Source of the DNA: Rheinheimera sp.
GTDB taxonomy: Bacteria > Pseudomonadota > Gammaproteobacteria > Enterobacterales > Alteromonadaceae
Assembly: GCF_030690345.1 (NCBI RefSeq)
Contig: NZ_JAUYGV010000009.1
Coordinates: 186,001 to 250,000, forward strand
DNA: 64,000 bases
Reading direction: 5' to 3'
This document shows positions 1 through 64,000 of the stretch, piece by piece. Positions within the stretch are counted from its first letter, which is position 1. Each line of letters starts with the position of its first letter. The translations under genes were made by a program, and so were the position numbers. Below the pieces are notes generated by a model. It was not told the origin of the DNA. It did no database searches and saw only the letters and a program-made list of their open reading frames with translations.

Positions 1-1130
1 GCACCGCCATTGCAGACCCTTAAAACCCCATTATCGTTCAGGTTGATCTTCACCGGCTCGCTACGGGAACCATGCTTAAGGGCATTCTCGATCAGGTTAC
101 GCACCAGGATGGCGAAGGCATCGGGATCAAGAAAGGAGTTCACTTCGCGCTCCGGCAGGGATAAAACAACTCGCCCGGGTGCCTGGGCCTCAAAATCCCG
201 GGCAATCATCGCGAGGATGGGCACAAGATCCTGCTGGCTTTGTGAGAGTGCACCGCCACCTTCTGCTTTTGCCAACTCGAGCAGTTTTCCGGACAGCACC
301 GAGAGACTGCGTAACGCTTCTTCAATTTCTGCAACATCATTCTTGAGATAATCATCGGGCATTCTGGTTTTCAGTCGCTGCACTTTGGCAAGCGCTGTTG
401 CCAGGGGAGTTCGCAATTCATGGGCACTGTTGGCGGTAAAGCTCCGTTCCGATTCAAGTGCACGGTGTAATCGCTCAAGCAGTCGGTTGACGGCAATAGC
501 GATTGGTTCGAATTCACGGGGTAACTGCTCTTCTACAACAGGGGACAGATCTCCCGCGCCGCGGGATTCAATGTCTTGCTGAAAATCGACCACCTTACGA
601 AGGGAAAGCCGGACAATCCACCAGACACCCAACAGGCTGACCGGAATCAGCACCAGTAAAGGCAACAGTAAGGCTAATCCCGCCTCCAGAGCGGATTCAC
701 GCCGGTGCGCCAAGGGTTCGGCCACTTCAAGATAGATGGTATTGCTGACTGCAGATACGCCATATAGCCGGTGGGTCAGAGTATCTGAAAACCCTTCCGC
801 GGGGGTCCTGCTAAACACGCCAGGGTCGGCATCGTGGGACTGGAGCAGAATATTTCCAGCTTCGTCCCGTACCAGATAGGTCAGGTATTCGTCATGGTCT
901 TTCAGGGCTGGGGCCTTTTGATTGCCCGCGCCGTTCTCACGGTTCAGGATGTCGGTGACCGCCAGTGGCAGTATGCGCTGGGCGGTTTCTTCCAGGGCAC
1001 TGTCGAAGACCTCGTTCATTTCATGCTGTGCCACCAGTCCCGAAGCGGTCACGCCCAACAGCCAGAGTAGGGTGACACCGAGTGTCAGGCCGATACCGAG
1101 TGTTTTTTGCAGGCTGGTTCTAGTGGTCAT
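1..1130 (-). CDS. Sensor histidine kinase, QseC/PmrB-like (3' end cut off by window edge)
   Basis: Membrane sensor kinase of a two-component system; about 376 codons are visible and the frame runs off the left edge. It has an N-terminal membrane segment (about residues 10-30), a periplasmic stretch of about 130 residues, a second membrane segment, a linker, the phospho-acceptor H box HELRTPLA (His near residue 237) and an N box NLIENALKHG. The final ATP-lid glycine boxes are missing only because the window ends. ATG at 1130 overlaps the regulator's stop by 11 bases, so the two genes are translationally coupled. The signal it senses is unknown; iron, another metal or a redox cue is inferred from the neighbouring genes. 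Confidence 0.9.
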   Translation of the reverse strand, partial: MTTRTSLQKTLGIGLTLGVTLLWLLGVTASGLVAQHEMNEVFDSALEETAQRILPLAVTDILNRENGAGNQKAPALKDHDEYLTYLVRDEAGNILLQSHDADPGVFSRTPAEGFSDTLTHRLYGVSAVSNTIYLEVAEPLAHRRESALEAGLALLLPLLVLIPVSLLGVWWIVRLSLRKVVDFQQDIESRGAGDLSPVVEEQLPREFEPIAIAVNRLLERLHRALESERSFTANSAHELRTPLATALAKVQRLKTRMPDDYLKNDVAEIEEALRSLSVLSGKLLELAKAEGGGALSQSQQDLVPILAMIARDFEAQAPGRVVLSLPEREVNSFLDPDAFAILVRNLIENALKHGSRSEPVKINLNDNGVLRVCNGG

Positions 1131-1785
1131 GTGTTTCCAGGCGATAGCCCATTCCCCTGACGGTTACGATAGCGTCCCGCCCGAGCTTTTTACGCAGACG
1201 GCTGACATAAACTTCGATGGTGTTACTTTCGATTTCGGCCCCGAAAGCGTATAGACGATCCTCCAGTTGCGATCGCGATAACAGCATTCCGGGTCGCTGG
1301 ATAAAGCCCTCAAACAATGCCCACTCCCGTGCCGTAAGTTCTACCGGCAGGCCGTTGCGACTGATGCGGTGATCGCCAAGATCAATCATCAGCTCGCCCA
1401 CTTGTATAATCGGGCTTGGATTGCCGCGATATCGGCGAGCCACCGCGGCCACGCGGGCCGACAGCTCCGAAAGATCAAAGGGTTTGACCAGGTAGTCGTC
1501 AGCACCGGCATTTAATCCTTCAATCCGGTCAGACACCTGATCCCTGGCAGTAAGAATGATCACCGGTGTTGTTTTTCCGGTAGCCCGGAGTGTTCGCAAA
1601 AAGCCCAAGCCATGACCGTCGGGGAGCATCAGGTCCAGCAGAATCAGGTCGTAGGGTGTGGTCCTGACACTCGCCTCGGCAAAGCCCAGCGTTTGCACCC
1701 AGTCCACAGCGTGGCCGTCGTCCGCAATCTGATCCCGGACCGCCTCGCCCAATCCCACCGTATCCTCCACCAAAAGTACCCGCAT
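1120..1785 (-). CDS. OmpR-family response regulator, QseB/PmrA-like
   Basis: DNA-binding response regulator of 221 residues, the normal family length. The receiver domain (about 1-115) has the acidic pocket VEDT near the start, the phospho-acceptor Asp51 in LILLDLMLPDG and the conserved Lys in VKPFDL. A winged-helix Trans_reg_C domain follows (about 125-218, ending VRGMGYRLE). An AGAGGTG ribosome site precedes the ATG. The gene is divergent from the ferric-reductase-like gene, and the shared region contains paired 11-bp-phased repeats that are likely its binding sites. It is encoded first in the operon with the kinase. Confidence 0.93.
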   Translation of the reverse strand: MRVLLVEDTVGLGEAVRDQIADDGHAVDWVQTLGFAEASVRTTPYDLILLDLMLPDGHGLGFLRTLRATGKTTPVIILTARDQVSDRIEGLNAGADDYLVKPFDLSELSARVAAVARRYRGNPSPIIQVGELMIDLGDHRISRNGLPVELTAREWALFEGFIQRPGMLLSRSQLEDRLYAFGAEIESNTIEVYVSRLRKKLGRDAIVTVRGMGYRLETHDH

Positions 1786-1828
1786 CGTTCACCTCTGACC
1801 CAGCCCTGGAATCAAGATACTACAGCTC

Positions 1829-1902
1829 AAACCTGACAGCCAGCTGAATGGTCAATAACGCTTCGATCTCTCTTCACCGACCTTCAGCTGGCTGTCAGGT
1901 TT
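1829..1902. promoter_or_regulatory. 20-bp perfect inverted repeat, probable response-regulator boxes
   Basis: Arms at 1829-1848 and 1883-1902 are exact inverted copies separated by 34 bases. Within each arm the hexamers TCAGCT and TCAGGT lie 11 bases apart, one helical turn, which is the layout of tandem half-sites bound by OmpR-family dimers. The element sits between the divergent regulator gene and the ferric-reductase-like gene, so one arm could serve each promoter. Binding by the adjacent regulator is inference. Confidence 0.6.
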
Positions 1903-1952
1903 GGGCGCTAGCCTTCGGGGGAATATTCCAGGTACCGATCGCAGGAGATGTG

Positions 1953-3269
1953 ATGATGCGGATGATTTTTCCTTTCGTTGTGTTGGTTTTGGGCCTATGG
2001 GCCTGGAACCTCTTTGCAGGTCCTGGGGCCGGTTCTCCCTGGGCAGTCTATGACCAGAGCCTGCTGCTCAGTGGGCTGTTATCCATTGCTCTGATGTCAC
2101 TGACCATGATGCTGGCTCTGCGCCCAGCCTGGTTGGAGAGACCGCTGGGCGGGTTGGATCAGATCTATCGCACCCACAAATGGGCGGGCATTCTGGCAGT
2201 GGTATTCGCGGCAGCTCATTGGCTGATTGAAATGGGTGACGATGTTATAGAGTCGATTTTCGGAAAGGCCGGCAGGCTGCACGATCAGGATTATTCCGGG
2301 TTCATCGACACCATGCGCGATGCTGCGGAAGAGGTAGGGGAGTTCGCCGTCTATCTGCTGTTCGCCATGCTGTTGATCACTTTGTGGCGCAAGTTTCCCT
2401 ACAAATACTGGCGTTATTTGCATCGCGGCATGCCGGTGCTTTATCTGTTGCTCGCTTTCCACGCGGCGTGGCTGACTCCGCTGCAATGGTGGCAGCAGCC
2501 AATCGGACTACTGATGGCCATTTTGCTCTTTGGCGGGAGCATCGCCAGCGGGCTATCTCTGACCGGCAGAGTTGGTCGTCGTCGCCAGGTTCGCGGCATG
2601 GTCACCGCGATCAAAACACCAGACCGGGACGTCACCGAAGTTACCTGCCACATGGGGCCGGCATGGCCCGGTCACCGTGCGGGGCAATTCGCCTTTGTGA
2701 CCTTCGACCGGATTGAGGGTGCGCACCCGTTCACCATCGCCAGTGCGGATCGGGAAAATGGCACTGTTACCTTCCTCATCAAATCCCTCGGAGACTTTAC
2801 CCGCAATCTGAGCCAGAAAATCAGCGTGGGGCAAACCGTAAATATAGAAGGCCCTTACGGCTGTTTTAACTTCGATCGCCGCAACCGCAAATCCCACCAG
2901 ATCTGGATAGCCGGTGGCATCGGGATCACGCCGTTTCTGGCCTGGCTCGAAGCTCTAAGCAGCGCCACCGACGCCACCGTGCCTGAAGCCGATCTGCATT
3001 ACTGCACGCGCAACGCCGGCCAGGATCCCATGGTGGATCGACTTCGGGCGCTTTGCGATGGCTTTCCCGGGATACACCTCGAGATTCATGACAGCAGCAA
3101 GGGGCAGAGGTTGTCTGCCGAGACGTTGTCTACCAACGGACGCTCGGCAGCAGGCGCAGAGGTCTGGTTCTGCGGCCCGGCAGGGCTGGGGGAAGCCATT
3201 AGAAACGGCTTGCGGGCAGCACCCTTCCGCCTGACTCGCTTCCATAAAGAAGCTTTTCAGTTCCGCTGA
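1953..3269 (+). CDS. Ferric-reductase-like transmembrane flavoprotein
   Basis: Membrane oxidoreductase of about 438 residues. The N-terminal half has about six hydrophobic segments of the ferric-reductase/NADPH-oxidase type with histidines placed for haem binding (for example in RTHKWAG and AAAHWL). The C-terminal half is a ferredoxin-NADP reductase-type module with the FAD motif HPFTIAS (around residue 260), the nucleotide-binding GGIGITPF and a terminal FHKEAFQFR. It probably moves electrons from NAD(P)H across the membrane to an extracytoplasmic acceptor such as ferric iron. The start at ATG 1953 (or 1956) is chosen because AGGAGA lies at 1943-1948; the frame is open further upstream but lacks a ribosome site. 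It heads the redox gene cluster. Confidence 0.85.
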   Translation: MMRMIFPFVVLVLGLWAWNLFAGPGAGSPWAVYDQSLLLSGLLSIALMSLTMMLALRPAWLERPLGGLDQIYRTHKWAGILAVVFAAAHWLIEMGDDVIESIFGKAGRLHDQDYSGFIDTMRDAAEEVGEFAVYLLFAMLLITLWRKFPYKYWRYLHRGMPVLYLLLAFHAAWLTPLQWWQQPIGLLMAILLFGGSIASGLSLTGRVGRRRQVRGMVTAIKTPDRDVTEVTCHMGPAWPGHRAGQFAFVTFDRIEGAHPFTIASADRENGTVTFLIKSLGDFTRNLSQKISVGQTVNIEGPYGCFNFDRRNRKSHQIWIAGGIGITPFLAWLEALSSATDATVPEADLHYCTRNAGQDPMVDRLRALCDGFPGIHLEIHDSSKGQRLSAETLSTNGRSAAGAEVWFCGPAGLGEAIRNGLRAAPFRLTRFHKEAFQFR

Positions 3270-3284
3270 AATGGCCTCGTTTGT

Positions 3285-3301
3285 TCAGGTCGTTGTCAGG
3301 T
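3285..3301 (+). promoter_or_regulatory. Direct repeat TCAGGT-N5-TCAGGT, probable regulator box
   Basis: Two identical TCAGGT hexamers start 11 bases apart, just upstream of the PepSY-protein gene. The same hexamer with the same phasing occurs in both arms of the inverted repeat at 1829-1902. This suggests that the OmpR-type regulator also acts here. Confidence 0.5.
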
Positions 3302-3345
3302 TAGCGCCTTAGAGTGGATTTAACACAACCAGCAGGAGAGACACC

Positions 3346-3726
3346 ATGAAGACCAAACCCATTATTCTGAGCCTGTCTTTGTTACTTCTGAGCGGCACCG
3401 CACTGGCCGATGACGACTGCGATGATCCGGTGGCGAGTTGGCAGCCCCGTGAAAATCTGCGTGAAAAGCTGGAAGCCGAAGGCTGGACAGTTCACCGAAT
3501 AAAGGTTGACGACGGTTGTTATGAAGTCCGGGGCCTCGATGCCGATGGGGTCAGGGCAGAAGCCTCTTTCGCGCCCGCTTCATTGACCATGATGAAATGG
3601 GAGCGTGAAGACAGTGACGATGAGGAGAGGGACCGCGGCAACAGGAAAAATGGACAGGACAATCCCAAAAGTCAGGCGCCACGCAACGGCATCGTCAAGG
3701 GGCGTCCCACGGTTACCGTTGAGTAA
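3346..3726 (+). CDS. Small periplasmic PepSY-domain protein
   Basis: Exported protein of 126 residues with a signal peptide (about 1-21, ending GTALA before DDDCDD). A short PepSY-like domain follows (about 35-90: LREKLEAEGWTVHRIKVDDGCYEVRG is the characteristic region). The highly charged C-terminal tail is probably disordered. Two cysteines in the mature region could form a disulfide. PepSY proteins of this size often accompany two-component sensors and transmembrane redox proteins and may modulate them; that role is inferred. An AGGAGA ribosome site precedes the ATG. Confidence 0.75.
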   Translation: MKTKPIILSLSLLLLSGTALADDDCDDPVASWQPRENLREKLEAEGWTVHRIKVDDGCYEVRGLDADGVRAEASFAPASLTMMKWEREDSDDEERDRGNRKNGQDNPKSQAPRNGIVKGRPTVTVE

Positions 3727-3780
3727 CTGAGCGAATTTGCCCTGTTCCTTTAACGTTCATCAGGTTTTTGGAGACCATTT

Positions 3781-4254
3781 ATGAAAACGTTTGTTCTCAC
3801 TTGCAGCCTTTTCGCCGCCTTGGCTTTACCGGTATTCGCCCAGGCCCGTGACGTGACCTTCACTACGGAACTACAGAATTACGGCGGCGATGGAGCCTAT
3901 CTGGCGCTGTATCTTACCGATGCCGCCGGAGAGTATCAGGGTACCCTTTGGGTTTCCGGGAAGAAATCTAAATACTACAAACACCTGGGAGGCTGGGCCC
4001 GGGGCAGTGGGCTTGATCCTGCAGAGTATGACGGCTTGACTGGCGCCAGTGTTACCAGTGGCCGCACGCTGAAAGTGACTGTGAACCTCGATGATTCGCT
4101 GATCGACAACGGCTATGAGGTTCGAGTCGACTCTGCTGTTGAAGATATGCGCGATATCAGAGCCGATGTGATAGCCCCCCTGACCACCGAAGGGTCCGGA
4201 AAGCCGGTTTCAGGACGTGGTTACGTGCGCGCTCTGACCTACGAGCTTCAATAA
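3781..4254 (+). CDS. DUF2271 periplasmic protein with flavinylation-like motif
   Basis: Exported protein of 157 residues with a signal peptide cleaved near residue 22 (after QA). The rest matches the DUF2271 pattern found beside PepSY redox proteins. Residues 84-93 read DGLTGASVTS, which closely resembles the D-G-x-(S/T)-G-A-(S/T)-x-(S/T) motif to which ApbE-type transferases attach FMN covalently. The acceptor would be Ser90. If so, the protein is a periplasmic flavin electron carrier between the two flanking reductases. No apbE gene is visible in the window. It lies 19 bases upstream of the PepSY-flavodoxin gene, so the two are co-transcribed. Confidence 0.75.
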   Translation: MKTFVLTCSLFAALALPVFAQARDVTFTTELQNYGGDGAYLALYLTDAAGEYQGTLWVSGKKSKYYKHLGGWARGSGLDPAEYDGLTGASVTSGRTLKVTVNLDDSLIDNGYEVRVDSAVEDMRDIRADVIAPLTTEGSGKPVSGRGYVRALTYELQ

Positions 4255-4273
4255 TCCACCGGGAGCGTCGGCT

Positions 4274-6490
4274 ATGTTGCGCAAGTTCCACAGCTTACCG
4301 GGCCTGCTTACTGGTTTGCTTCTGATGGTTCTCTCAGTCACGGGTGCTGTGTTGGCTTTGGCGCCGGTGCTGGAAAGAGCCTCAGCGGTCATTCCGGCTT
4401 CCGGTGAAATCAGTATCGCCGAGCTGGCTGACCGGATCGTTGCTCACTATCCCGGGACTGAGCAGATCGTGCGAGAGCCTTCTGGCAAGGTCATTGTCTA
4501 TTACAGCCGTGACGGCCAGGCCGGTGCGGATCTGGTGAATCCGGTAACAGGTGAGGGCACGCCCTACGAACCTTCCGCATTCTTTGGCTGGATCAAGGAT
4601 CTGCATCGTGCGTTTATGCTGGATGATGCCGGTAGAGCGCTGGCCGGCGTATTGGCTGTTTTGATGGTGCTTCTGTGTCTTTCGGGAATATTTTTGATAG
4701 CCCGGCGTACCGGGGGTTGGAAGAATATATTAAGACCGCTTTCCGGCTCTGGCGGGAAACGAATCCATGCCGAATTGGCCCGGTTTGCCGTGCTCGGCCT
4801 ACTGTTATCCGCACTGACCGGTAGCTATATGTCGGCACAGCGCTTTGGTTTGCTGCCGGAAGCGCCTGACACAGGGCCAGGGTTTCCGGCTGAGGTCTCG
4901 GGCGGGCAACCATCGCCTGTGGGCACCTTAAAAGCGCTAGGCAATTTCGATCTTGGCGAACTCCGGGAACTGGTGTTTCCCTATGCCGGTGATCCGCAGG
5001 ACGTCTATTCGCTGTCAACCGCCGGCGGCTCCGGATTCGTGGACCAGGCTACGGGCGAGTTGCTGCAGTTCCAGCCGCGCTCTGACAGCGGCGTATTGCA
5101 GGACTGGATTGTACGTTTGCACACCGGTGAAGGCCTATGGTGGCTTGGCCTGATTCTTGGCGCTGCGGCACTGACTGTGCCAGCTCTCTCGATAACAGGT
5201 GCAACCATCTGGTGGCAGCGTCGCCGGTCTTCAGGGCAGCTTCCTGACAACGCCGATGCCGCTCAGGCGGATACAATTATTCTGGTCGGCTCCGAAGGTA
5301 ATGCCACCTGGGGATTTGCCCGGGAACTCCATAGCAGCCTGAATAAGGCCGGTTTCCGCGTGCATTGCAGCGAGATGAATGCCCTGGCTAAGCAGTATCC
5401 GCAGGCTTCCAGGCTGTTCGTGCTGACTTCGACATACGGCGATGGTGATGCACCCGCATCGGCCCGGCAGTTTATGGCCAGGCTCAAAGAATTCCGGGCT
5501 GAGAAGAACCTGCGATACACGGTACTGGGTTTTGGTGACCGGCAGTTTCCGAACTTCTGTCAGTTTGCCTTGTCGGTGGATGCTGCGCTCGCCGGTAAAG
5601 GCGTCAGCCGTTTGCACGCCATTGAACTGATTGATCGGTGTTCTGCCTCGCAATTCAGTGAGTGGGGAAACCGGGTTGGTGAGGTTATCGGTACTCCGCT
5701 TTTCTTGAACTACTGTGCATTGCAGCCAGCAACGGTCAAACTGGAACTGGTAGAAAGGGCGGATTACGGGATTGCGGTTCAGGCGCCCACCAGTATCTTC
5801 CGGTTCAAACCGGCGGAGCAGGGCGGATGGCTAACGGCTTCTCCAAGAAGATTTAAAGCGCTGCCACCGTTCGAGGCGGGAGACCTTTTGGGGGTTATTC
5901 CCCCACACGGTCAAGCCCCGCGGTTCTACTCGCTCGCGTCCTCAGCTAGTGACGGGATTGTTGAGATATGCGTCCGCAAGCAGCCCGGCGGTCTATGCTC
6001 CGGGTACTTGCATGACCTCAAGCCGGGAGCTTGTATCGATGGTTTTATCCGCCCCAATCCAGGCTTCCGGCCAGCTACAGGTAGCCAGCCAGTTATCCTA
6101 ATCGGTGCAGGTGCCGGCATTGGTCCGTTAACCGGTTTCATCCGAAAAAATACCAGACGCAACCCTATGTATCTGTACTGGGGCGGTCGCGATTCCAGTT
6201 CGGATTTTCTCTACCAACCCGAGCTCGGGCGCTATCTTGACGATCATCGACTGAGCGCGCTGAACACTGCCTTCTCAAGAGCAGACGAGCGCACCTACGT
6301 GCAGGATAAGCTCAAACAGGATGAATTAGCCGTGCGACAGATGGTTAACACCGGTGCGCAGATACTGGTCTGTGGTGGCCGGGATATGGCGGCGGCTGTG
6401 CGGCAGGTTATAGAAGACATTCTCAAACCCTTGCACATCGATATTGAAACTCTGAGAGGCCAGGGACGTTATCTTGAAGATGTATATTGA
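4274..6490 (+). CDS. PepSY transmembrane-flavodoxin-FNR fusion reductase
   Basis: Large membrane flavoprotein of 738 residues. A PepSY-TM module (about 1-330) opens with a membrane segment in LPGLLTGLLLMVLSVTG and has three further segments. A flavodoxin-like FMN domain follows (about 335-475, with GSEGNATWGFAREL and TSTYGDGDAPAS). A sulfite-reductase/cytochrome-P450-reductase-like FAD/NADPH module ends the protein (RFYSLASS for FAD, GAGAGIGPLTGF for NADPH, terminal GRYLEDVY). It should carry electrons from cytoplasmic NADPH through FAD and FMN to the membrane part and then to a periplasmic acceptor. The physical coupling to DUF2271 suggests that protein as partner. The ribosome site is GGGAG at about 4260-4264. 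Confidence 0.85.
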   Translation: MLRKFHSLPGLLTGLLLMVLSVTGAVLALAPVLERASAVIPASGEISIAELADRIVAHYPGTEQIVREPSGKVIVYYSRDGQAGADLVNPVTGEGTPYEPSAFFGWIKDLHRAFMLDDAGRALAGVLAVLMVLLCLSGIFLIARRTGGWKNILRPLSGSGGKRIHAELARFAVLGLLLSALTGSYMSAQRFGLLPEAPDTGPGFPAEVSGGQPSPVGTLKALGNFDLGELRELVFPYAGDPQDVYSLSTAGGSGFVDQATGELLQFQPRSDSGVLQDWIVRLHTGEGLWWLGLILGAAALTVPALSITGATIWWQRRRSSGQLPDNADAAQADTIILVGSEGNATWGFARELHSSLNKAGFRVHCSEMNALAKQYPQASRLFVLTSTYGDGDAPASARQFMARLKEFRAEKNLRYTVLGFGDRQFPNFCQFALSVDAALAGKGVSRLHAIELIDRCSASQFSEWGNRVGEVIGTPLFLNYCALQPATVKLELVERADYGIAVQAPTSIFRFKPAEQGGWLTASPRRFKALPPFEAGDLLGVIPPHGQAPRFYSLASSASDGIVEICVRKQPGGLCSGYLHDLKPGACIDGFIRPNPGFRPATGSQPVILIGAGAGIGPLTGFIRKNTRRNPMYLYWGGRDSSSDFLYQPELGRYLDDHRLSALNTAFSRADERTYVQDKLKQDELAVRQMVNTGAQILVCGGRDMAAAVRQVIEDILKPLHIDIETLRGQGRYLEDVY

Positions 6491-6565
6491 CAGATAAAGT
6501 GACAAGGTCGAACTGAGCCTATAATCCCAAAGCACCAAATCGCGTCCTGAACAGGAAGCTGAAAG

Positions 6566-7318
6566 ATGCCATCCACAGAAAATGAAAGACTGCTCAGCGA
6601 GCACCAGCCTAATGCCGTTCGTGCACGGCTTGCTGGTCCCGTTAAGGCCTCGACGCTACCAGATGCTGTGCTTGGCGGCATCGATGGCTGCGTTACAACG
6701 TTTGCGGTTGTATCGGGTGCGTTCGGCGCAGGTTTCTCGCCACAGGTTGCGTTGGTACTCGGCTTTGCAAACCTGATTGCAGACGGCTTCAGCATGGCGG
6801 TAAGTAATTACGAAGCGGGCCAGGCGCAGTTGAATCAGATCAAATTTGCTGAACGCACAGAACGTGAACATATCCGTGCTGTGCCAGAAGGTGAACGTGA
6901 GGAAATTCGCCAGCTGTTTCAGGCGAAGGGATTCGACGGCGAATTGCTGGAGCAAGTAGTGGAGGCTATCAGTCGTAATCCCGATGTGTGGGTAGCAACC
7001 ATGTTGCGAGAAGAGTACGGACTCTCGGGTGCCGGACTCAGCCCACGCCGAGCCGCGTTGACTACCTTCGCCGCATTTTTGTCGGTTGGTGCTTTACCTT
7101 TACTGCCTTATGCCATCCCGGGTATGGAGAGTCAGATTCAGTTCCTGACGAGTCTTGGTTTGGCAGGCGTCGTCTTCTTGGGTATCGGAATGCTTAAAAG
7201 TATCGTCTATGGCTTACCAGCAATGCGATCAGGACTCCGGACTTTGATCATGGGTACGGCCGCAGCGGGGCTGGCGTTTGCTACTGGGCATTTTGCGCAG
7301 GGGTTATTGGGGGGTTAG
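6566..7318 (+). CDS. VIT1/CCC1-family metal transporter
   Basis: Integral membrane protein of 250 residues of the vacuolar iron transporter/CCC1 family, which moves iron or manganese. The family signature is visible in DAVLGGIDGCVTTFAVVSGA (about residues 32-51) and in GFANLIADGFSMAVSNYEA. An acidic cytoplasmic helical segment follows (about 85-150, with EREEIRQLF and REEYGL), then three C-terminal membrane segments. AGGAA at about 6553-6557 supports the ATG. It is the last gene before the transposon end and fits an iron-handling theme with the upstream reductases. The direction of transport is not determinable here. Confidence 0.88.
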   Translation: MPSTENERLLSEHQPNAVRARLAGPVKASTLPDAVLGGIDGCVTTFAVVSGAFGAGFSPQVALVLGFANLIADGFSMAVSNYEAGQAQLNQIKFAERTEREHIRAVPEGEREEIRQLFQAKGFDGELLEQVVEAISRNPDVWVATMLREEYGLSGAGLSPRRAALTTFAAFLSVGALPLLPYAIPGMESQIQFLTSLGLAGVVFLGIGMLKSIVYGLPAMRSGLRTLIMGTAAAGLAFATGHFAQGLLGG

Positions 7319-7897
7319 TTCTTCAGCGGTGAATAGACAATTTAACATAATATTCCCCTAAGAGCTGATATTCATTCGCGTACCCGCTATTGGAATTAAC
7401 GGCGGATTTCTCGCTCTGTTCGCCCAATGAGTGTAGTTGCAGAATTGAATTTTTAAAGCACAACTCATGCTGAAATGAAAATTATTTAGCAAGGGCCAGT
7501 CGTCGACTAATTACTGCGCAACTTTATGAATTGTGGAAAAAATGGTGTCGATATCATTGATGCCAAAGGCTTAGCGTACAATTTTTTCCGTTTCGTGAAC
7601 TGACCCCTATCAGCTCACATTAAACAAAAATGTTCAACAAATCTTCATCGAATAAAGCACCACTGAAGTGAGGTTGTTCGCAAGCGGCTTTGAACTGCTA
7701 ATTTACAAACAGAGCATTGCATCCCCCCAAGTTTGGATTTCAATACTGCCTTGTTCGCAGCATCTTGTTCGTTAAATAAGAACGCATCCACTCATGCTCT
7801 AAACGAATGGTGACGTTCATTTTAGTATTCCGAATATTTGACACTAATCATTTGTAAATCTATTTTTTAACTAATAATTCACTTTTAAGGTTTGGTT
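7319..7897. other. Non-coding AT-rich stretch containing a transposon terminus
   Basis: No credible gene is present in these 579 bases. The left 250 bases, up to 7569, would be the inner flank of the transposon end. The 38-bp terminal repeat occupies 7570-7607. The 290 bases to its right belong to the flanking DNA, which continues in the AT-rich style of the island. The last few bases carry the AAGG ribosome site for the small gene at 7898. Confidence 0.6.
7570..7607 (-). repeat. Tn3-family 38-bp terminal inverted repeat
   Basis: Read on the minus strand from 7607 inward, this starts GGGGTCAGTTCACGAAACGG and ends TTGTACGCTAAG at 7570, exactly 38 bases. A GGGG outer end, a central ACGGAAAA and a TAAG inner end are hallmarks of Tn3-family terminal repeats (Tn21 and relatives). 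The outer end faces right, so the transposon body lies to the left. The adjoining bases TATCA at 7608-7612 would be the right copy of a 5-bp target duplication. The left end and transposase must lie before position 1. Confidence 0.8.
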
Positions 7898-8131
7898 ATG
7901 GACAATCATCGCGTCACTGAACAACAAGCAGTGCAAATCCTTCAGGAATGGAATGGTATTGGCAGAGACTTACCATCTCTGGCCAAGCTCAATCCGTCTA
8001 ACGATAAACAGACAATACTTTTACTGCTGCCTGGATATCTCTGCAATCAATGGTATCAAGTTGGTGAAACATATAGCTGTTATGCAGAGGCATTAACCTG
8101 CTTAGGTACGCTAATTGACAAAAGCCGTTAG
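7898..8131 (+). CDS. Small protein of unknown function
   Basis: Predicted 77-residue soluble protein starting at ATG 7898, with AAGG at 7887-7890 as ribosome site; a TTG two codons earlier is less well placed. It contains two cysteines and a mid-section hydrophobic stretch TILLLLPGYLC too short and polar-flanked for a clear membrane helix. I do not recognise a family. It ends 105 bases before umuD and is not obviously part of the SOS operon because the LexA box lies between them. Confidence 0.5.
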   Translation: MDNHRVTEQQAVQILQEWNGIGRDLPSLAKLNPSNDKQTILLLLPGYLCNQWYQVGETYSCYAEALTCLGTLIDKSR

Positions 8132-8206
8132 CAAATCCAGTTGCCGAATTAAACAATCATTACACTAATCGGTATCAGAATTGCCAATTCCAGCCTCCCT
8201 GATATA

Positions 8207-8222
8207 CTGTATATCCATACAT
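8207..8222 (+). promoter_or_regulatory. LexA (SOS) box of umuDC
   Basis: CTGTATATCCATACAT matches the CTG-N10-CAG consensus in all but the final base and is strongly alternating AT in the core. It lies 13 bases upstream of the umuD ATG at 8236. The earlier in-frame ATG at 8221 falls inside the box, which argues against its use. Confidence 0.8.
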
Positions 8223-8235
8223 GCAAGAGGTGGGT

Positions 8236-8667
8236 ATGTCAGCAGTATTTATTGGTAATGCCGATTCGTGGCCGAAACAGCAAATTCCTTTCTATAGCGA
8301 CCCGGTAAAAGCGGGCTTTCCGTCACCAGCACAAGACTATGTCGAGCGCACGCTGGATTTAAACGAGCTATGTATTCGCCATCCTAACGCCACGTTTTTT
8401 GTCCGGGTTGAGGGAGATTCGATGATAGAGGCCGGTATTTATGACGGTGACGTATTGGTTGTAGACCGCTCGGTAGATGCCGATCATGGCGATATAGTGG
8501 TAGCGGCAGTGGGTAGTGAATTTACCGTGAAAGAGCTCTGCACCCGTCCTGCACTGTGTTTGTTACCCCGTAATCCGGCTTATAAACCTATACGGCCGCG
8601 CAATGGTGAAGAGCTCAATATTTTTGGTGTAGTGACGAACATTATTCGGCAAATGAAGCGCAAATGA
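8236..8667 (+). CDS. umuD: UmuD, SOS mutagenesis protein / autoprotease subunit of DNA polymerase V
   Basis: S24-family protein of 143 residues that is self-cleaved with RecA help to give UmuD', the accessory subunit of translesion polymerase V. The Ala-Gly cleavage site is in VKAGFPSPAQDY, the catalytic serine in VEGDSMIEAG and the catalytic lysine in FTVKEL. ATG 8236 is chosen because AAGAGGT lies 5-11 bases upstream; the ATG at 8221 lies inside the LexA box. Its stop overlaps the umuC start (ATGA). Confidence 0.93.
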   Translation: MSAVFIGNADSWPKQQIPFYSDPVKAGFPSPAQDYVERTLDLNELCIRHPNATFFVRVEGDSMIEAGIYDGDVLVVDRSVDADHGDIVVAAVGSEFTVKELCTRPALCLLPRNPAYKPIRPRNGEELNIFGVVTNIIRQMKRK

Positions 8668-9941
8668 CAACACCCATATTTGCGCTGGTGGATTGCAATA
8701 ACTTTTACGCCAGCTGTGAAAAGCTATTTCGGCCTGATTTAACAGATAAGCCGGTGGTGGTTCTGTCTAACAACGATGGCTGCGTGGTGGCCCGCTCCAA
8801 AGAAGCCAAAAAGCTCGGCATTAAAATGGGCGTGCCGGTGTTTCAGGTGCGCGACCTGATACAAAAACAGGGTGTGGTGGCCTTCTCGTCCAACTATGCG
8901 CTGTATGCCGATATGTCACAGCGGGTAATGAGCACACTGGAAAGCCTGGCTCCCAGAGTGGAAGTGTATTCTATCGACGAGTCTTTTCTGGATTTAACCG
9001 GCATGGCATTCAGCCAAAGCCTGACCGACTTTGGCTTGCAGGTGCGTAAGGTTGTAAGCAAGTGGACAGGCATTACCGTCTGCGTTGGTATAGCACCAAC
9101 CAAAACACTGGCAAAACTGGCTAACCATGCCGCCAAAACCTGGCATCGCACAGGTGGCGTAGTCGATTTAACCGATAAAGCGCGCCAGCGTAAGTTACTG
9201 GCCCTACTACCGGTTGATGAAGTATGGGGCATTGGTGGCAAGCTGACCAAACGCTTACAGCAACTCGGCATTACTACCGCACTGCAACTAGCCGATGCAG
9301 ACCCTGAGTATATGCGTCAGCAATTCTCGGTGGTGGTTGAGCGCACGGTAAGAGAACTTAATGGTGAGAGTTGTATCGCACTGGAAGAAATGGCTCCCAC
9401 TAAAAAGCAGATTGTTAGTAGCCGCGCCTTTGGCGAACGTATTACCGATAAACAGCCAATGCGTGAGGCAATAAGCGAATACATCAGCCGGGCTTGCAAA
9501 AAGCTGCGCCAGGAGCAGCAAACTGCAAAACATCTTACGGTATTTCTGCGCACCAGCCCGTTTAGCGACAAAGATGCGCCCTATAGCGCCGGCAAAAGCA
9601 TCGAACTTGATACGCCCAGTAGCGATACCCGAATTTTTCTTACTCACGCAATGAAGCTGCTGGATGGCTTATGGTTAAACGGTTACCGCTACGCTAAAGC
9701 CGGTGTCATGCTAGCTGATTTCTACGACCCCGGCGTATACCAGCCTGGCCTGTTTGATGAACCTATTGTTCAAAAAGAGTCAAACCAAGCGCTTATGCAA
9801 CTGATGGATACCCTAAACGCGAAACACGCTAAAACTCTGTGGTTTGCCAGCCAAGGTACCAAACAGGAATGGGGTATGAAACGTGAATTGCTGTCTCCGG
9901 CTTATACTACGGACTGGCTACAGCTCCCGGTCGTTAAATGA
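8664..9941 (+). CDS. umuC: UmuC, catalytic subunit of DNA polymerase V
   Basis: Y-family translesion polymerase of 425 residues, full family length. The catalytic palm motifs are FALVDCNNFYASCE at the N terminus and YSIDESFLDL around residues 100-110. A helix-hairpin-helix region (VDEVWGIGGKLTKRLQQLGI) and the little-finger domain follow, then a C-terminal UmuC-specific tail. It works with UmuD' and RecA at stalled replication forks. It is translationally coupled to umuD and SOS-controlled. Position in a mobile island is common for umuDC/rulAB homologues and gives inducible mutagenesis to the host. Confidence 0.95.
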   Translation: MTTPIFALVDCNNFYASCEKLFRPDLTDKPVVVLSNNDGCVVARSKEAKKLGIKMGVPVFQVRDLIQKQGVVAFSSNYALYADMSQRVMSTLESLAPRVEVYSIDESFLDLTGMAFSQSLTDFGLQVRKVVSKWTGITVCVGIAPTKTLAKLANHAAKTWHRTGGVVDLTDKARQRKLLALLPVDEVWGIGGKLTKRLQQLGITTALQLADADPEYMRQQFSVVVERTVRELNGESCIALEEMAPTKKQIVSSRAFGERITDKQPMREAISEYISRACKKLRQEQQTAKHLTVFLRTSPFSDKDAPYSAGKSIELDTPSSDTRIFLTHAMKLLDGLWLNGYRYAKAGVMLADFYDPGVYQPGLFDEPIVQKESNQALMQLMDTLNAKHAKTLWFASQGTKQEWGMKRELLSPAYTTDWLQLPVVK

Positions 9942-10083
9942 TGCTATTTAACAGCATACAATGACTCTCCACTATCGAAATCGCTCAAATCTAAGTACTC
10001 AATTAGTGCCGCCTAATACGTTTCACATACCCGCTTTTAAAAACAATACGTTGAGCTTTCGTTTATTGAGCTCGGCATGGGCG

Positions 10084-10608
10084 TCATGAGTCCAGCCTCA
10101 CATCGTTATCAATGTTGAAAACCATGTCATGACAAAATTGTATGACAGGATGAGAGTGATCATCAAACCCCAAAATATCTTGTTGTTTCAGTAGGTAACG
10201 ACACATCATGTACAGCAACCTGTTGCCGTACACAAACTGAAGCTCTTGTAGAAAGCCATTATCTTTATGATAACAAAGCAAGGCTGCCACACCGATAAAA
10301 AGATACTCAAAGCTTTTTTCTGCACATACTACCCTCGCGCTCAACTCATATTCTGTCGCTAAACTGTACCCAAACAGCAACGTTGCAGGGATGCAACCTT
10401 TATGTGATAGGACCTGGCAAATCGCTTGCTCCTCTACCGTGTAAATCGGAACAAACTGATGAGAACATTTGTTCATGTAAGGGTAAATAAAGTTGTGGTG
10501 ATGCTTTGGATGCATCTCTGCTTCAGTGATGTCATCCATTTGAGCATCTGTCAAAAAGTGACCCAACCAAAAAAGTTGTGGGTTATACGCAATGCGAAAA
10601 TTTGACAT
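10084..10608 (-). CDS. Hypothetical protein, island cargo
   Basis: Soluble protein of 174 residues without signal peptide or membrane helix, rich in His, Cys and Tyr (for example MHPKHHHNFIYPYMNKCSH). The ATG at 10608 has GGAG seven bases upstream, which supports translation. I do not recognise a family. Seven His and Cys residues within about residues 32-65 could bind a metal, but no spaced motif is convincing. It is divergent from the small regulator gene at 10740. Confidence 0.6.
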   Translation of the reverse strand: MSNFRIAYNPQLFWLGHFLTDAQMDDITEAEMHPKHHHNFIYPYMNKCSHQFVPIYTVEEQAICQVLSHKGCIPATLLFGYSLATEYELSARVVCAEKSFEYLFIGVAALLCYHKDNGFLQELQFVYGNRLLYMMCRYLLKQQDILGFDDHSHPVIQFCHDMVFNIDNDVRLDS

Positions 10609-10689
10609 AATGAGCTCCGCGAATTTCGATTTTTTTCAACACTCGCCAATAAAATTTGAACAATGGATAAACCAGATTATTGCGATTCT

Positions 10690-10717
10690 TTGTCAGCATC
10701 ATGATTCCGTGTATGAT
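10690..10717 (+). promoter_or_regulatory. Sigma-70-type promoter for the small HTH regulator
   Basis: TTGTCA (10690-10695) and TATGAT (10712-10717) are separated by 16 bases. Transcription would begin around 10724, upstream of AGGAG at 10728-10732 and the ATG at 10740. This supports the short version of the downstream gene. Confidence 0.5.
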
Positions 10718-10739
10718 GGCGAAATACAGGAGTAATGAC

Positions 10740-10973
10740 ATGATTCGCTTCCACTTGCGCCGTTGTATCGATGATTACGAATTTCGGACAGGCCAGCCGC
10801 TGACTCTTATCCAGCTCGCAGATGCAACAGGAGTACATCGTGCTACTCTGTCAAAAATGTTGCACGAGCGTGGCAGTAATCTGACGACAGATGTCATAGA
10901 CCGGCTGTGCATATTTTTCGACGTTCCAGTCCAGCAGCTGATGGAGCATGTTCCATCCGAGCAGGACCATTAA
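10740..10973 (+). CDS. Small Cro/C1-type helix-turn-helix regulator
   Basis: Protein of 77 residues made almost entirely of one XRE-type DNA-binding domain: LTLIQLADATGVHRATLSKMLHERGSN is the helix-turn-helix region (about residues 22-45), followed by DRLCIFFDVPVQQLMEHVP, the usual C-terminal helix of the fold. ATG 10740 is preferred over an upstream start at 10680 because AGGAG lies seven bases before it and a promoter overlaps the longer version. It probably represses its own or island promoters. Its 3' end overlaps the convergent gene at 10970 by four bases. Confidence 0.8.
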   Translation: MIRFHLRRCIDDYEFRTGQPLTLIQLADATGVHRATLSKMLHERGSNLTTDVIDRLCIFFDVPVQQLMEHVPSEQDH

Positions 10974-11266
10974 TCACACCAAGATCCAATACAGCGCTCC
11001 AGGTGATGTCGTAGCTCGTGAGCTATTTGCTCCGTTGAAAACGAATCCAATCGTTGTTCGCAACAAATAGCTTTCCCCATCCAGGAAACCAGCGCCTCCC
11101 GGTTATTTCTTTCATCACCTGAGCCGCAGGCCATAATCAACTGCCGCCCGCACGGATCGATATTCAATGCGATTAACAGCGACTCGACAACGTTCTGAAT
11201 ACGCCGCGAAAGTTTTTGACGTTGTTGCATGTTGATAAACATGCTCATGGTTGTAATTTCAGTCAT
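10970..11266 (-). CDS. Hypothetical small protein, convergent with HTH gene
   Basis: Protein of 98 residues, helical and rich in charged residues, with several cysteines (ACGSGDE, ICCEQ, CIGSWC). A GGAG ribosome site lies just upstream of ATG 11266. I do not recognise a family. The last four bases overlap the end of the convergent small regulator gene, so the two transcripts would share complementary 3' ends. Confidence 0.5.
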   Translation of the reverse strand: MTEITTMSMFINMQQRQKLSRRIQNVVESLLIALNIDPCGRQLIMACGSGDERNNREALVSWMGKAICCEQRLDSFSTEQIAHELRHHLERCIGSWCD

Positions 11267-11683
11267 TTGTGCGCTCCCCTCAGAGCCTTGTGCAAATGCA
11301 ATACCTTGATAAACAAGTACACCGCATCACGTGACGGTATCCCTAGCTCCTGCGAAAACCATACTATTCAAAGTGGTCGCGCCGGCATTTCGTCACAAAT
11401 GCAGATGATTGATTTGTTGTGTTGGGGGGGCTCTGGGTCTCATGAATAGCGCTCCTAGTGGTGCCATCCATGGCGTTCAATACTATTGGGTTTGAGGTCC
11501 CTTGGCGGGTCACCTCTTAATAAGAGTAGCTATAAATAGACATATGTCAATTTTAATCGACATAAATTCGCAAATTTTTAGTGCCTTGTGTCCTCTATCC
11601 CCGTTTGACGAATACAGAGCCCGACTGAGGTTTTTGTTAGAGAAGATTGTTCTGAATTCGGAAATGGTTGGAAAATTGAACGT
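11267..11683. other. Intergenic region with no credible gene
   Basis: About 417 bases between the helicase stop and the 98-residue gene's start. Short open frames exist but have poor composition and no good ribosome sites. Promoter activity for the leftward gene at 11266 would be expected here, but I could not define a convincing pair of hexamers. No repeat or terminator stands out. Confidence 0.4.
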
Positions 11684-13918
11684 TCAGGAGTCTTGGCGAT
11701 ACTGGTTCATGGAAAAACACAGCTTTTGTTGCATATCCGTATTTCGAGACTTTGAAAACTCCTTTTGCAGTGCATCGGACAACGTTCGTATGTCGCCGAT
11801 CAACGTGACTTCTTTTTGCGCGCGGGTGACGGCGGTGTAAAACATCGTGAGGTCAAGGTTGGGTGATTTATCCAATGGGATAATAACCCGGGAAAACTGT
11901 GAGCCCTGGCTTTTGTGAATAGTGATGGCATAGGCAAGCTTAAGGACGTCTATCATCTCTGCGGGTACTTCTCGTTCAATACCATCATCCCACAATATCC
12001 GACCAAAACTAGCATACTCTTCAGCCTCACCATCAGATACCATTACAAGTTCTTTGTAGGCGGTGGTGACCTGTCCGACTGAACCGTTCATCACATCCAA
12101 ATGATACAAGTTAGTGCAACACATAACTTTGTCACCGACCCGAAAATCAGTGTCGACATAGCGGTCAAAGTCCTCAACAAATATGCGCATTCTGGCACTG
12201 TTGTTATCTGCGGAACATAGCTCATTTACTGCATCTGCCATCTTGTTGGTCGGGCAGATGATTTGTGTGGTTTCTGGGGCCTCCAAGCGAAGCTGGGCAG
12301 CCAGCTTTTTAATGGGCGTAAACCCCATCGCTTCGATATGCATCACGTCTTGATGGTCTAACTTAGGCATCATTCCGTGACGAATACTGCCGGCAACACT
12401 TGGGATATTGGAATTTTCTCCCTGGCGGCGAACCTCAGTTAAAGTCACTTTCGGTATCTCGTCCAGCTCGACTAACTCATGAAACACAAGTCCAAAATCA
12501 ACAGGCGGTAGTTGACCAGTGTCTCCCAACATGATGATCCGAGTACCCTGCGGGATCACTCGGAGCAACCTATACATACTGGGCAAATCAACCATCGAGC
12601 TTTCATCAATTACGAAGGCTAGTTCCGTGTTTTCATACTTTTTGAAGTCGAAAACCCTCAGGAACCGGGCGATCGTAAATGACTCATAGCCTGTCGCCTC
12701 TGTCATTCGTTTGGCAGCCTTCCCCGCCAATGCTAACTGAATCGGGACAATGTGCATCTGCCTGAATACGTGATACAGAGCATCCAGAACAGTAGTTTTG
12801 CCGACCCCTGCGCCACCATTAATAATAAAGAAATTATGGCGGGCAGCCCTTGTGACAGCTTCATGCTGCAAGGAAGTCAACCGGAATCCTTTGGTCTGCT
12901 CATAATCACAAATGGTCTCTGAAATTTGCTCGTTGGTCATAACTAGTTGCACTGGAATGCTTACTAACTGAGCAATCCGCTCTGCAACAGCAGACTCCAT
13001 TACAAAGGCACCGTTACTTTGATAACGTCCCTCAGCTAACAACACATAATTTTCACTCGTATAACCAGCCTGCAAGGCCTGCGAAGCCAGTGCATGGCCA
13101 TCGCATGGCTTCCCACTGAAGGTTGATAGTAATTTGGTTAAAGGCTCGAAGAGTTCATTATGAGTTGCAACAGTACTACCTCTATTCAGAATATCGTAAA
13201 GAGCTTCCTCTACAGCCGCAGCCAATCGAATTGGAGAGTCCAAAGCATGCCCTAGCTTCGTGGCCAGCTTGTCACATTCACGGAATGACAACCCGAATGC
13301 CAAAAGTCTGTAAGGATCTTCCCGTAATTTTGACGCGGTATCCTTCAGATAGAAGCCTGATACCCGAAAAGATATCGAAACACCAAGCCCCAATTCCAAA
13401 TTACAGTAACGCATTGCGTCGATGTTGACGTAATTGCGCCAAGCATCCACTGCATTTTGAGCTGTATCAGGGGACAATTTCTGAACCAACGTTTTATGGT
13501 CCCCCTTGTCTAACAAATCATACAGCTCCTCGCCAAAAAACGCCCAAAGCTTCTCAGCCTTCACAGGACCAATGCCTTTGAAAAGGCTGCTTCCTCCCAA
13601 GAGTTCAACAATTAACTGACCCGCAGGACGCACAACTTCGACTGTGTCGGTAGTGACAATAAAGCGCTCAAAACCCTCTATCATAGGGATCAATAGCTTA
13701 GTGTTAGGCAGGACGTCCAGCAACATTCCCTTTTTGAATGCAGGAATTACGGATGTGCAATCAACGTCTTCAATACGAACGATGTAATGCTGCCGGGAAT
13801 TCACTTTCCGAAACGTATCAGGGTCAACTTCCACACCATTGAATACAACACCATGCCGGCTCTGGTATGCACTACGGGTAACTCGCAAAGTAACGTAACG
13901 GGTATTTAACTCTGTCAT
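11684..13918 (-). CDS. RecD2-like helicase, last gene of the recombinase operon
   Basis: Superfamily 1B DNA helicase of 744 residues. The N-terminal third resembles RecD2, including a helix-hairpin-helix segment GSSLFKGIGPVKAEKLWAFF. The motor has Walker A GGAGVGKT (about residue 365), Walker B VIDESSM, motif III LGDTGQLPPVDFG, and the C-terminal motifs ITIHKSQGSQFSRV and YTAVTRAQKEV. RecD2-type helicases unwind 5' to 3'. The start overlaps the stop of the upstream coiled-coil gene by four bases, so it is translationally coupled to the recombinase operon. A role in processing or replicating the excised element is inferred; a defence function cannot be excluded. Confidence 0.85.
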   Translation of the reverse strand: MTELNTRYVTLRVTRSAYQSRHGVVFNGVEVDPDTFRKVNSRQHYIVRIEDVDCTSVIPAFKKGMLLDVLPNTKLLIPMIEGFERFIVTTDTVEVVRPAGQLIVELLGGSSLFKGIGPVKAEKLWAFFGEELYDLLDKGDHKTLVQKLSPDTAQNAVDAWRNYVNIDAMRYCNLELGLGVSISFRVSGFYLKDTASKLREDPYRLLAFGLSFRECDKLATKLGHALDSPIRLAAAVEEALYDILNRGSTVATHNELFEPLTKLLSTFSGKPCDGHALASQALQAGYTSENYVLLAEGRYQSNGAFVMESAVAERIAQLVSIPVQLVMTNEQISETICDYEQTKGFRLTSLQHEAVTRAARHNFFIINGGAGVGKTTVLDALYHVFRQMHIVPIQLALAGKAAKRMTEATGYESFTIARFLRVFDFKKYENTELAFVIDESSMVDLPSMYRLLRVIPQGTRIIMLGDTGQLPPVDFGLVFHELVELDEIPKVTLTEVRRQGENSNIPSVAGSIRHGMMPKLDHQDVMHIEAMGFTPIKKLAAQLRLEAPETTQIICPTNKMADAVNELCSADNNSARMRIFVEDFDRYVDTDFRVGDKVMCCTNLYHLDVMNGSVGQVTTAYKELVMVSDGEAEEYASFGRILWDDGIEREVPAEMIDVLKLAYAITIHKSQGSQFSRVIIPLDKSPNLDLTMFYTAVTRAQKEVTLIGDIRTLSDALQKEFSKSRNTDMQQKLCFSMNQYRQDS

Positions 13919-14433
13919 CTTAAAAGTCGCCCAGATTGAGCCAGATGACGCTCGCGAACATTTGACCTTTCTATCTCCTGTTTGGCAGCCCTGATTTCTG
14001 CTTTTAGCCCATCAATTTCTGCGGACAACTCCGCAACTTGTGTTTGGAGATGCTTAATTTGTAAATTTTTTTCTCGGATCTCTTTATCAGTGATCGAGTA
14101 GCGAATACCTTTGGAACTATCGGAAGTATTGTTCTTTTCTCGAGTCTGATATGGAAGTTCCACAATCATCTTTTTCGCGAACAACGTTTCGGCTTTGATG
14201 AGTATATAACGCTTAATGTGCTCATTTTGATAGAGGCTGGAACGAGAGATACTCAATTCCTTTGCCAGTGCAGACAGATCGATTGCACCGCTATCAATGT
14301 AGTCCAACCAAGCCTCGTCATCTAACTGCCCTAATAGATCCGCCAATTTGGTCAGATTGGCTTTTGCAGCAGGATGCATCCTATCCAGGTTAAAACCCGA
14401 CAATTCAATTTCAACATCAAAACCGGCTGTCAT
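13915..14433 (-). CDS. HTH/coiled-coil accessory protein of the recombinase operon
   Basis: Protein of 172 residues. The middle contains a helix-turn-helix-like segment LSALAKELSISRSSLYQNEHIKRYI, and the C-terminal part (about 110-165) is a long coiled coil built on the KEIREKNLQIKHLQTQVAEL pattern. It resembles in layout the small proteins that accompany multi-recombinase elements (the TnpC/GinD type). Overlaps of four bases with both neighbouring genes show tight translational coupling. No family is recognised with certainty; a DNA-binding recombination helper is the likeliest role. Confidence 0.6.
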   Translation of the reverse strand: MTAGFDVEIELSGFNLDRMHPAAKANLTKLADLLGQLDDEAWLDYIDSGAIDLSALAKELSISRSSLYQNEHIKRYILIKAETLFAKKMIVELPYQTREKNNTSDSSKGIRYSITDKEIREKNLQIKHLQTQVAELSAEIDGLKAEIRAAKQEIERSNVRERHLAQSGRLLR

Positions 14434-14846
14434 TTTTTATTGCCTTTACGAGCAGTGGTCTTCATTGAATCCGGAAGTGGAGCGTTAAGTTGATCTACGG
14501 TGAGATTTGCATTTGTTGCGTTATATAACCAACGCACATACTTCTGATCGTATTCAGCAAGAGTCTCACTCAACCTCTTACACTCTTCTTCCTTTTTTGC
14601 AAGCTTGGCTTTCAACTCTTCAAGTTTTTGCTCAGCTGTCACGATCGTCTTTTTTGTACCATTGATACTTTGGTACGTTTCTGCGATCTGTTCTCGTGCG
14701 GACAGAGCCTGTCGAGTAAACCCCGTGGCATCCTCTAATTGTGCCCATGTCACTTTGCCATTTGTGGCTCGCGATGCCAGAAGAACAATAAGATCGCAGA
14801 TCTCCTTTTCACGTTCTGGCGTGATACGTGCTTGTTTGTCTCTCAT
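14430..14846 (-). CDS. GinD-like small HTH/coiled-coil protein
   Basis: Protein of 138 residues with an N-terminal helical domain including WAQLEDATGFTRQALSAREQI, compatible with a helix-turn-helix, then a coiled coil (TAEQKLEELKAKLAKKEEE) and a basic tail ending ARKGNKK. It sits directly after the third recombinase and overlaps both neighbours by four bases. Position, size and composition match the small fourth gene, ginD, of GInt elements, which is reported as essential for integration and excision. The assignment rests on context and architecture. Confidence 0.6.
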   Translation of the reverse strand: MRDKQARITPEREKEICDLIVLLASRATNGKVTWAQLEDATGFTRQALSAREQIAETYQSINGTKKTIVTAEQKLEELKAKLAKKEEECKRLSETLAEYDQKYVRWLYNATNANLTVDQLNAPLPDSMKTTARKGNKK

Positions 14847-16915
14847 ATCGCCCTACACCCAATAATCCCGTCAGGAAATATTTGTACTCGTTCACCCACA
14901 GCTACCGATCCGTCAGCCTCGATGGCCAGTGCAACCTCACACCCGAGTAGTAGCTCTTCATGAGACTTAAGCCAATTGTTTGAGCCGTGAAACTCTTTGG
15001 CAACAGCCTCTTTGGCGGCTGCAACATGTTGGATTTGTTGGTCGCGAATACGCACAACTTCTGCTATTTCACGCTGATTTCCTTTCACTCGGAAATACTC
15101 CGCGCAGCCTCGCAGGCACGCGTAGTGTTTACCACATGGTGAATCATTGTAATCATGCCGGCACATACCAATAGCAGTGATCAGAGTCGTGGTCAGGTCA
15201 CCTAACGTGTCTAAAGCTTCATCTCTATCCACCATCGTAAATATGATTGCAGCTTCTTTAGCCTGCTCTTTCGAAATACCCGTCGAAGCAAGGATATCAT
15301 CAGCAGCATCCATCACTAGCTTGGTTTTGTTGGTATGGTCATAGGTCTCGTTATCTCCCATATATTTGCGACCAAAATACCTAGCAACTTCAATATCTGA
15401 AACGGTGTCGCACAATTCCAACATAGTGCTCAAGAAATGGCGGAACTGATGAGAAGTTAGCCGTACTGGCTGCCCCTCGAACATCATGTTTTTCCGTTCG
15501 AAAATGCTTTGCATGCCTAACTCAGGTCGTCCGGAGAGGTAATCAGTGAATTGCGTATGAGTAATTAATGTGAAGCTCCATTCTTCTGATCGTTTTACCG
15601 AATGATGGCGCTGAAATTGTGTGACAAACAGCATGTCTTCGAGGCGTTCAGCTGCAGTCAAATCCTTAACCTGTTGCCATAAATTCGATGCAGATTGTCG
15701 CGCCAAATGGTTCGTTTTTTGTCTGAGATCAAAGGGAGCAAACGCTAATGATTGAATCCCAGTTTTCTTATGGGCAAGCTTTTCCATTGGCACATCAAGC
15801 TTGCCAAGATAGGTCCCCATATTTGCCCGACTAGACCATTGCAGCTCACGCCACACATCTGTAACAAAGACCCGTGGCTCGTTGCTCAATAACGGAAAGA
15901 AGTCGATTTTAGCTTCTGGATCTGCCATGAGTTGACGGATAACCTCCCTTACAGGAGCGAGCAAGTCCAGAGCCGTCTTGAGTCCTTTTTGCAGAATAGT
16001 GACCATCGCGTCAGCAATGACCTTGGAGCTATAACCGCCCCCTTTTTTCGCCTTGTAACGAAGTTCATGAACTACAAAAACATCATCCAATCCAGTCAGG
16101 ACGTTGCGCTCTTCTATTTCACGCTCATAAAGACAACTCGTATCTAATGTCACTATTTCATCAAAACGAAGCCCGGTCGCGAACATAATTTCGGTCATGG
16201 CCTGAAATAGTGCATCATCCCCTTGCAGTTCAGTATTCGACAACGTGGCTACAGCAATCAGGCTAAGTTTGGTTGGCAGCTTTTTGGCTCGTTCATCAAT
16301 AGATGATTGATCGATTCGTGAGTCACTGTTGGTATGGGTTTCACTACGTTTCGCAGATTTTTTAAAAACAATTTTATGCTTCGCCAGCCCATGCTGATTA
16401 ATGAACTTGCAAATAACTTCCAATTTTTGACCAGTACGATAAAAGGTGCTGTCTTGAAGCCGCTCGCGCGCGTCCTTTTCCGCTAACTTAAATTGATGTG
16501 CTGAGAGGTCCGCAATAGTTAAGCCAGATTGGCTCAGTACATTGTCCAGATAACGATAAGAATTAACATATAACTGTAAGGAACCCACATCCTTCGGTGA
16601 TTCGATTTGCACCATAGTAACGTGGCATTTCGCTACATCAGAGAGACCAGAGTGATGAAATGGCTCCATCTCAGAGCGAGGAGTTTTAACATTTTTCCCT
16701 TTATTATTATCACGATTGAAGTAGATAAACTGCTCAAATCCCGCCTTTCGAGCTTGGGTGTTGCATATCCCTTTGACGTCCCAATAAATGTGTTCCCACT
16801 CCCAATTATTTTTATTTTTAAACGGGGAATTGTTTTTACAAAAGGAAATCAGCTTTTCAAGATTGGCGAGTTGATTGTCAGTCCGCCGCGGCATCAGTTC
16901 AATCACGTTGCTCAT
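14843..16915 (-). CDS. Large tyrosine recombinase (GinC-like) with Cys-rich tail
   Basis: Tyrosine-recombinase family protein of 690 residues, much longer than phage integrases. The first catalytic arginine is in ATGLRFDEIVTLD (about residue 247). The second box reads TSHQFRHFLST, and the nucleophilic tyrosine is probably in DNETYDH. The usual His/Trp before the tyrosine is replaced in ARYFGRKYMG. Downstream, MCRHDYNDSPCGKHYACLRGC forms a four-cysteine cluster like a zinc-binding motif. It overlaps genes on both sides by four bases. It should act with the other two recombinases on the element ends. Confidence 0.8.
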   Translation of the reverse strand: MSNVIELMPRRTDNQLANLEKLISFCKNNSPFKNKNNWEWEHIYWDVKGICNTQARKAGFEQFIYFNRDNNKGKNVKTPRSEMEPFHHSGLSDVAKCHVTMVQIESPKDVGSLQLYVNSYRYLDNVLSQSGLTIADLSAHQFKLAEKDARERLQDSTFYRTGQKLEVICKFINQHGLAKHKIVFKKSAKRSETHTNSDSRIDQSSIDERAKKLPTKLSLIAVATLSNTELQGDDALFQAMTEIMFATGLRFDEIVTLDTSCLYEREIEERNVLTGLDDVFVVHELRYKAKKGGGYSSKVIADAMVTILQKGLKTALDLLAPVREVIRQLMADPEAKIDFFPLLSNEPRVFVTDVWRELQWSSRANMGTYLGKLDVPMEKLAHKKTGIQSLAFAPFDLRQKTNHLARQSASNLWQQVKDLTAAERLEDMLFVTQFQRHHSVKRSEEWSFTLITHTQFTDYLSGRPELGMQSIFERKNMMFEGQPVRLTSHQFRHFLSTMLELCDTVSDIEVARYFGRKYMGDNETYDHTNKTKLVMDAADDILASTGISKEQAKEAAIIFTMVDRDEALDTLGDLTTTLITAIGMCRHDYNDSPCGKHYACLRGCAEYFRVKGNQREIAEVVRIRDQQIQHVAAAKEAVAKEFHGSNNWLKSHEELLLGCEVALAIEADGSVAVGERVQIFPDGIIGCRAI

Positions 16916-18399
16916 ATTTCACCATTCTCCAGCATTTGTACAAAACGCGTAGCCTTCAGGAAGTCGTCGTGCTGCAATATCTCAATGGCGTGATTTTCCC
17001 CAAATCGGTTCTTTGTCTCTTCGACAAAGAGTTCCACTACGGCCTTGTGATCAGCGTCTTCGAATGCTTCAAGTGAACTACATCCATAACAGCTTAAAGG
17101 AGGGTTCAATGAACAGGGGGTAGCGCTCCCGCAACTCCCTATCAGATGAAGAGACTGGTCTTTAGCCGGTGCAAAAATATGCTGCCCTTGTTGAGACACC
17201 TGCTCTGGTGTGACTACCTTTCCTTGAAATACGTCTAGAATTTCTGCCGCTTCGGTTTTCAGAACATCATTTAACTTTCTTGCGACATGGTGAGTGTGGC
17301 GATAATACACTTCCAACTGCTGCAGATCGCTGTGGTCCATCAATTCAGCAACAACCTTTAACGGCGTACCTCGGGCAATCAGTTTTGTGCAAAAAGTCTT
17401 GCGCAAACGTCGATTTGTGACCTTAAAACCCAAATCCATAACGCGCTCAAATGCTAATCGACGAGTTTGGAACAGAGCTCTGGTTAACCTTTGATTGATT
17501 GGTCTTCCTGAATTCTTAAGTGTTACTAAAATAAACCAATCTGGAGTAATCGAATTTGAGACCATCTGTTCATATCGAGTTTTCAACTCGATGAGCAAGT
17601 TGTACAACGTTTTGGTTATCGGGCGATTTTTTTTCAGCTGGTTATTTTTGTATCCACGCTGTTTAGCACGAGGTACCGATAAAGATATTCCCCCTTTATC
17701 CGATACATGTATATCTTTGAACTGCAAACGGACGACTTGTGTGTCACGAGCGCCAAGAACCTGTCCTATTTTTAGTCCAACCATCCCTTGAAGCTCAAAT
17801 ATTGATAAAGCCTTGATATCAGTAGATTTAATTGCTTGCTTGAACAACTTTTCTTCACGTATAGTCAGGGGGCCACGGTTAGGAATGAGCATTAATACAT
17901 CTTTGCCTTTACCCTCATCAGAACCAAATTTCAAAACATCCAGATACAGATCGAAAAAGTCTTCGTCAAAGAACGGAAAATTTTCGTCTACAAACCAACC
18001 ATAAATCAAACGTAATGCAGATTTCCTACTAGACCCAATATTTGATTGCATTAACTGCCGCATCTGGTCTTCGATACATATAGTTATCTCTTCTCCAGCA
18101 ACAAGATCATCATTAAAGCGAAACCCAGCTAAAAGTTTAAAATGGTTACCGAGAGATTCGTTTGAATATCTTTTACAAGCATCAGCTATGTAAGCTTTGG
18201 CGTGTTCTCTGAGCACTGGGTGCACCAATTCAAAATTCAGCAGGATCCGCTCAGGTTGCAAATGACATTGGCTGTAGGTCAGATCTAACTTCTGCCCTGT
18301 CTGAGTAATTGGGTAAGGATCATAGGTAAACTGCTCATCAGACTGCCCAAACGAAACCGTCGTCATTAGCTCTGTATTCAGGATTACATTGTACTTCAT
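16912..18399 (-). CDS. Tyrosine recombinase (GinB-like) with altered HxxR box
   Basis: Recombinase of 495 residues. The first arginine region is GARDTQVVRLQFKDI. The second box reads NRRLRKTFCTKL, where the usual His of HxxR is Arg and the second His is Lys. The region LMDHSDLQQLEVYYRHTHH retains the later His and the nucleophilic tyrosine. The C-terminal tail has four cysteines (SCGSATPC and SCYGC). ATG 18399 is preferred to the TTG at 18405 because AGAGGT lies eight bases upstream. The Arg for His change suggests reduced or specialised activity within the three-recombinase complex. Confidence 0.8.
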   Translation of the reverse strand: MKYNVILNTELMTTVSFGQSDEQFTYDPYPITQTGQKLDLTYSQCHLQPERILLNFELVHPVLREHAKAYIADACKRYSNESLGNHFKLLAGFRFNDDLVAGEEITICIEDQMRQLMQSNIGSSRKSALRLIYGWFVDENFPFFDEDFFDLYLDVLKFGSDEGKGKDVLMLIPNRGPLTIREEKLFKQAIKSTDIKALSIFELQGMVGLKIGQVLGARDTQVVRLQFKDIHVSDKGGISLSVPRAKQRGYKNNQLKKNRPITKTLYNLLIELKTRYEQMVSNSITPDWFILVTLKNSGRPINQRLTRALFQTRRLAFERVMDLGFKVTNRRLRKTFCTKLIARGTPLKVVAELMDHSDLQQLEVYYRHTHHVARKLNDVLKTEAAEILDVFQGKVVTPEQVSQQGQHIFAPAKDQSLHLIGSCGSATPCSLNPPLSCYGCSSLEAFEDADHKAVVELFVEETKNRFGENHAIEILQHDDFLKATRFVQMLENGEI

Positions 18400-18416
18400 A
18401 TGCAATTACCTCTTTT

Positions 18417-19592
18417 TTAACAGCCTTCCAGCTCACTGTGGAATTGACTGAGCGCCTCAACGGTTTGCTCCAATGTGGCTAATTTTTCGTAATTCTCGCT
18501 TTGCCTCGATTTGGGCGACCAACCCCCAATAGAGTTTTTGATTTTTTTCTTTTGGTCATCTGAGTAACCTTTGTCTTTCATCATCCGATCAAGATTTTCA
18601 AAAAAGGTGTGCCTTAGTCGATGTGGACCAAAACGGCCAACTCCAGGAAGCTTGGCTTTGATGGTATCGAAGACTGAAGAAAGTGCTGATAGCGACAACG
18701 GCTGGTATGGAAGCTGCCCTGACAAAATGAGAAACGGCGGCTGTTTCCGTGCTGCATCAGACTGATTTCTAATTTTTTTGTACTCTTCAATCAAATTGGC
18801 CAGACTATTTGAGATAGGAATGATCCGCGCCCTAGTCTTATTATGGGGGACACTTGTTCGAGGGTCGTCGTACTTCACATTTTCCATCGTTTCTATGTAT
18901 GGCCTTTCCCCTGGTCCGAGCTTACTAGTCCGGCAATTTTCGATTGTAAGCGACAATAATTCGCCTCGACGAACACCTGTTTCATAACAGATCCGACAAA
19001 TCAATTTGTTACGCAAAGCCGTATTTCGATTCCATCCAAAGTATTTGGGATCACTCAACCCTTGATACAGCGATGCCTGTAACAACAGAGACAACCCATA
19101 AACCTGTGAGTTTTTTGCGACGTGTCTCCGTCGTTTCTGGAGCCGCTCTTTTAACTTCTCAGCTAATTTAATGATTTGAATGATCATCGGGTCACCGGTG
19201 TGACGCCGAGCATTCGCTCGGCTGACTAAGTAGTCAAAATAGGCAATAGATGCATCAATTCGCTGATTAAAATACTCAGGTTCAACTGTTCCAATAGAAA
19301 CAACACTTGATTGATCTGAAAATCTCTCTAAGTGGCGAACAAATGATGTAAACAACTCCCCCTTTGACAGACCACCGAGAACAACCTCATCTTCCAAGTC
19401 GACCCCATGTTTTTGAGCCCATCGTTCGATGTGAATGACATGTCGAGTGATATTCGCCTGTGTCGTATCCGCTTGCCCAGAAAGATCAATCAAGGTGTAG
19501 CGACAAATGCGATCGATAGGCACTCCGTTGTCATCGACAACCAAGCATCCGACTTCATTGATCCCGCCCATTCTGACTTTGCGAAGCTTCAT
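18417..19592 (-). CDS. Tyrosine recombinase (GinA-like), first gene of the recombinase operon
   Basis: Integrase-family protein of 391 residues. An N-terminal DNA-binding/SAM-like region precedes the catalytic domain with the first Arg in ETGVRRGELLSLTIE (about residue 200), the box FGPHRLRHTFFEN (about 325-337), Trp in IGGWSPKS and the nucleophile in SENYEKL. All catalytic positions look intact, so it is probably the main cleaving recombinase. It is first in a six-gene leftward operon and begins about 80 bases beyond the ssb terminator, marking this as the island end. Confidence 0.85.
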   Translation of the reverse strand: MKLRKVRMGGINEVGCLVVDDNGVPIDRICRYTLIDLSGQADTTQANITRHVIHIERWAQKHGVDLEDEVVLGGLSKGELFTSFVRHLERFSDQSSVVSIGTVEPEYFNQRIDASIAYFDYLVSRANARRHTGDPMIIQIIKLAEKLKERLQKRRRHVAKNSQVYGLSLLLQASLYQGLSDPKYFGWNRNTALRNKLICRICYETGVRRGELLSLTIENCRTSKLGPGERPYIETMENVKYDDPRTSVPHNKTRARIIPISNSLANLIEEYKKIRNQSDAARKQPPFLILSGQLPYQPLSLSALSSVFDTIKAKLPGVGRFGPHRLRHTFFENLDRMMKDKGYSDDQKKKIKNSIGGWSPKSRQSENYEKLATLEQTVEALSQFHSELEGC

Positions 19593-19624
19593 GCCACAAA
19601 CCTTTACACTTTCAACTTGGTATA

Positions 19625-19653
19625 TTTATAGCAGGTCAAAAAACAGTCAGCAA
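19625..19653 (-). promoter_or_regulatory. Promoter of the recombinase operon
   Basis: On the minus strand, TTGCTG (19653-19648) and TATAAA (19630-19625) are separated by 17 bases. The start of transcription would be around 19617, about 25 bases before the first recombinase ATG, leaving room for AAAGG as ribosome site. It lies downstream of the ssb terminator, so the operon has its own promoter. Confidence 0.5.
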
Positions 19654-19670
19654 ATAAATTTTACATAAAA

Positions 19671-19701
19671 AATAAAAAAAGCCCCTTTATATAGGGGCTT
19701 T
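19671..19701 (-). terminator. Rho-independent terminator of ssb
   Basis: A 9-bp stem (AAAGCCCCT with AGGGGCTTT, loop TTATAT) is followed on the minus strand by a run of seven T. It lies 40 bases beyond the ssb stop and separates ssb from the recombinase operon. Confidence 0.85.
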
Positions 19702-19737
19702 ACATATTAAAATCTTTACAGTGTAAAAGTTGGAAAA

Positions 19738-20349
19738 CTAGAACGGGATATCGTCATCAAAGTCGATTGGCGGTTCCATTGGCGCACGTTGTTGGCTCTG
19801 GGCCGGCTGCTGATAACCACCTTGTGGCTGCGCCGGTTTTTGGTAACCGCCCTGCTGTGGTGCAGCTTGCTGGTAACCACCTTGCTGTGGTTGCTGATAC
19901 GCCGGTGCAGCTTGCTGTGCCGGTTGCTGGTAGCCGCCTTGTGGCTGAGCCGGTTTTTGATAACCGCCCTGCTGACCGCCACCCATACCACCGCCTTGTT
20001 GCTGGCCATCACCGCGGCCATCTAACATTTGCAGTTCGTTGGCGATAATTTCCGTGGTGTAACGCTCTACACCGTCTTTATCCTGCCATTTACGGGTTTT
20101 CAGCTTGCCTTCGATATAGACTTTGCTACCTTTGCGCAGGTATTCGCCGGCAATTTCGGCTAAACGCTGGTAAATCACCACACGGTGCCATTCGGTTTGT
20201 TCTTTTTTCTCGTTAGTGGCTTTGTCGGTCCAGCTCTCTGAAGTTGCTACCGTTAAATTAGCCACTGCGCCGCCTTGCGGCATATAGCGCACTTCCGGGT
20301 CAGTACCCAGGTTACCAATCAGAATAACTTTATTAATGCCACGCGCCAT
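19738..20349 (-). CDS. ssb: Single-stranded DNA-binding protein with long repetitive linker
   Basis: SSB of 203 residues, longer than the 178 of E. coli. The OB-fold domain (about 1-110) begins [22 protein letters not shown] and includes [30 protein letters not shown]. The linker (about 115-190) is Gln/Gly/Pro/Tyr-rich with repeats of GGYQ(K/Q)PAQ. The acidic tip DFDDDIPF recruits replication and repair proteins. It is the distal gene of an operon with the YajR-like transporter, 20 bases apart. The stop lies beside the island junction but the coding sequence is intact. Confidence 0.97.
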
Positions 20350-20369
20350 GCGAATTCTCCTAAAAAATG

Positions 20370-21734
20370 TTAAGCCCCGGCAGCGGCAATAACCGCCTGC
20401 GCCTGCGCTGTGTCAAATTGTGCTGAGCTGACTTTCAGATAACAGCGCTGCTCTGCCAAAACCAGTGTAACTTCCTGCACCCCGGCTAATACCGTGAGAT
20501 CTGCGGCTAACTGCTCAGCCTGCTGCTCTGTTTGCAGCGACACCGCCAGTGTTAAGCGCTGCACACGCAGAGGAATAATAAGGGTGCCGGCAACTGCCAG
20601 CCATATTAAACCAATAACCGCCAGCACAGCAAACAAAGCTTGGTAGCCAAATTGTTGCACCAGGGCACCACCCAACACTCCGCCGAGAAAAGCACCAAAA
20701 AACTGACTACTTGAGTATATACCCATAGCGCTGCCACGTTGCCCGGCCGGCGCGATACGCGACACCAATGCCGGCAGGCTGGCTTCAAGAAAGTTAAAAC
20801 CGGTAAAAAATAACAGCAACGCTGCAGTGAGCGGCCAAAAGCCCGGCAGCATAACAATAAGCAACATGGCGCTGATTAACAGCGCGATGGCCAGCAGAAA
20901 AAAGCCTTTCTCCTGCGCTTTGCGCATGGCAATAATCATCATTGGGATCATTAACACAAAAGAGCCCAGCAACAGCGGCAAATAAAACTGCCAGTGTTTT
21001 ACCGATACCAGGCCATAGGTTTGCAGTAAAGCCGGCAGTGCGACAAACATCGCTGTCAGCATTAAATGCAGCAACAATACGCCGGCATCTAACTGCAGCA
21101 GTTGGCGGTGCTTTAGCATAGCACCAAGGCTTTGCGGCAGCGCCAGGGTTTCTGCCATTGGTGCTTTGTGCACACTTTTGGGTAACAGCAGGGCTACCAC
21201 CAGCATGGCACAGCAAGCCAGCACAGCAGTAAACCAAAATACGCCACTTAGCCCGGCCCATTTTGCCAGCAGCGGGCCCAGCACCATAGCGGCGGCAAAA
21301 CTTAAACCGATACTGGCGCCAATTATCGCCATCACCTTGGGTCGCTGTTCTTCGCGGGTTAGATCGGCGGCTAAGGCCAGCACTGCGCCAGCTATAGCCC
21401 CGGCGCCTTGTAAAATGCGGCCTAAGGTAACCATGTAAACCGAGTCGGCCAGCGCGGCCACGACAGAGCCCAGCGCAAACAGCGTCAGGCCGCCCAGCAT
21501 CACTTTATGCCGGCCGATGCGGTCAGATAACCAGCCGAGCGGAATTTGCAAAATGGCTTGGGTTAAACCGTAGGCGCCAATGGCCAGGCCAATCCATAGC
21601 GGCGAGAAGCCGGCCAGCTCAGTGCCATACAGTGCGAACACCGGCAGCAGCATAAACAAGCCCAGCATGCGGCTGGAAAACACCAGCGCCAGCGCCATGG
21701 CGGCACGTTTTTCTAAAGAATTCAGTTGATGCAT
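20370..21734 (-). CDS. YajR-like MFS transporter with C-terminal YAM domain
   Basis: Major facilitator protein of 454 residues with 12 predicted membrane segments and the motif-A sequence [16 protein letters not shown] between segments 2 and 3. After the last segment there is a soluble ferredoxin-like domain of about 65 residues ([20 protein letters not shown] onward), the YAM domain typical of YajR. The start at 21734 ([12 protein letters not shown]) is chosen by similarity to the N terminus of E. coli YajR; an upstream ATG at 21788 would add 18 unlikely residues. Substrate unknown. In many gammaproteobacteria this gene lies between uvrA and ssb. Confidence 0.85.
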
Positions 21735-21837
21735 CAGGTATGAGTTAACCGCCCAAATAAGCGCGCCAGTGTAGCACAGAACCGGCACGCTTTAAGCGGA
21801 TTTAACCGCAGCCTGCTGCGTGTTGCCCGCTAACAAA

Positions 21838-23064
21838 TTAGGACATCTGCTGTTTGCTCTGGCGATGAAACAAACCGATCGACAGTAACAGCAAACTCAG
21901 CGGCAGCAAACTCAGATAAAACGCAGTCTGGCCGTCAAAATTGGCAAAGGTATAGCCGGTTACCATAGAACCGGTGGTGCCGCCCAGTGCGGAGAACACC
22001 ACTATTAACCCGGTCATCGGTGCGTGCTGTACTTTGGGCAGGGCGCTTAACATGACCGAGTTAATCACCGGATAAATCGGCGCCATAAACAGGCCAATCA
22101 GCGGAAACAGGTAAGCCGCCAGCGGCGCGCTGAATAAGCTGACATCGGCATTCAGCTCTATGTTGCGCGTTAATGGCAATGTAAGCAGGATCAATAGCGC
22201 CATGGCAATAAGACAAGCATTAAGCAGCAGATACCAGGACAGCTTTTTCAGTATCAGCCCGGCCAAAATGCGGCCCAGCGCTAAACTGGCGGCAAAAATA
22301 CTGGTCAGCTGCACACTGAGCTGGTTCGGCAGCACCAATACCTCGTTATTAAAGGTCGGCAACCAGCTGCCTATGCCTTGCTCAATCAGCACATATAAAA
22401 ATGCCGATAGCACAAACACAAACACCAGTGGTTTGTATACCAGCTGTAGCATGGCGATAAAATCCTGCTTTAACGGCTGGGTTGGCGGCAACACCAGCTT
22501 TGGAAAAGGCGTGCTGCTAAGTAGCGCCAGGTTAACCGCACACAGCAGTGCCAGCAGCCAGTATACTTGTAGCCAGCCACTGGACTGCGGTGCCGCCGGG
22601 TCCATAAAGGCCGAGAACAGCCAGTAACCTGACAATACGCCGAGCATAAAACCGCCTTCAATAAAATTCAGCAAGGAGGCATGCTCGGCTTTAGTTTGCG
22701 TAACCACGCCGATACTGGCATATACCGATACCTTCACCAGCGCAAAGCTGGCACCGACGGTAAGAAATAACAATTTGGTGGTCCAGAACGCCGGCAGCAA
22801 CGGCATCATAATGCAGGCCAGCGTAACCAGCACCAATGCAATTTGCAGTGCCATTTTATAGCCCAGCCGCGGCAGGTAAGAGGCAATAATAAAAGACACC
22901 ACGGCGATAGGAATATCTTTAAAGCCTTCCAGCACACTGGCGGCTTCTTTACTGATTTGATAAGTGTGGATCACCTGCAGGATAACAGTACCGACACTGT
23001 TTAGCAGAATGGCGAAGACGAAATAGGTGAGTAGCAGCGACAAGCGAATACGCAAAGTGGCCAT
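21838..23064 (-). CDS. MFS transporter of the alpha-glucoside locus
   Basis: Major facilitator protein of 408 residues with about 12 membrane segments (for example LLLTYFVFAILLNSVGTVIL at the N terminus), of the sugar-transporter type related to FucP-like permeases. It is divergent from the GH65 phosphorylase gene and shares its control region, including a LacI-type operator. It probably carries a disaccharide (maltose, trehalose, kojibiose or similar) across the inner membrane after passage through the TonB-dependent receptor. The substrate is inferred from context. Confidence 0.75.
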   Translation of the reverse strand: MATLRIRLSLLLTYFVFAILLNSVGTVILQVIHTYQISKEAASVLEGFKDIPIAVVSFIIASYLPRLGYKMALQIALVLVTLACIMMPLLPAFWTTKLLFLTVGASFALVKVSVYASIGVVTQTKAEHASLLNFIEGGFMLGVLSGYWLFSAFMDPAAPQSSGWLQVYWLLALLCAVNLALLSSTPFPKLVLPPTQPLKQDFIAMLQLVYKPLVFVFVLSAFLYVLIEQGIGSWLPTFNNEVLVLPNQLSVQLTSIFAASLALGRILAGLILKKLSWYLLLNACLIAMALLILLTLPLTRNIELNADVSLFSAPLAAYLFPLIGLFMAPIYPVINSVMLSALPKVQHAPMTGLIVVFSALGGTTGSMVTGYTFANFDGQTAFYLSLLPLSLLLLSIGLFHRQSKQQMS

Positions 23065-23168
23065 AGTCTGGTTCTCATTTTTATGCTGTGTGCCACAGCT
23101 ATAGTTGTTTTACCCTGTTGCCAGTCTGTTTGCTGACATTTTGCACTATACAACGGTTTTATTGCATA

Positions 23169-23196
23169 TTGCAATCGATTGCAAAAGCTGTATATT
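23169..23196 (+). promoter_or_regulatory. LacI-type operator overlapping the GH65 promoter
   Basis: TTGCAATCGATTGCAA (23169-23184) is a perfect 16-bp palindrome. Its first hexamer TTGCAA serves as -35, and TATATT at 23191-23196, 16 bases further, as -10, so a bound repressor would block polymerase. The identical palindrome occurs upstream of the TonB receptor gene. The LacI regulator at 26364-27395 is the obvious ligand. Confidence 0.8.
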
Positions 23197-23230
23197 AAGC
23201 CTATTTACTGCAATTAGTCAGGTACGCTTT

Positions 23231-25567
23231 ATGTCGCTACATCCCCATGCTGCCGTGCGGCCGCTTACCACTGAACCCCGGGCTTTAACCGACAACCACT
23301 ACCAGCCGCAGCATTTACTGCTGCAAGAGACTCTGCTTAGTCTGGCCAATGGCTATATCGGCACACGCGGCACGCTGGAAGAAGGCGCCCCGGCTGGTGT
23401 TGCCAGCTGCGAAGGCACCTATTTAAACGGCGTGTACAGCAGTGAGCCCATTCATTACGGCGAATCCGCCTATGGCTTTGCCAAACATAACCACAAAATG
23501 CTGCAGGTAGCCAATGGCAAAGTGCTTAAGCTTAGTGTCGACGGCGAAAGCTTTAGTGCTGACAAAGCCGGCAGCCATAGCCGCACGCTGGAATTACAAC
23601 AGGGTGTCCTGAGCCGACACAGTGAGTGGCAAAGCCAAAGCGGTAAGCAGTTACGTATCGCCAGCCGGCGTTTTGTCTCCCAGGCCAACCCGCATTTAAT
23701 GGCGCTTGAGCTGAGTATTACCGCACTGAATTTTTCCGGCCAGATTACGCTGACCAGCGGCCTGGATGCCGCTTATCCGGGCTTCTATAAAAAAGACGAC
23801 CCACGGGTGGGTGCCATGTCGATAGCCGACAGCTTAACCTTGCTTAGCCAGCAATTTAGCGGCGAACACAGCCTGATGCTGCACCGTGCTAAAGGCGCTG
23901 ATTTTATTGTCGCGGCAGCAACAAGCCATCTGCTGCCGGTCAATGCCACTTTGCTGGCACAGGACGACAGCCTTCCCAATAAACTAACCCAGCAATTTGC
24001 TCTGCAACTGGCACAGGGCGAAACCCAAACGCTGCATAAACTGGTGATTTACTGTCACAGCACAGGCACTGACGACAGCGACAGCTTGGCACAACAGGCG
24101 CTGCAATTACTTAGTAACGCGCAGCAACAAGGTTTTGCTGGCCTGCTGGGCGCACATCAGCAGTGGTGGCAGCAATTCTGGCAGCAAGCGGATGTCAGCA
24201 TAGAGGGCGATGTCGCACTGCAGCAGGCTATTCGTTTTAACCTGTTTAGCCTGGCACAATCAGCCGGCCGTAACGGCCAGAGCAATATTGGCGCCAAAGG
24301 GCTAACCGGGCCTGGCTATGATGGCCATTATTTCTGGGACACTGAAATTTACGTGGTACCGGTAATGAGCCTGACCCAACCCGCTATAGCGCGCCAGTTA
24401 TTAACCCAGCGCTACAGCCAGCTTGATGCGGCGCGTCAGCGCGCAAAGCAGATGTCGCATAGCCGCGGCGCCTTGTATCCGTGGCGCACTATTGGCGGCG
24501 AAGAATGTTCGGCGTATTTCCCGGCCGGCACTGCGCAGTACCATATTAATGCTGCTATTGCCTATGCTATCCGCAGCTACTATCTGGCCACCGATGACTG
24601 GGCCTTTATGCAGCAGATGGGCGCTGAAATGCTGATTGAAACCGCGCGGCTGTGGCTGCAGTTGGGGTTCTTTTCCGAACGTAGCGGTAAGTTTGAAATT
24701 CATATGGTCACCGGGCCGGACGAATACTCGGCGCTGGTAAATAATAACTTTTACACCAATGCTATGGTGCAGCTGCAGCTGCGCTTTACGCTGCAAATAG
24801 TGCAAAAGCTGCAGGCAGAGCAGAGCCCGCTGTTGCAGCAGTTGACGGTAACCGACGAAGAAATACAGCAGTGGCAGCACGCCGCCGACAGCATGTATCT
24901 GGCGTTTGACGAACAACTGCAGGTGCACCCGCAGGATGATAATTTCTTAAGCCGCCAGCCGTGGGATTTTGCCAACACCCCGGCCGACAAATATCCGTTA
25001 TTGCTGCACTATCATCCGCTGGTGATTTATCGCCACCAGGTGCTGAAACAGGCCGACGTGGTGCTGGCGCTATTGCTGCTGGACGATGCCATACCGCAGG
25101 CGCAAAAACAGCGTGATCTAGCCTATTACGAACCGCTGACCACCCATGATTCCAGTTTATCCAGCTGTATTCACAGCATTGTCTTTGCCGAAACCGGCGA
25201 CACCGCCCGGGCGCATGAGTTTTTTGGTGACAGCGCACGGATGGATTTAGACAACCACCATGCCAATACCGAATTTGGTGTACATATCGCCTGTATGGCC
25301 GGCAGCTGGATGTCGTTGGTAATGGGTTTTGCCGGTGTGCGCTCACGCCCCGATGGCCTGCACTTTAAGCCGCAGTTACCGGCGCAGTTACCGCGCTTAA
25401 GTTTCCGTTTAAGTTACCGCGGCCGTGTACTGCAATTTAGCGCCGATCATCAGCAAGCCGGTTATCAGCTGCTTAGTGGTGAGCCATTAACGTTGTTTCA
25501 TTGCGGCCAGGCCATTAGCCTGAATAGCGGCCAAACTGTTAGCAAAGCGATTGGAGTAGCAGTATGA
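23231..25567 (+). CDS. GH65 family disaccharide phosphorylase
   Basis: Glycoside hydrolase family 65 protein of 778 residues, cytoplasmic, which splits an alpha-linked glucose disaccharide (maltose, trehalose, kojibiose or nigerose) with phosphate to give beta-glucose-1-phosphate. The N-terminal beta-sandwich is followed by the catalytic alpha/alpha barrel with HYFWDTEIYVVPVM, the catalytic acid Glu in VTGPDEYSALVNNNFYTN and the phosphate-binding HQVLKQADVV. ATG 23231 is chosen because the longer frame from 23105 would run through the operator and promoter. The stop overlaps the phosphoglucomutase start (ATGA). The exact disaccharide cannot be fixed from sequence alone. Confidence 0.9.
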   Translation: MSLHPHAAVRPLTTEPRALTDNHYQPQHLLLQETLLSLANGYIGTRGTLEEGAPAGVASCEGTYLNGVYSSEPIHYGESAYGFAKHNHKMLQVANGKVLKLSVDGESFSADKAGSHSRTLELQQGVLSRHSEWQSQSGKQLRIASRRFVSQANPHLMALELSITALNFSGQITLTSGLDAAYPGFYKKDDPRVGAMSIADSLTLLSQQFSGEHSLMLHRAKGADFIVAAATSHLLPVNATLLAQDDSLPNKLTQQFALQLAQGETQTLHKLVIYCHSTGTDDSDSLAQQALQLLSNAQQQGFAGLLGAHQQWWQQFWQQADVSIEGDVALQQAIRFNLFSLAQSAGRNGQSNIGAKGLTGPGYDGHYFWDTEIYVVPVMSLTQPAIARQLLTQRYSQLDAARQRAKQMSHSRGALYPWRTIGGEECSAYFPAGTAQYHINAAIAYAIRSYYLATDDWAFMQQMGAEMLIETARLWLQLGFFSERSGKFEIHMVTGPDEYSALVNNNFYTNAMVQLQLRFTLQIVQKLQAEQSPLLQQLTVTDEEIQQWQHAADSMYLAFDEQLQVHPQDDNFLSRQPWDFANTPADKYPLLLHYHPLVIYRHQVLKQADVVLALLLLDDAIPQAQKQRDLAYYEPLTTHDSSLSSCIHSIVFAETGDTARAHEFFGDSARMDLDNHHANTEFGVHIACMAGSWMSLVMGFAGVRSRPDGLHFKPQLPAQLPRLSFRLSYRGRVLQFSADHQQAGYQLLSGEPLTLFHCGQAISLNSGQTVSKAIGVAV

Positions 25568-26211
25568 ACTGCCATGCAGTAATTTTTGATCTGGATGGCG
25601 TACTTACCGACACCGCCATTTACCATTTTCATGCCTGGAAAGCGCTGGCCGATAAGCTGGGTATTGCCTTTACTGAGCACGACAACGAGCAGCTAAAGGG
25701 CGTTGACCGTTTAGGTTCACTGCGCTGGATTTTGCAACAAGGCGGCTTAACGCTAAGCGAGGCCGAAGAGGCGCGGCTGATGCAGCAAAAAAATGCGCAT
25801 TATCTTGCGCTTATCGACCATATGACAGCCGCCGACCTTTACCCCGGCGTGCAGCCGTTGTTTGCTGCACTGCGCCAAAGCGGTATTAAAATTGGCCTGG
25901 CGTCAGCCAGTAAAAATGCGGCCTTTGTGGTTCAGCGTTTAGGTATAGCGGCGCAGTTTGATTATATTGCCGATGCCAACCAGGTGGTAAACAGCAAACC
26001 CGACCCGGAAGTGTTTTTACTCGCCGCCAAAGGGCTGGGGGTGACGCCAGAGGGCTGTATTGGTGTCGAAGATGCGCTGGCCGGTATTGAAGCGATTAAC
26101 CGCGCCGGTATGAAAGCGATAGGTATTGGTGATGCAAAGGTGCTAAGCGGGGCTATCAGAGTGTATCCAAATGTGAAGGCGATAAAGCTTGAAGAGATGC
26201 TCGGTGTCTAA
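25564..26211 (+). CDS. pgmB: Beta-phosphoglucomutase
   Basis: HAD-superfamily enzyme of 215 residues converting beta-glucose-1-phosphate to glucose-6-phosphate. The nucleophile and acid/base aspartates are in FDLDGVLTDTA near the N terminus; the cap domain contains ADKLGI and LKGVDRLGSLRWIL; later motifs are GLASASKNA, KPDPEVFLLAAKGLG and GVEDALAGIEA. It overlaps the GH65 gene by four bases and directly uses that enzyme's product, linking the locus to glycolysis. Confidence 0.93.
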   Translation: MNCHAVIFDLDGVLTDTAIYHFHAWKALADKLGIAFTEHDNEQLKGVDRLGSLRWILQQGGLTLSEAEEARLMQQKNAHYLALIDHMTAADLYPGVQPLFAALRQSGIKIGLASASKNAAFVVQRLGIAAQFDYIADANQVVNSKPDPEVFLLAAKGLGVTPEGCIGVEDALAGIEAINRAGMKAIGIGDAKVLSGAIRVYPNVKAIKLEEMLGV

Positions 26212-26363
26212 AAGCCCGAGTGGCGGTTAGCATTGCTGACGGGGCGACACAGAGTGTCTGAGCCCTGCCGTAGGCATAAGGGCGAGTTGCTGTGGCGAGC
26301 CCGACGGCAATGGTAACGCAAGCCACGGCGAAGTTTAACCTAACCAGACGGCTTTACGTGCAA
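26212..26363. other. Intergenic segment with a long imperfect inverted repeat
   Basis: About 150 GC-rich bases between the convergent pgmB and LacI genes. CATTGCTGACGGGGCG at 26231-26246 pairs imperfectly with GAGCCCGACGGCAATG at 26297-26312, enclosing smaller hairpins. No T-run follows, so it is not a simple terminator. It might be a dispersed palindromic element or a structured 3' end. Confidence 0.4.
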
Positions 26364-27395
26364 CTACTCTTTTCGCAAGCTGGACTGGCGCTCAATTAAC
26401 TTTACCGGCAGCAGCTGCGACGCAGCTTTACCGCCATTAATCCGGCTCAGCAACTGCGCTACCAGCAATTTACCGCCGGCGTGGGTGTCCTGCTTTACTG
26501 TGGTCAGCGACGGTGTGCAGTAGGCCGACATGGCAATATCGTCAAAACCTACCAGCGCTACCTGCTGCGGCACCTTAATATTGTGCTCCAGCAGCGCTTT
26601 CATAGCGCCCATGGCAATGGCATCACTGGCGGCGAAAATACCGTCCAGGCTGCCAAGTTCGCTAAACAGTGCCTGCTGCGTCTGTAAATAACCGGCCTGA
26701 GCGGTAAAATCAGTGTTTAGTTGCAATGCAGGTTCGGGTTTAATACCAGCCGCTTGCAGTGCATCCTGATAGCCCAGATAGCGCATTTCAATTTCGCTGT
26801 GGCGAATATCACCTAAAAAAGCGATACGCTTGCAACCTTGTGCAACTAAATGCGCCACCGCCAACTGTGCGCCCTGGCGGTTATCGCTGCCAATCACCGG
26901 AAAATGCTCTGTGCCGCTGGCTGCGCCCCACACCACAAAGGGTACGCTGGCGGCGCTGAGTTGCTCTACCCGCTCATCATGCTCGCCCTGTCCGATAACA
27001 ATCAGGCCGTCGGCGCGTTTTGAATCAAAGTAGTAGCTGCGCCAGTCTTTGTCGGTGGTTTTACTGCTGCTCAGCAACATATCGTAACCCTGCCGGGTCA
27101 GCTCGTCGGCAATAACACCAAGAATATCCAACAGAAAAGGGTCGGTAATCGCCTGCTGGGTTTTGGCATCAAACAAAATAATTACGGCTATGGTATGGCT
27201 TTTCTGGGTGCGCAGGCTGCGCGCAGTGGCATTGACTTTAAACTGATGCTCAGCAGCAATTTGCTGCACTTTTTGCCGCGTTTGCGCGTTAATTACCGGG
27301 TTGTCGCGTAGTGCCCGCGATGCCGTCGACTCCGACACCCCGGCCAGCCGGGCTATATCAGATAAGGTCATAGTTTTTGCCGGTTTAATCGCCAC
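26364..27395 (-). CDS. LacI-family transcriptional regulator of the alpha-glucoside locus
   Basis: Protein of 343 residues with the LacI-type helix-turn-helix MTLSDIARLAGVSESTASRALRDN (about residues 9-32), hinge helix and periplasmic-binding-protein-like sensor domain (LIVIGQGEHDERVEQL, VALVGFDDIAMSAYCTPSLT). The start codon is GTG at 27395; an ATG at 27371 is a possible alternative. It lies inside the locus and should bind the TTGCAATCGATTGCAA palindromes upstream of the GH65 gene and the TonB receptor, released by a sugar or sugar phosphate. Confidence 0.92.
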   Translation of the reverse strand: MAIKPAKTMTLSDIARLAGVSESTASRALRDNPVINAQTRQKVQQIAAEHQFKVNATARSLRTQKSHTIAVIILFDAKTQQAITDPFLLDILGVIADELTRQGYDMLLSSSKTTDKDWRSYYFDSKRADGLIVIGQGEHDERVEQLSAASVPFVVWGAASGTEHFPVIGSDNRQGAQLAVAHLVAQGCKRIAFLGDIRHSEIEMRYLGYQDALQAAGIKPEPALQLNTDFTAQAGYLQTQQALFSELGSLDGIFAASDAIAMGAMKALLEHNIKVPQQVALVGFDDIAMSAYCTPSLTTVKQDTHAGGKLLVAQLLSRINGGKAASQLLPVKLIERQSSLRKE

Positions 27396-27518
27396 AGTAC
27401 CTACTTAGTTTCGCCGTAATTTGCTGTCAAGTAACCAATAATGCCCTATCAGGCAGCGCCCCGCAACGCCGCCGGCAGGCAGAGTACAGATCTGCGGCAT
27501 TTTCGGCCTAAAATACTT

Positions 27519-27567
27519 TTGCAATCGTATGCAAAAACATCAATTACACTATTGCAATCGATTGCAA
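27519..27567 (+). promoter_or_regulatory. Tandem LacI-type operators upstream of the TonB receptor
   Basis: TTGCAATCGTATGCAA (27519-27534) and TTGCAATCGATTGCAA (27552-27567) lie 33 bases apart, about three helical turns, which suits cooperative binding on one DNA face. The second contains a -35 TTGCAA followed 17 bases later by TATGGT (27575-27580). The second operator is identical to the one before the GH65 gene. Confidence 0.75.
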
Positions 27568-27665
27568 TATCACCTATGGTTAAATCCGCACGGCACTGGA
27601 TCAAACCAGAAGTGATTAAAAAAACAGCCGCTGTAATCATCGACAGGATAGCAGGAGAACAAAAA

Positions 27666-29915
27666 ATGGTAGCCAAACTTAATAAAATCAGCGCCGCTCT
27701 GGCGCTGGTTTGCAGCATGCCCCTTATCGCACAGACCAATACCGACGCCACCGCCCCGGCAGAGAGCCAGGGTGAGATAGAACAAATTGTTGTTACCGGT
27801 AAAGCCAGCGGTATGTCTGGTTTTAAAGTCGACACCAGTTACGCCATTACCAATGTGTCGGCAGAAAATATCGGCCGGCTGGCACCAAAAAGCACCGCTG
27901 AATTATTTACCGTAGTACCGGGCGTGTGGGCAGAAAGCTCAGGCGGTGTGGCTGGCGCCAATGTGTTTGTACGCGGCTTTCCCAGCACCGGTGATGCGCC
28001 GTTTTTAACTATTCAGCTCAACGGCGCGCCTATTTTTCCGCCGCCAACCTTATCCTTTTTAGAAAACTCGTCTATTTTCCGCCTCGATGAAACCGTGCAC
28101 TTTATGGAAGCGCTGCGTGGCGGTTCAACGCCGGTGTTATCCAACGGCCAGCCGGGTTTAACCACTAATTTCCTGTTAAAAGAAGGCAGTGAAGTCACCG
28201 AAGGTCTGGTGAAATTTTCTACCTCCAGCTACGGCCTGCGCCGGGTTGACGGTGTGGTTAGCGGTGAAATTGCCGATCGCTTATACGTTATGGCCGGTGG
28301 CTATATCAGCAGCTCTGAAGGCCCGCGCGAAACCGGCTTTAATTCAGAAAAAGGCCATCAGTTTACCGTTAACGTCACCAAAGAGCTGGATAACGGCACT
28401 ATCAATGTTTACACCCGCCAGACCGACGATCACGGCGTATGGCATTTGCCGGTAGCACTGAATGTGCCCGGGGTGGATAACGACTACAGCCAGATTGGCC
28501 CGAATAACCGCCTCGGTAAAATTGCCTATGGCCCGGATGGCGAAGAACAAAGCTATGACTTTGGCGACGGCCGCGGCTGGAACGGCGGCATTACCGGCGG
28601 TACCGTCGATTTAGATTTAACCGACAGCTGGCGTTTAATGTACCGCTTTAGCCATATTGCAGGCGAAGCCAATACCTTTGGCCTGGTACCGGAAGGCGGC
28701 GCTACCACGCTGGGTAACGTAGAGGGCATTAATGGCCCGGTAACCGGCGTTACCAGCGGCGACACTTACGCTGACGATACCGTGGTACAACAAATTGGCC
28801 GCTGGGTAGTAATGAAAGATATTGAAGCCTTTACCAATGATATTGCCTTTAGCAAAACCACCGACAATGCCGTATTTACCCTGGGTTACTACGCCACCAA
28901 CTTCTCGGTACAGGATTGGTGGTCTATCGGTAACCAATCCTGGTTTGTGGTAGAAAAAGGCGGCGAAGCGCTCAGCGGTATCGACTGTAACGACAGCCTG
29001 GAAAGCTGCAGCTGGAACTATGATATCGACGCCACCGGCGACGGCGACACCAGTGCCTTTTATGGCGCGGTAGAGTATCAGCTGAACGAACAATGGCGGG
29101 TAGATGTAGGCCTGCGCCGCGAAAGCCACAAAATTACCTATGTGGTAGATGAAGGCTTAACCGGCGATATCAGCAAAGCCGTAGATTACGATGAAAGCAA
29201 AACCGCTTGGACCGCCGGGGTAAACTGGATGTGGCAGCGTAATATGGGCGTGTTTGCCCGTATTAATAAAGGCAATAAAATGCCGTTTTTTGATGACTTC
29301 CGTGACAACTACGGCGGCTTTGAAAGTGGCGATAAGCTGATTAAAGAAGTCACCCAGTATGAGTTCGGTTATAAATGGGCTGAGCAAAACTACAGTATCT
29401 ACTTAACGTCTTTCTATAACGAAGTCGATGGCGAACAGTTTGTAACTCGCCCCGGCGTACCGGCAGAAATTCTGACCACCGAAGCCATGGGTATCGAGTT
29501 TGACGCCAACTACCGCGCCGCCAACGGTTTCGCGGTAAACCTGAACGCCACCGTGCAGGACACTGAAATTGCTTCAACGGGAAACCAGGTTATGCGTCAA
29601 CCAGACTGGATGCTGCGGGTAACCCCCAGCTACGGCTTTGATGTCGCGGATATGTACGCTACGGTGTACGGCACCCTGGCATCGGTAGGCGATCGCTTTG
29701 GCGACAACGGTAATACCGTAACACTGGAAGGCTATAGCAAAATCGATTTAGGCGTGCAGCTGGATATTACCCAGCAGTTAAAAGCGCAGTTATCGGTAGC
29801 TAACCTGACCGATAAAGACGGCATTACCGAAGGCGATCCACGCAGCGCCGGCAGCCCGAACGGCCGCTATATCATGCCGCGCAGTATCGATTTTAGTATC
29901 AGCTATACGTTCTGA
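27666..29915 (+). CDS. TonB-dependent outer-membrane receptor for the alpha-glucoside locus
   Basis: Outer-membrane beta-barrel receptor of 749 residues with signal peptide (about 1-23, ALALVCSMPLIAQ), plug domain (GEIEQIVVTGKASGM, FVRGFPSTGDAPFL) and a barrel ending in SYTF with terminal Phe. ATG 27666 is fixed by AGGAGA at 27653-27658; upstream codons run through the operators. It imports a ligand using TonB energy. Control by the same LacI operators as the phosphorylase makes a malto- or related oligosaccharide the likely ligand rather than iron. Confidence 0.9.
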   Translation: MVAKLNKISAALALVCSMPLIAQTNTDATAPAESQGEIEQIVVTGKASGMSGFKVDTSYAITNVSAENIGRLAPKSTAELFTVVPGVWAESSGGVAGANVFVRGFPSTGDAPFLTIQLNGAPIFPPPTLSFLENSSIFRLDETVHFMEALRGGSTPVLSNGQPGLTTNFLLKEGSEVTEGLVKFSTSSYGLRRVDGVVSGEIADRLYVMAGGYISSSEGPRETGFNSEKGHQFTVNVTKELDNGTINVYTRQTDDHGVWHLPVALNVPGVDNDYSQIGPNNRLGKIAYGPDGEEQSYDFGDGRGWNGGITGGTVDLDLTDSWRLMYRFSHIAGEANTFGLVPEGGATTLGNVEGINGPVTGVTSGDTYADDTVVQQIGRWVVMKDIEAFTNDIAFSKTTDNAVFTLGYYATNFSVQDWWSIGNQSWFVVEKGGEALSGIDCNDSLESCSWNYDIDATGDGDTSAFYGAVEYQLNEQWRVDVGLRRESHKITYVVDEGLTGDISKAVDYDESKTAWTAGVNWMWQRNMGVFARINKGNKMPFFDDFRDNYGGFESGDKLIKEVTQYEFGYKWAEQNYSIYLTSFYNEVDGEQFVTRPGVPAEILTTEAMGIEFDANYRAANGFAVNLNATVQDTEIASTGNQVMRQPDWMLRVTPSYGFDVADMYATVYGTLASVGDRFGDNGNTVTLEGYSKIDLGVQLDITQQLKAQLSVANLTDKDGITEGDPRSAGSPNGRYIMPRSIDFSISYTF

Positions 29916-29943
29916 TTTTCTCCCCCGGGTTCCACCACGTGTT

Positions 29944-29970
29944 GCCCCCGCCTTGTGCGGGGGCTTTTTT
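29944..29970 (+). terminator. Rho-independent terminator after the TonB receptor gene
   Basis: Stem GCCCCCGC/GCGGGGGC with loop CTTGT followed by six T, 29 bases after the receptor stop. It also precedes the end of the convergent permease gene. Confidence 0.9.
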
Positions 29971-29979
29971 ATCAGCGCT

Positions 29980-32454
29980 TTACTGGCCGCGTAACGCCTG
30001 TACCACCGGCTGGCTAAGCAAAGGCCGCATGCAGCCAAGCACTATCGCAACCGTCAGCAGCAGCACGGTTAGTAACGCCAGTAGTGCATGCAGTGGCGCT
30101 ATCTGTAACTGCTGCGCAAAGCTAAACGACCAACCAAAACGCAAACTCAGCTGTAAAGCGCTATAACTCACGGCCAGCAACAGCACCGCCCATAACAAGG
30201 GTTTTAAGCTGTCCAGTAAGGTCAGCTGCAGTAAATGCTGCGGCCGCGCACCGAGTGATTGCCGTACCGCCAGTTCATATTGGCGCAGCTGAATTTGTGT
30301 ACGGATCACCGCGAAAATACCAAGGCCCGCCAGAGCCAATGCCAGCAATGACAAGGCGGCAGTCACCACAGTTGCCACTTTGGCATCTTTGGTATGTAAA
30401 GCTAAAATGTCGCTGGTTTGATTAAAGCGGAACACTTTCAGCTGCGGATGCACTTGCACCAGTGCCTGATTAACCTGCTCACGGCTGAGGCTTTGGCCAT
30501 CTGGCAGTCGCAGTAGCAAATGCGGAAAGGCCGAAGGCAGTTGTGGCGTGTAAACCGCAGCCGCATCGGTTTGACCGGGCAGCGTCAGATCACTGACGAT
30601 GCCGATAATGCGGCGTGACGTGGTAGCTCCGCGCAGGTAAAGCGGCTTGTCGAGCAGGCCAGTGCTGCTATCCAAACCTAAATCAGCCGCCAGCCGGCGT
30701 GCCAGACTGACACTTATCAGCACCACGTTGTCCTGGTTCAGCACCTGTTGCGGGCTGAACAGCTCGCCGGTTTGCAACTGCAGCCCCAGCGCAGTCAGAT
30801 ATTCAGTATCACCGCTGTAACGACTTGCCGTAACAGAGCTGCTTGCATCCGCGTGCCAACTGACCGAGGACATCGGAAACCCGGCCTGCCAATAAGACAG
30901 TGGCGGGTAAGCGCCCAGTCCGGTCAGGTTGGCATTGCTTTGTTGCTTCACCGCCTCAGCGGCCTGCGCAAACAATTGCCGGCTCTCTGCCGGGTCTAAG
31001 TTATTCAGCAATGAGCCTTGCGTTAGCGCTACCTGATAGGTGTGTAAATCCAGCCCGGATGGCTGGCGCAATTTGGCCAGCGCCTGCATAAAAATCTGGC
31101 TGCAATAAATCAGTGTGACCAGGCAAAACAGCGTTTGCGACATTAACAGCAGTTGCCGGGTGCGGCCGGACACCTGCACTACCGTGCCTTTGCCACTTTG
31201 CTGCAGGCTTTGTTGCAACTGGCGGTAATTCAGCTGTCGGGTTAACCAGAGCGCCAGCGTCAGGCATAGTATGCTCAGCAGGCCTATGGCAAATAACACG
31301 CTGAAGGCGCCACTGCCCAATTCCTGCAAGCGCGGTATAGGACCGGCGTAGCCGGCTTGTAAACTTTGATAGCACGCCTCTGCCACACTCAGGCACAGTA
31401 GCAAAGCAGGAATAGCCAGCACGGAAAACTCGCTCAGATATTGACGAAACAGGTGGGATGTACGCGCACCCAGCGCAATGCGGATGGTCAGCGATCTTTG
31501 CTGCGCCATGGCGCGGCCGAGCACCAGATTGGCAATATTGGCAATGGCAATAGCGCACAGCAGCAAGCTGCCGGCCAGTAAACTCAGGCTCAGGCCGGCG
31601 GCATCGCCCAGAATGCGGCTGCGCACCGGCTCCAGACGCCAACGCACTGAGCTGTCTTGCAAGAACGCATTGTTCAGGTTGGCCGAGGTAAATTCCGGCG
31701 TAGCCCATTGCTCAAAGTTATGCGCTAACTGCTGCGGACTGCTATCCGGTTTCAGCTTTAACAGCAGATGGATCTGAGTGCTTGCAAGACTCCAGCTCGG
31801 TGTGCCCATATCATGAAAATCATAACTGAGCCAGACATCAGTCGACCAGCCAGGTGCTGCCAGTACTGGCTCGACAAAATCGCGCGCCAACACGCCGACG
31901 ATGGCAAAAGACACACCGCGAAATTGCAGCGTTTTGCCAAGCACATCGGTAGCACCGGCAAAATGCTGTTGCCACACTACATAACTGAGGATGGCGACTG
32001 GGATCTGGCTGTCCAGGCCTTCATTTGGCTGCAAATTCCGGCCCAGCGCCAGCGGCGCGCCAAACATCGGCAAAAACTCCGGCGTCACCAAACCGACATT
32101 AAAAGAAGGGTTGCCCGGCAAGAGTTGTTCGACATCAATACTGATATTGTGCAGCGCTTTGGTTTCTACCTCAGGCCAGTGTTGCCGGTAAATATCCAGT
32201 TGCGGCTGTGTTGGCAACCATTCTGGCGACACCAGTTTGTCTTGCTGCCACATGCTGCCGCGCACCAAGTGCAGCCGGTCGGCATCCGGATACGGCAGCG
32301 GCGCGACAAATAACTGATAATTCAGATTAAAAGTGGCCACCAGCGCGCCCAGAGTCAGGCCGAGGGTTAAAATGATCGTCAGCGCATACAACTGCTGCTG
32401 GCGCAGCAGCAGTGACGCAGTTTGGAACCAGGAATGTAGCGAAGGGCGCAGCAT
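29980..32454 (-). CDS. MacB-like ABC transporter permease (second of a pair)
   Basis: Permease of 824 residues with duplicated MacB-type periplasmic core plus FtsX domains: an N-terminal membrane segment (YALTIILTLGLTLGALVATF), a large periplasmic domain, three segments in the middle, a second periplasmic domain and three terminal segments with the FtsX signature QYELAVRQSLGARPQHLLQL. The start at 32454 is used because AAGGA lies eight bases upstream; it begins right after the stop of the preceding permease gene. The two permeases are clear paralogues and probably form a heterodimer driven by the separately encoded ATPase. Confidence 0.85.
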   Translation of the reverse strand: MLRPSLHSWFQTASLLLRQQQLYALTIILTLGLTLGALVATFNLNYQLFVAPLPYPDADRLHLVRGSMWQQDKLVSPEWLPTQPQLDIYRQHWPEVETKALHNISIDVEQLLPGNPSFNVGLVTPEFLPMFGAPLALGRNLQPNEGLDSQIPVAILSYVVWQQHFAGATDVLGKTLQFRGVSFAIVGVLARDFVEPVLAAPGWSTDVWLSYDFHDMGTPSWSLASTQIHLLLKLKPDSSPQQLAHNFEQWATPEFTSANLNNAFLQDSSVRWRLEPVRSRILGDAAGLSLSLLAGSLLLCAIAIANIANLVLGRAMAQQRSLTIRIALGARTSHLFRQYLSEFSVLAIPALLLCLSVAEACYQSLQAGYAGPIPRLQELGSGAFSVLFAIGLLSILCLTLALWLTRQLNYRQLQQSLQQSGKGTVVQVSGRTRQLLLMSQTLFCLVTLIYCSQIFMQALAKLRQPSGLDLHTYQVALTQGSLLNNLDPAESRQLFAQAAEAVKQQSNANLTGLGAYPPLSYWQAGFPMSSVSWHADASSSVTASRYSGDTEYLTALGLQLQTGELFSPQQVLNQDNVVLISVSLARRLAADLGLDSSTGLLDKPLYLRGATTSRRIIGIVSDLTLPGQTDAAAVYTPQLPSAFPHLLLRLPDGQSLSREQVNQALVQVHPQLKVFRFNQTSDILALHTKDAKVATVVTAALSLLALALAGLGIFAVIRTQIQLRQYELAVRQSLGARPQHLLQLTLLDSLKPLLWAVLLLAVSYSALQLSLRFGWSFSFAQQLQIAPLHALLALLTVLLLTVAIVLGCMRPLLSQPVVQALRGQ

Positions 32455-32455
32455 A

Positions 32456-34936
32456 TTATCGTCCTTGTAATGCATAGATGGCGGGCTTGCGGATAATGCC
32501 CCATACCGATAATAACGACGTCAGTACTGTTAACAGCACAATCAGCAATAGTGGCAAGGCAAAGCCGCCGGCGGACAGTTCAACTATCAAGGTGGTTTGT
32601 TGCAGGCCCAGCCAGAGTGCAGCCAGCAGTATGGCGGCGAGTACTAAACCTGCCAGCACCGGTTTGAGGTTTTCACCCAACAACTGCTGCAAAATGGTCA
32701 CCGGCCGTGCGCCTATCGCCATCCGTACACCCAGTTCAAAGCGGCGCAGTTGCACGCTGTAACTCAGGACGCCATAGATACCGATGGCGGCCAGCAGGAA
32801 GCTCAGCACTACTAATGACGTGGTAACGGCAGCGGCCAGATAGTTGCTTAACAGCACCCGGTTAACGTTATCTTCGATGCTATGCATATTGGCGGCACGA
32901 TAATGCGGTGATACCTGTGCCATCGCCTGGTTAATGGCTGTTTTGTCTATCTGCATACCGGGTTTTAGCTGCAACTGCAGGTTGGCAGTTGTGCCTATGT
33001 TGCGGGTTAAATAACTGCGACCGGTTTCCTCTGCCGACCAAACGTCTGGCAAATGGTGATTAGCGCTGACACCGATAATTTCAAACGTCAGGCTGCCGTC
33101 TGTCGAATACAGCATTTCGCCCAGCACATTACCGTCTGGTTTAAGTTGTTGCGCCAACACCTGATTAATGATGATTACCTGTGCCTGAGCCGCCACTTCC
33201 TGTGCCGTGAAATTACGGCCCTGCAGTAACTTAATGTCGAACAGTGGCAGATAAAACTGGTCGGTGAACACGGCACGGCTGAACAGTTGCTGGTTGGGAC
33301 TGTCCGGCGATGGGATAAAGCTGGCAGAGCCATAGTAGCCATCAAAAGAAATCGGTGGGTAATTGCTGACTGAAACCGCCTGCACTGCCGGATGTTGTTG
33401 CAATATATCCCGCACCTGCATCAACTCGTCCTTTTGCTGACGGTATAGCGCGCGGCGCTGCTCCGGCGGCAAACTTTCGTCCGGCGTTGCGGTAATATTA
33501 TCAATGGTAATTTGATAGCGATCGACACTGGAAAAACCCACTTGCTGGCGTAGCTGCTGCAGCGACTGCAATAACACCTGGGCACTGCAGATCAGCAGCA
33601 TAGCCGCCAGCATCACCTGAGCGCCAATTAATACCTGACGGGTGCGGCTGCTAATTTGCACGCCACTGCCTTTGCCGCTGCTTTGCAGGTTTTGCTGCAG
33701 CGCGCGGTAGTTAATTTGCCGGCTGATAAGCGCAGCAAAGCCCAGCGCCAGCAGCAGGCTGACAGCTACGGCAAAGGTTAATATCGGCCAGTCAAAACCC
33801 AGCTCTGCCAGTCTTGGCAGCATGGCACCGGCGTACAGTTGCAGTAAATGGTAAGCACCTTCGGCAACGATAAAAGCCAGCAGCAAAGCGCTGCTCATTA
33901 ACCAGCTAAGCTCAGCCAGCACTTGCCCCAGTAAATGATGACGCTGAGCCCCCAGCGCGGCCTGAATACTCATACTGCGTTGCTGGCGGGCGGCGCGGGA
34001 CAATAATAAGTTGGTGATATTGGCGGCGGCAATCAGCAATAGCAGCAGGCTGCCCGCCAGCATCCATAAGGTACGGCTACGGCTGTCGCCTTCCAGCACC
34101 AGACGCAGCGGGTCGGCATTAAACACCAGGCTGCGGCCGGCCTGGCTGGGTAACGCAGCAATATCGTCCTGATACTGGCTGGCAACTTGCGGCCGTAACT
34201 CCTGCTCAAAGACCTGACGTTGGCTGGCGTCTTTTAGTTTTGCCAGGTATAAGTGCGCACCGCTAATGTCACCGGGGCCAAAGCTACTGCCAATGCTAAA
34301 GTCCCAGGGTAGCCAGATATCATTGTTGCGGGCTGGTCCGGTCAAACCGGGCTCGATAAATTCGGCGCCGGCGATGCCCACCACTTTAAACTGCTGGTTG
34401 CCAATATGTACACTGCGGCCTACCAGCTCCGGGTCAGCGTTATAATGCTCACGCCAGATTTTTTCACTTAGTACCGCTACAGGTTGCTGGCTACCGAGAT
34501 CTTCTTCAGCACTAAAAGCCCGGCCATGCAATAATGGCATTTGGTACATCCGCATATAACCGGGTGTGGTGTAAGCAATTTGCACTTGTGGGCTATGCGG
34601 CAAATCCCGCAGCGTCATACCAATATAGGAAAAGCTATACAAGGCCTGGTCGCTTAGCTGCTCAGAGGGCTGCTGGTAATACTGGCGGAAAATACTGACC
34701 GGCAGCATACGTGCATACATCACTGTACCGTCTTTATCCAGCCAGGCGGTACTGCCTACCACTAACTGCTCTTCATCAGCATAGGGCAGCGGTGCCGCTA
34801 AAATCTGGTAATTCAGGTTAAACATGGCCACCAGGCTGCCCAGTGTCAGGCCCAGCGTCAGGATCACCGTCAACGCATAACCTTTGGCTTTGCTCAGTGC
34901 ATACAAAGCTGTCGATAAATCTTTGATTGTAAACAT
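32456..34936 (-). CDS. MacB-like ABC transporter permease (first of a pair)
   Basis: Permease of 826 residues with the same architecture as its downstream neighbour: N-terminal segment YALTVILTLGLTLGSLVAMF, large periplasmic domain, central segments, and C-terminal FtsX domain with RRFELGVRMAIGARPVTILQ. It lacks an ATPase domain, unlike MacB itself; the ATPase is encoded upstream. It follows the 38-residue membrane peptide gene by 10 bases, with AAGGA as ribosome site. Likely function is export of a peptide, lipid or toxic compound across the cell envelope together with the HlyD-type protein. Confidence 0.85.
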   Translation of the reverse strand: MFTIKDLSTALYALSKAKGYALTVILTLGLTLGSLVAMFNLNYQILAAPLPYADEEQLVVGSTAWLDKDGTVMYARMLPVSIFRQYYQQPSEQLSDQALYSFSYIGMTLRDLPHSPQVQIAYTTPGYMRMYQMPLLHGRAFSAEEDLGSQQPVAVLSEKIWREHYNADPELVGRSVHIGNQQFKVVGIAGAEFIEPGLTGPARNNDIWLPWDFSIGSSFGPGDISGAHLYLAKLKDASQRQVFEQELRPQVASQYQDDIAALPSQAGRSLVFNADPLRLVLEGDSRSRTLWMLAGSLLLLLIAAANITNLLLSRAARQQRSMSIQAALGAQRHHLLGQVLAELSWLMSSALLLAFIVAEGAYHLLQLYAGAMLPRLAELGFDWPILTFAVAVSLLLALGFAALISRQINYRALQQNLQSSGKGSGVQISSRTRQVLIGAQVMLAAMLLICSAQVLLQSLQQLRQQVGFSSVDRYQITIDNITATPDESLPPEQRRALYRQQKDELMQVRDILQQHPAVQAVSVSNYPPISFDGYYGSASFIPSPDSPNQQLFSRAVFTDQFYLPLFDIKLLQGRNFTAQEVAAQAQVIIINQVLAQQLKPDGNVLGEMLYSTDGSLTFEIIGVSANHHLPDVWSAEETGRSYLTRNIGTTANLQLQLKPGMQIDKTAINQAMAQVSPHYRAANMHSIEDNVNRVLLSNYLAAAVTTSLVVLSFLLAAIGIYGVLSYSVQLRRFELGVRMAIGARPVTILQQLLGENLKPVLAGLVLAAILLAALWLGLQQTTLIVELSAGGFALPLLLIVLLTVLTSLLSVWGIIRKPAIYALQGR

Positions 34937-34946
34937 TTAACTATCC

Positions 34947-35063
34947 TTATGCTGAACCGGCGCCGCTATTGTCCCACAGCGACACCAGTGCAGTAAGCAC
35001 GAACAGACACAGCGGTTGTAGCACCACAACGCCCAGCCAAAACCAGCCACTAAGCGGCAGCAT
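34947..35063 (-). CDS. 38-residue single-span membrane peptide
   Basis: An ORF that fits perfectly in the 127-base gap between the ATPase and the first permease. Its ATG directly abuts the ATPase stop (TAAATG) and its stop lies 10 bases before the permease ATG. The peptide starts MLPLSGWFWLGVVVLQ, continues with a hydrophobic stretch through LFVLTALVSLW, and ends in a short polar tail DNSGAGSA. This is one membrane helix of about 25 residues. Placement and composition suggest a small accessory subunit of the transporter. No family is recognised; translation is not proven. Confidence 0.55.
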   Translation of the reverse strand: MLPLSGWFWLGVVVLQPLCLFVLTALVSLWDNSGAGSA

Positions 35064-35798
35064 TTATTGGCCTGCGGCCTGACGCAAAGCAGCTTCTTGC
35101 CGGACGGGCGTGCCGTCGGCATCCAAAATGCGACCATCGAGTAAGTGCAGTTTGCGGCTTGCCATATCAGCATAACGCGGGTCGTGCGTTACCATACACA
35201 AGGTAGTGCCGTTGCTGTTTAGCTCGCTTAGCATATCCATTACCGCATCACCGTTTTTAGAATCGAGGTTACCGGTAGGCTCATCAACCAACAACAGCGC
35301 CGGGTTGCCAACCAGGGCGCGGGCGATAGCAATACGTTGTTGCTGGCCACCGGATAACTGGTTTGGCCGGTGGCCGGCACGATGGCTCATATCCACGGTT
35401 TTTAAACACGCCATTACCCGGTCGTTAATCTCCGCTTTAGCCATACTCTGGCGGCGGTAACGCAGTGGCAGGGCGATGTTGTCAAATACCGTCAGCTCGT
35501 CAATCAGGTTAAATGACTGAAAGATAAAACCTATTTTCTCATTGCGGATAAAGGCGGCTTCACTGAGACTTAAACCGCTGACTTCCTGGCCTTCAATCTG
35601 GTAACTACCCGCGGTGGGCATATCCAGCAAGCCCAACAACGACAACAAAGTAGATTTGCCGCAGCCGGACGGGCCGCAAATAGATACGAAATCACCGGCA
35701 AAGATGTCCAGATCAATGCCGCGCAAGGCATGGGTTTCCATTTCATCGGTGGCAAATACCTTGGTAATACCCCGCATACTGATTTTTTGTTGCTGCAT
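35064..35798 (-). CDS. MacB/LolD-type ABC transporter ATPase
   Basis: ATP-binding subunit of 244 residues with Walker A GPSGCGKST (about residue 40), Q-loop FIFQSFNLIDELTVFDNI, signature LSGGQQQR, Walker B LLLVDEPTG and H-loop MVTHD. It has the typical length of stand-alone ATPases serving FtsX-type permeases. AAGGAAG precedes the ATG. It is the second gene in the efflux operon, after the HlyD-like gene and before the small membrane peptide and the two permeases. Confidence 0.93.
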   Translation of the reverse strand: MQQQKISMRGITKVFATDEMETHALRGIDLDIFAGDFVSICGPSGCGKSTLLSLLGLLDMPTAGSYQIEGQEVSGLSLSEAAFIRNEKIGFIFQSFNLIDELTVFDNIALPLRYRRQSMAKAEINDRVMACLKTVDMSHRAGHRPNQLSGGQQQRIAIARALVGNPALLLVDEPTGNLDSKNGDAVMDMLSELNSNGTTLCMVTHDPRYADMASRKLHLLDGRILDADGTPVRQEAALRQAAGQ

Positions 35799-35831
35799 TA
35801 TGCTTCCTTAATTTTTGTTTGTGCTGTGTGA

Positions 35832-37076
35832 CTACTGCAGTTGGATCAATTCAGCTTCCCGATACGTCGCCATATCAGACAGCACAAAGGTATCGCCTTG
35901 CTGCGCACCACTGGTAATTTGTAAAAACCGGCCGGCATCGTCACCAAACTGCAAGTCAGTGGCAGACAACACGCGGCCCTCATCGCTAACCTTAAATAAA
36001 CGGCTGCTGCTATGGCTTTGGGTATTCACCGGACTCTCCAGATACAAGGTGTCGGTTAGCTGAGCAGTGAAAATTTGTGCGTCTATATTCAGCTCCGGCC
36101 GCGCGGAGCCCGGTACACCTTCGGTAAAGGCCAGTTCTACTTCGATAGTGCCTTCGCGTACTTCCGGCGTAATACGGGTTACTACAGCAGCTACCCGTTC
36201 ACGCCGTGTATTAATTTGTGCCGTCTGGCCCACTTGCAGTTGCTCGGCGCGCGATTGTGATACCCGCACCAACGCCAGCAAATCTTTGTCACTGCCCACC
36301 AACGCCAGTTCCTGGCCGGCAGCCACACTTTGCCCCAGCTCAACCGGTAACCGCTGTAATACACCGGCCATACCGGCGCGTACCGTTAAGCGCTCGGCCC
36401 GTTGTTGCATAGTGTGATAGCGGGTGCGGCTTTGGTTAATTTGCTCTTGCTGAATAATCTCAGCCTGGGTAATCACCTCGTCTAATTGCTGCAGCCGTTG
36501 CTGCTGCAAATCCAGCCGTTGTTGCATTTGTTGTTGCTGCAACACTGTGGTTTGATAGGTTAACGAGGATACTACGCCATCTTCCACCAGTTGCTGTTCG
36601 GCATTGCGCCTTAGGGTAACCATTTGTAAATTGGCATCCAGCTCGGCCTGCACCGACAGCTCGGCTAAACGCTCGCGCTGATTGGCCAGCTTTAACCGCT
36701 TCAGGTTGGCTTCTTCTTGTGATAACGCCATCGCTGCCGCTTCCACCTCCTGCAGTAATTCCGGGTTACTCAGCTGCAGGATAATGCTGTCTGCGCTAAC
36801 CTGTGCACCCGGCCTTAGCAGTACTTGTTGCACGGTAGCGCTGGTAAGCGCGGTGAGCAGGGTTTGTTTGTCTGAGCGCAGTACACCATAAGCATCGACA
36901 CTAATTTGCAAATCGCCGCGCTGTACCTGCGCCAACAGTAAACCGGCGCGGTCTATTTTATGCTGATAGCCGGGTGAGGCCCACAAGCTGCCCAACAACG
37001 CCAGACTGGCCAGGGCGCTAAGCACCAGCAGTGGCTTTTGCCAGCGTGGTTTAGTGGTTACTTTTTTTACGTCCAT
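35832..37076 (-). CDS. HlyD/MacA-like periplasmic adaptor (membrane fusion protein)
   Basis: Protein of 414 residues with an N-terminal membrane anchor (PLLVLSALASLALLGSLWA), biotinyl-lipoyl-like half motifs, a long alpha-hairpin coiled coil (about residues 100-215, Gln-rich, for example QRLDLQQQRLQQLDEVITQA) and beta-barrel domains. ATG 37076 is preferred; the longer frame from 37136 would start inside the sigma-54 promoter. It should link the inner-membrane permeases to an outer-membrane channel, which is not encoded here. First gene of the operon, preceded by a sigma-54 promoter. Confidence 0.88.
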   Translation of the reverse strand: MDVKKVTTKPRWQKPLLVLSALASLALLGSLWASPGYQHKIDRAGLLLAQVQRGDLQISVDAYGVLRSDKQTLLTALTSATVQQVLLRPGAQVSADSIILQLSNPELLQEVEAAAMALSQEEANLKRLKLANQRERLAELSVQAELDANLQMVTLRRNAEQQLVEDGVVSSLTYQTTVLQQQQMQQRLDLQQQRLQQLDEVITQAEIIQQEQINQSRTRYHTMQQRAERLTVRAGMAGVLQRLPVELGQSVAAGQELALVGSDKDLLALVRVSQSRAEQLQVGQTAQINTRRERVAAVVTRITPEVREGTIEVELAFTEGVPGSARPELNIDAQIFTAQLTDTLYLESPVNTQSHSSSRLFKVSDEGRVLSATDLQFGDDAGRFLQITSGAQQGDTFVLSDMATYREAELIQLQ

Positions 37077-37131
37077 TGGTAGTTCTCTGTAGTGACAACC
37101 GGCAGAGTTCGGTATCTGCCTGCCATTACAC

Positions 37132-37147
37132 AGCAACGCTTATGCCA
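37132..37147 (-). promoter_or_regulatory. Sigma-54 (-24/-12) promoter of the efflux operon
   Basis: On the minus strand TGGCAT-N5-TTGCT matches the sigma-54 consensus TGGCAC-N5-TTGCW with the invariant GG and GC in register. It lies 56 bases upstream of the adaptor ATG and 60-100 bases downstream of tandem palindromes, with an NtrC-type activator encoded nearby. Confidence 0.8.
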
Positions 37148-37209
37148 ACAAGATAAACTATTGATATATATTGATTAATACTATTTTCCAACCCCGGTAT
37201 CCGGCCAAA

Positions 37210-37247
37210 GCGTCCGGTTTCGGACGCACTATTCCGGTTTCGGACGC
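37210..37247. promoter_or_regulatory. Tandem palindromes, probable activator-binding sites (UAS)
   Basis: GCGTCCGGTTTCGGACGC (37210-37227) is a perfect 7-bp inverted repeat around GTTT. A second copy TTCCGGTTTCGGACGC (37232-37247) is spaced 22 bases, two helical turns, centre to centre. The geometry upstream of a sigma-54 promoter is that of enhancer sites for the adjacent NtrC-type regulator. Confidence 0.75.
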
Positions 37248-37287
37248 CGATAGCAGATTAAACTGCCGGACTAAACTGCAGACAGTA

Positions 37288-38580
37288 TCAGCTGTTATGC
37301 CAGGGCAAGCTGATAGTGGCAGAGCAGCCCGGCTGGCCGTCGCTGCGCGGACTAAGGCTAAGCTCACCGGATAACTGGTGCACGATATTGCGGCACAGCT
37401 GCAACCCTATGCCCTGGCCCTGAGCTTTGGTGGTGTAAAACGGCACAAACAGGTCACGCGCATTGCTGATGCCGTGCCCCAGGTCGCTGACGCTGATCTG
37501 CAACTGGTTGTGTTGACGGGCAAAGTGCAACAGCACGGTACCCGGCGGGCTGCCGGCTTCAATGGCGTTTTTAATCAGGTTAATCAGCACCTGCTGTAAT
37601 AAAGTGGCGTCGGCATAAAACTGCAGGCTCAGTCCGCTGGCCTGCAGTGCGGCGTCGCTGAATAACGGCTGCAACACTGCAAACAGATCCGCCGCGCACA
37701 GCGGCTGCAGATTAATACTCAGCGGTTTATTCAACTCGCTGTAACGGCTGACAAAATCCTGCAGATGCTGGCTACGCTGGCGGATCACATTTAATGCATC
37801 CTGTTCACGGCCCGGTGCCAGTTTATGCTGTAGGTGCTCTGACAGTGCCAGCACCGGCGTTAAGGAATTGCGGATCTCATGGCTGAGCACCCGTATTAAC
37901 TGTTGCCAGGCTGCTAACTCGGTATCACGCAGCGCCGCCTGAATATTAATAAACACCAGCAACTGGTGGCGCTGACCCTGGTCCATAAAGCGGCTGTGGC
38001 GGATTTGCCACTGACGCTGGCGCTCAGTGTCGGCAAAGTGCCATTGTGGTTCGCTGCATAAACCGAGTAATTCCGCCGAAGCTTTACGCATACCTTGCCA
38101 GGGTTGGCCAAACAAGCTTTGAAACTCGTTGTTGGCGTAACTGAGCTGTAACTTGTGATCGAATACCAGAATGGGTGTGTTCAGTTGATCAATCAGCCGG
38201 TACAACAAAAACTGCTGTTCATCAAAGAAGCTTTTACGCTGTTGCAACACGCTGCTCAGCTGATGCAGTTGCTGCTGAAAGATAGCCGCAATGCCACTTT
38301 GATAGGCCGCTTTAGCCTGCAGGCTGTAATCCTGGTTATGCATCGCCTCCAGTTGCACACTGGCGCGGTTAAACGCCGCCAGCATTTGTTTGCGCCTGGC
38401 AAATTGCCACTTGTTCAGCAGCAGCCAGGCCGCTGATAACAGCAGCCACAGCCACCATTGGCTAAACCATAACCCCGCCAGCACAACGGCTGCCAGCGAA
38501 CAAAAAAGTAAGGCAAAGCAGTGCCATAAGCTGTGGCGCTCCAGCGAGGCGCCGCTGCCGCGGTTATTTATCGAGACCAT
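37288..38580 (-). CDS. Sensor histidine kinase paired with NtrC-type regulator
   Basis: Kinase of 430 residues with two N-terminal membrane segments forming a hairpin with almost no periplasmic loop (ALLFCSLAAVVLAGLWF, WWLWLLLSAAWLLLNKW), a PAS-like domain (ILVFDHKLQLSYANNEFQSLF), H box LSHEIRNSLTPVLALSEHL, N box INLIKNAIEAG and glycine boxes DLGHGIS and GQGIGLQLCRNI. The tiny loop suggests intramembrane or cytoplasmic sensing. The start at ATG 38580 overlaps the end of the regulator gene by 17 bases. It is co-transcribed with the regulator and lies directly upstream of the efflux operon it probably controls. Confidence 0.88.
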   Translation of the reverse strand: MVSINNRGSGASLERHSLWHCFALLFCSLAAVVLAGLWFSQWWLWLLLSAAWLLLNKWQFARRKQMLAAFNRASVQLEAMHNQDYSLQAKAAYQSGIAAIFQQQLHQLSSVLQQRKSFFDEQQFLLYRLIDQLNTPILVFDHKLQLSYANNEFQSLFGQPWQGMRKASAELLGLCSEPQWHFADTERQRQWQIRHSRFMDQGQRHQLLVFINIQAALRDTELAAWQQLIRVLSHEIRNSLTPVLALSEHLQHKLAPGREQDALNVIRQRSQHLQDFVSRYSELNKPLSINLQPLCAADLFAVLQPLFSDAALQASGLSLQFYADATLLQQVLINLIKNAIEAGSPPGTVLLHFARQHNQLQISVSDLGHGISNARDLFVPFYTTKAQGQGIGLQLCRNIVHQLSGELSLSPRSDGQPGCSATISLPWHNS

Positions 38581-39955
38581 ATTTATCCAGCCGCCGGTAC
38601 AAAGAAGATTTGGTAATACCCAGTATCTCTGCCGCACGCTGCTTATTGCCCGGGCACTGCGCCAGCGCCTGGCGGATCAGCTGCAGTTCTGCTTGCTCCA
38701 GTGTCATTTGCTCAAGTGTTATTGGCGCCGGCTGGCCGCCGGCACTTTGGCCCGGTACCGCGCCAGACAGCGCCAGATCCGTTGTGCTGATTTGTTGTTG
38801 CCGGCATAACAGTACCGCGCGTTCAATAACATGGCTAAGCTCGCGCACGTTGCCGGGCCAGGCATACTGGCGCAGGACGCTTTCGGCCCCGGCAGATAAT
38901 TGCAGCCCGTGCTTTTGGTAGTGTGCACCGTGGCGTTGCAAGAAATACCGGCACAGCGGCACTATGTCATCCGGCCGTTGCCGCAGCGGCGGTACACAAA
39001 ACTGCAGTGTATTCAGCCGGTAAAATAAATCCTGGCGAAACTGTGCAGTGCCAATCAGCGCGGCAAAATCGGCGTTACTGGCGCTGATCAGCCGCACATT
39101 GGCCTGCTCGGTCACGCTACTGCCCACTACTTCATACTGGCCGGACTCCAACACCCGCAATAACTTGGCCTGCTGGTTCAGCGGCAGATTAGCAATTTCA
39201 TCAAGAAACAGCGTGCCACCCTGCGCCAGCGCGAAGCGGCCGGCGCGGGCTTCTTTGGCATCAGTAAAGGCGCCTTTTTTATGGCCGAACATCTCGCTTT
39301 CAAACAGGCTGTCAACGATGGCGCCCATATTTACGCTGATAAAGGGCGCATTGGCGCGCTGCGATTTGTTATGGATAAACTGCGCCAGTTGGGTTTTTCC
39401 GGTGCCGTTTTCCCCGGTAAGCAAAATATTGGCCTCACTGCACGCCACTTCACTAAGCTGTTGCAGCAGGCGCTGCATGCTCTCGCTGTGCGCCAGTAGC
39501 GGGCTGCCGGGATCCGCTAAGGCAGCAGACAGTTGTTTATTATGTTGCTGTAAGCGCGCCAGCTTCAGTTGCTGCAGGATCACCTGCACCAGCCGTTGGT
39601 TATGCCATGGCTTTTCAATAAAATCAGCAGCGCCCAGCTGCATGGCCTGCACTACCAGGGTGGTATTCGACCAGGCTGTCATCGCCACCAGCGGAATTTT
39701 ACTGCCCTGTTGCTGTAGCCAACGCAGAAACTGCAAGCCTTCCTCCCCCGAGGTGGTGTCGAGGCTGAAATTCATATCCAGCAGGATCAGATCGGCACTA
39801 TTTTCACTGGCATCACTCTGGCTAAGCCAGGCCATGGCTTGCATGGGGTTTTCCAGTTCCACCACGCTAAAGCCGGCATCTTCCAGCACAAAACGGGCAG
39901 AAAAGCGGATTTCCTTATTATCTTCAACAACTAAAATGGTTGCCTGCATCGGCAT
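38564..39955 (-). CDS. NtrC-family sigma-54-dependent response regulator
   Basis: Regulator of 463 residues: receiver domain (about 1-125, phospho-Asp in LILLDMNFSLDT), AAA+ domain with Walker A GENGTGKT, a GAFTDA loop in place of GAFTGA (KKGAFTDAKEA), Walker B GGTLFLDEIANL and arginine-finger region, then a Fis-type helix-turn-helix (NKQRAAEILGITKSSLYRRLDKYG). The GAFT part needed for contact with sigma-54 is kept. It should bind the palindromes at 37210-37247 and activate the -24/-12 promoter at 37132-37147. Confidence 0.93.
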   Translation of the reverse strand: MPMQATILVVEDNKEIRFSARFVLEDAGFSVVELENPMQAMAWLSQSDASENSADLILLDMNFSLDTTSGEEGLQFLRWLQQQGSKIPLVAMTAWSNTTLVVQAMQLGAADFIEKPWHNQRLVQVILQQLKLARLQQHNKQLSAALADPGSPLLAHSESMQRLLQQLSEVACSEANILLTGENGTGKTQLAQFIHNKSQRANAPFISVNMGAIVDSLFESEMFGHKKGAFTDAKEARAGRFALAQGGTLFLDEIANLPLNQQAKLLRVLESGQYEVVGSSVTEQANVRLISASNADFAALIGTAQFRQDLFYRLNTLQFCVPPLRQRPDDIVPLCRYFLQRHGAHYQKHGLQLSAGAESVLRQYAWPGNVRELSHVIERAVLLCRQQQISTTDLALSGAVPGQSAGGQPAPITLEQMTLEQAELQLIRQALAQCPGNKQRAAEILGITKSSLYRRLDKYGLDK

Positions 39956-40057
39956 GTCCTTATCTGTGGGCGCGCGCCGCCATACAATAAACGCAAAGCT
40001 TAGCTATCGCCAGCAGCGGTTAATATTTGGCAGCAGGTTTTTTCTTGTTGTTGCATA

Positions 40058-40073
40058 GTGTATATTTGTACAG
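40058..40073 (+). promoter_or_regulatory. LexA (SOS) box of uvrA
   Basis: GTGTATATTTGTACAG fits CTG-N10-CAG apart from the first base, with the expected AT-alternating core. It lies 82 bases before the uvrA ATG, in keeping with SOS control of uvrA in related bacteria. Confidence 0.7.
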
Positions 40074-40154
40074 TTTTGCGCAGTTACTGCTGCGCCCGAA
40101 GAACTGAAAGCAGGCTCAGCACGTAAGCACAGGCGCGATTAAGCTGGAGTAATA

Positions 40155-42977
40155 ATGGACAAAATTGATATCCGCGGGGCCCGTACCCACAACCTGAAAA
40201 ACATCTCGCTGACCATTCCGCGCGATAAACTGATTGTGATCACCGGCTTATCCGGTTCCGGCAAGTCGTCGCTGGCGTTTGATACGCTGTATGCCGAAGG
40301 CCAGCGCCGTTATGTTGAGTCGTTATCGGCTTATGCGCGACAGTTTTTAAGTTTAATGGAAAAGCCCGATGTCGATCATATCGAAGGCTTATCACCGGCC
40401 ATTTCGATTGAGCAAAAATCCACTTCGCACAACCCACGCTCTACTGTCGGCACCATTACCGAAATTTACGATTACCTGCGCCTGCTGTTTGCCCGCGTCG
40501 GCGAGCCGCGCTGCCCCACTCATGATTTACCGCTGGCGGCACAAACCATCAGTGAAATGGTCGACAAAGTTACCGCCTTCCCCGAAGGCACCAAATTAAT
40601 GGTGCTGGCGCCGGTGGTGCAGGAGCGCAAAGGCGAACACGTAAAAACGCTGGAAACCTTAGCCGCCCAAGGTTATATCCGCGCGCGGATCGACGGCGAA
40701 GTGTGTGATTTATCCGACCCACCAACGCTCGACTTACACAAAAAGCACACCATTGAAGTGGTGATCGACCGGATTAAAGTACGCGATGATGTAAAAACGC
40801 GTTTGGCCGAATCGTTTGAAACCGCGCTGGCGTTATCCGGCGGCGTGGCCAAAGTGGCACTGATGGACGAACCGGATGCTGCCGAGTTGGTGTTTTCGGC
40901 CAACTTTGCCTGCCCCAGCTGTGGTTATTCGATGGTGGAGCTGGAACCGCGGCTGTTTTCGTTTAATAACCCGGCCGGTGCCTGCCCCAGCTGCGACGGC
41001 CTGGGCGTAAAGCAATACTTTGACCCGAATAAAGTCATTGTCAGCGCCGAATTAAGCCTGAGCGGCGGCGCGATACGCGGCTGGGATAAGCGTAATTTTT
41101 ATTACTTCCAGATGCTGAAATCCTTAGCCGATCACTACGGTTTTGCGCTGGATGTACCCTTTAACAGCCTGAGCCAACAGCAGCAGGACGCTATTTTGCG
41201 CGGCAGCGGCAAAACGGTAATTGATTTCAAATACCTAAACGATCGCGGCGACATTGTGCAACGTAGCCACCCGTTTGAAGGCATTTTACCAAACATGGAA
41301 CGGCGCTATCGCGAAACGGAGTCAAACTCGGTGCGCGAAGAGCTGAGTAAATACCTGGCGCATCAGGCCTGCCCGGGGTGTAACGGCACCCGCTTACGCG
41401 AAGAAGCCCGCCACGTGTTTATCGGCCAGACTAACCTGCCGCAAATTGTCGAGCTGTCGATTGGCGATTGTATGGTATTTTTCCAGCAACTGGCCCTCAC
41501 CGGCCAGCGCGCGCAAATTGCCGAAAAAGTATTAAAAGAAATTCAGGACCGCTTGAGCTTTTTGGTTAACGTTGGCCTGAACTATCTTAACCTGTCACGC
41601 AGCGCCGAAACCTTATCAGGCGGCGAAGCACAGCGTATTCGCCTGGCCAGCCAGATTGGTGCCGGTTTAGTCGGCGTAATGTATGTGCTGGACGAACCCT
41701 CTATTGGTTTACACCAGCGCGATAACGACCGCCTGCTTGGCACCCTGCGCCACCTGCGCGATCTGGGTAATACTGTGATCGTGGTAGAACACGATGAAGA
41801 CGCAGTGCGAATGGCAGACCATATTATCGATATCGGCCCGGGTGCCGGTGTACATGGCGGTAATATTGTGGCTCAAGGCACCCTGGCACAGGTAATGGCG
41901 GCGCCGGACTCCTTAACCGGCCAGTATTTATCCGGTACGCGTAAAATAGAGGTGCCGAAAAAGCGCCACAAACCGGGCAAAAAATGGCTGGAGGTATTAG
42001 GCGCTACCGGCAATAACTTAAAAGAGGTCGACGCGGCAATTCCATTTGGCCTGATGACCTGTATTACCGGGGTATCCGGCTCGGGTAAATCGACGCTGAT
42101 CAACGATACGCTGTTTCGGGTGGCGCACCGCGTATTGAATAAAGGCGAGGGTAATGATCCGGCGCCGCATCGCGCGATTAAAGGCTTGGATCATTTTGAT
42201 AAAGTGATCGACATCGACCAGAGTCCGATAGGCCGTACACCGCGCTCCAATGCCGCTACCTACACAGGTATTTTTACTGCGGTGCGCGAGCTGTTTGCCG
42301 CTACTCAGGAATCGCGCTCACGCGGTTATCAGGTCGGGCGTTTTAGCTTTAACGTTAAAGGCGGCCGCTGCGAAGCCTGCCAGGGTGATGGCGTTATTAA
42401 GGTAGAAATGCACTTTTTACCTGACGTGTACGTGCCGTGCGATGTGTGTAAAAGCAAACGCTATAACCGCGAAACGCTGGAGATAAAATACAAAGGCAAA
42501 AGTATCCATGAAGTGCTGGATATGACAGTGGAAGATGCGTTGGCTTACTTTGAAGCCATACCGGCGATTAACCGCAAGCTGCAAACGCTGATGGATGTTG
42601 GCTTGTCGTATATAAAACTGGGCCAGTCGGCGACGACGTTGTCCGGCGGTGAAGCGCAAAGGGTAAAACTGGCGCGTGAGCTGAGCAAACGCGATACCGG
42701 TAAAACGCTGTACATACTGGACGAGCCCACCACCGGCCTGCATTTTTACGACATTCAGCAACTGCTGAACGTACTGCACCGGCTGCGCGATCACGGTAAC
42801 AGTATCGTCGTTATTGAACATAACCTGGATGTGATCAAAACCGCCGATTGGATTATCGACCTCGGTCCGGAAGGTGGCAGCGGCGGTGGTGAAATTCTGA
42901 TCGCCGGCACACCGGAGCAGGTAGCAGCTTGTGACAAGTCCTATACCGGGCATTACCTGAAACCGCTGTTGGTTTAA
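40155..42977 (+). CDS. uvrA: Excinuclease ABC subunit A
   Basis: Damage-recognition ATPase of nucleotide excision repair, 940 residues, the normal length. It has two ABC-type modules: Walker [16 protein letters not shown] near the N terminus and [13 protein letters not shown] in the second half, signatures [12 protein letters not shown] and [12 protein letters not shown], and Walker B regions ending DEPSIGLH and DEPTTGLHF. Zinc-binding cysteine pairs occur as CPSCG...CPSCDG and CEACQGDG...CDVC. GGAG precedes the ATG. It acts with UvrB and UvrC encoded elsewhere and is probably SOS-induced. Confidence 0.98.
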
Positions 42978-43011
42978 GGTGCTATCTGAGTGGCGGGCAA
43001 AAAATACACAA

Positions 43012-43040
43012 TTGCAAAAGTCCCATAATGGGACTATGAT
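43012..43040 (+). promoter_or_regulatory. higBA promoter with embedded palindromic operator
   Basis: TTGCAA (43012-43017) and TATGAT (43035-43040) are 17 bases apart. The spacer is filled by the perfect palindrome AGTCCCATAATGGGACT (43019-43035), a natural operator for the HigA antitoxin. Transcription would start about seven bases after the -10, at or next to the toxin ATG (43047). Confidence 0.8.
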
Positions 43041-43046
43041 TGCGCT

Positions 43047-43349
43047 ATGAGAATCATTGCACTCTCTACGTTAAAAGCGTTCTGGCAGGATAAGCCGGAA
43101 TATAGCGATGCCAAGGAGCCTATTCTTGCCTGGCATCGCCACGTATTAAAAGCAGACTGGCATTCGCCTGTAGATGTAAAACAGGATTTCAGACATGCCA
43201 GTATTCTCAAAGACGGCAGAGTGGTATTCAACATAGCCGGTAATAAATACCGGCTGGTGGTTTGGATTAACTATGCCTACAAAGTCGTTTATGTGCGGTT
43301 TGTTGGTACTCACAGCCAGTATGATCAGATTGATGTGCAAACCATATAA
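43047..43349 (+). CDS. higB: HigB-family mRNA interferase toxin
   Basis: RelE/HigB-superfamily toxin of 100 residues, which cleaves mRNA on the ribosome. The family start MRIIALSTLKAFWQ, central KQDFRHASILKDGRVVFNIAGNKYR region and C-terminal YVRFVGTHSQYDQID are typical. Toxin precedes antitoxin, the HigBA order. There is no ribosome site before the ATG, and the promoter places the transcript start at the start codon, so the mRNA may be leaderless. The module sits just after uvrA. Confidence 0.93.
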   Translation: MRIIALSTLKAFWQDKPEYSDAKEPILAWHRHVLKADWHSPVDVKQDFRHASILKDGRVVFNIAGNKYRLVVWINYAYKVVYVRFVGTHSQYDQIDVQTI

Positions 43350-43363
43350 CTGCCGGAGCAGCA

Positions 43364-43732
43364 ATGATGGATATTAAACCTATCAGAAATGAAGCCGACT
43401 ACCGGGCGGCGTTGCAGGAAGTTGAACAACTGATGCTGGCACAGCCGGATACGCCAGAAGGCGAGAAGCTGGATGTAATGGTTACGCTGATTGAAGCCTA
43501 CGAAGCAAAGCACTTCCCTATGGACTTTCCAGACCCTGTTGAGGCCATTAAGTTTGAAATGGAGCGCAAAGGTTTAACGGTAAAAGATCTGGAACCAATG
43601 ATCGGCAAAAGTAACCGGGTTTATGAGATTTTAAATTACAAACGCTCACTAACCTTAAAAATGATTTGGCGTCTGCACGAAGGTCTGGGTATTCCGGCAG
43701 AATCGCTGATTAAACCGCCGGCAAGTACCTAA
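43364..43732 (+). CDS. higA: HigA-family antitoxin with helix-turn-helix domain
   Basis: Antitoxin of 122 residues that neutralises HigB and represses the operon. The N-terminal region is acidic and helical; the C-terminal half is an XRE-like DNA-binding domain (VEAIKFEMERKGLTVKDLEP, IGKSNRVYEILNYKRSLTLKMIWRLHEGLGIPAESL). Two adjacent ATG codons (43364, 43367) follow a GGAGCAG ribosome site. It lies 14 bases behind the toxin gene. It should bind the palindrome in the promoter spacer. Confidence 0.93.
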   Translation: MMDIKPIRNEADYRAALQEVEQLMLAQPDTPEGEKLDVMVTLIEAYEAKHFPMDFPDPVEAIKFEMERKGLTVKDLEPMIGKSNRVYEILNYKRSLTLKMIWRLHEGLGIPAESLIKPPAST

Positions 43733-43756
43733 AGCCTTTGTTGGGATAACAAGCAT

Positions 43757-43785
43757 AAAAAAGGGGCAACTATTGTTGCCCCAAA
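43757..43785 (-). terminator. Terminator shared by higA and the porin gene
   Basis: Stem GGGGCAAC/GTTGCCCC around TATT. On the minus strand it is followed by six T and serves the porin gene; on the plus strand a shorter T-poor tail makes it a weaker stop for higBA. Confidence 0.8.
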
Positions 43786-43809
43786 ACACTCATGTAGCTA
43801 CCAAGGAAA

Positions 43810-44601
43810 TTAGAACTGGCCGTTTACGCCTAAGCTGTAAACTTTAGTATCAGAGCTGTCAGTGTTGCTGCCAAAGCCAGCCACTAATGCCCAGTTACGG
43901 TTAAAGAAGTGTTTCGCATTCAGGCTGTAGTCGTCCGCTTTATTGTAGCTAACGCCCACTGAAGTCATTTGAGAGAAGTAGTAGTCAGCTGCTGCGCCCC
44001 AGGTTGAGCTGCCGTCGTTGTCAGCTAATAACACGCCTACAGCGATATAGCGATCTTCGCCCAAGGCGGCAAAGTATTTGCTGCTTAAAGTGAAGAAATC
44101 AAACTCGTCGTCAACAGTGGCAGTAAAACCAACATAGTCGTTGCCTTGCAACTGGTGGTTGTAGCTACCTGAGAACAGGTAAGAGGTGCTGCCATCTTTT
44201 GGCTTAGTTGCTTCTGCACGTACAATAATATCGTCAGAAATCAGGTAACCAATACCTACTTTATTGCTGTAAAAGCCGCTGGTACGGCTGTGTTCTGCAG
44301 AAAACACTAATTTGTTATCAGCAAAGTATTCGCCGCCAACATTCCAGAAGTTACGATCGTAGCTGCGCTTAAAGCCAGCATCTACATTGCTGACTTTATT
44401 GATGTATTCAAATTGATCCAACGGGCCTAAGGTTTGTTTCTTATCGAAGAAATAAGTACCGTCCAGGTTCCAGTTGGTTTCGTTATCACCACTAACACGC
44501 ACGTGATCTGCAGTCAGGCCGGTGAATAATTGATATTCTTCCGCAGACAGTGCAGCAGAGGCAGTCAGTGCGATTACAGGTAATACATACTTTAACGTCA
44601 T
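43810..44601 (-). CDS. Putative outer-membrane porin
   Basis: Exported protein of 263 residues with a signal peptide (about 1-20, VIALTASAALSAEE). The mature part alternates polar and hydrophobic residues in many short strands (for example DYYFSQMTSVGVSYNKADDYSLNAKHF in structure) and ends in Phe (VNGQF), the outer-membrane barrel signature. It resembles uncharacterised putative porins of Alteromonadales. Substrate unknown. It stands alone with its own terminator. Confidence 0.7.
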   Translation of the reverse strand: MTLKYVLPVIALTASAALSAEEYQLFTGLTADHVRVSGDNETNWNLDGTYFFDKKQTLGPLDQFEYINKVSNVDAGFKRSYDRNFWNVGGEYFADNKLVFSAEHSRTSGFYSNKVGIGYLISDDIIVRAEATKPKDGSTSYLFSGSYNHQLQGNDYVGFTATVDDEFDFFTLSSKYFAALGEDRYIAVGVLLADNDGSSTWGAAADYYFSQMTSVGVSYNKADDYSLNAKHFFNRNWALVAGFGSNTDSSDTKVYSLGVNGQF

Positions 44602-44782
44602 TGTTTTATTTCCCTAAGTTTGGTCATTGCGGCGCGCATACTAGCGGCAGGAAATTTAAATGTAAATTAAAGTTCAATTAAAATTCACAAACACACACCG
44701 TTTGATTACTTTTAAAGCAAGAACTGGCGATAAATTCAGCAAAAGAATTGGCAATAAGGGCTACCAGGCTGGTAAAAGTGAA

Positions 44783-44811
44783 AAGGGCGCACTCCGCAGG
44801 ATTGCGCCCTT
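44783..44811 (-). terminator. Terminator of the lipoprotein gene
   Basis: Nine-bp stem AAGGGCGCA/TGCGCCCTT with an 11-base loop. On the minus strand it is followed by a short T-rich tail. It lies 32 bases beyond the lipoprotein stop. Confidence 0.6.
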
Positions 44812-44842
44812 ATTGTTTCTGAGCTTATTGCACTGCTCTGGT

Positions 44843-45235
44843 TTACTCTGTTGTTTCACCTGTATTAAACAGCGCAGCACAATCGTCACAGGCAAAATAG
44901 CGATATTCTTCACCACACTGAATATGCCCGGTCGCGCCGGCCCGCACCTGCCAGTTACAGCTTTGCGGCCCGTACTTTAGCGTGCCTTCAATGGCGCAAG
45001 GAGCATAGTTATAATGATCATGCAGTGTTTTATGCGCTACCTCACGTGCCTGCTGAAAAAACTGCTTTACCTCTATATTGCTGAGATCAACATCCGTTGG
45101 ACCGCACTGCTCAGGCGCATCTGAAACAAAGTCGGCAATATACAGCGAACCGATTTGGTTAGAATCAAATGACTGTTGCTGGCTGCCACAGGCCAGTAAC
45201 CACAACGATAAACTGCATACTATAAGCACCCTCAT
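44843..45235 (-). CDS. Hypothetical lipoprotein
   Basis: Protein of 130 residues with a lipoprotein signal LSLWLLACGS (lipidated Cys at residue 16). The mature part holds six further cysteines, including CNWQVRAGATGHIQC and FACDDC, suggesting disulfides or a metal site in the periplasm. AGGAG precedes the ATG. I do not recognise a family. It lies 21 bases downstream of a 28-codon ORF with a strong ribosome site and is probably co-transcribed with it. Confidence 0.7.
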   Translation of the reverse strand: MRVLIVCSLSLWLLACGSQQQSFDSNQIGSLYIADFVSDAPEQCGPTDVDLSNIEVKQFFQQAREVAHKTLHDHYNYAPCAIEGTLKYGPQSCNWQVRAGATGHIQCGEEYRYFACDDCAALFNTGETTE

Positions 45236-45256
45236 TACCAGTTTGCTCCTTTTGCT

Positions 45257-45343
45257 TCAGCCTTTACCGTGTTCAATGCTGGTATAACGTTTCAATGAGA
45301 TTTTATCGTCAATCAACATGCCGTCTTCATCAAGGGTCGTCAT
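45257..45343 (-). CDS. 28-residue peptide upstream of the lipoprotein gene
   Basis: A short ORF with an excellent ribosome site (GGAGG four bases before ATG 45343) that ends 21 bases before the lipoprotein start. The peptide is acidic at the N terminus (MTTLDEDGMLIDDK) and basic later (SLKRYTSIEHGKG), with no signal or membrane segment. It could be a leader peptide coupling translation of the lipoprotein, or a functional small protein. No family recognised; translation is unproven. Confidence 0.5.
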   Translation of the reverse strand: MTTLDEDGMLIDDKISLKRYTSIEHGKG

Positions 45344-45509
45344 AACGCCTCCACATTGGATGAATGTATCGCTTCGTTTAGTTATAACGCAAAAAAGCTA
45401 ACTTAAAAATAATAGTTTACAATTTTATAATAAATATAGATCATGCAAGCAAACTTGCCTTTGTGCCTTCCCGGGCCGACAATAGTGCTAATCAACAAGG
45501 AGAGATGAT

Positions 45510-45971
45510 ATGGGTAAAACCCTTTTTACTATGTTGCTGGCAGGCGCCGTATTTACGCTGCAAGCGGCGCCGCTGAGCTATGGTCCGGCATTTGATAAAA
45601 CCAAAGTGGTGACGGTAGCTGATGTGCTTGCCAACCCGGCAGGTTATCTGCAGCAGGAGATTACCGTTAGCGGCAAAATTCAGGCAGTGTGTAAAAAACA
45701 AGGCTGCTGGATGACGCTGGCAGCAGCTGAAGACGAGCCGGCTTTTCGTATCAAAGTACGCGATGGCGATATGGTATTTCCGCTAAGCAGTATGGGCAAA
45801 ACTGCCTATGCACATGGCCGCATTCAACCGCTACCGATGAACTTGCAGGCCAGTATTGATTATCTGGCAGAACAGGCAGAAAAAAACGGTAGCGTATTTG
45901 ACCCGACAAAAGTTACAGAGCCGGTAACGCTGTATCAGCTGGTGCCTACCTCAGTGGAAATAACCGATTAG
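45510..45971 (+). CDS. DUF4920 exported protein
   Basis: Exported protein of 153 residues with a signal peptide (about 1-20, MLLAGAVFTLQAAP). The rest matches the DUF4920 pattern, an OB-like fold with the conserved cysteine motif VCKKQGCWMTLA, followed by RIKVRDGDMVFPLSSMGKTA. The two cysteines are candidates for metal or redox chemistry. GGAGAG precedes the ATG. Function unknown; it is monocistronic and lies before the iron-uptake operon. Confidence 0.8.
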   Translation: MGKTLFTMLLAGAVFTLQAAPLSYGPAFDKTKVVTVADVLANPAGYLQQEITVSGKIQAVCKKQGCWMTLAAAEDEPAFRIKVRDGDMVFPLSSMGKTAYAHGRIQPLPMNLQASIDYLAEQAEKNGSVFDPTKVTEPVTLYQLVPTSVEITD

Positions 45972-46083
45972 CTTAAAACTGCCCCCGGATTGCAGGGGCG
46001 ATACTGCGCCCTGCTTTAAACAATAATCAAACACCGCCGCAATAGATTTTATAAAATCCTGTCGCTTTGCACACCAACACAAT

Positions 46084-46098
46084 TGAGATCAATTATCA
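46084..46098 (+). promoter_or_regulatory. Probable Fur box
   Basis: TGAGATCAATTATCA matches the 7-1-7 Fur consensus TGATAAT-N-ATTATCA at 11 of 14 positions, with a perfect right half. It lies 48 bases before the TonB receptor ATG and implies repression by iron-loaded Fur. Confidence 0.55.
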
Positions 46099-46145
46099 TT
46101 TGCGTTAATATTCATTTGTACCCAATTAAATTGACAGGGATCCTG

Positions 46146-48425
46146 ATGTACTCGCGTATTAAATGCTTTAAACCATCCATATTGGCTATTAGTTTAGGCT
46201 TAAGTCTGCCGCTGGCAGCCCAGAGCGAAGGGCAGCCCGATCAGGACCAACAGATAGAAAAGATAACTGTTCGTGGCGAGAAAACAGCACGCTCGTTACA
46301 AGACACCACTAGTAGCGTAGCCGTTACTACAGCACTTAAAATTGAACAGGAAAACCTGCAAAGCCTGGATGATATTTTAAACCGAACCGCCAATGTGTCG
46401 GCTATGTATGGCAGCCGTGGCTTTACTATTCGCGGCATTGCTGATGAAGCCGGGGCATCCAACCCGCTGGCCACCATCTATTTAGACGGTGCCGCGCTGC
46501 CAAGCCAGATTGCCGATGCCGGCCCGACTGACCTGTGGGACATAGCCCAAGTGGAAGTGATGCGCGGGCCACAGTCGACCATTCAGGGTGAAAACGCGCT
46601 GGCCGGCGCTATTGTTATGCGCTCGGCCGACCCAACAATGGACTGGGCGGCTAAAGCCAGAGTGCAGTTTTCCGACCCGTCTGACCGCCGTATCGCCTTT
46701 GCCGGTGGCGGGCCACTGATTGAAGAAGAGCTGGCATTTCGCGTCGCGGTGGAAAAACGTGATTTTGATGGTTATGTACACAATATTACCCGCAATGAAG
46801 CGGAAGACGCGGTAGATGCACTATCGGCGCGGATAAAACTGCTGTGGACGCCGAAAGCCTTGCCGGGTTTCAGTGCCAGACTGACCCATCTGCGTGATGA
46901 TTCTGAAGGGCCTTACATGTATGTGTACAGTGCCATTGATCAGGACGATTATTACAACAACCGTATTAACCGCTCAGATGCCGAAAGTAAAACCGATATT
47001 ACTACCGATGTAACGACACTGGAGCTGAACTACCAGTTGAATGAACATTGGGCGGCCTCCGCCATAACTGCCAAAACCCGCTCTGATGCTTTTCGCAGTT
47101 ATGATAATGACCAGACAGAGCAGAATTTAGCCTATGGCCTGACTGATGGTGTCTTTGACACTTTATCGCAAGAACTGCGCCTGCACTACAGTGGTGAAAC
47201 GTGGCGTGCACTGGCCGGTATTTACTGGTCCAGACGCGAGATGGATAGCCTAACAACGACCCTAACCAATGTGGTCACACCAATTGAAACTATCGCTGCT
47301 GTATTACAGGGCAGTGGTCTGGATGCTGCAACAGCACAGCAGCTGGCCGCATTGTACGGCAGTGTGCTGCCGATAATCCCGGTTGATTATAACAGCCTGA
47401 CACCAACCACGTCAGAAAACCTGGCGGCGTTTTTCGATCTGGAATATCAACTGTCACCACAGTGGACGTTACTTGCCGGCGCCCGCTTTGATACCGAGCA
47501 ATATGACTACCAGTCGGATACCACTGCAGTGTTCGCCGGCACCTTGCCAGACCCGGCTAATTTTGGCGCTCCGGACTCGCCACTATACGCAGCCTTTACC
47601 GGTATAAATAACGCCGTACTGGCGATGGTTAATGATGCGGCCAGCAACGTACCGGCGAACAGCCGTAATTTTAACGCTTTTTTACCTAAATTAGGTGCTC
47701 GCTGGCAGTACAGTGCGGAACAATCGCTGGCTTTTACTGTGCAGCGCGGCTACCGCTCCGGCGGCAGCTCATACAACGTTGCCCGCGGTGAAGTGTTTGC
47801 CTACGAGCCGGAGTTTACCACTAATTACGAACTGGCCTGGCGCAGCGACTGGCCGACGCAAAATCTGACCATCAACAGCAATGTGTATTACATCGACTGG
47901 ACCGATAAACAGGTTATCGCCAATTTTGGTATTAACAGCTTTGACTCGCACACCGTCAACGCGGGTAAATCGCATTTGTATGGTGCTGAATTTGAACTGC
48001 GCCAACGCCTGAATAATCAGCTGGACTGGTACGGTTCTTATGCGTATTCGAAAACCCAGTATGACGAATTTGATGCTATTGCCGGTGCCATGATCAGCAA
48101 TTTCTCCGGTCAGCCATTTGCTTACGCACCGCGCCATACCGCAGCGTTGGGGGCAAACTGGTATCTGGCTGATAACTGGGCGCTGAACGTTAATGGTAAC
48201 TTTCGCAGTAAAGTCAGTACCGGACCGCGCGACAGCACTTTATGGTTATCGTCCAGAGCATTGTTTAATACCCGGCTAAGCTACGACAGCACCAACTGGT
48301 CGGCCTACCTTTTCGTCAACAACCTGTTTGACAAAGGTTATACGCAGTATCGCTGGGCCGGTGAACCTGTTGCTATTTTCGGTGCGCCGCGGGTAGTTGG
48401 CGCCGGTTTACAGTGGCAGTGGTAA
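46146..48425 (+). CDS. TonB-dependent receptor, probable ferric-siderophore or haem uptake
   Basis: Outer-membrane receptor of 759 residues with signal peptide (about 1-25, LAISLGLSLPLAAQ), TonB box EKITVRGEK, plug motifs GFTIRGIADEAG and QVEVMRGPQSTIQGENALAGAI, and a barrel ending in GAGLQWQW. ATG 46146 follows AGGGA at 46136-46140. A probable Fur box upstream and a PepSY membrane protein downstream point to iron acquisition. The four genes 46146-50482 are nearly contiguous and form one operon. Confidence 0.88.
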   Translation: MYSRIKCFKPSILAISLGLSLPLAAQSEGQPDQDQQIEKITVRGEKTARSLQDTTSSVAVTTALKIEQENLQSLDDILNRTANVSAMYGSRGFTIRGIADEAGASNPLATIYLDGAALPSQIADAGPTDLWDIAQVEVMRGPQSTIQGENALAGAIVMRSADPTMDWAAKARVQFSDPSDRRIAFAGGGPLIEEELAFRVAVEKRDFDGYVHNITRNEAEDAVDALSARIKLLWTPKALPGFSARLTHLRDDSEGPYMYVYSAIDQDDYYNNRINRSDAESKTDITTDVTTLELNYQLNEHWAASAITAKTRSDAFRSYDNDQTEQNLAYGLTDGVFDTLSQELRLHYSGETWRALAGIYWSRREMDSLTTTLTNVVTPIETIAAVLQGSGLDAATAQQLAALYGSVLPIIPVDYNSLTPTTSENLAAFFDLEYQLSPQWTLLAGARFDTEQYDYQSDTTAVFAGTLPDPANFGAPDSPLYAAFTGINNAVLAMVNDAASNVPANSRNFNAFLPKLGARWQYSAEQSLAFTVQRGYRSGGSSYNVARGEVFAYEPEFTTNYELAWRSDWPTQNLTINSNVYYIDWTDKQVIANFGINSFDSHTVNAGKSHLYGAEFELRQRLNNQLDWYGSYAYSKTQYDEFDAIAGAMISNFSGQPFAYAPRHTAALGANWYLADNWALNVNGNFRSKVSTGPRDSTLWLSSRALFNTRLSYDSTNWSAYLFVNNLFDKGYTQYRWAGEPVAIFGAPRVVGAGLQWQW

Positions 48426-48432
48426 CGGTTTT

Positions 48433-48699
48433 ATGATGCTTATTCTGGCCGTGCTAAGTTTGGCTATCTGTGCGCTAGCGGTATATTTGCTAGCACCACA
48501 GCAGCAGCTGCTACAGAAAAAGCTGCCCGCCCTATGGCTGCTTTTGATAGCAGTGTTTACTGCGTCGCTGGCGCTGCGGTTACTGGCGTCGGGCTATGGT
48601 TTTTGGCCGGGTTTTTATCTGGCGCTAACACTGCTGATGCTGTACTGGGTCACGCTACCATTGCTGATCCGGCGTAAAGGAGCCACTGATGGCGTCTAA
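48433..48699 (+). CDS. Small three-helix membrane protein of the iron-uptake operon
   Basis: Predicted 88-residue membrane protein with three hydrophobic segments (MMLILAVLSLAICALAVYLL, LWLLLIAVFTASLALRLL, FYLALTLLMLYWVTLPLLI). The start is ATG 48433, seven bases after the receptor stop, and the 3' end overlaps the next gene by 11 bases. It resembles in position the small DUF-type membrane proteins (DUF3325/DUF3649-like) found between siderophore receptors and PepSY proteins. That match is by context and not certain. Confidence 0.65.
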   Translation: MMLILAVLSLAICALAVYLLAPQQQLLQKKLPALWLLLIAVFTASLALRLLASGYGFWPGFYLALTLLMLYWVTLPLLIRRKGATDGV

Positions 48700-48952
48700 A
48701 CACTGGGCTGCACTGCTATTTGGTCTGCCGCTGACTATAGCTTTGATTGGCATACTGGCGCTGCTGTTTCCGGGCAATGAGCAGCAAGCTGTACTGCCCT
48801 GGTTGCTGTTTACTTTTCCGGTTTGGGTAGTGCAGATGGCGTTGATGTACCTAAGCCGCAGCAATAAGCGGCTATGGCTGATACTGGCCGTGCTGACAGC
48901 GCTCAGCTATGGCCTGTTATGGCTGATAAAAACCTCAATAGTGGCGGCATAA
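48689..48952 (+). CDS. Second small membrane protein of the iron-uptake operon
   Basis: Protein of 87 residues with three hydrophobic segments (ALLFGLPLTIALIGILALLF, LPWLLFTFPVWVVQMALMYL, LWLILAVLTALSYGLLWLI). AAAGGAG precedes the ATG. It overlaps the previous gene by 11 bases and abuts the PepSY gene with no gap, so translation is coupled across the three. Probably a partner of the PepSY protein in the inner membrane; family assignment (DUF3649-like) is tentative. Confidence 0.65.
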   Translation: MASKHWAALLFGLPLTIALIGILALLFPGNEQQAVLPWLLFTFPVWVVQMALMYLSRSNKRLWLILAVLTALSYGLLWLIKTSIVAA

Positions 48953-50482
48953 ATGAAAGTCAGTACCCAGAAAAGTTTTCGCAACCTGCACACCTGGACC
49001 GGCCTGCTCACCGGCCTGTTACTGTTTATTGCCTTCTACGCCGGCGCTATTTCGGTATTTGTACATGAGCTGCAGCAATGGCATGGTGTCGTGCAACAGC
49101 GCAGTGCGCCCGTTTCGCTTGCACAAGCCCAGCCATTGATTGATCATGTATTAGAGCTGCATCCGCAGGCAGCTCACGGCTTTAATCTGGTGTTGCCCGG
49201 GGCACATGGCCCCAACCTGACCTTAATGTGGTACGACAACGCCAGCGGCACGCAGTATAAGTTCGTCGCTGAAGATATCAGCCCCCCCCTGCAGCAGGTG
49301 GCACGGCAGGATTTTATCAGCCTGATTTATGATCTGCATTTTACAGCCGGTCTGCCACGGCAAACCGGGCTGTATTTGTTTGGCATCGCCTGCATTTTAT
49401 ATGGCCTGGCGCTGCTCAGCGGTATCGTCATTTATGCGCCGGTGTTTGTTAAAGACTTATTTGCCTTACGCATAGGCCAGGGGGCCAAACGACAGTGGCT
49501 GGATCTGCACAATGTTATCGGCGTGCTGTCGTTACCGTTCCATGTCATTTTTGCCTGGAGTGGTGCCGTACTCACCATTGGCTTTTTAATGCTGGCGCCA
49601 TTTCAGTTTCTGGTATTTGACGGCGAACTGCTGGAGATTCTGGAGCCTGATTTTGAGGTCGTCGCCCACGTCGAGCCGTCCGGCGTACCGGCTGACATAT
49701 TGCCGCCGGCGCAACTGCTGACAATCGCGGCGGAACATCAACCGGCAATGCAGGCAGAAATGCTGTACTACCACGATGCAGGTGATACTCAAGGCACTGT
49801 GACAATTTATGGCCACTTGCCATCGGCTACCTTAACGCAGAATGCGGCAGTGGTATTAAATGCCGCAACAGGTGAGCTTGCCGGCACGCTAAGCCCGGAG
49901 CAATTCAGGCCGGGCACCACTTTCCTACGCGGTTTACAAAACCTGCACTACGGTGATTTTGCCGGTTATGCGTCAAAATGGCTGTACTTTGTGTTGGGGC
50001 TGGCCGGCGCTTTATTATTTTACAGCGGTAATTTACTCTGGCTGGAGGTACGCCGGCGCAACAGCGGGGCACAACCGGCTAAAGTTCGGGTTATGGCCTC
50101 CCTTACCCTTGGCGTCTGCCTGGGGGCTGTAGCCGGGATTTCTGCGCTGTTTATTGCCGGCTCAGTGCTGGCAGAAGCCTGGCACAGTAAGGTGTATGTC
50201 AGTGTGTTTTTTGCTGCGCTGCTGTGGGCTGTTATTCGTCGGCCGGCTAAGGCCGGTGTTGAATTGTTGTATGCCTGTGCGTTACTGACGCTACTGATCC
50301 CATTTGCAGCCTGGTATAGCAGTGGTGCTTCTTTTCTGACAGCCTTGTTGCAAGGCACTATATTGCGCCCGGCTGTTGAAGGAACCGCCCTATTGCTGGC
50401 ATGGTTATTCTGGTTACTGGCGCGCGCCACCAAGCGCAGAGCCCGGCGGCAGGACAACAGCATCTGTACTAACGCAGCCTGA
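48953..50482 (+). CDS. PepSY-associated transmembrane protein, probable siderophore-iron reductase
   Basis: Membrane protein of 509 residues of the PepSY-TM family: N-terminal segment FRNLHTWTGLLTGLLLFIAFYAGAISVF is the characteristic start, then a periplasmic PepSY-containing domain, further segments with conserved histidines (DLHNVIGVLSLPFHVIF), a second periplasmic domain and about four extra C-terminal segments. Such proteins accompany siderophore receptors and are thought to reduce ferric siderophores in the periplasm. No flavodoxin part is present, unlike the homologue at 4274-6490. Confidence 0.85.
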   Translation: MKVSTQKSFRNLHTWTGLLTGLLLFIAFYAGAISVFVHELQQWHGVVQQRSAPVSLAQAQPLIDHVLELHPQAAHGFNLVLPGAHGPNLTLMWYDNASGTQYKFVAEDISPPLQQVARQDFISLIYDLHFTAGLPRQTGLYLFGIACILYGLALLSGIVIYAPVFVKDLFALRIGQGAKRQWLDLHNVIGVLSLPFHVIFAWSGAVLTIGFLMLAPFQFLVFDGELLEILEPDFEVVAHVEPSGVPADILPPAQLLTIAAEHQPAMQAEMLYYHDAGDTQGTVTIYGHLPSATLTQNAAVVLNAATGELAGTLSPEQFRPGTTFLRGLQNLHYGDFAGYASKWLYFVLGLAGALLFYSGNLLWLEVRRRNSGAQPAKVRVMASLTLGVCLGAVAGISALFIAGSVLAEAWHSKVYVSVFFAALLWAVIRRPAKAGVELLYACALLTLLIPFAAWYSSGASFLTALLQGTILRPAVEGTALLLAWLFWLLARATKRRARRQDNSICTNAA

Positions 50483-50487
50483 TAGCC

Positions 50488-50964
50488 TTAGCCTTTGTCC
50501 AAGCTTTGCAAAGTCAACTGCAGCAGATAACGCCTTAGCTGCGCTACCCGCTGCGGCCGGTTAAACAGCTGATACAGTTGCAGCCAATCTGCCGGCGGCA
50601 TCCAGCAGATGCCGTCTTGCCAATGGCAATGCTGCGGCTTAAATGCCCAGCTAACCACAGCATTGTTTTGCTTTACGGCGATACCGGCCATTAGTTCAAT
50701 ATCGGGCCAGCCCTCACGGCTGAAGCGGGCAAAGTGCGCAGAAACATATTCCGCATGTGCAGTGGCTACCTGCAACGAAAACTGCGGCTGCAACAGCTGG
50801 CATATCCGGGCAAAATCCTGCTCTATGCAAACAATATCAATATCATTTGGTGTATTTTCCAAACCAAGCTGCCACAACAGGCAACTGCCGCCGATGCCAA
50901 ACTGCAAGGGTTGCAGCATAGTACACAGTTGCTGTAGTTGTACCGTTAAAGGGTTGTTATTCAT
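50488..50964 (-). CDS. Nucleotidyltransferase-fold protein
   Basis: Protein of 158 residues with a minimal nucleotidyltransferase motif: GIGGSCLLWQLGLE followed by NDIDIV (about residues 23-46), giving the Gly-Ser and Asp-x-Asp elements of the fold. A third aspartate may be in WPDIELMAGI. It overlaps the end of the upstream 179-residue gene by eight bases, so the two work as a pair. It could transfer nucleotides to a partner molecule or be a degenerate form; no substrate is indicated. Confidence 0.65.
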   Translation of the reverse strand: MNNNPLTVQLQQLCTMLQPLQFGIGGSCLLWQLGLENTPNDIDIVCIEQDFARICQLLQPQFSLQVATAHAEYVSAHFARFSREGWPDIELMAGIAVKQNNAVVSWAFKPQHCHWQDGICWMPPADWLQLYQLFNRPQRVAQLRRYLLQLTLQSLDKG

Positions 50965-51496
50965 CTAATGCCTTAATCATCTGTGCCAAAAAAGCCAACT
51001 TTTCGTTATTCAGCTGACGATAGTCAAAGTAAGGACAGACTAACAGCCTGTTGTGTTTATCCGCGGCAAATTCATTATTCAGCCAGCTAAGCTGTGCCGG
51101 TAAACCGGCCTCCAGCAATGCTTTGGCATGAGTACGGCCGGCAATAACATGCACGGTTTTCGTTTTTGACTTAAGATCAGGCGCACTAAACATTAACGCC
51201 GTATTGCTACCGGCCTGCAATAAACATTGCTCACGATATTGCTGCCAGCTTACCGCCTGTTGCGAAAAAGCAAATTGCTTAGCATCCAGCACAAACAGTA
51301 GTTTGGCATACACATTAAATACCTTTCGCCAGCCGTTACCACAAGCCCGGTTTATAAGCTCTATCTCGCCACTGCACAGTGCTTGCACTGCCTTTAAGCC
51401 GGCATACTCCGCCATGGGTGGCCGGTTAGCGATATATACGCGAATGCAAGCAGCGACATCACCAAAGCCTGAAGCTGATATCGGTAGGGTTTTCAT
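50957..51496 (-). CDS. Hypothetical protein, partner of the nucleotidyltransferase-fold gene
   Basis: Soluble protein of 179 residues with no signal or membrane segment. Visible features are a tyrosine/arginine-containing N-terminal segment (ACIRVYIANRPPMAEYAG) and a C-terminal part with VHVIAGRTHAKALLEAGLP and CPYFDYRQLNNEKL. I do not recognise the family with confidence. The gene is first in a two-gene leftward operon and overlaps the nucleotidyltransferase-fold gene by eight bases. Confidence 0.6.
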   Translation of the reverse strand: MKTLPISASGFGDVAACIRVYIANRPPMAEYAGLKAVQALCSGEIELINRACGNGWRKVFNVYAKLLFVLDAKQFAFSQQAVSWQQYREQCLLQAGSNTALMFSAPDLKSKTKTVHVIAGRTHAKALLEAGLPAQLSWLNNEFAADKHNRLLVCPYFDYRQLNNEKLAFLAQMIKALDE

Positions 51497-51609
51497 AGTG
51501 TTGCTCAGCGGTAATTCAGCTGACTACTCTAACATAAGCTTTAATATAAGCGCTTGCCTGCGGCGTTACGGCAGGTTAATTTTAGTTATCACTTTGCCAT
51601 GGACTGCTT

Positions 51610-52473
51610 ATGTCATCTTTTTCTGTTGCTGCCTTCAACCGTGTGGATAACTGGTTAATGCAGGTTACTCCACCGGCTGATACGCGCGGCTTTCGCCGCT
51701 TTTGCTGGGAATTTTGGTTTTTTGGCTTAAAGCAGGCGCGGGCCTGTTTGTTTGTCGCGTTATTTTTTGCTTGTGTGCTGCTGGTGCCGCGCAGCGGTAT
51801 TCTGGCGATACCGCGTTATGATGTACTGCTGATATTGGCGCTGCTAATTCAGTACTGGATGGTGTGGAGCAAGCTGGAAACCGTCGATGAGCTAAAAGCC
51901 ATCTGCTTGTTTCATCTGGTGGGTTTCGCGCTGGAGGTGTTTAAAACCTCGGGGGTCATTCAGTCCTGGAGTTACCCCGACTTTGCTTACAGTAAGGTGT
52001 TTGGCGTACCACTGTTTGCCGGTTTTATGTATGCCGCGGTGGGCAGTTATATTATTCAGAGCTGGCGCTTAATGCAGCAGCGGGTGGTGCATCATCCGCC
52101 GTATTGGATGGCGGTGCTGGTGGCGCTGTTAATTTACGCTAATTTTTTCAGCCATCACTATATCGGGGATTACCGCTGGTACATTGCGGCCGCCACCCTG
52201 GGGCTATATGCCCGCACTGTGGTGTACTTTACGCCGCTGGATCGCGAACGCAGCATGCCGCTGTTGCTGGGCTTTGTGCTGGTGGGCTTTTTTATCTGGC
52301 TGGCAGAAAATATCAGCACTTTTATGGGGCTATGGAGTTATCCGAACCAGCTCGGTGCCTGGTCTGTGGTGCACTTGGGTAAGTGGAGTTCATGGTCGCT
52401 GCTGGTGATTATGACCTTTACCATAGTGGCACAGCTGAAATACGTAAAACAACGCATTGAGGTACCGCGCTGA
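51610..52473 (+). CDS. DUF817 family integral membrane protein
   Basis: Membrane protein of 287 residues with about eight hydrophobic segments. The family-typical sequences include FWFFGLKQARACLF near the N terminus, FALEVFKTSGVIQSWSYPD, FAGFMYAAVGSYIIQSWRLM and FIWLAENISTFMGLWSYPNQ. DUF817 proteins (YoaT-like) are widespread and uncharacterised. It is monocistronic and convergent with the dsbA-like gene, sharing a terminator region. Confidence 0.88.
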   Translation: MSSFSVAAFNRVDNWLMQVTPPADTRGFRRFCWEFWFFGLKQARACLFVALFFACVLLVPRSGILAIPRYDVLLILALLIQYWMVWSKLETVDELKAICLFHLVGFALEVFKTSGVIQSWSYPDFAYSKVFGVPLFAGFMYAAVGSYIIQSWRLMQQRVVHHPPYWMAVLVALLIYANFFSHHYIGDYRWYIAAATLGLYARTVVYFTPLDRERSMPLLLGFVLVGFFIWLAENISTFMGLWSYPNQLGAWSVVHLGKWSSWSLLVIMTFTIVAQLKYVKQRIEVPR

Positions 52474-52490
52474 GTTCTGCATAAACAAAA

Positions 52491-52507
52491 GGCAGCTTAT
52501 AGCTGCC
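52491..52507 (-). terminator. Terminator of the dsbA-like gene
   Basis: Stem GGCAGCT/AGCTGCC around TAT; on the minus strand it is followed by TTTTGTTT. It also lies just after the DUF817 stop and may act in both directions. Confidence 0.8.
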
Positions 52508-52526
52508 CTGGTATACATAAACCGGT

Positions 52527-53168
52527 TTAAGCGTCTTTTTGCAGCAGGTAGTTAACCAGCTCCTGCAATTCGGCTTCCATATTTCTCTTATCCAGCGCCG
52601 CATTGTTAATTTTATACTTACCGTTTACTACCAGCATAGGCACGCCGGTTAAAATGCGTTTTTCAGATAACTCATCCTGCTCTTTCTTCATCTGATTAGC
52701 CGCCCCACGCACAGAAAAGCTCTTCATTGCCTTGTCATAGGTATCGCCATCAATATCGTGAATCAGTACCAGATTACGGATATCGTTTTCATTGGCAAAA
52801 GGCGCGCGGTTACGGTGGATCTGATTAAAAATAGCACTGGCGACCTGATCGCCTTTGCCCTGGCTTTTTGCTACCAGGTAAGCACGGGCCAGCACGTTTT
52901 GCAGCTCAGGCGATGCCGCACGGATAAAGTCGACATGGACTTTCTTAAACTCAGCATCGGCCGGCAGTTTTTTTGCCAGGCTTTGGGCTATCGGCTCAAA
53001 CGCATTACAGCCGCCGCAGTAAAACGAAAAATACTCTTTTACTTCAGCTTTAGGCGTAGCTTGCTCGGCAATAACATCATAATGTTTGCCCTGTTGAAAC
53101 TTACTGTTGGCAGACGCCGCCAGCGGCAGCAACAACGCAAATACACATACAGATAACAGCTTTTTCAT
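52527..53168 (-). CDS. DsbA-like thiol:disulfide oxidoreductase with CGGC active site
   Basis: Periplasmic thioredoxin-fold protein of 213 residues with a signal peptide (about 1-20, VFALLLPLAASANS). The active-site motif reads FYCGGCNAFE, CGGC instead of the usual CPHC, and the cis-proline loop is TGVPMLVVNGKY. The alpha-helical insert is present, giving normal DsbA length. ATG 53168 starts the signal peptide. The gene follows an srkA homologue as dsbA does in E. coli. The changed dipeptide would alter redox potential, so it may not act as a standard oxidase. Confidence 0.85.
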   Translation of the reverse strand: MKKLLSVCVFALLLPLAASANSKFQQGKHYDVIAEQATPKAEVKEYFSFYCGGCNAFEPIAQSLAKKLPADAEFKKVHVDFIRAASPELQNVLARAYLVAKSQGKGDQVASAIFNQIHRNRAPFANENDIRNLVLIHDIDGDTYDKAMKSFSVRGAANQMKKEQDELSEKRILTGVPMLVVNGKYKINNAALDKRNMEAELQELVNYLLQKDA

Positions 53169-53217
53169 CTTGGGTAATGTCCTTTGGTAGGCAATTAAGC
53201 CACAGCTTAACAAAAAC

Positions 53218-54213
53218 TCAGTAGTATGGCACCAGTGAAAGCGGTGCTTGTTGTAAGCAAAACAACTGTTCTTTTAACGCCACGCATTGTTGTTCCCAGT
53301 ATTTGTCTGTCGCAAACCACGGAAAGTTCATTGGAAAGGCAGGATCTTGCCAGCGCCTGGCTAACCACGCCATATAATGCACCATGCGCATAGCACGCAG
53401 GGGCTCAATCAACTTTAGTTCGGCCGGGTCAAACTCACAGTATTGCTCATATTCTTCCAGCATAAGCTCAAGGGTGTCACGCTGTTGCAAACGCTCACCG
53501 GAGAGCATCATCCAGATATCCTGGATCGCCGGGCCGCTACGGCAATCATCCAAATCAACAAAAAACGGACCTTCATCGACGTAGAATAAATTACCGGCGT
53601 GGCAATCACCATGCAACCGGATCAGCTGACTGGGCTGGTACTGTTGCGCTGCCAATTCAATAACCTGGTTAAGTGCGGTATCAAAGGCCGGGCGTAAGTA
53701 CGGCGGAATGAACTCCAGTGCATGCAATACTTCGCGGCTTTGTAACAGATGGCTTTGCACACTGAATGCCGGGCGCTGCGTAAATGCCTTCGCCTTACCT
53801 ACCTGATGCATACGGCCGAGAAAACGGCCCAACATAGCAAGCTGCTCATCATTGTCGATTTCCAGCGTTCTGCCGCCGCGGCTTGGAAACACCGCAAAGT
53901 GATAGCCGCCGTATTGCAGTAATGATTGCCCGGCTATTTTCAGCGGCGCTACCACCGGAATATCTGCCGCCGCCAGCTCAAAAGCAAAATCATGCTCTTC
54001 CTGTAACTGCAGTGCAGTCCAGCGTTGTGGCCGGTAGAACTTCACCACAAATTTTTCCGGCCGCAGCGCATCCGCACGATAGGCACTAAATTGATAGACG
54101 CGGTTTTCGTAGCTGTTCAGTGCCAGCAAACCGGAACTGACATCCAGCCCTAACTGCTGCAATGCGTCAATAATCAAATCAGGTTGCAGCGTGGAAAAAT
54201 CAAAGGCCGTCAT
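53218..54213 (-). CDS. srkA: Stress response kinase A
   Basis: Cytoplasmic serine/threonine protein kinase of the YihE/RdoA type, 331 residues. The N terminus (FDFSTLQPDLIIDALQQLGL, ALNSYENRVYQF) is close to the E. coli protein. The catalytic loop is RLHGDCHAGNLFYVD and the metal-binding segment PFFVDLDDCRSGPAIQD. In E. coli it protects against Cpx-sensed envelope stress and programmed death. It lies upstream of the dsbA-like gene, the conserved arrangement. Confidence 0.95.
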   Translation of the reverse strand: MTAFDFSTLQPDLIIDALQQLGLDVSSGLLALNSYENRVYQFSAYRADALRPEKFVVKFYRPQRWTALQLQEEHDFAFELAAADIPVVAPLKIAGQSLLQYGGYHFAVFPSRGGRTLEIDNDEQLAMLGRFLGRMHQVGKAKAFTQRPAFSVQSHLLQSREVLHALEFIPPYLRPAFDTALNQVIELAAQQYQPSQLIRLHGDCHAGNLFYVDEGPFFVDLDDCRSGPAIQDIWMMLSGERLQQRDTLELMLEEYEQYCEFDPAELKLIEPLRAMRMVHYMAWLARRWQDPAFPMNFPWFATDKYWEQQCVALKEQLFCLQQAPLSLVPYY

Positions 54214-54221
54214 AGGGCTCC

Positions 54222-55643
54222 TTAACGGCCAACAAAGAATTTGGTGGCTTGCTCAAGTTTAATGTCCGGATTGTCAGTTTGCTGCACGGTAAAACTGATT
54301 TCCAAACTGCGCTGCTCAGTGGCGTAAGGGTCTAACGCTAAACTGATGGTGACACTGCGTGTTTCACCACCACTCAGGCTGGCCTGATGCGGCCCTATCC
54401 AGTTGAAGTTTGCGCCACCGGCCACACTCAGATCAAACTGCACCGCTTGCTGCGACTTGTTCGAGATGCTCAGCGTATAGGTGTTTTCAACCAGGCCTTC
54501 GTTGGTTTCGCGAAACAGCGCACCGCGATCACGAATAATGTTCATTTCAAACGGCACCCGGCTGTACAGTGTCCAGGCAAAGGCGCCGCATACCACTATC
54601 AGTACCAGCAGATAGCCCAGTAACTTCGGCCGCAATACTTTGGTCGGCTTGCCGTTTAAGCTGTGCTCGGTAGTGTAACTGATAAGCCCGGTCGGGTAGC
54701 CCATTTTTGTCATAGTATCATCACAAGCATCAATACAGGCGCCGCAGTTAATACATTCGTACTGCAAGCCATTACGGATGTCGATACCGGTGGGGCACAC
54801 CTGCACACAAAGGTTACAGTCGATACAATCCCCTAAGCCTTTATCTTTATAGTCTTTGTCTTTGCGGCTGCGCGGGCCACGGTTTTCGCCGCGCTTTTCA
54901 TCATAGGTTACAGTAAAAGTGTCTTTATCAAACATGGCAGACTGAAAGCGGGCGTACGGACAGATGTGCGTACACATAATTTCACGCATCCAGCCGGCGT
55001 TACCATAGGTACAAAGGGTAAAAAACAATACTGACACCACCGCCCAAAATCCGGCTTGCAGCGTAAAGAATTCAGCAAACAAGGGCCCGACCGGGGTAAA
55101 ATATCCAACAAAAATAAGCGCTGTCAGCAACGAGAATGCCAGCCAGCAAAAATGGGTAGCCGCCTTTTTAACAAATTTACTGCCAGACCAGGGCTCAGCA
55201 TCCAGCTTCATGCGTTGATTGCGCGTGCCCTGAATTTTTTCTTCAAACCAGATAAAGATAAAGGTCCACACCGACTGCGGGCACAAATAACCACACCAGA
55301 CCCGGCCATAAAAGGCAGTAATAAAAAACAGCGCATAGGCGGCGATAATAAAAATCCACGCCAGGATAGTGAAATCCTGTGGCCATAGGGTCAGTGCAAA
55401 GATATTAAATTTCTGTTCGGTAATATCAAGCAAAATGGCTTGATGGCCGTCATAGCGCAGCCAGGGCAACAACATAAACAGCCCCATAAACACAAAACCC
55501 ATATAACGGCGGATCGCCTGATGCAGGCCTTTAACTGCACGCACATAAATACGGTCACGCGGATTATATTGCCCGGTTGCAGCAGGCTGATGCACCTCAA
55601 CATGCACCGGAATATTTCTGATATCTATCTTTTGCTGATCCAC
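54222..55643 (-). CDS. ccoG: Cytochrome c oxidase accessory protein CcoG
   Basis: Membrane iron-sulfur protein of 473 residues (RdxA/FixG family) involved in copper delivery for cbb3-type oxidase assembly. It has about five membrane segments, a NapH-like motif VWCGYLCPQSVWTF, two ferredoxin-type clusters (DCIDCNLCVQVCPTGIDIR and CINCGACIDACD) and a C-terminal Ig-like domain. No ATG fits; GTG at 55643 is chosen because GGAG lies six bases upstream. The oxidase genes themselves are not in the window. Confidence 0.93.
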   Translation of the reverse strand: MDQQKIDIRNIPVHVEVHQPAATGQYNPRDRIYVRAVKGLHQAIRRYMGFVFMGLFMLLPWLRYDGHQAILLDITEQKFNIFALTLWPQDFTILAWIFIIAAYALFFITAFYGRVWCGYLCPQSVWTFIFIWFEEKIQGTRNQRMKLDAEPWSGSKFVKKAATHFCWLAFSLLTALIFVGYFTPVGPLFAEFFTLQAGFWAVVSVLFFTLCTYGNAGWMREIMCTHICPYARFQSAMFDKDTFTVTYDEKRGENRGPRSRKDKDYKDKGLGDCIDCNLCVQVCPTGIDIRNGLQYECINCGACIDACDDTMTKMGYPTGLISYTTEHSLNGKPTKVLRPKLLGYLLVLIVVCGAFAWTLYSRVPFEMNIIRDRGALFRETNEGLVENTYTLSISNKSQQAVQFDLSVAGGANFNWIGPHQASLSGGETRSVTISLALDPYATEQRSLEISFTVQQTDNPDIKLEQATKFFVGR

Positions 55644-55911
55644 CAATGACTCCGTTTACTGCTTGTTGTACCCGCTGCAGAGTATAACAGCTTGGACAAC
55701 GGATTTTTTGACCTGTAACAAAGCAATATCTATGCCTGCCGGCCAGGTAGCTTTACGCTGGAAAATCGCCTGAAAACGTAAACTAAGATGACAACAGCAA
55801 TACATATTGCAAACTAAGTTGACAGTATTGCAGATATCATCGTCGTTACGATGCAGATTGTTACACAATCCGCTACAATGGCGCCGTTGTTCTAGCGGAG
55901 TGCGTAAGCTG

Positions 55912-56274
55912 ATGAAAAAGTTCTTCTGGTTGGTCGTAGTGGTGTTGTTAGTTATTACCTTTTCCGATCATGATCTGATCAGGCCGTATAAGGAGCAACT
56001 GTTTGAGTTGGTAATGGATAAAGCCGCCATTGCCGGAGACAGTAAAGAAGCAGCGCTGCGTAGCACGCGTAAACAACTGACCGCCCTGGCAGAGCAATGG
56101 GGTGACGGGCAGCGGGCACAGTTAGAAAAAGCGGCAGTCAGTATCGACAGCCTGAAAAAATTCCGCCGTGATTATTGTGTAAATAAAGACTTTAATCCGA
56201 TCCTGTACGGTGAGCCACTCAAAGAAAGCTGCAAGATCATCGAAAGCCATTACGACAATTTAAACCAACCTTAA
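55912..56274 (+). CDS. Hypothetical membrane-anchored protein
   Basis: Protein of 120 residues with one N-terminal membrane segment (FFWLVVVVLLVITFS) and a helical, charged remainder containing two cysteines near the C terminus (DYCVNKDFNP, ESCKIIE). ATG 55912 follows GGAG by about 11 bases; the longer frame from 55807 would add a cysteine-rich segment with no support. It is 14 bases upstream of the DUF3010 gene and probably in the same operon. No family is recognised. Confidence 0.65.
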   Translation: MKKFFWLVVVVLLVITFSDHDLIRPYKEQLFELVMDKAAIAGDSKEAALRSTRKQLTALAEQWGDGQRAQLEKAAVSIDSLKKFRRDYCVNKDFNPILYGEPLKESCKIIESHYDNLNQP

Positions 56275-56288
56275 ACAGAGGACTGCCC

Positions 56289-56711
56289 ATGCGCACATGC
56301 GGAATCGAAATTAAAGGCAGTGAAGCCATTATTTGCCTGATGACACTAAAAGATGGTTTATTTGAACTGCCGGATTGCCGCCAAACCCGCTTTGCCCTGA
56401 GCAAAGATCAGGAACAACAGCAGATGCGCCATTTTCAGTTCACCTTTGCCAAATTTATCGAAGATTATCAAATTACCCAGTTGGTGATTAAAGACCGGCC
56501 GCAAAAAGGCAAATTTGCCGGCGGCGCAGTTGGCTTTAAAATAGAAACGGCGTTGCAACTGATTGCCGGTTGCCAATGCAGTATTATCAGTTCTACCGAA
56601 TTGAAAGAGAAATTGAAGCGCCATCCGATACCGGTAGATTTTAAAGCTACCGGCCTGAAAGCCTTCCAGGAAACCGCTTTTTTAACCGCCTATGCCTTTC
56701 TGGCAAAGTAA
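56289..56711 (+). CDS. DUF3010 family protein
   Basis: Cytoplasmic protein of 140 residues matching DUF3010 over its full length (start MRTCGIEIKGSEAIICLM, then VIKDRPQKGKFAGGAVGFKIETALQL). The family is typical of Alteromonadales and Vibrionales and its function is unknown; the fold looks RNase-H-like by pattern. AGAGGA precedes the ATG. It is downstream of the small membrane-anchored protein gene. Confidence 0.85.
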   Translation: MRTCGIEIKGSEAIICLMTLKDGLFELPDCRQTRFALSKDQEQQQMRHFQFTFAKFIEDYQITQLVIKDRPQKGKFAGGAVGFKIETALQLIAGCQCSIISSTELKEKLKRHPIPVDFKATGLKAFQETAFLTAYAFLAK

Positions 56712-56724
56712 TACCGAACTGCCG

Positions 56725-57069
56725 CTATTTATCCTGCTCTGAGGTTGGATGGCGGCTGTTGTAGTCCGTTAAATCCACTGTTACCGCTTTGCCGGCTTGT
56801 AAAATAAGTTGCCGGATCAGCTTAGACTTCGCCTCGCCGGTTACCCTGCTTAACTCATTCAGCGCGTCTATCGCTTCCTGGCTCAGCGTAAAAGTAGCAT
56901 GCCGCATTGGCAAGCGGCTGCTGTCGTCCTCCTGGGGTAACTGGCGGCGCAAACTGACAATACGCGGCATACCCATCGCATAGTTGTTTGCGTCGTCAAT
57001 AAACTCGTCTGCCGTAAAGCCGGGCTTACCGGGCGGCTGCGACTTTTTCTTCAGATCTGTCAGCGCCAT
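56725..57069 (-). CDS. Ribbon-helix-helix-type partner of the ParA-like ATPase
   Basis: Protein of 114 residues. The central part (MRHATFTLSQEAIDALNELSRVTGEAKSKLIRQLILQAGK) has the strand-helix-helix pattern of CopG/ParG-like DNA-binding proteins, with basic and acidic flanks. Its start lies inside the end of the ParA-like gene (44-base overlap), so the two are translationally coupled. It probably acts as the DNA-binding or partner component of a partition-like pair. Confidence 0.75.
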   Translation of the reverse strand: MALTDLKKKSQPPGKPGFTADEFIDDANNYAMGMPRIVSLRRQLPQEDDSSRLPMRHATFTLSQEAIDALNELSRVTGEAKSKLIRQLILQAGKAVTVDLTDYNSRHPTSEQDK

Positions 57070-57724
57070 CGTCTTGTATCGCCTTCATAGCCAGTAGCTC
57101 AGTCACTATATCACGTATTTCCTGCGCGGCTTTGCCGTCAGGCTCGACATCCATGACCGACAGCCCTTTCTCTTCACTGTCATCGTAAGTATTACGGTTA
57201 TAGGTAATGGCATTTAACACGCGGATATTAAAAGACTTACATACTTCTTTCGCGTCCAGAATACGTCCGGCCTGGTTTGGCAGCGACGGTGCCTGGGTAA
57301 TAACACAGCCGACAATCATGTCCGGATTCACCACATTACAAGCGCTGACTAAGTCTTCCAAATGTTCTAAGGTTTTCAAATCGCGACGTTTCGGCCGCAG
57401 TGGCAGCAATACGTGAGTTGCCACTACCATAGCCGAACGCAAGGCCACACTGTCCTGGCCACCGCAGTCCACAATAACCACGTCGTAGTGCATTTCGAGG
57501 CTTTTTAATTCGTAACGGATCTTGCCGTACATCTGCACGCAATTAATCCACGGCAAAGCAGGGTCCAGATGCCGCTCCTGCACCCAATCCGACGAGGTTC
57601 TTTGCGGGTCACAATCTACCAGCATGACGTTAGCGTTTTTTTCGCGCGAAAAATATACTGCGATATTTTGTGCCAGGCAGCTTTTGCCGCTACCACCTTT
57701 TTCTCCACCAACTAACAAAATCAT
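57026..57724 (-). CDS. ParA/MipZ-like ATPase
   Basis: Deviant-Walker ATPase of 232 residues: GGEKGGSGKSCLAQNIAV holds the two lysines of the ParA type, LVDCDPQRTSSDW is the A' motif, and VVIVDCGGQDS the Walker B region. There is no N-terminal helix-turn-helix, so it is the short ParA/MipZ kind. ATG 57724 has GAGGGT upstream. With its ribbon-helix-helix partner it may position a chromosomal locus or protein complex; plasmid origin is possible. Confidence 0.85.
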   Translation of the reverse strand: MILLVGGEKGGSGKSCLAQNIAVYFSREKNANVMLVDCDPQRTSSDWVQERHLDPALPWINCVQMYGKIRYELKSLEMHYDVVIVDCGGQDSVALRSAMVVATHVLLPLRPKRRDLKTLEHLEDLVSACNVVNPDMIVGCVITQAPSLPNQAGRILDAKEVCKSFNIRVLNAITYNRNTYDDSEEKGLSVMDVEPDGKAAQEIRDIVTELLAMKAIQDDGADRSEEKVAAAR

Positions 57725-57888
57725 CAGGCTACCCTCATCTGTACAGTAGCGCTTACCGCGCCGCCTATTCTGTGGCATACGTACTGTGGATTAAGTGTAG
57801 ATGACATCGCTGATATGACCAGCGAAACAATATAAAGAATTTATCTAACCAAATGCTTTAAAACGGAATAATTGCAGCCAAAACAAAA

Positions 57889-57906
57889 ACGGAGCCTAAG
57901 CTCCGT
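57889..57906 (-). terminator. Terminator of the cyclophilin gene
   Basis: Stem ACGGAGC/GCTCCGT around CTAA; on the minus strand it is followed by TTTTGTTTT. It lies 18 bases after the cyclophilin stop. Confidence 0.85.
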
Positions 57907-57924
57907 TCCGGGTTACAACGCTGA

Positions 57925-58677
57925 TTAGCCGCGCCGTCTGAATGCCAGCAAGCCTAACGGTAGCAAAAACCAACCAAAGCTGCCGCCACTGCTGTCATTG
58001 TTTGCCGGTGGTGGCGCATTATTCGGCACCAGGGTTAAACCGGCGACCGTATTCACTCTGGCATCAACCACAACCATCGACTCAACAACTACAAAGTTGT
58101 CAGCTGCCAATGGCTTATTATCGTCGCGATCGGCGGTACTATAGCTGCGCAAAGGTAAATCACTAATGCCGTTAAAACTAAACCGCGGTAACGCAGCTAT
58201 GGCATCAACTACTGCCATATCAGCTGAACTTATCTGACCAAACACAGTAAAACCACTGTTCTGCGCATCTAAATTAGCTGCGTTGTTTACGAGACTTATA
58301 AACCACTGATTTGTTGCACTGTTTGGGTTGCCAGCTTGTTTTGCCATAGCAATGGTAGCGCGCACATTAGACCATTTCGGCTCGTTAATAATAGCCGGGT
58401 TGGCGGGTCTGGCTTTGAGTGGTAATTGCTGGTCAAATTCAAACCCACCACCCTGAATCACAAAGCCAGGCACTGAGCGATGAATCACCGTGCCGTTGTA
58501 GCGCTCTGCACTGACATAGTTAAGGAAGTTTTGTACTGTTACCGGCGTGCTTTCGTCATACAGATTAATTTCAAACTTACCCAAGTTAGTCGTTACTTCT
58601 ACTATGGTTGCCTGTGCCAGACCGCCGCAACTTAGCAGCGATGCTGCCAGCAGCGTTTTTAACAGCTTTGTAGCCAT
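57925..58677 (-). CDS. Periplasmic cyclophilin-type prolyl isomerase with GlyGly-CTERM tail
   Basis: Peptidyl-prolyl cis-trans isomerase of 250 residues. A signal peptide (about 1-23) is followed by the cyclophilin domain (VTVQNFLNYVSAERYNGTVIHRSVPGFVIQGGGF, later ATNQWFISL and GFTVFGQI). The C terminus is SSGGSFGWFLLPLGLLAFRRR, a Gly-rich motif, one membrane span and an arginine cluster: the GlyGly-CTERM signal recognised by rhombosortase. The protein is therefore probably processed and presented at the cell surface, unusual for PpiA-like proteins. AGGAA precedes the ATG. Confidence 0.9.
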   Translation of the reverse strand: MATKLLKTLLAASLLSCGGLAQATIVEVTTNLGKFEINLYDESTPVTVQNFLNYVSAERYNGTVIHRSVPGFVIQGGGFEFDQQLPLKARPANPAIINEPKWSNVRATIAMAKQAGNPNSATNQWFISLVNNAANLDAQNSGFTVFGQISSADMAVVDAIAALPRFSFNGISDLPLRSYSTADRDDNKPLAADNFVVVESMVVVDARVNTVAGLTLVPNNAPPPANNDSSGGSFGWFLLPLGLLAFRRRG

Positions 58678-58751
58678 TGTATTGTTTCCTGTTTGGTTAT
58701 TTGTGCTGCAGCATAAGGCAAGCTACAAAAAAAAATCCAGCAGGATAACAA

Positions 58752-60746
58752 TTAATTACGCTTTGCTGCTGTACGGTTAACGGCTTTGCGGTTACCGGCT
58801 TTACGCCTGGCGGTGCTGCTTTTAGCTTTAACCGCAGCTTTGCCACCACGCCAGCGCCGGGTATTCTGTACCGGCAAACCGGTTGGCGTAACGTTGGCGG
58901 CCTGATGTACCAACTGTGATAACTCGGTAACTAAAGGCTGCATAAAAGCCTGATAGCTTTGCTCACGCTGACATATAGCATTTAACGCCGCCTCCCAACG
59001 TGCCGTCATATCCGGCAACGAAGCTTGCTCCGGCAAGGCGGCGATAAGTGCCTTGCCGGTATCGGTGGCATTAATCACTTTGCCGCAGCGCTGTAAAAAG
59101 CCACGCTTAAATAACAATTCAATAATGCCGGCGCGGGTTGCATCCGTACCCAAGCCATCGGTATCGCGCAAAATTTTACGCACCGCTTCATCTTTGACAT
59201 AACGGCTGATGCCGGTCATCGCGGCTAACAAACTTGCATCGGTAAAAGCCGGCGCCGGCCGCGTCTGTTTCTCCAACAGCTGCGCAGCTGTGCAGAGTAA
59301 TTGCTGGCCGTGTGTTAATGGCGGTAAGGCGGTTTGCTGCAGTGCGGGGTCGGTTTGCTCATCCAACGGCTTTGGCTCTGCGTCGCGACGAAATAACTGC
59401 TTCCAGCCGGCTGCCTGTTCCGTGCGGGCTTTGGCGATAAAGTTGCCGCCGGCAATAGTTAACTCTACCACGGCATCGTTGTAACAAAATGGCGGATAAA
59501 ACTGCGCCAGATACTGCCTGGCAATCAGTTGATACAGCCGCTGCTCCGCCACACTCAAGCGGCTGAGCGGCTGGCGTTTCTCAGTTGGAATAATGGCATG
59601 ATGCGCCTCTACTTTGCTATCATTCCAAGCTTTGCTGATAAGCGTTGTGTTTGCGCCCTGCACCGCGCCGGCGAGGTCAGGGTCGTTGGCTGCTATAGCG
59701 CCACATACCTTAACAGCCTGTTTCAGTTGTTCCCGTGGCAGATACCGGCTGTCAGAACGCGGATAGGTAATTAACTTGTGCCGCTCGTACAATTGTTGGC
59801 AGCTATCCAGCACTTGCTGTGCTGTCATACCGTAACGCTTGCCGGCGTCTATCTGTAATGCTGACAGATTATACGGCAGTGGCGCAGCCTGCTTACCATC
59901 TTTGTGTTGCAACTTACTGACTACTGCCGGCTGACCGGTAATTTTCTGCTGTACCTTTTCCGCTAATGCCTTCAGCAATACCCTGCCTTCTTCATCCTGC
60001 CATGGCGCGCAGGCTGCACTGGGTTGCCATAATGCTGTGAAACCTTGCTTGTCCGCAGTTTCTACCTCTGCCACAACCTGGTAAAACGGCTTGGCGACAA
60101 AATTTGCAATCTCCAGATCCCGCCTTACCACTAACCCCAGCAACGGTGTTTGTACGCGGCCAACCGACAATACGCCCTGATAGCCGGCTTTTTGCCCCTG
60201 CAAGGTATAAGCACGCGTCATATTCAAACCATATAACCAATCAGCACGGCTGCGGGCCAATGCCGACGTGGATAAAGGCACAAAGTCTTTATTCGGCTTT
60301 AACTGAGTCAGAGCCCGCTTAACTGCCGGCGGGTTCAGATCGCTGATCAGCAGCCGCTGCGTATTGGCTAACCTGGCACCATTCACTCCGCAGTAGGCCA
60401 GCACTTCATCGACCAGCAGCTGACCTTCGCGGTCGGGGTCGCCGGCATGCACGAGGCTATCCGCTTGTTTTAACAGTTTTTTAAGTACGTTAAGCTGCTG
60501 TTCAGCTGACTTACGTACCTTTAACACCCATTTCTGCGGTACTATGGGTAAATGCGTGGTTTGCCAGCGTTTGTAGTCGGGGTTATAGTCTTCCGGTTCG
60601 GCCTGTTCTAATAAATGGCCAATGCACCAACTCACTACATCACCATTGGCAAGGCGGATAAAACCGTTGTCTTTATACTGCGGCTTTGGCAACACAGCAG
60701 CAATGGCCCGGGCTAATGCCGGCTTTTCTGCAATATACAGGATCAT
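58752..60746 (-). CDS. topB: DNA topoisomerase III
   Basis: Type IA topoisomerase of 664 residues that decatenates DNA. The TOPRIM domain begins MILYIAEKPALARAIAAVLP and holds SLVHAGDPDREGQLL; the catalytic tyrosine is in LITYPRSDSRYLP (about residue 330); other motifs are SVGRVQTPLLGLVV and GLGTDATRAGIIELL. The C terminus is a short basic tail rich in Arg, Lys and Ala with no zinc fingers. ATG 60746 is preferred over a TTG four codons earlier by comparison with known TopB starts. Confidence 0.95.
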   Translation of the reverse strand: MILYIAEKPALARAIAAVLPKPQYKDNGFIRLANGDVVSWCIGHLLEQAEPEDYNPDYKRWQTTHLPIVPQKWVLKVRKSAEQQLNVLKKLLKQADSLVHAGDPDREGQLLVDEVLAYCGVNGARLANTQRLLISDLNPPAVKRALTQLKPNKDFVPLSTSALARSRADWLYGLNMTRAYTLQGQKAGYQGVLSVGRVQTPLLGLVVRRDLEIANFVAKPFYQVVAEVETADKQGFTALWQPSAACAPWQDEEGRVLLKALAEKVQQKITGQPAVVSKLQHKDGKQAAPLPYNLSALQIDAGKRYGMTAQQVLDSCQQLYERHKLITYPRSDSRYLPREQLKQAVKVCGAIAANDPDLAGAVQGANTTLISKAWNDSKVEAHHAIIPTEKRQPLSRLSVAEQRLYQLIARQYLAQFYPPFCYNDAVVELTIAGGNFIAKARTEQAAGWKQLFRRDAEPKPLDEQTDPALQQTALPPLTHGQQLLCTAAQLLEKQTRPAPAFTDASLLAAMTGISRYVKDEAVRKILRDTDGLGTDATRAGIIELLFKRGFLQRCGKVINATDTGKALIAALPEQASLPDMTARWEAALNAICQREQSYQAFMQPLVTELSQLVHQAANVTPTGLPVQNTRRWRGGKAAVKAKSSTARRKAGNRKAVNRTAAKRN

Positions 60747-60912
60747 AGTGGCACTCAACTGTTTTTATATACAGTAATCTAGTCCTGAAGCGACCAGGTT
60801 GCAAAGAAAATGTAATTTAAATTTGGTTTTACGCTAAAAGTGCTTAAAATGTTGCCGATAACAAAGCGGTATTTTTTAGTACTTCCATTCAGTTCAGTTG
60901 GATAAACAAACC

Positions 60913-62685
60913 ATGCAATATAGTGAAGTTAAGAAAATCTGTGATGAACTGCATAAAACAGGCAAACCCGTTTCATTAGATTATTTAATTTCTCAGGTGC
61001 CCGGCGCCCAGGCCAGCCTGGTGGTACATTACCAGAAATGGCGTAATGAGCAGGCAAACCGCGCACCGGTTCCCACTGAAACACCGAAAGACAGCATGTT
61101 TAGTGCCGACTTTATCGGCGCCTTCCAGCGTGAGTCTGAGCAATATGCTAAAAAACTGACCGATCAACTAAACCAGCAACTACAACAAGCGATGCAGGCT
61201 GAAGTGCTGGCCGCCGAGCACAATCGCGAACTGCAACAGCAAGCTGAGCAATTAGAGCAACGCAAAGCCGAGTTGGAAAACAGCTTGCAGCAACAACAGC
61301 AACAACTGTCCACTCAGGCAGAAAAGTACGCCGCGCTGAACGAAGAACGTGACCACGCCGTTAAACTGAGCCAAAACCAGCAGCAGGAACTGGACAGTAC
61401 GAAGAAGCTGTTGGATGAGCAACAAAAAGCCTTAGCAAAAGCTGAGCAAGAGTTGCAAAGCAACCAACAAGCATTGGTTGCACTGCAAGCTGAATTAAAG
61501 ACCGCCCAACAAGACGCAGAACAAGCTAAGAAAGCTGCAGAAGAGATCCAGCTGAAAGTCATTAGCCTGCAACAAGCTCAGGATGAACTGGAAGAGCAAC
61601 TGCAAAACGAACAGCAGCTTAACCAGCAAAAACTGCAGCAATTGCAAACCGAGCTGGCCGCTGCTGAGCAAGAGCTGGAGCCGCTACAACAAAAGTTAAA
61701 AACGGCTGAGCAGGCAGAGCAGCAAATAAAAACGCTGCAACAATCAGAAGCTAAGGTAAAAGCTGAGCTGGAAGCCGCGCAACAAACCAGCAAGAAAGCG
61801 TTACAGGACCTGCAAACCCGCGAGCATGATGTTACCGAGCTGCAAGCGATGCTGGATGAGTTTGAAAGCAAACTGCAGCAAGCCACTAAAACTGAAACTC
61901 AGGCCATCGCGTTAACCAAGCGGTTGCAGGCACAACTGGATCAATTACAAAAATCATCCAATGATCAGGGCAGTGTAATAGCAGATCAGGCCGGGATGGC
62001 AGATCAGCACAACGCTTTGCTGGAAGAGCGCGATGCTGCATTGGCACAGCTGGCAGAGTCGCAAAAACGCACAGAAGCGTTGATGAAAGAGCGTGACACC
62101 GCCCTTGAGCAGCTTGAACAAGCTAAACAAGACGTTGTTGACGGCGCTCAGTTGCAACAAGTTCCATCTGCCGACACATCTGCTGAACTTGAGAAGTTGC
62201 AACAGCAGCTGGACGAGTATGAGAAACAAATATCTGCGCTGCAAAAAGAGCGCGAAACCGCAAAACGCGAAGCTGCAGAACAACGTGATGCCGCATTAAA
62301 AGTGCAGGAACAGCTGGACGCGATGCAAAAAGCCCAGGTTAGTGACGAGGCCGATGAGGCTGATATTCACGCTACCCTGGCACAGCTGAAATCAAATAAC
62401 GCCATGCTGAAAGAGCAAAGCGCTATTACCGCGAACCATCAGGCCGAACAGCGCGAAACCATCAAGCAACTGCGTGAAGAACTGCAACAGCAGCGCGACA
62501 AGGTGCATGATATGCAACTGGAACAGGATAAGCTTGCCAAGCAAAAAAATCAATTAGAGCAACAAGTTAGCTTTGTTAAAGATAACGCTGCCGCCACCAT
62601 TGAGCGCTTAACCCGTTATCGTGAACAAGCGCAGGAAAAAATCGAGAAACTGGAGAAAAAGCTCAGTAAAGCTTCAGATGCCTGA
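60913..62685 (+). CDS. KfrA-like DNA-binding coiled-coil protein
   Basis: Protein of 590 residues. The N-terminal 55 residues (MQYSEVKKICDELHKTGKPV to VVHYQKWRNEQA) match the KfrA-type DNA-binding domain. Nearly all the rest (about 75-585) is an unbroken Gln/Glu/Ala/Leu-rich coiled coil. KfrA of IncP plasmids forms filaments and aids partition; chromosomal relatives are poorly known. ATG 60913 is used, though TTG 60898 in the same frame is possible. The stop overlaps the next gene's start by eight bases. Confidence 0.8.
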   Translation: MQYSEVKKICDELHKTGKPVSLDYLISQVPGAQASLVVHYQKWRNEQANRAPVPTETPKDSMFSADFIGAFQRESEQYAKKLTDQLNQQLQQAMQAEVLAAEHNRELQQQAEQLEQRKAELENSLQQQQQQLSTQAEKYAALNEERDHAVKLSQNQQQELDSTKKLLDEQQKALAKAEQELQSNQQALVALQAELKTAQQDAEQAKKAAEEIQLKVISLQQAQDELEEQLQNEQQLNQQKLQQLQTELAAAEQELEPLQQKLKTAEQAEQQIKTLQQSEAKVKAELEAAQQTSKKALQDLQTREHDVTELQAMLDEFESKLQQATKTETQAIALTKRLQAQLDQLQKSSNDQGSVIADQAGMADQHNALLEERDAALAQLAESQKRTEALMKERDTALEQLEQAKQDVVDGAQLQQVPSADTSAELEKLQQQLDEYEKQISALQKERETAKREAAEQRDAALKVQEQLDAMQKAQVSDEADEADIHATLAQLKSNNAMLKEQSAITANHQAEQRETIKQLREELQQQRDKVHDMQLEQDKLAKQKNQLEQQVSFVKDNAAATIERLTRYREQAQEKIEKLEKKLSKASDA

Positions 62686-63757
62686 CAGCTCAGGTCGGGA
62701 CGCTGTATTCCCGGCGCTGCTGTTTAGCAGCGCGCTGTTACTCAGCGCTTGCAGTACGCCCAACAGCGTGCAGCAGCTTAGTGGTGTTCCGGATAACGCC
62801 GCTGATATCGTGCAAAACGGCGGTTACTTTCAGAACATCTATCGCGGTAATATTCCCTATCCTGCTCATTGTGAGCAGGATTGTTACCAGCCACACCCCT
62901 TGGTGGCGTGCCAAACCCCTGCTGAGCAATGCCGCTATACCGGTGCTCAGCACGTAGCAGAGTTAAAAAGTGGTTTTACTGTGCACTGGCTCGGCCATGC
63001 CAGCTTCCGTATCAACACACCGGATGGCCAGCAATTGCTGCTGGACCCGGTAACCGGACAATTTGACTGGCCGGTAAGCTGGGCTGCGCATTTAGTCGGC
63101 ACCAAGGCGCGGCGCAGCACGCCAACGTTAAGCTCACAGCAGCTAGCGGCCACTGACGCTGTGCTGTATTCGCATTTACACTACGACCATTTCAGTACCC
63201 GCGATATCAAGCGTATTGGCACTGCGGCCCATTACTACCTGCCGTATGGTATGGCGGCCTATATGCCTGCTAACGGCTATAACGCGACTGAAATGGCCTG
63301 GTACAGTAGCGCAAAACAAGACGGGCTTACCATTCATGCTCTGCCAGCGCGACACTTTAACAGCCGCACCTTGCGTGACGAAAACCAGGCGCTCTGGGCC
63401 AGCTGGCTTATTCAGCATGGTGATACAACGTTATTTTTCGCCGGTGATACCGGCTATTCGCAGCACTTTAACGACATTCGACAAAAACATGGGGCTATAG
63501 ATATTTGCTTGCTACCGATAGCCTCTTACCATGGACCGAATTACCGCGCCGTGCATATGACGCCGGAAGACGCCTTGGTGGTGGCTGACGAACTTGGCTG
63601 TAAGGTGATGATCCCCTGGGGGTATGGCAATGCCAGCTGGCAGATGGGTGATATCAGCTCGCACTCGCCACTGCTGCGTTTGCTGCATATGCAGCAGCAA
63701 CTGGATAGCCAGGTGCCGCTGCTGATTTTAAATGAAGGCGATAGCGTGGCCTTATAA
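62678..63757 (+). CDS. Metallo-beta-lactamase-fold lipoprotein (NAPE-PLD-like)
   Basis: Protein of 359 residues with a lipoprotein signal LLLSACSTP (lipidated Cys near residue 26). The MBL-fold domain has VHWLGHASFRINTPDG, the metal-binding HLHYDH (SHLHYDHFS), a further His in ARHFNSR, FAGDTGYSQHF and HGPNYRAVHMTPEDAL, the pattern of the UlaG/N-acyl-phosphatidylethanolamine phospholipase D group. It is likely an envelope-anchored phosphodiesterase or hydrolase. ATG 62678 is chosen because it gives a proper signal sequence; it overlaps the KfrA-like stop (ATGCCTGA). Confidence 0.85.
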   Translation: MPDSSGRDAVFPALLFSSALLLSACSTPNSVQQLSGVPDNAADIVQNGGYFQNIYRGNIPYPAHCEQDCYQPHPLVACQTPAEQCRYTGAQHVAELKSGFTVHWLGHASFRINTPDGQQLLLDPVTGQFDWPVSWAAHLVGTKARRSTPTLSSQQLAATDAVLYSHLHYDHFSTRDIKRIGTAAHYYLPYGMAAYMPANGYNATEMAWYSSAKQDGLTIHALPARHFNSRTLRDENQALWASWLIQHGDTTLFFAGDTGYSQHFNDIRQKHGAIDICLLPIASYHGPNYRAVHMTPEDALVVADELGCKVMIPWGYGNASWQMGDISSHSPLLRLLHMQQQLDSQVPLLILNEGDSVAL

Positions 63758-63761
63758 AGTA

Positions 63762-64000
63762 TCAGGCTACCGGCTTTAACCGGGCTTTCGCCGCCAGTTT
63801 ATCACTCAGCTTGCCGGTAACTGCCCACACCAGTAATGCCAGCCAGGCGATCCAGGAAAAGCCGGCCGGAATATTAAGCAGGGCAATTTTACCGGCATGC
63901 TGGCGGTTAAACGCCAGTGCCAGCAAGCCGGGTAAAAACCACACAGCTAAAAAGAACAAGCCAAAGCCCAGTAAAAACAGCAGATCAGCTTGTTGCCAGG
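63762..64000 (-). CDS. Superinfection-immunity-type small membrane protein (5' end cut off)
   Basis: Open frame running in from the right edge; 78 codons are visible. It has two membrane segments (LLFLLGFGLFFLAVWFLPGLLALAF and FSWIAWLALLVWAVTG) joined by NRQHAGKIALLNIPAG, the conserved link of the T4-immunity (Imm)-like family of bacterial membrane proteins. It is convergent with the MBL lipoprotein gene, four bases apart. The start lies beyond the window. Function in bacteria is unknown; the family name comes from the phage protein that blocks DNA entry. Confidence 0.7.
   Translation of the reverse strand, partial: WQQADLLFLLGFGLFFLAVWFLPGLLALAFNRQHAGKIALLNIPAGFSWIAWLALLVWAVTGKLSDKLAAKARLKPVA

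Follow-up and report, generated by a model that had tools for sequence, protein, structure and literature searches.

The closest described systems to the locus reported here are the GInt genomic islands, the strand-biased circularizing elements (SE) and the Gamma-Mobile-Trio (GMT) islands, the last reportedly described by Mahata et al. in 2024. GMT islands are presented as carriers of defence genes in the available text of PMC12039261. According to the available text of the GInt paper by Bardaji et al. 2017 (PMC5385486), a four-gene operon is enough in a minimal GInt, a circle is a known intermediate and replicative excision is one of three possibilities raised; the word 'helicase' is absent from its main text. 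For SE, copy-out mobility has been modelled, and GInts and SEs are together called putatively non-mobilizable, in the available text of PMC10214605; 'helicase' is likewise absent from the main texts of PMC10214605 and PMC9345347.

Here, we report the analysis of a 64,000-nucleotide stretch of Rheinheimera sp. DNA (the window), in which a minus-strand recombination operon of six ORFs lies at 11684-19592: ginA-, ginB-, ginC- and ginD-like genes, followed by two genes that we call CC2 and HEL. The new point is that CC2-HEL, as judged from sequence comparison, is a portable cassette found across gin trios, GMT loci and other recombinase sets.

A six-gene operon at one end of an ssb island

The operon has the composition that the earlier note had given it, with three recombinases, two small proteins and a helicase, all read leftward:

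18417-19592, minus strand: ginA-like tyrosine recombinase, 391 aa; R208, H324, R327, W358 and Y368 present
16912-18405, minus strand: ginB-like tyrosine recombinase, 497 aa; R220, R335, H358 and Y367; C-terminal Cys3-His cluster
14843-16915, minus strand: ginC-like recombinase, 690 aa; R250, K291, H489, R492, R516 and Y525; C-terminal Cys4 cluster
14430-14846, minus strand: ginD-like small protein, 138 aa
13915-14433, minus strand: CC2, second small HTH/coiled-coil gene, 172 aa
11684-13918, minus strand: HEL, RecD2-like SF1B helicase, 744 aa; ATPase motifs intact

The four-base overlaps that had been noted everywhere except at the first pair are ATGA overlaps at the B/C, C/D, D/CC2 and CC2/HEL junctions; the ginA/ginB gap is 17 bp counted from the ginB ATG, or 11 bp from an upstream TTG. 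A promoter scan stayed below chance expectation (6 found versus a mean of 15.1). GinA and GinB score above the PF00589 cut-off and GinC below it (19.9 versus 27.1 bits), and all three retain the predicted active-site residues of tyrosine recombinases. The six-gene layout is not a chance arrangement, since other genomes have it too, with GinC identities that range between 67% and 14%.

The operon forms one end of a 49.9-kb island at the ssb 3' end; both island ends were placed, and the island runs on for ~30 kb past the left edge of the window:

19738-20349, minus strand: ssb, the target gene, with an intact reading frame
19739-19746, minus strand: attL core CCGTTCTA (minus-strand letters), overlapping the last ssb codons
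19593-19738, minus strand: ssb-side island end with three TGTAAAG motifs; terminator-like hairpin behind ssb at 19678-19701
1-11683: island cargo inside the window, with redox and transport genes, umuDC at 8221-9941 and small ORFs at 10084-11266
G000:C4:155855-155862, ~30 kb outside the window: attR, the second core copy

The sequence CCGTTCTA is present at both island ends as an exact 8-bp core (9/10 with the neighbouring bases). A repeat search confined to the window was uninformative because the far end lies outside it; that end was found in adjacent genome stretches. Two relatives (G027 and G007) have the empty site, and another genome of the same genus carries a near-identical copy. The last 300 bp of the island have a G+C content of 36.7%, compared with 49.1% for the whole island. 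Two further TGTAAAG motifs are in this far end; the motif was not found in the ssb-ginA interval of six other loci (L064, L065, L055, L106, L109 and L105). The cargo includes genes of the Gabija, Lamassu and Shango defence systems.

The first four genes have the GInt ginABCD layout, as had been proposed: three recombinase-type genes and one small protein in a single operon at one end. So far as the available text of PMC5385486 describes GInts, the island also shares with them the ssb 3' end as a common target, the short imperfect direct repeats, the AT-rich far end and a large variable cargo. Gene layout and island features make the operon the recombination module of a GInt-type island. Nevertheless, there are differences from the GInts of that text (PMC5385486). 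The first is the presence of two extra translationally coupled genes, CC2 and HEL, behind ginD; the GInt rule that cargo begins immediately before or after the ginD stop fits only if this pair is counted as cargo. The second is that GinC of the six-gene type keeps the first active-site arginine, which is reported to be missing in GInt GinC (PMC5385486); R250 was aligned in 14/14 GinC rows of the six-gene type.

With GMT loci, the window shares a VPA1267-like CC2 (below cut-off) and an adjoining HEL behind recombinases: in annotated GMT loci a VPA1267-family gene and a HEL-family AAA ATPase lie directly behind gmtX, and in one damaged GMT locus the ATPase is not annotated there. We know of no published GMT criterion that involves a VPA1267 gene and a RecD-like helicase behind the recombinases. 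The window was rejected as a GMT system, its recombinases and GinD being unmatched by the GmtX, GmtY and GmtZ models at E values up to 1, whereas the control locus L049 matched all three. SE elements resemble the locus in having a multi-recombinase operon with an auxiliary small protein, but differ in gene order, and SE and GInt are treated as separate protein clusters in the available texts (PMC10214605, PMC9345347).

The CC2 and HEL proteins

HEL is RecD2-like, as the earlier reading had it: it matches TIGR01448 (RecD2; E 8e-117, 391 bits) as well as HHH_RecD2. Although its domains and motifs are RecD2-like, it falls below the curated 500-bit cut-off of TIGR01448. Over 547 profile positions, the HEL family profile aligns with PDB 3e1s, the RecD2 structure of Deinococcus radiodurans (E 7e-79). 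HEL is carried by the element, whereas the host has another RecD-like gene of its own. Action of RecD2 at forks is described in the available text of PMC12143592.

CC2 matches the VPA1267-family model NF040697 (E 5e-10, 39.7 bits, below the 90-bit cut-off), and its structural model has HTH-like helices and a coiled coil at low confidence (mean pLDDT 64). The CC2 and GinD profiles match each other, to which the coiled coil may contribute; CC2 looks like a relative of GinD. The HEL dN/dS is ~0.1 between a gin trio locus (L052) and a GMT locus (L049). By these comparative estimates, CC2-HEL is under purifying selection, with its predicted helicase motifs intact.

Occurrence of the pair

A GinC survey of 394 genomes of the order gave at least 41 loci. 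The 38 judgeable ones have either the pair (15) or neither gene (23), never a single gene; the other three are two contig-end cuts (L119, L124) and a fragment (L130). In this count L117 and L118 are one locus over two contigs, and L125 was scored as pair-positive by position and overlaps, the gene in its CC2 slot matching no model. Among the 23 pair-less loci, GinD was not recognised in L122, L127, L128 and L129; in L126 the gene after ginC, a small one in the ginD slot, has a weak match to the CC2 model; L108 is without ginA at a contig end, and L112 has only 2.0 kb downstream. No pair remnants were found by tblastn (E up to 1e-4) behind ginC in 16/16 pair-less loci tested of the 23. At L059 the pair is broken.

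An NF040697 search gave at least 31 places, and the examined set leaves out one 37-residue fragment and four weak places. HEL lies directly downstream in 23/23 examined strong CC2 loci, and recombinases are identifiable upstream in 21 of them. Three weak places were also examined: at L071 a small ORF is followed by HEL, whereas at L070 and L072 it is not. The pair stands without a recognised adjoining recombinase at L048 (upstream ORFs unclassified), L063 (10.6-kb contig) and the weak match L071 (8.4-kb contig). Up to two candidates per genome were scored in the GinC survey and up to nine or ten in the NF040697 search, the class-level sample and one further search, so loci may be missed.

In wider samples, the class-level search had, among the matches listed, one of 369 genomes, which was the window's own, and a single-protein scan of genome contigs gave two loci. 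In an E. coli collection, 22 of the 5426 genomes had matches, often 159-base remnants, and coverage of the query reached 80% or more only at the query's own source plasmid. On plasmids, there was no match for the CC2 of L064 and one for the window CC2; related cassettes occur on plasmids with predicted resistance genes, and of 47 plasmid records that have a CC2-family gene, 23 are of conjugative type. A phage origin was rejected, the CC2 of L051 being unmatched in 50,697 phage records; for the window CC2, six pattern matches in viral contigs gave none that was confirmed.

The earlier note had proposed to check whether the helicase and the second coiled-coil gene occur together beside gin-like trios, and had named their restriction to this strain as one finding that would count against its reading. 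They do occur together, both in the strong CC2 loci and in the GinC survey, and a restriction to this strain does not hold, because the pair recurs widely (15/38 judgeable GinC loci). The earlier interpretation stands in part: the ginABCD layout holds, the island has GInt features and the pair recurs. A fixed six-gene machine is rejected, and the helicase does not belong to the gin machinery as a constant component, because 23/38 judgeable GinC loci are without the pair.

Exchange of the pair between recombinase platforms

CC2-HEL was found behind gin trios, GMT recombinases and at least two other recombinase sets, in the same slot and orientation at the loci examined and with start and stop codons mostly overlapping. 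In 33/33 cross-platform pairs (ten loci), the shared DNA block runs from the CC2 start to near the HEL stop. Between trio locus L052 and GMT locus L049, HEL is 93% and CC2 88% identical, whereas GinC and GmtZ have no BLAST match. The GinC tree, which leaves out L118 (short) and L121 (a duplicate of L120) and adds five six-gene rows from outside the sample, has 8-9 presence changes for the pair (nine counted, eight forced by starred branches), and in the HEL tree the helicases of trio and GMT loci are intermixed; for both trees the program warns of meeting long branches. These comparisons identify CC2-HEL as a two-gene cassette that independent multi-recombinase elements have gained, lost and exchanged, and they have probably exchanged it as an aid to copying or moving their DNA.

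Possible roles of the pair

The likeliest role, to which we give about an even chance, is that of an accessory helicase for copy-out-like mobility of the GInt-type island. GinA, GinB and GinC with GinD would cut and join the att sites, CC2, as an apparent GinD relative, would be an adaptor bringing the helicase to the recombinase-DNA complex, and HEL would act on the single-strand-exchange intermediate, unwinding its DNA and allowing copy-out of the island instead of mere cut-out. Such copying is what the SE model describes, and for GInts it is among the possibilities named. Copy-out would give a higher circle yield without loss of the donor copy and would account for a pair that is helpful but dispensable. 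Against this role stand the pair-less gin loci (23/38 judgeable), the sufficiency of four genes in the minimal GInt (PMC5385486) and the low confidence of the CC2 structural model.

The main rival explanation, which we consider rather unlikely, is that the pair is cargo: CC2 and HEL would form a two-gene module for defence or competition that occupies the first cargo slot of many islands and does not serve the recombinases. A defence role is possible because the island's other cargo includes defence systems; HEL also matches RecD-like PADLOC proteins (typeIV_RecD at E 5e-61, PDC-S68 and RecD_like; systems and candidates), and the pair is missing from 23/38 judgeable gin loci. However, the constant slot and orientation at the loci examined, the overlaps in most of them, the apparent homology of CC2 to GinD and the small number of loci without a recognised adjoining recombinase speak against the cargo reading. 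It is improbable that the helicase instead maintains the excised circle, providing transient replication or stability in the manner of an accessory helicase of plasmids, and not acting in excision: a RecD2/TraA-type core without a relaxase match, the circular GInt intermediate (PMC5385486) and the repeated TGTAAAG end motifs, which could be iterons, are consistent with it, but these motifs also occur in the related element L115, which is without the pair, and the family matches of the neighbouring genes include none named as a replication initiator. A TraA-like role in transfer by conjugative machinery is very improbable, since despite the similarity of the HEL core to TraA relaxase-helicases and the conjugative typing of 23/47 plasmid records, no relaxase domain was found among the domain and profile matches of HEL, and GInts and SEs are called putatively non-mobilizable in the available text of PMC10214605.

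Significance

The accessory-helicase role may extend beyond this island. A tentative broader proposal is that CC2-HEL is a general-purpose replication cassette, acquired independently by unrelated multi-recombinase elements, behind their recombinases, and converting cut-and-join into copy-out; if true, gin trios, GMT and at least two further recombinase sets would have this replicative module in common. Swaps of the pair between unrelated recombinase sets respect its start and stop codons almost exactly, which points to a step that the life cycles of these sets have in common. Clean comparisons are at hand in one recombinase type with and without the pair (L051 and L103) and in one pair on different recombinases (L052 and L049, L219). 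The finding bears on the movement of multi-recombinase elements (GInt, SE, GMT and Tn554-like), in which an empty site is not left behind every time, and the mobility of cassette-bearing elements matters for gene spread, because defence genes lie on this island and predicted resistance genes on plasmids with related cassettes.

The operon and its products

The ORF coordinates bear out the earlier note's description of six open reading frames and of the couplings that join them. Pfam places GinA and GinB among the tyrosine recombinases, of which GinC represents a divergent form. Both small proteins, GinD and CC2, contain a coiled coil; HTH-like helices are predicted in CC2 by a low-confidence structure model. 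The last product, HEL, is an SF1B helicase that is RecD2-like by domain and family matches, and its family profile aligns with the D. radiodurans RecD2 structure 3e1s. Across 24 aligned HEL proteins, K374 of the Walker A motif, D438/E439/S441/M442, Q469/L470/P472 and HK-QGSQ (positions 668-674 except 670) are invariant. HEL is the best RecD2-model match in the host genome; the second is a separate RecD-like gene on contig C10.

Alignments place the active-site residues R208/R327/Y368 of GinA in 15/15 rows and H324 in 14/15; those of GinB, R220/R335/Y367, in 16/16 and H358 in 11/16; and those of GinC, R250/K291/R492/Y525, in 14/14 and H489 in 13/14. The first four genes had been likened to the ginABCD layout of GInt islands, and by the structural features tested this part classes as a GInt, the GinC arginine excepted. 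In the GInt paper (PMC5385486) GinC is reported to lack the first arginine, whereas R250 is kept here; the present GinC group therefore differs from theirs.

Occurrence of CC2 and HEL

NF040697, the VPA1267-family model distantly matched by the window's CC2, was searched in 394 genomes of the order and gave at least 31 places in at least 28 genomes. Twenty-four, including the window, were strong (E up to 1.3e-6), and 23 of these were examined: HEL lay directly behind CC2 in all 23, fragmented at L048 and L059, partial at L063. Upstream of the pair stood gin trios in 14 places, Gamma-Mobile-Trio (GMT) genes in two (L049, L053), a second two-recombinase set in three (L054, L058, L060), other recombinases in two (L067, L068) and unclassified ORFs in one (L048), with none detected in one (L063). 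An independent scan of 394 genomes with a GinC profile, in which at most two candidates were scored per genome, found matches in at least 37 genomes, giving at least 41 loci; CC2-HEL was present in 15 of the 41, absent from 23 and undecidable in two, and the remaining locus was a fragment. Wherever a judgement was possible (38 loci), CC2 and HEL were both present or both absent, counting L125, whose CC2 slot holds a gene matched by no model, and L059, whose pair is broken. The helicase accompanies gin-like trios in more than one strain and, in the loci examined, co-occurs with the second coiled-coil gene.

CC2 was found in at least 11 of 398 genomes of a phylum-level sample, the window's included. 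Three of these from outside the class (L213, L214, L215) carry ginA-B-C-D, CC2 and HEL in order, two of them at ssb, the layouts of L214 and L215 being less compact. Idiomarina aquatica (L046) has the six-gene layout, Paraburkholderia caribensis MBA4 (L010) an intact copy and Aeromonas caviae KAM479 (L009) a broken six-gene element at ssb, in a 4.9-Mb record filed as a plasmid (NZ_AP026896.1). A further recombinase set occurs with CC2-HEL in L067 and L212, with a recombinase before the pair in the former and its relative behind HEL in the latter. Predicted resistance genes, qnrS-like and dfrA-like, adjoin GMT-type CC2-HEL loci (L011:12788-13453, L218:13118-13591).

Public records of annotated GMT loci already show a VPA1267 gene and an AAA ATPase behind gmtX, so that databases reveal the pair there. 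Searches restricted to open PubMed Central yielded no account of the helicase as part of a GInt, nor of its passage between GInts and GMTs.

Exchange between recombinase sets

HEL is 71-93% identical across recombinase sets whose proteins in the GinC/GmtZ slot, the only slot compared, give no BLAST hit or, between two trio types, about 20% identity over about 230 aa. One DNA block is shared in 33/33 cross-platform pairs (ten loci, four platforms). It starts from 9 bases before to 2 bases after the CC2 start, except in L055, with a reading frame extended upstream by 45 bases, where it starts 41-47 bases after the CC2 start. It ends from 169 bases before to 41 bases after the HEL stop. Outside it there are four other short hits, none at equal distance in both loci.

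On the GinC tree (41 rows), pair presence requires 9 changes, 8 of them forced by starred branches, against a mean of 13.9 with shuffled labels, and is therefore partly clustered. The near-sisters L051 and L103 have and lack the pair, respectively, and a search for CC2-HEL remnants in L103 found none. On the HEL tree (32 rows), helicases of gin trios, GMTs and the second duo are mixed inside starred clades, with 7 changes among the three. The dN/dS of HEL is about 0.1 (L052 versus L049). CC2-HEL is thus a portable cassette, under selection as one unit and with replaceable partners. The profile of CC2 is matched to that of GinD by hhalign (probability 96%, E 4.5e-9), a match to which the coiled coil may contribute, and CC2 is accordingly suggested to be a GinD-like adaptor for the helicase.

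The island at ssb

In two genomes of the same genus (G027, G007) the sequence found in the window's genome at and past C4:155862 follows ssb directly or 33 bases later. This sets the limits of the island at C4:155863-205738, a length of 49,876 bp; both ends bear a copy of CCGTTCTA, and the window holds only the island's last 19.7 kb. The terminator-like hairpin behind ssb sits within the island. Among 14 same-genus regions downstream of ssb, 2 are empty, 1 (G004) holds the window's island, in 3 (G024, G014, G009) the far flank lies 11-14 kb from ssb, and 8 are unassigned within the stretch compared. A different gin operon (L115) sits at the ssb 3' end in same-genus G015; with the displaced flanks, the 3' end of ssb looks like an insertion hotspot.

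The island copy in G004 matches in stretches of 7.0, 14.3 and 12.1 kb that are 99.99%, 99.2% and 99.95% identical, respectively, against 73-83% for the host flanks, which points to recent horizontal transfer. In G004, contig ends interrupt ginA and HEL alike, with overlaps of 11 and 13 bases, a pattern like that left by insertion sequences.

The island contains 10 copies of TGTAAAG, 5 of which fall within the terminal 490 bp, and the motif is also present in the ssb-ginA interval of L046 (2), L009 (4), L066 (4), L115 (3) and L116 (1); it was not found in six other such intervals checked. Since L115 has the motif without CC2-HEL, it probably marks recombinase or GinD binding.

Features of the island cargo
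L206:10164-18232 and L205:1782-5287, defence genes (gene matches)
L205:7203-10172, Tn3-family transposase
window 8221-9941, umuDC-type pair

A 4.4-kb stretch around umuDC matches in 25/31 same-genus genomes, mostly over umuDC itself. The defence genes, which lie outside the window, match Gabija (GajA/GajB), Lamassu (LmuA/B/C) and Shango (SngB/C), and their carriage is the ground for the main rival explanation, in which CC2-HEL would be first-slot cargo such as a defence module.

Proposed mechanism

According to the GInt paper (PMC5385486), excision and integration need all of GinA-D, and circles are produced. Not every strain showed an empty site, and one of three possibilities raised there is replicative excision. 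For strand-biased circularizing elements, the published model is copy-out via a single-strand bridge, which afterwards has to undergo replication (PMC10214605; PMC9345347). RecD2 is described as a translocase at forks (PMC12143592). In the model preferred here, CC2 would bring HEL to the single-strand-bridge intermediate, where HEL would then open the DNA.
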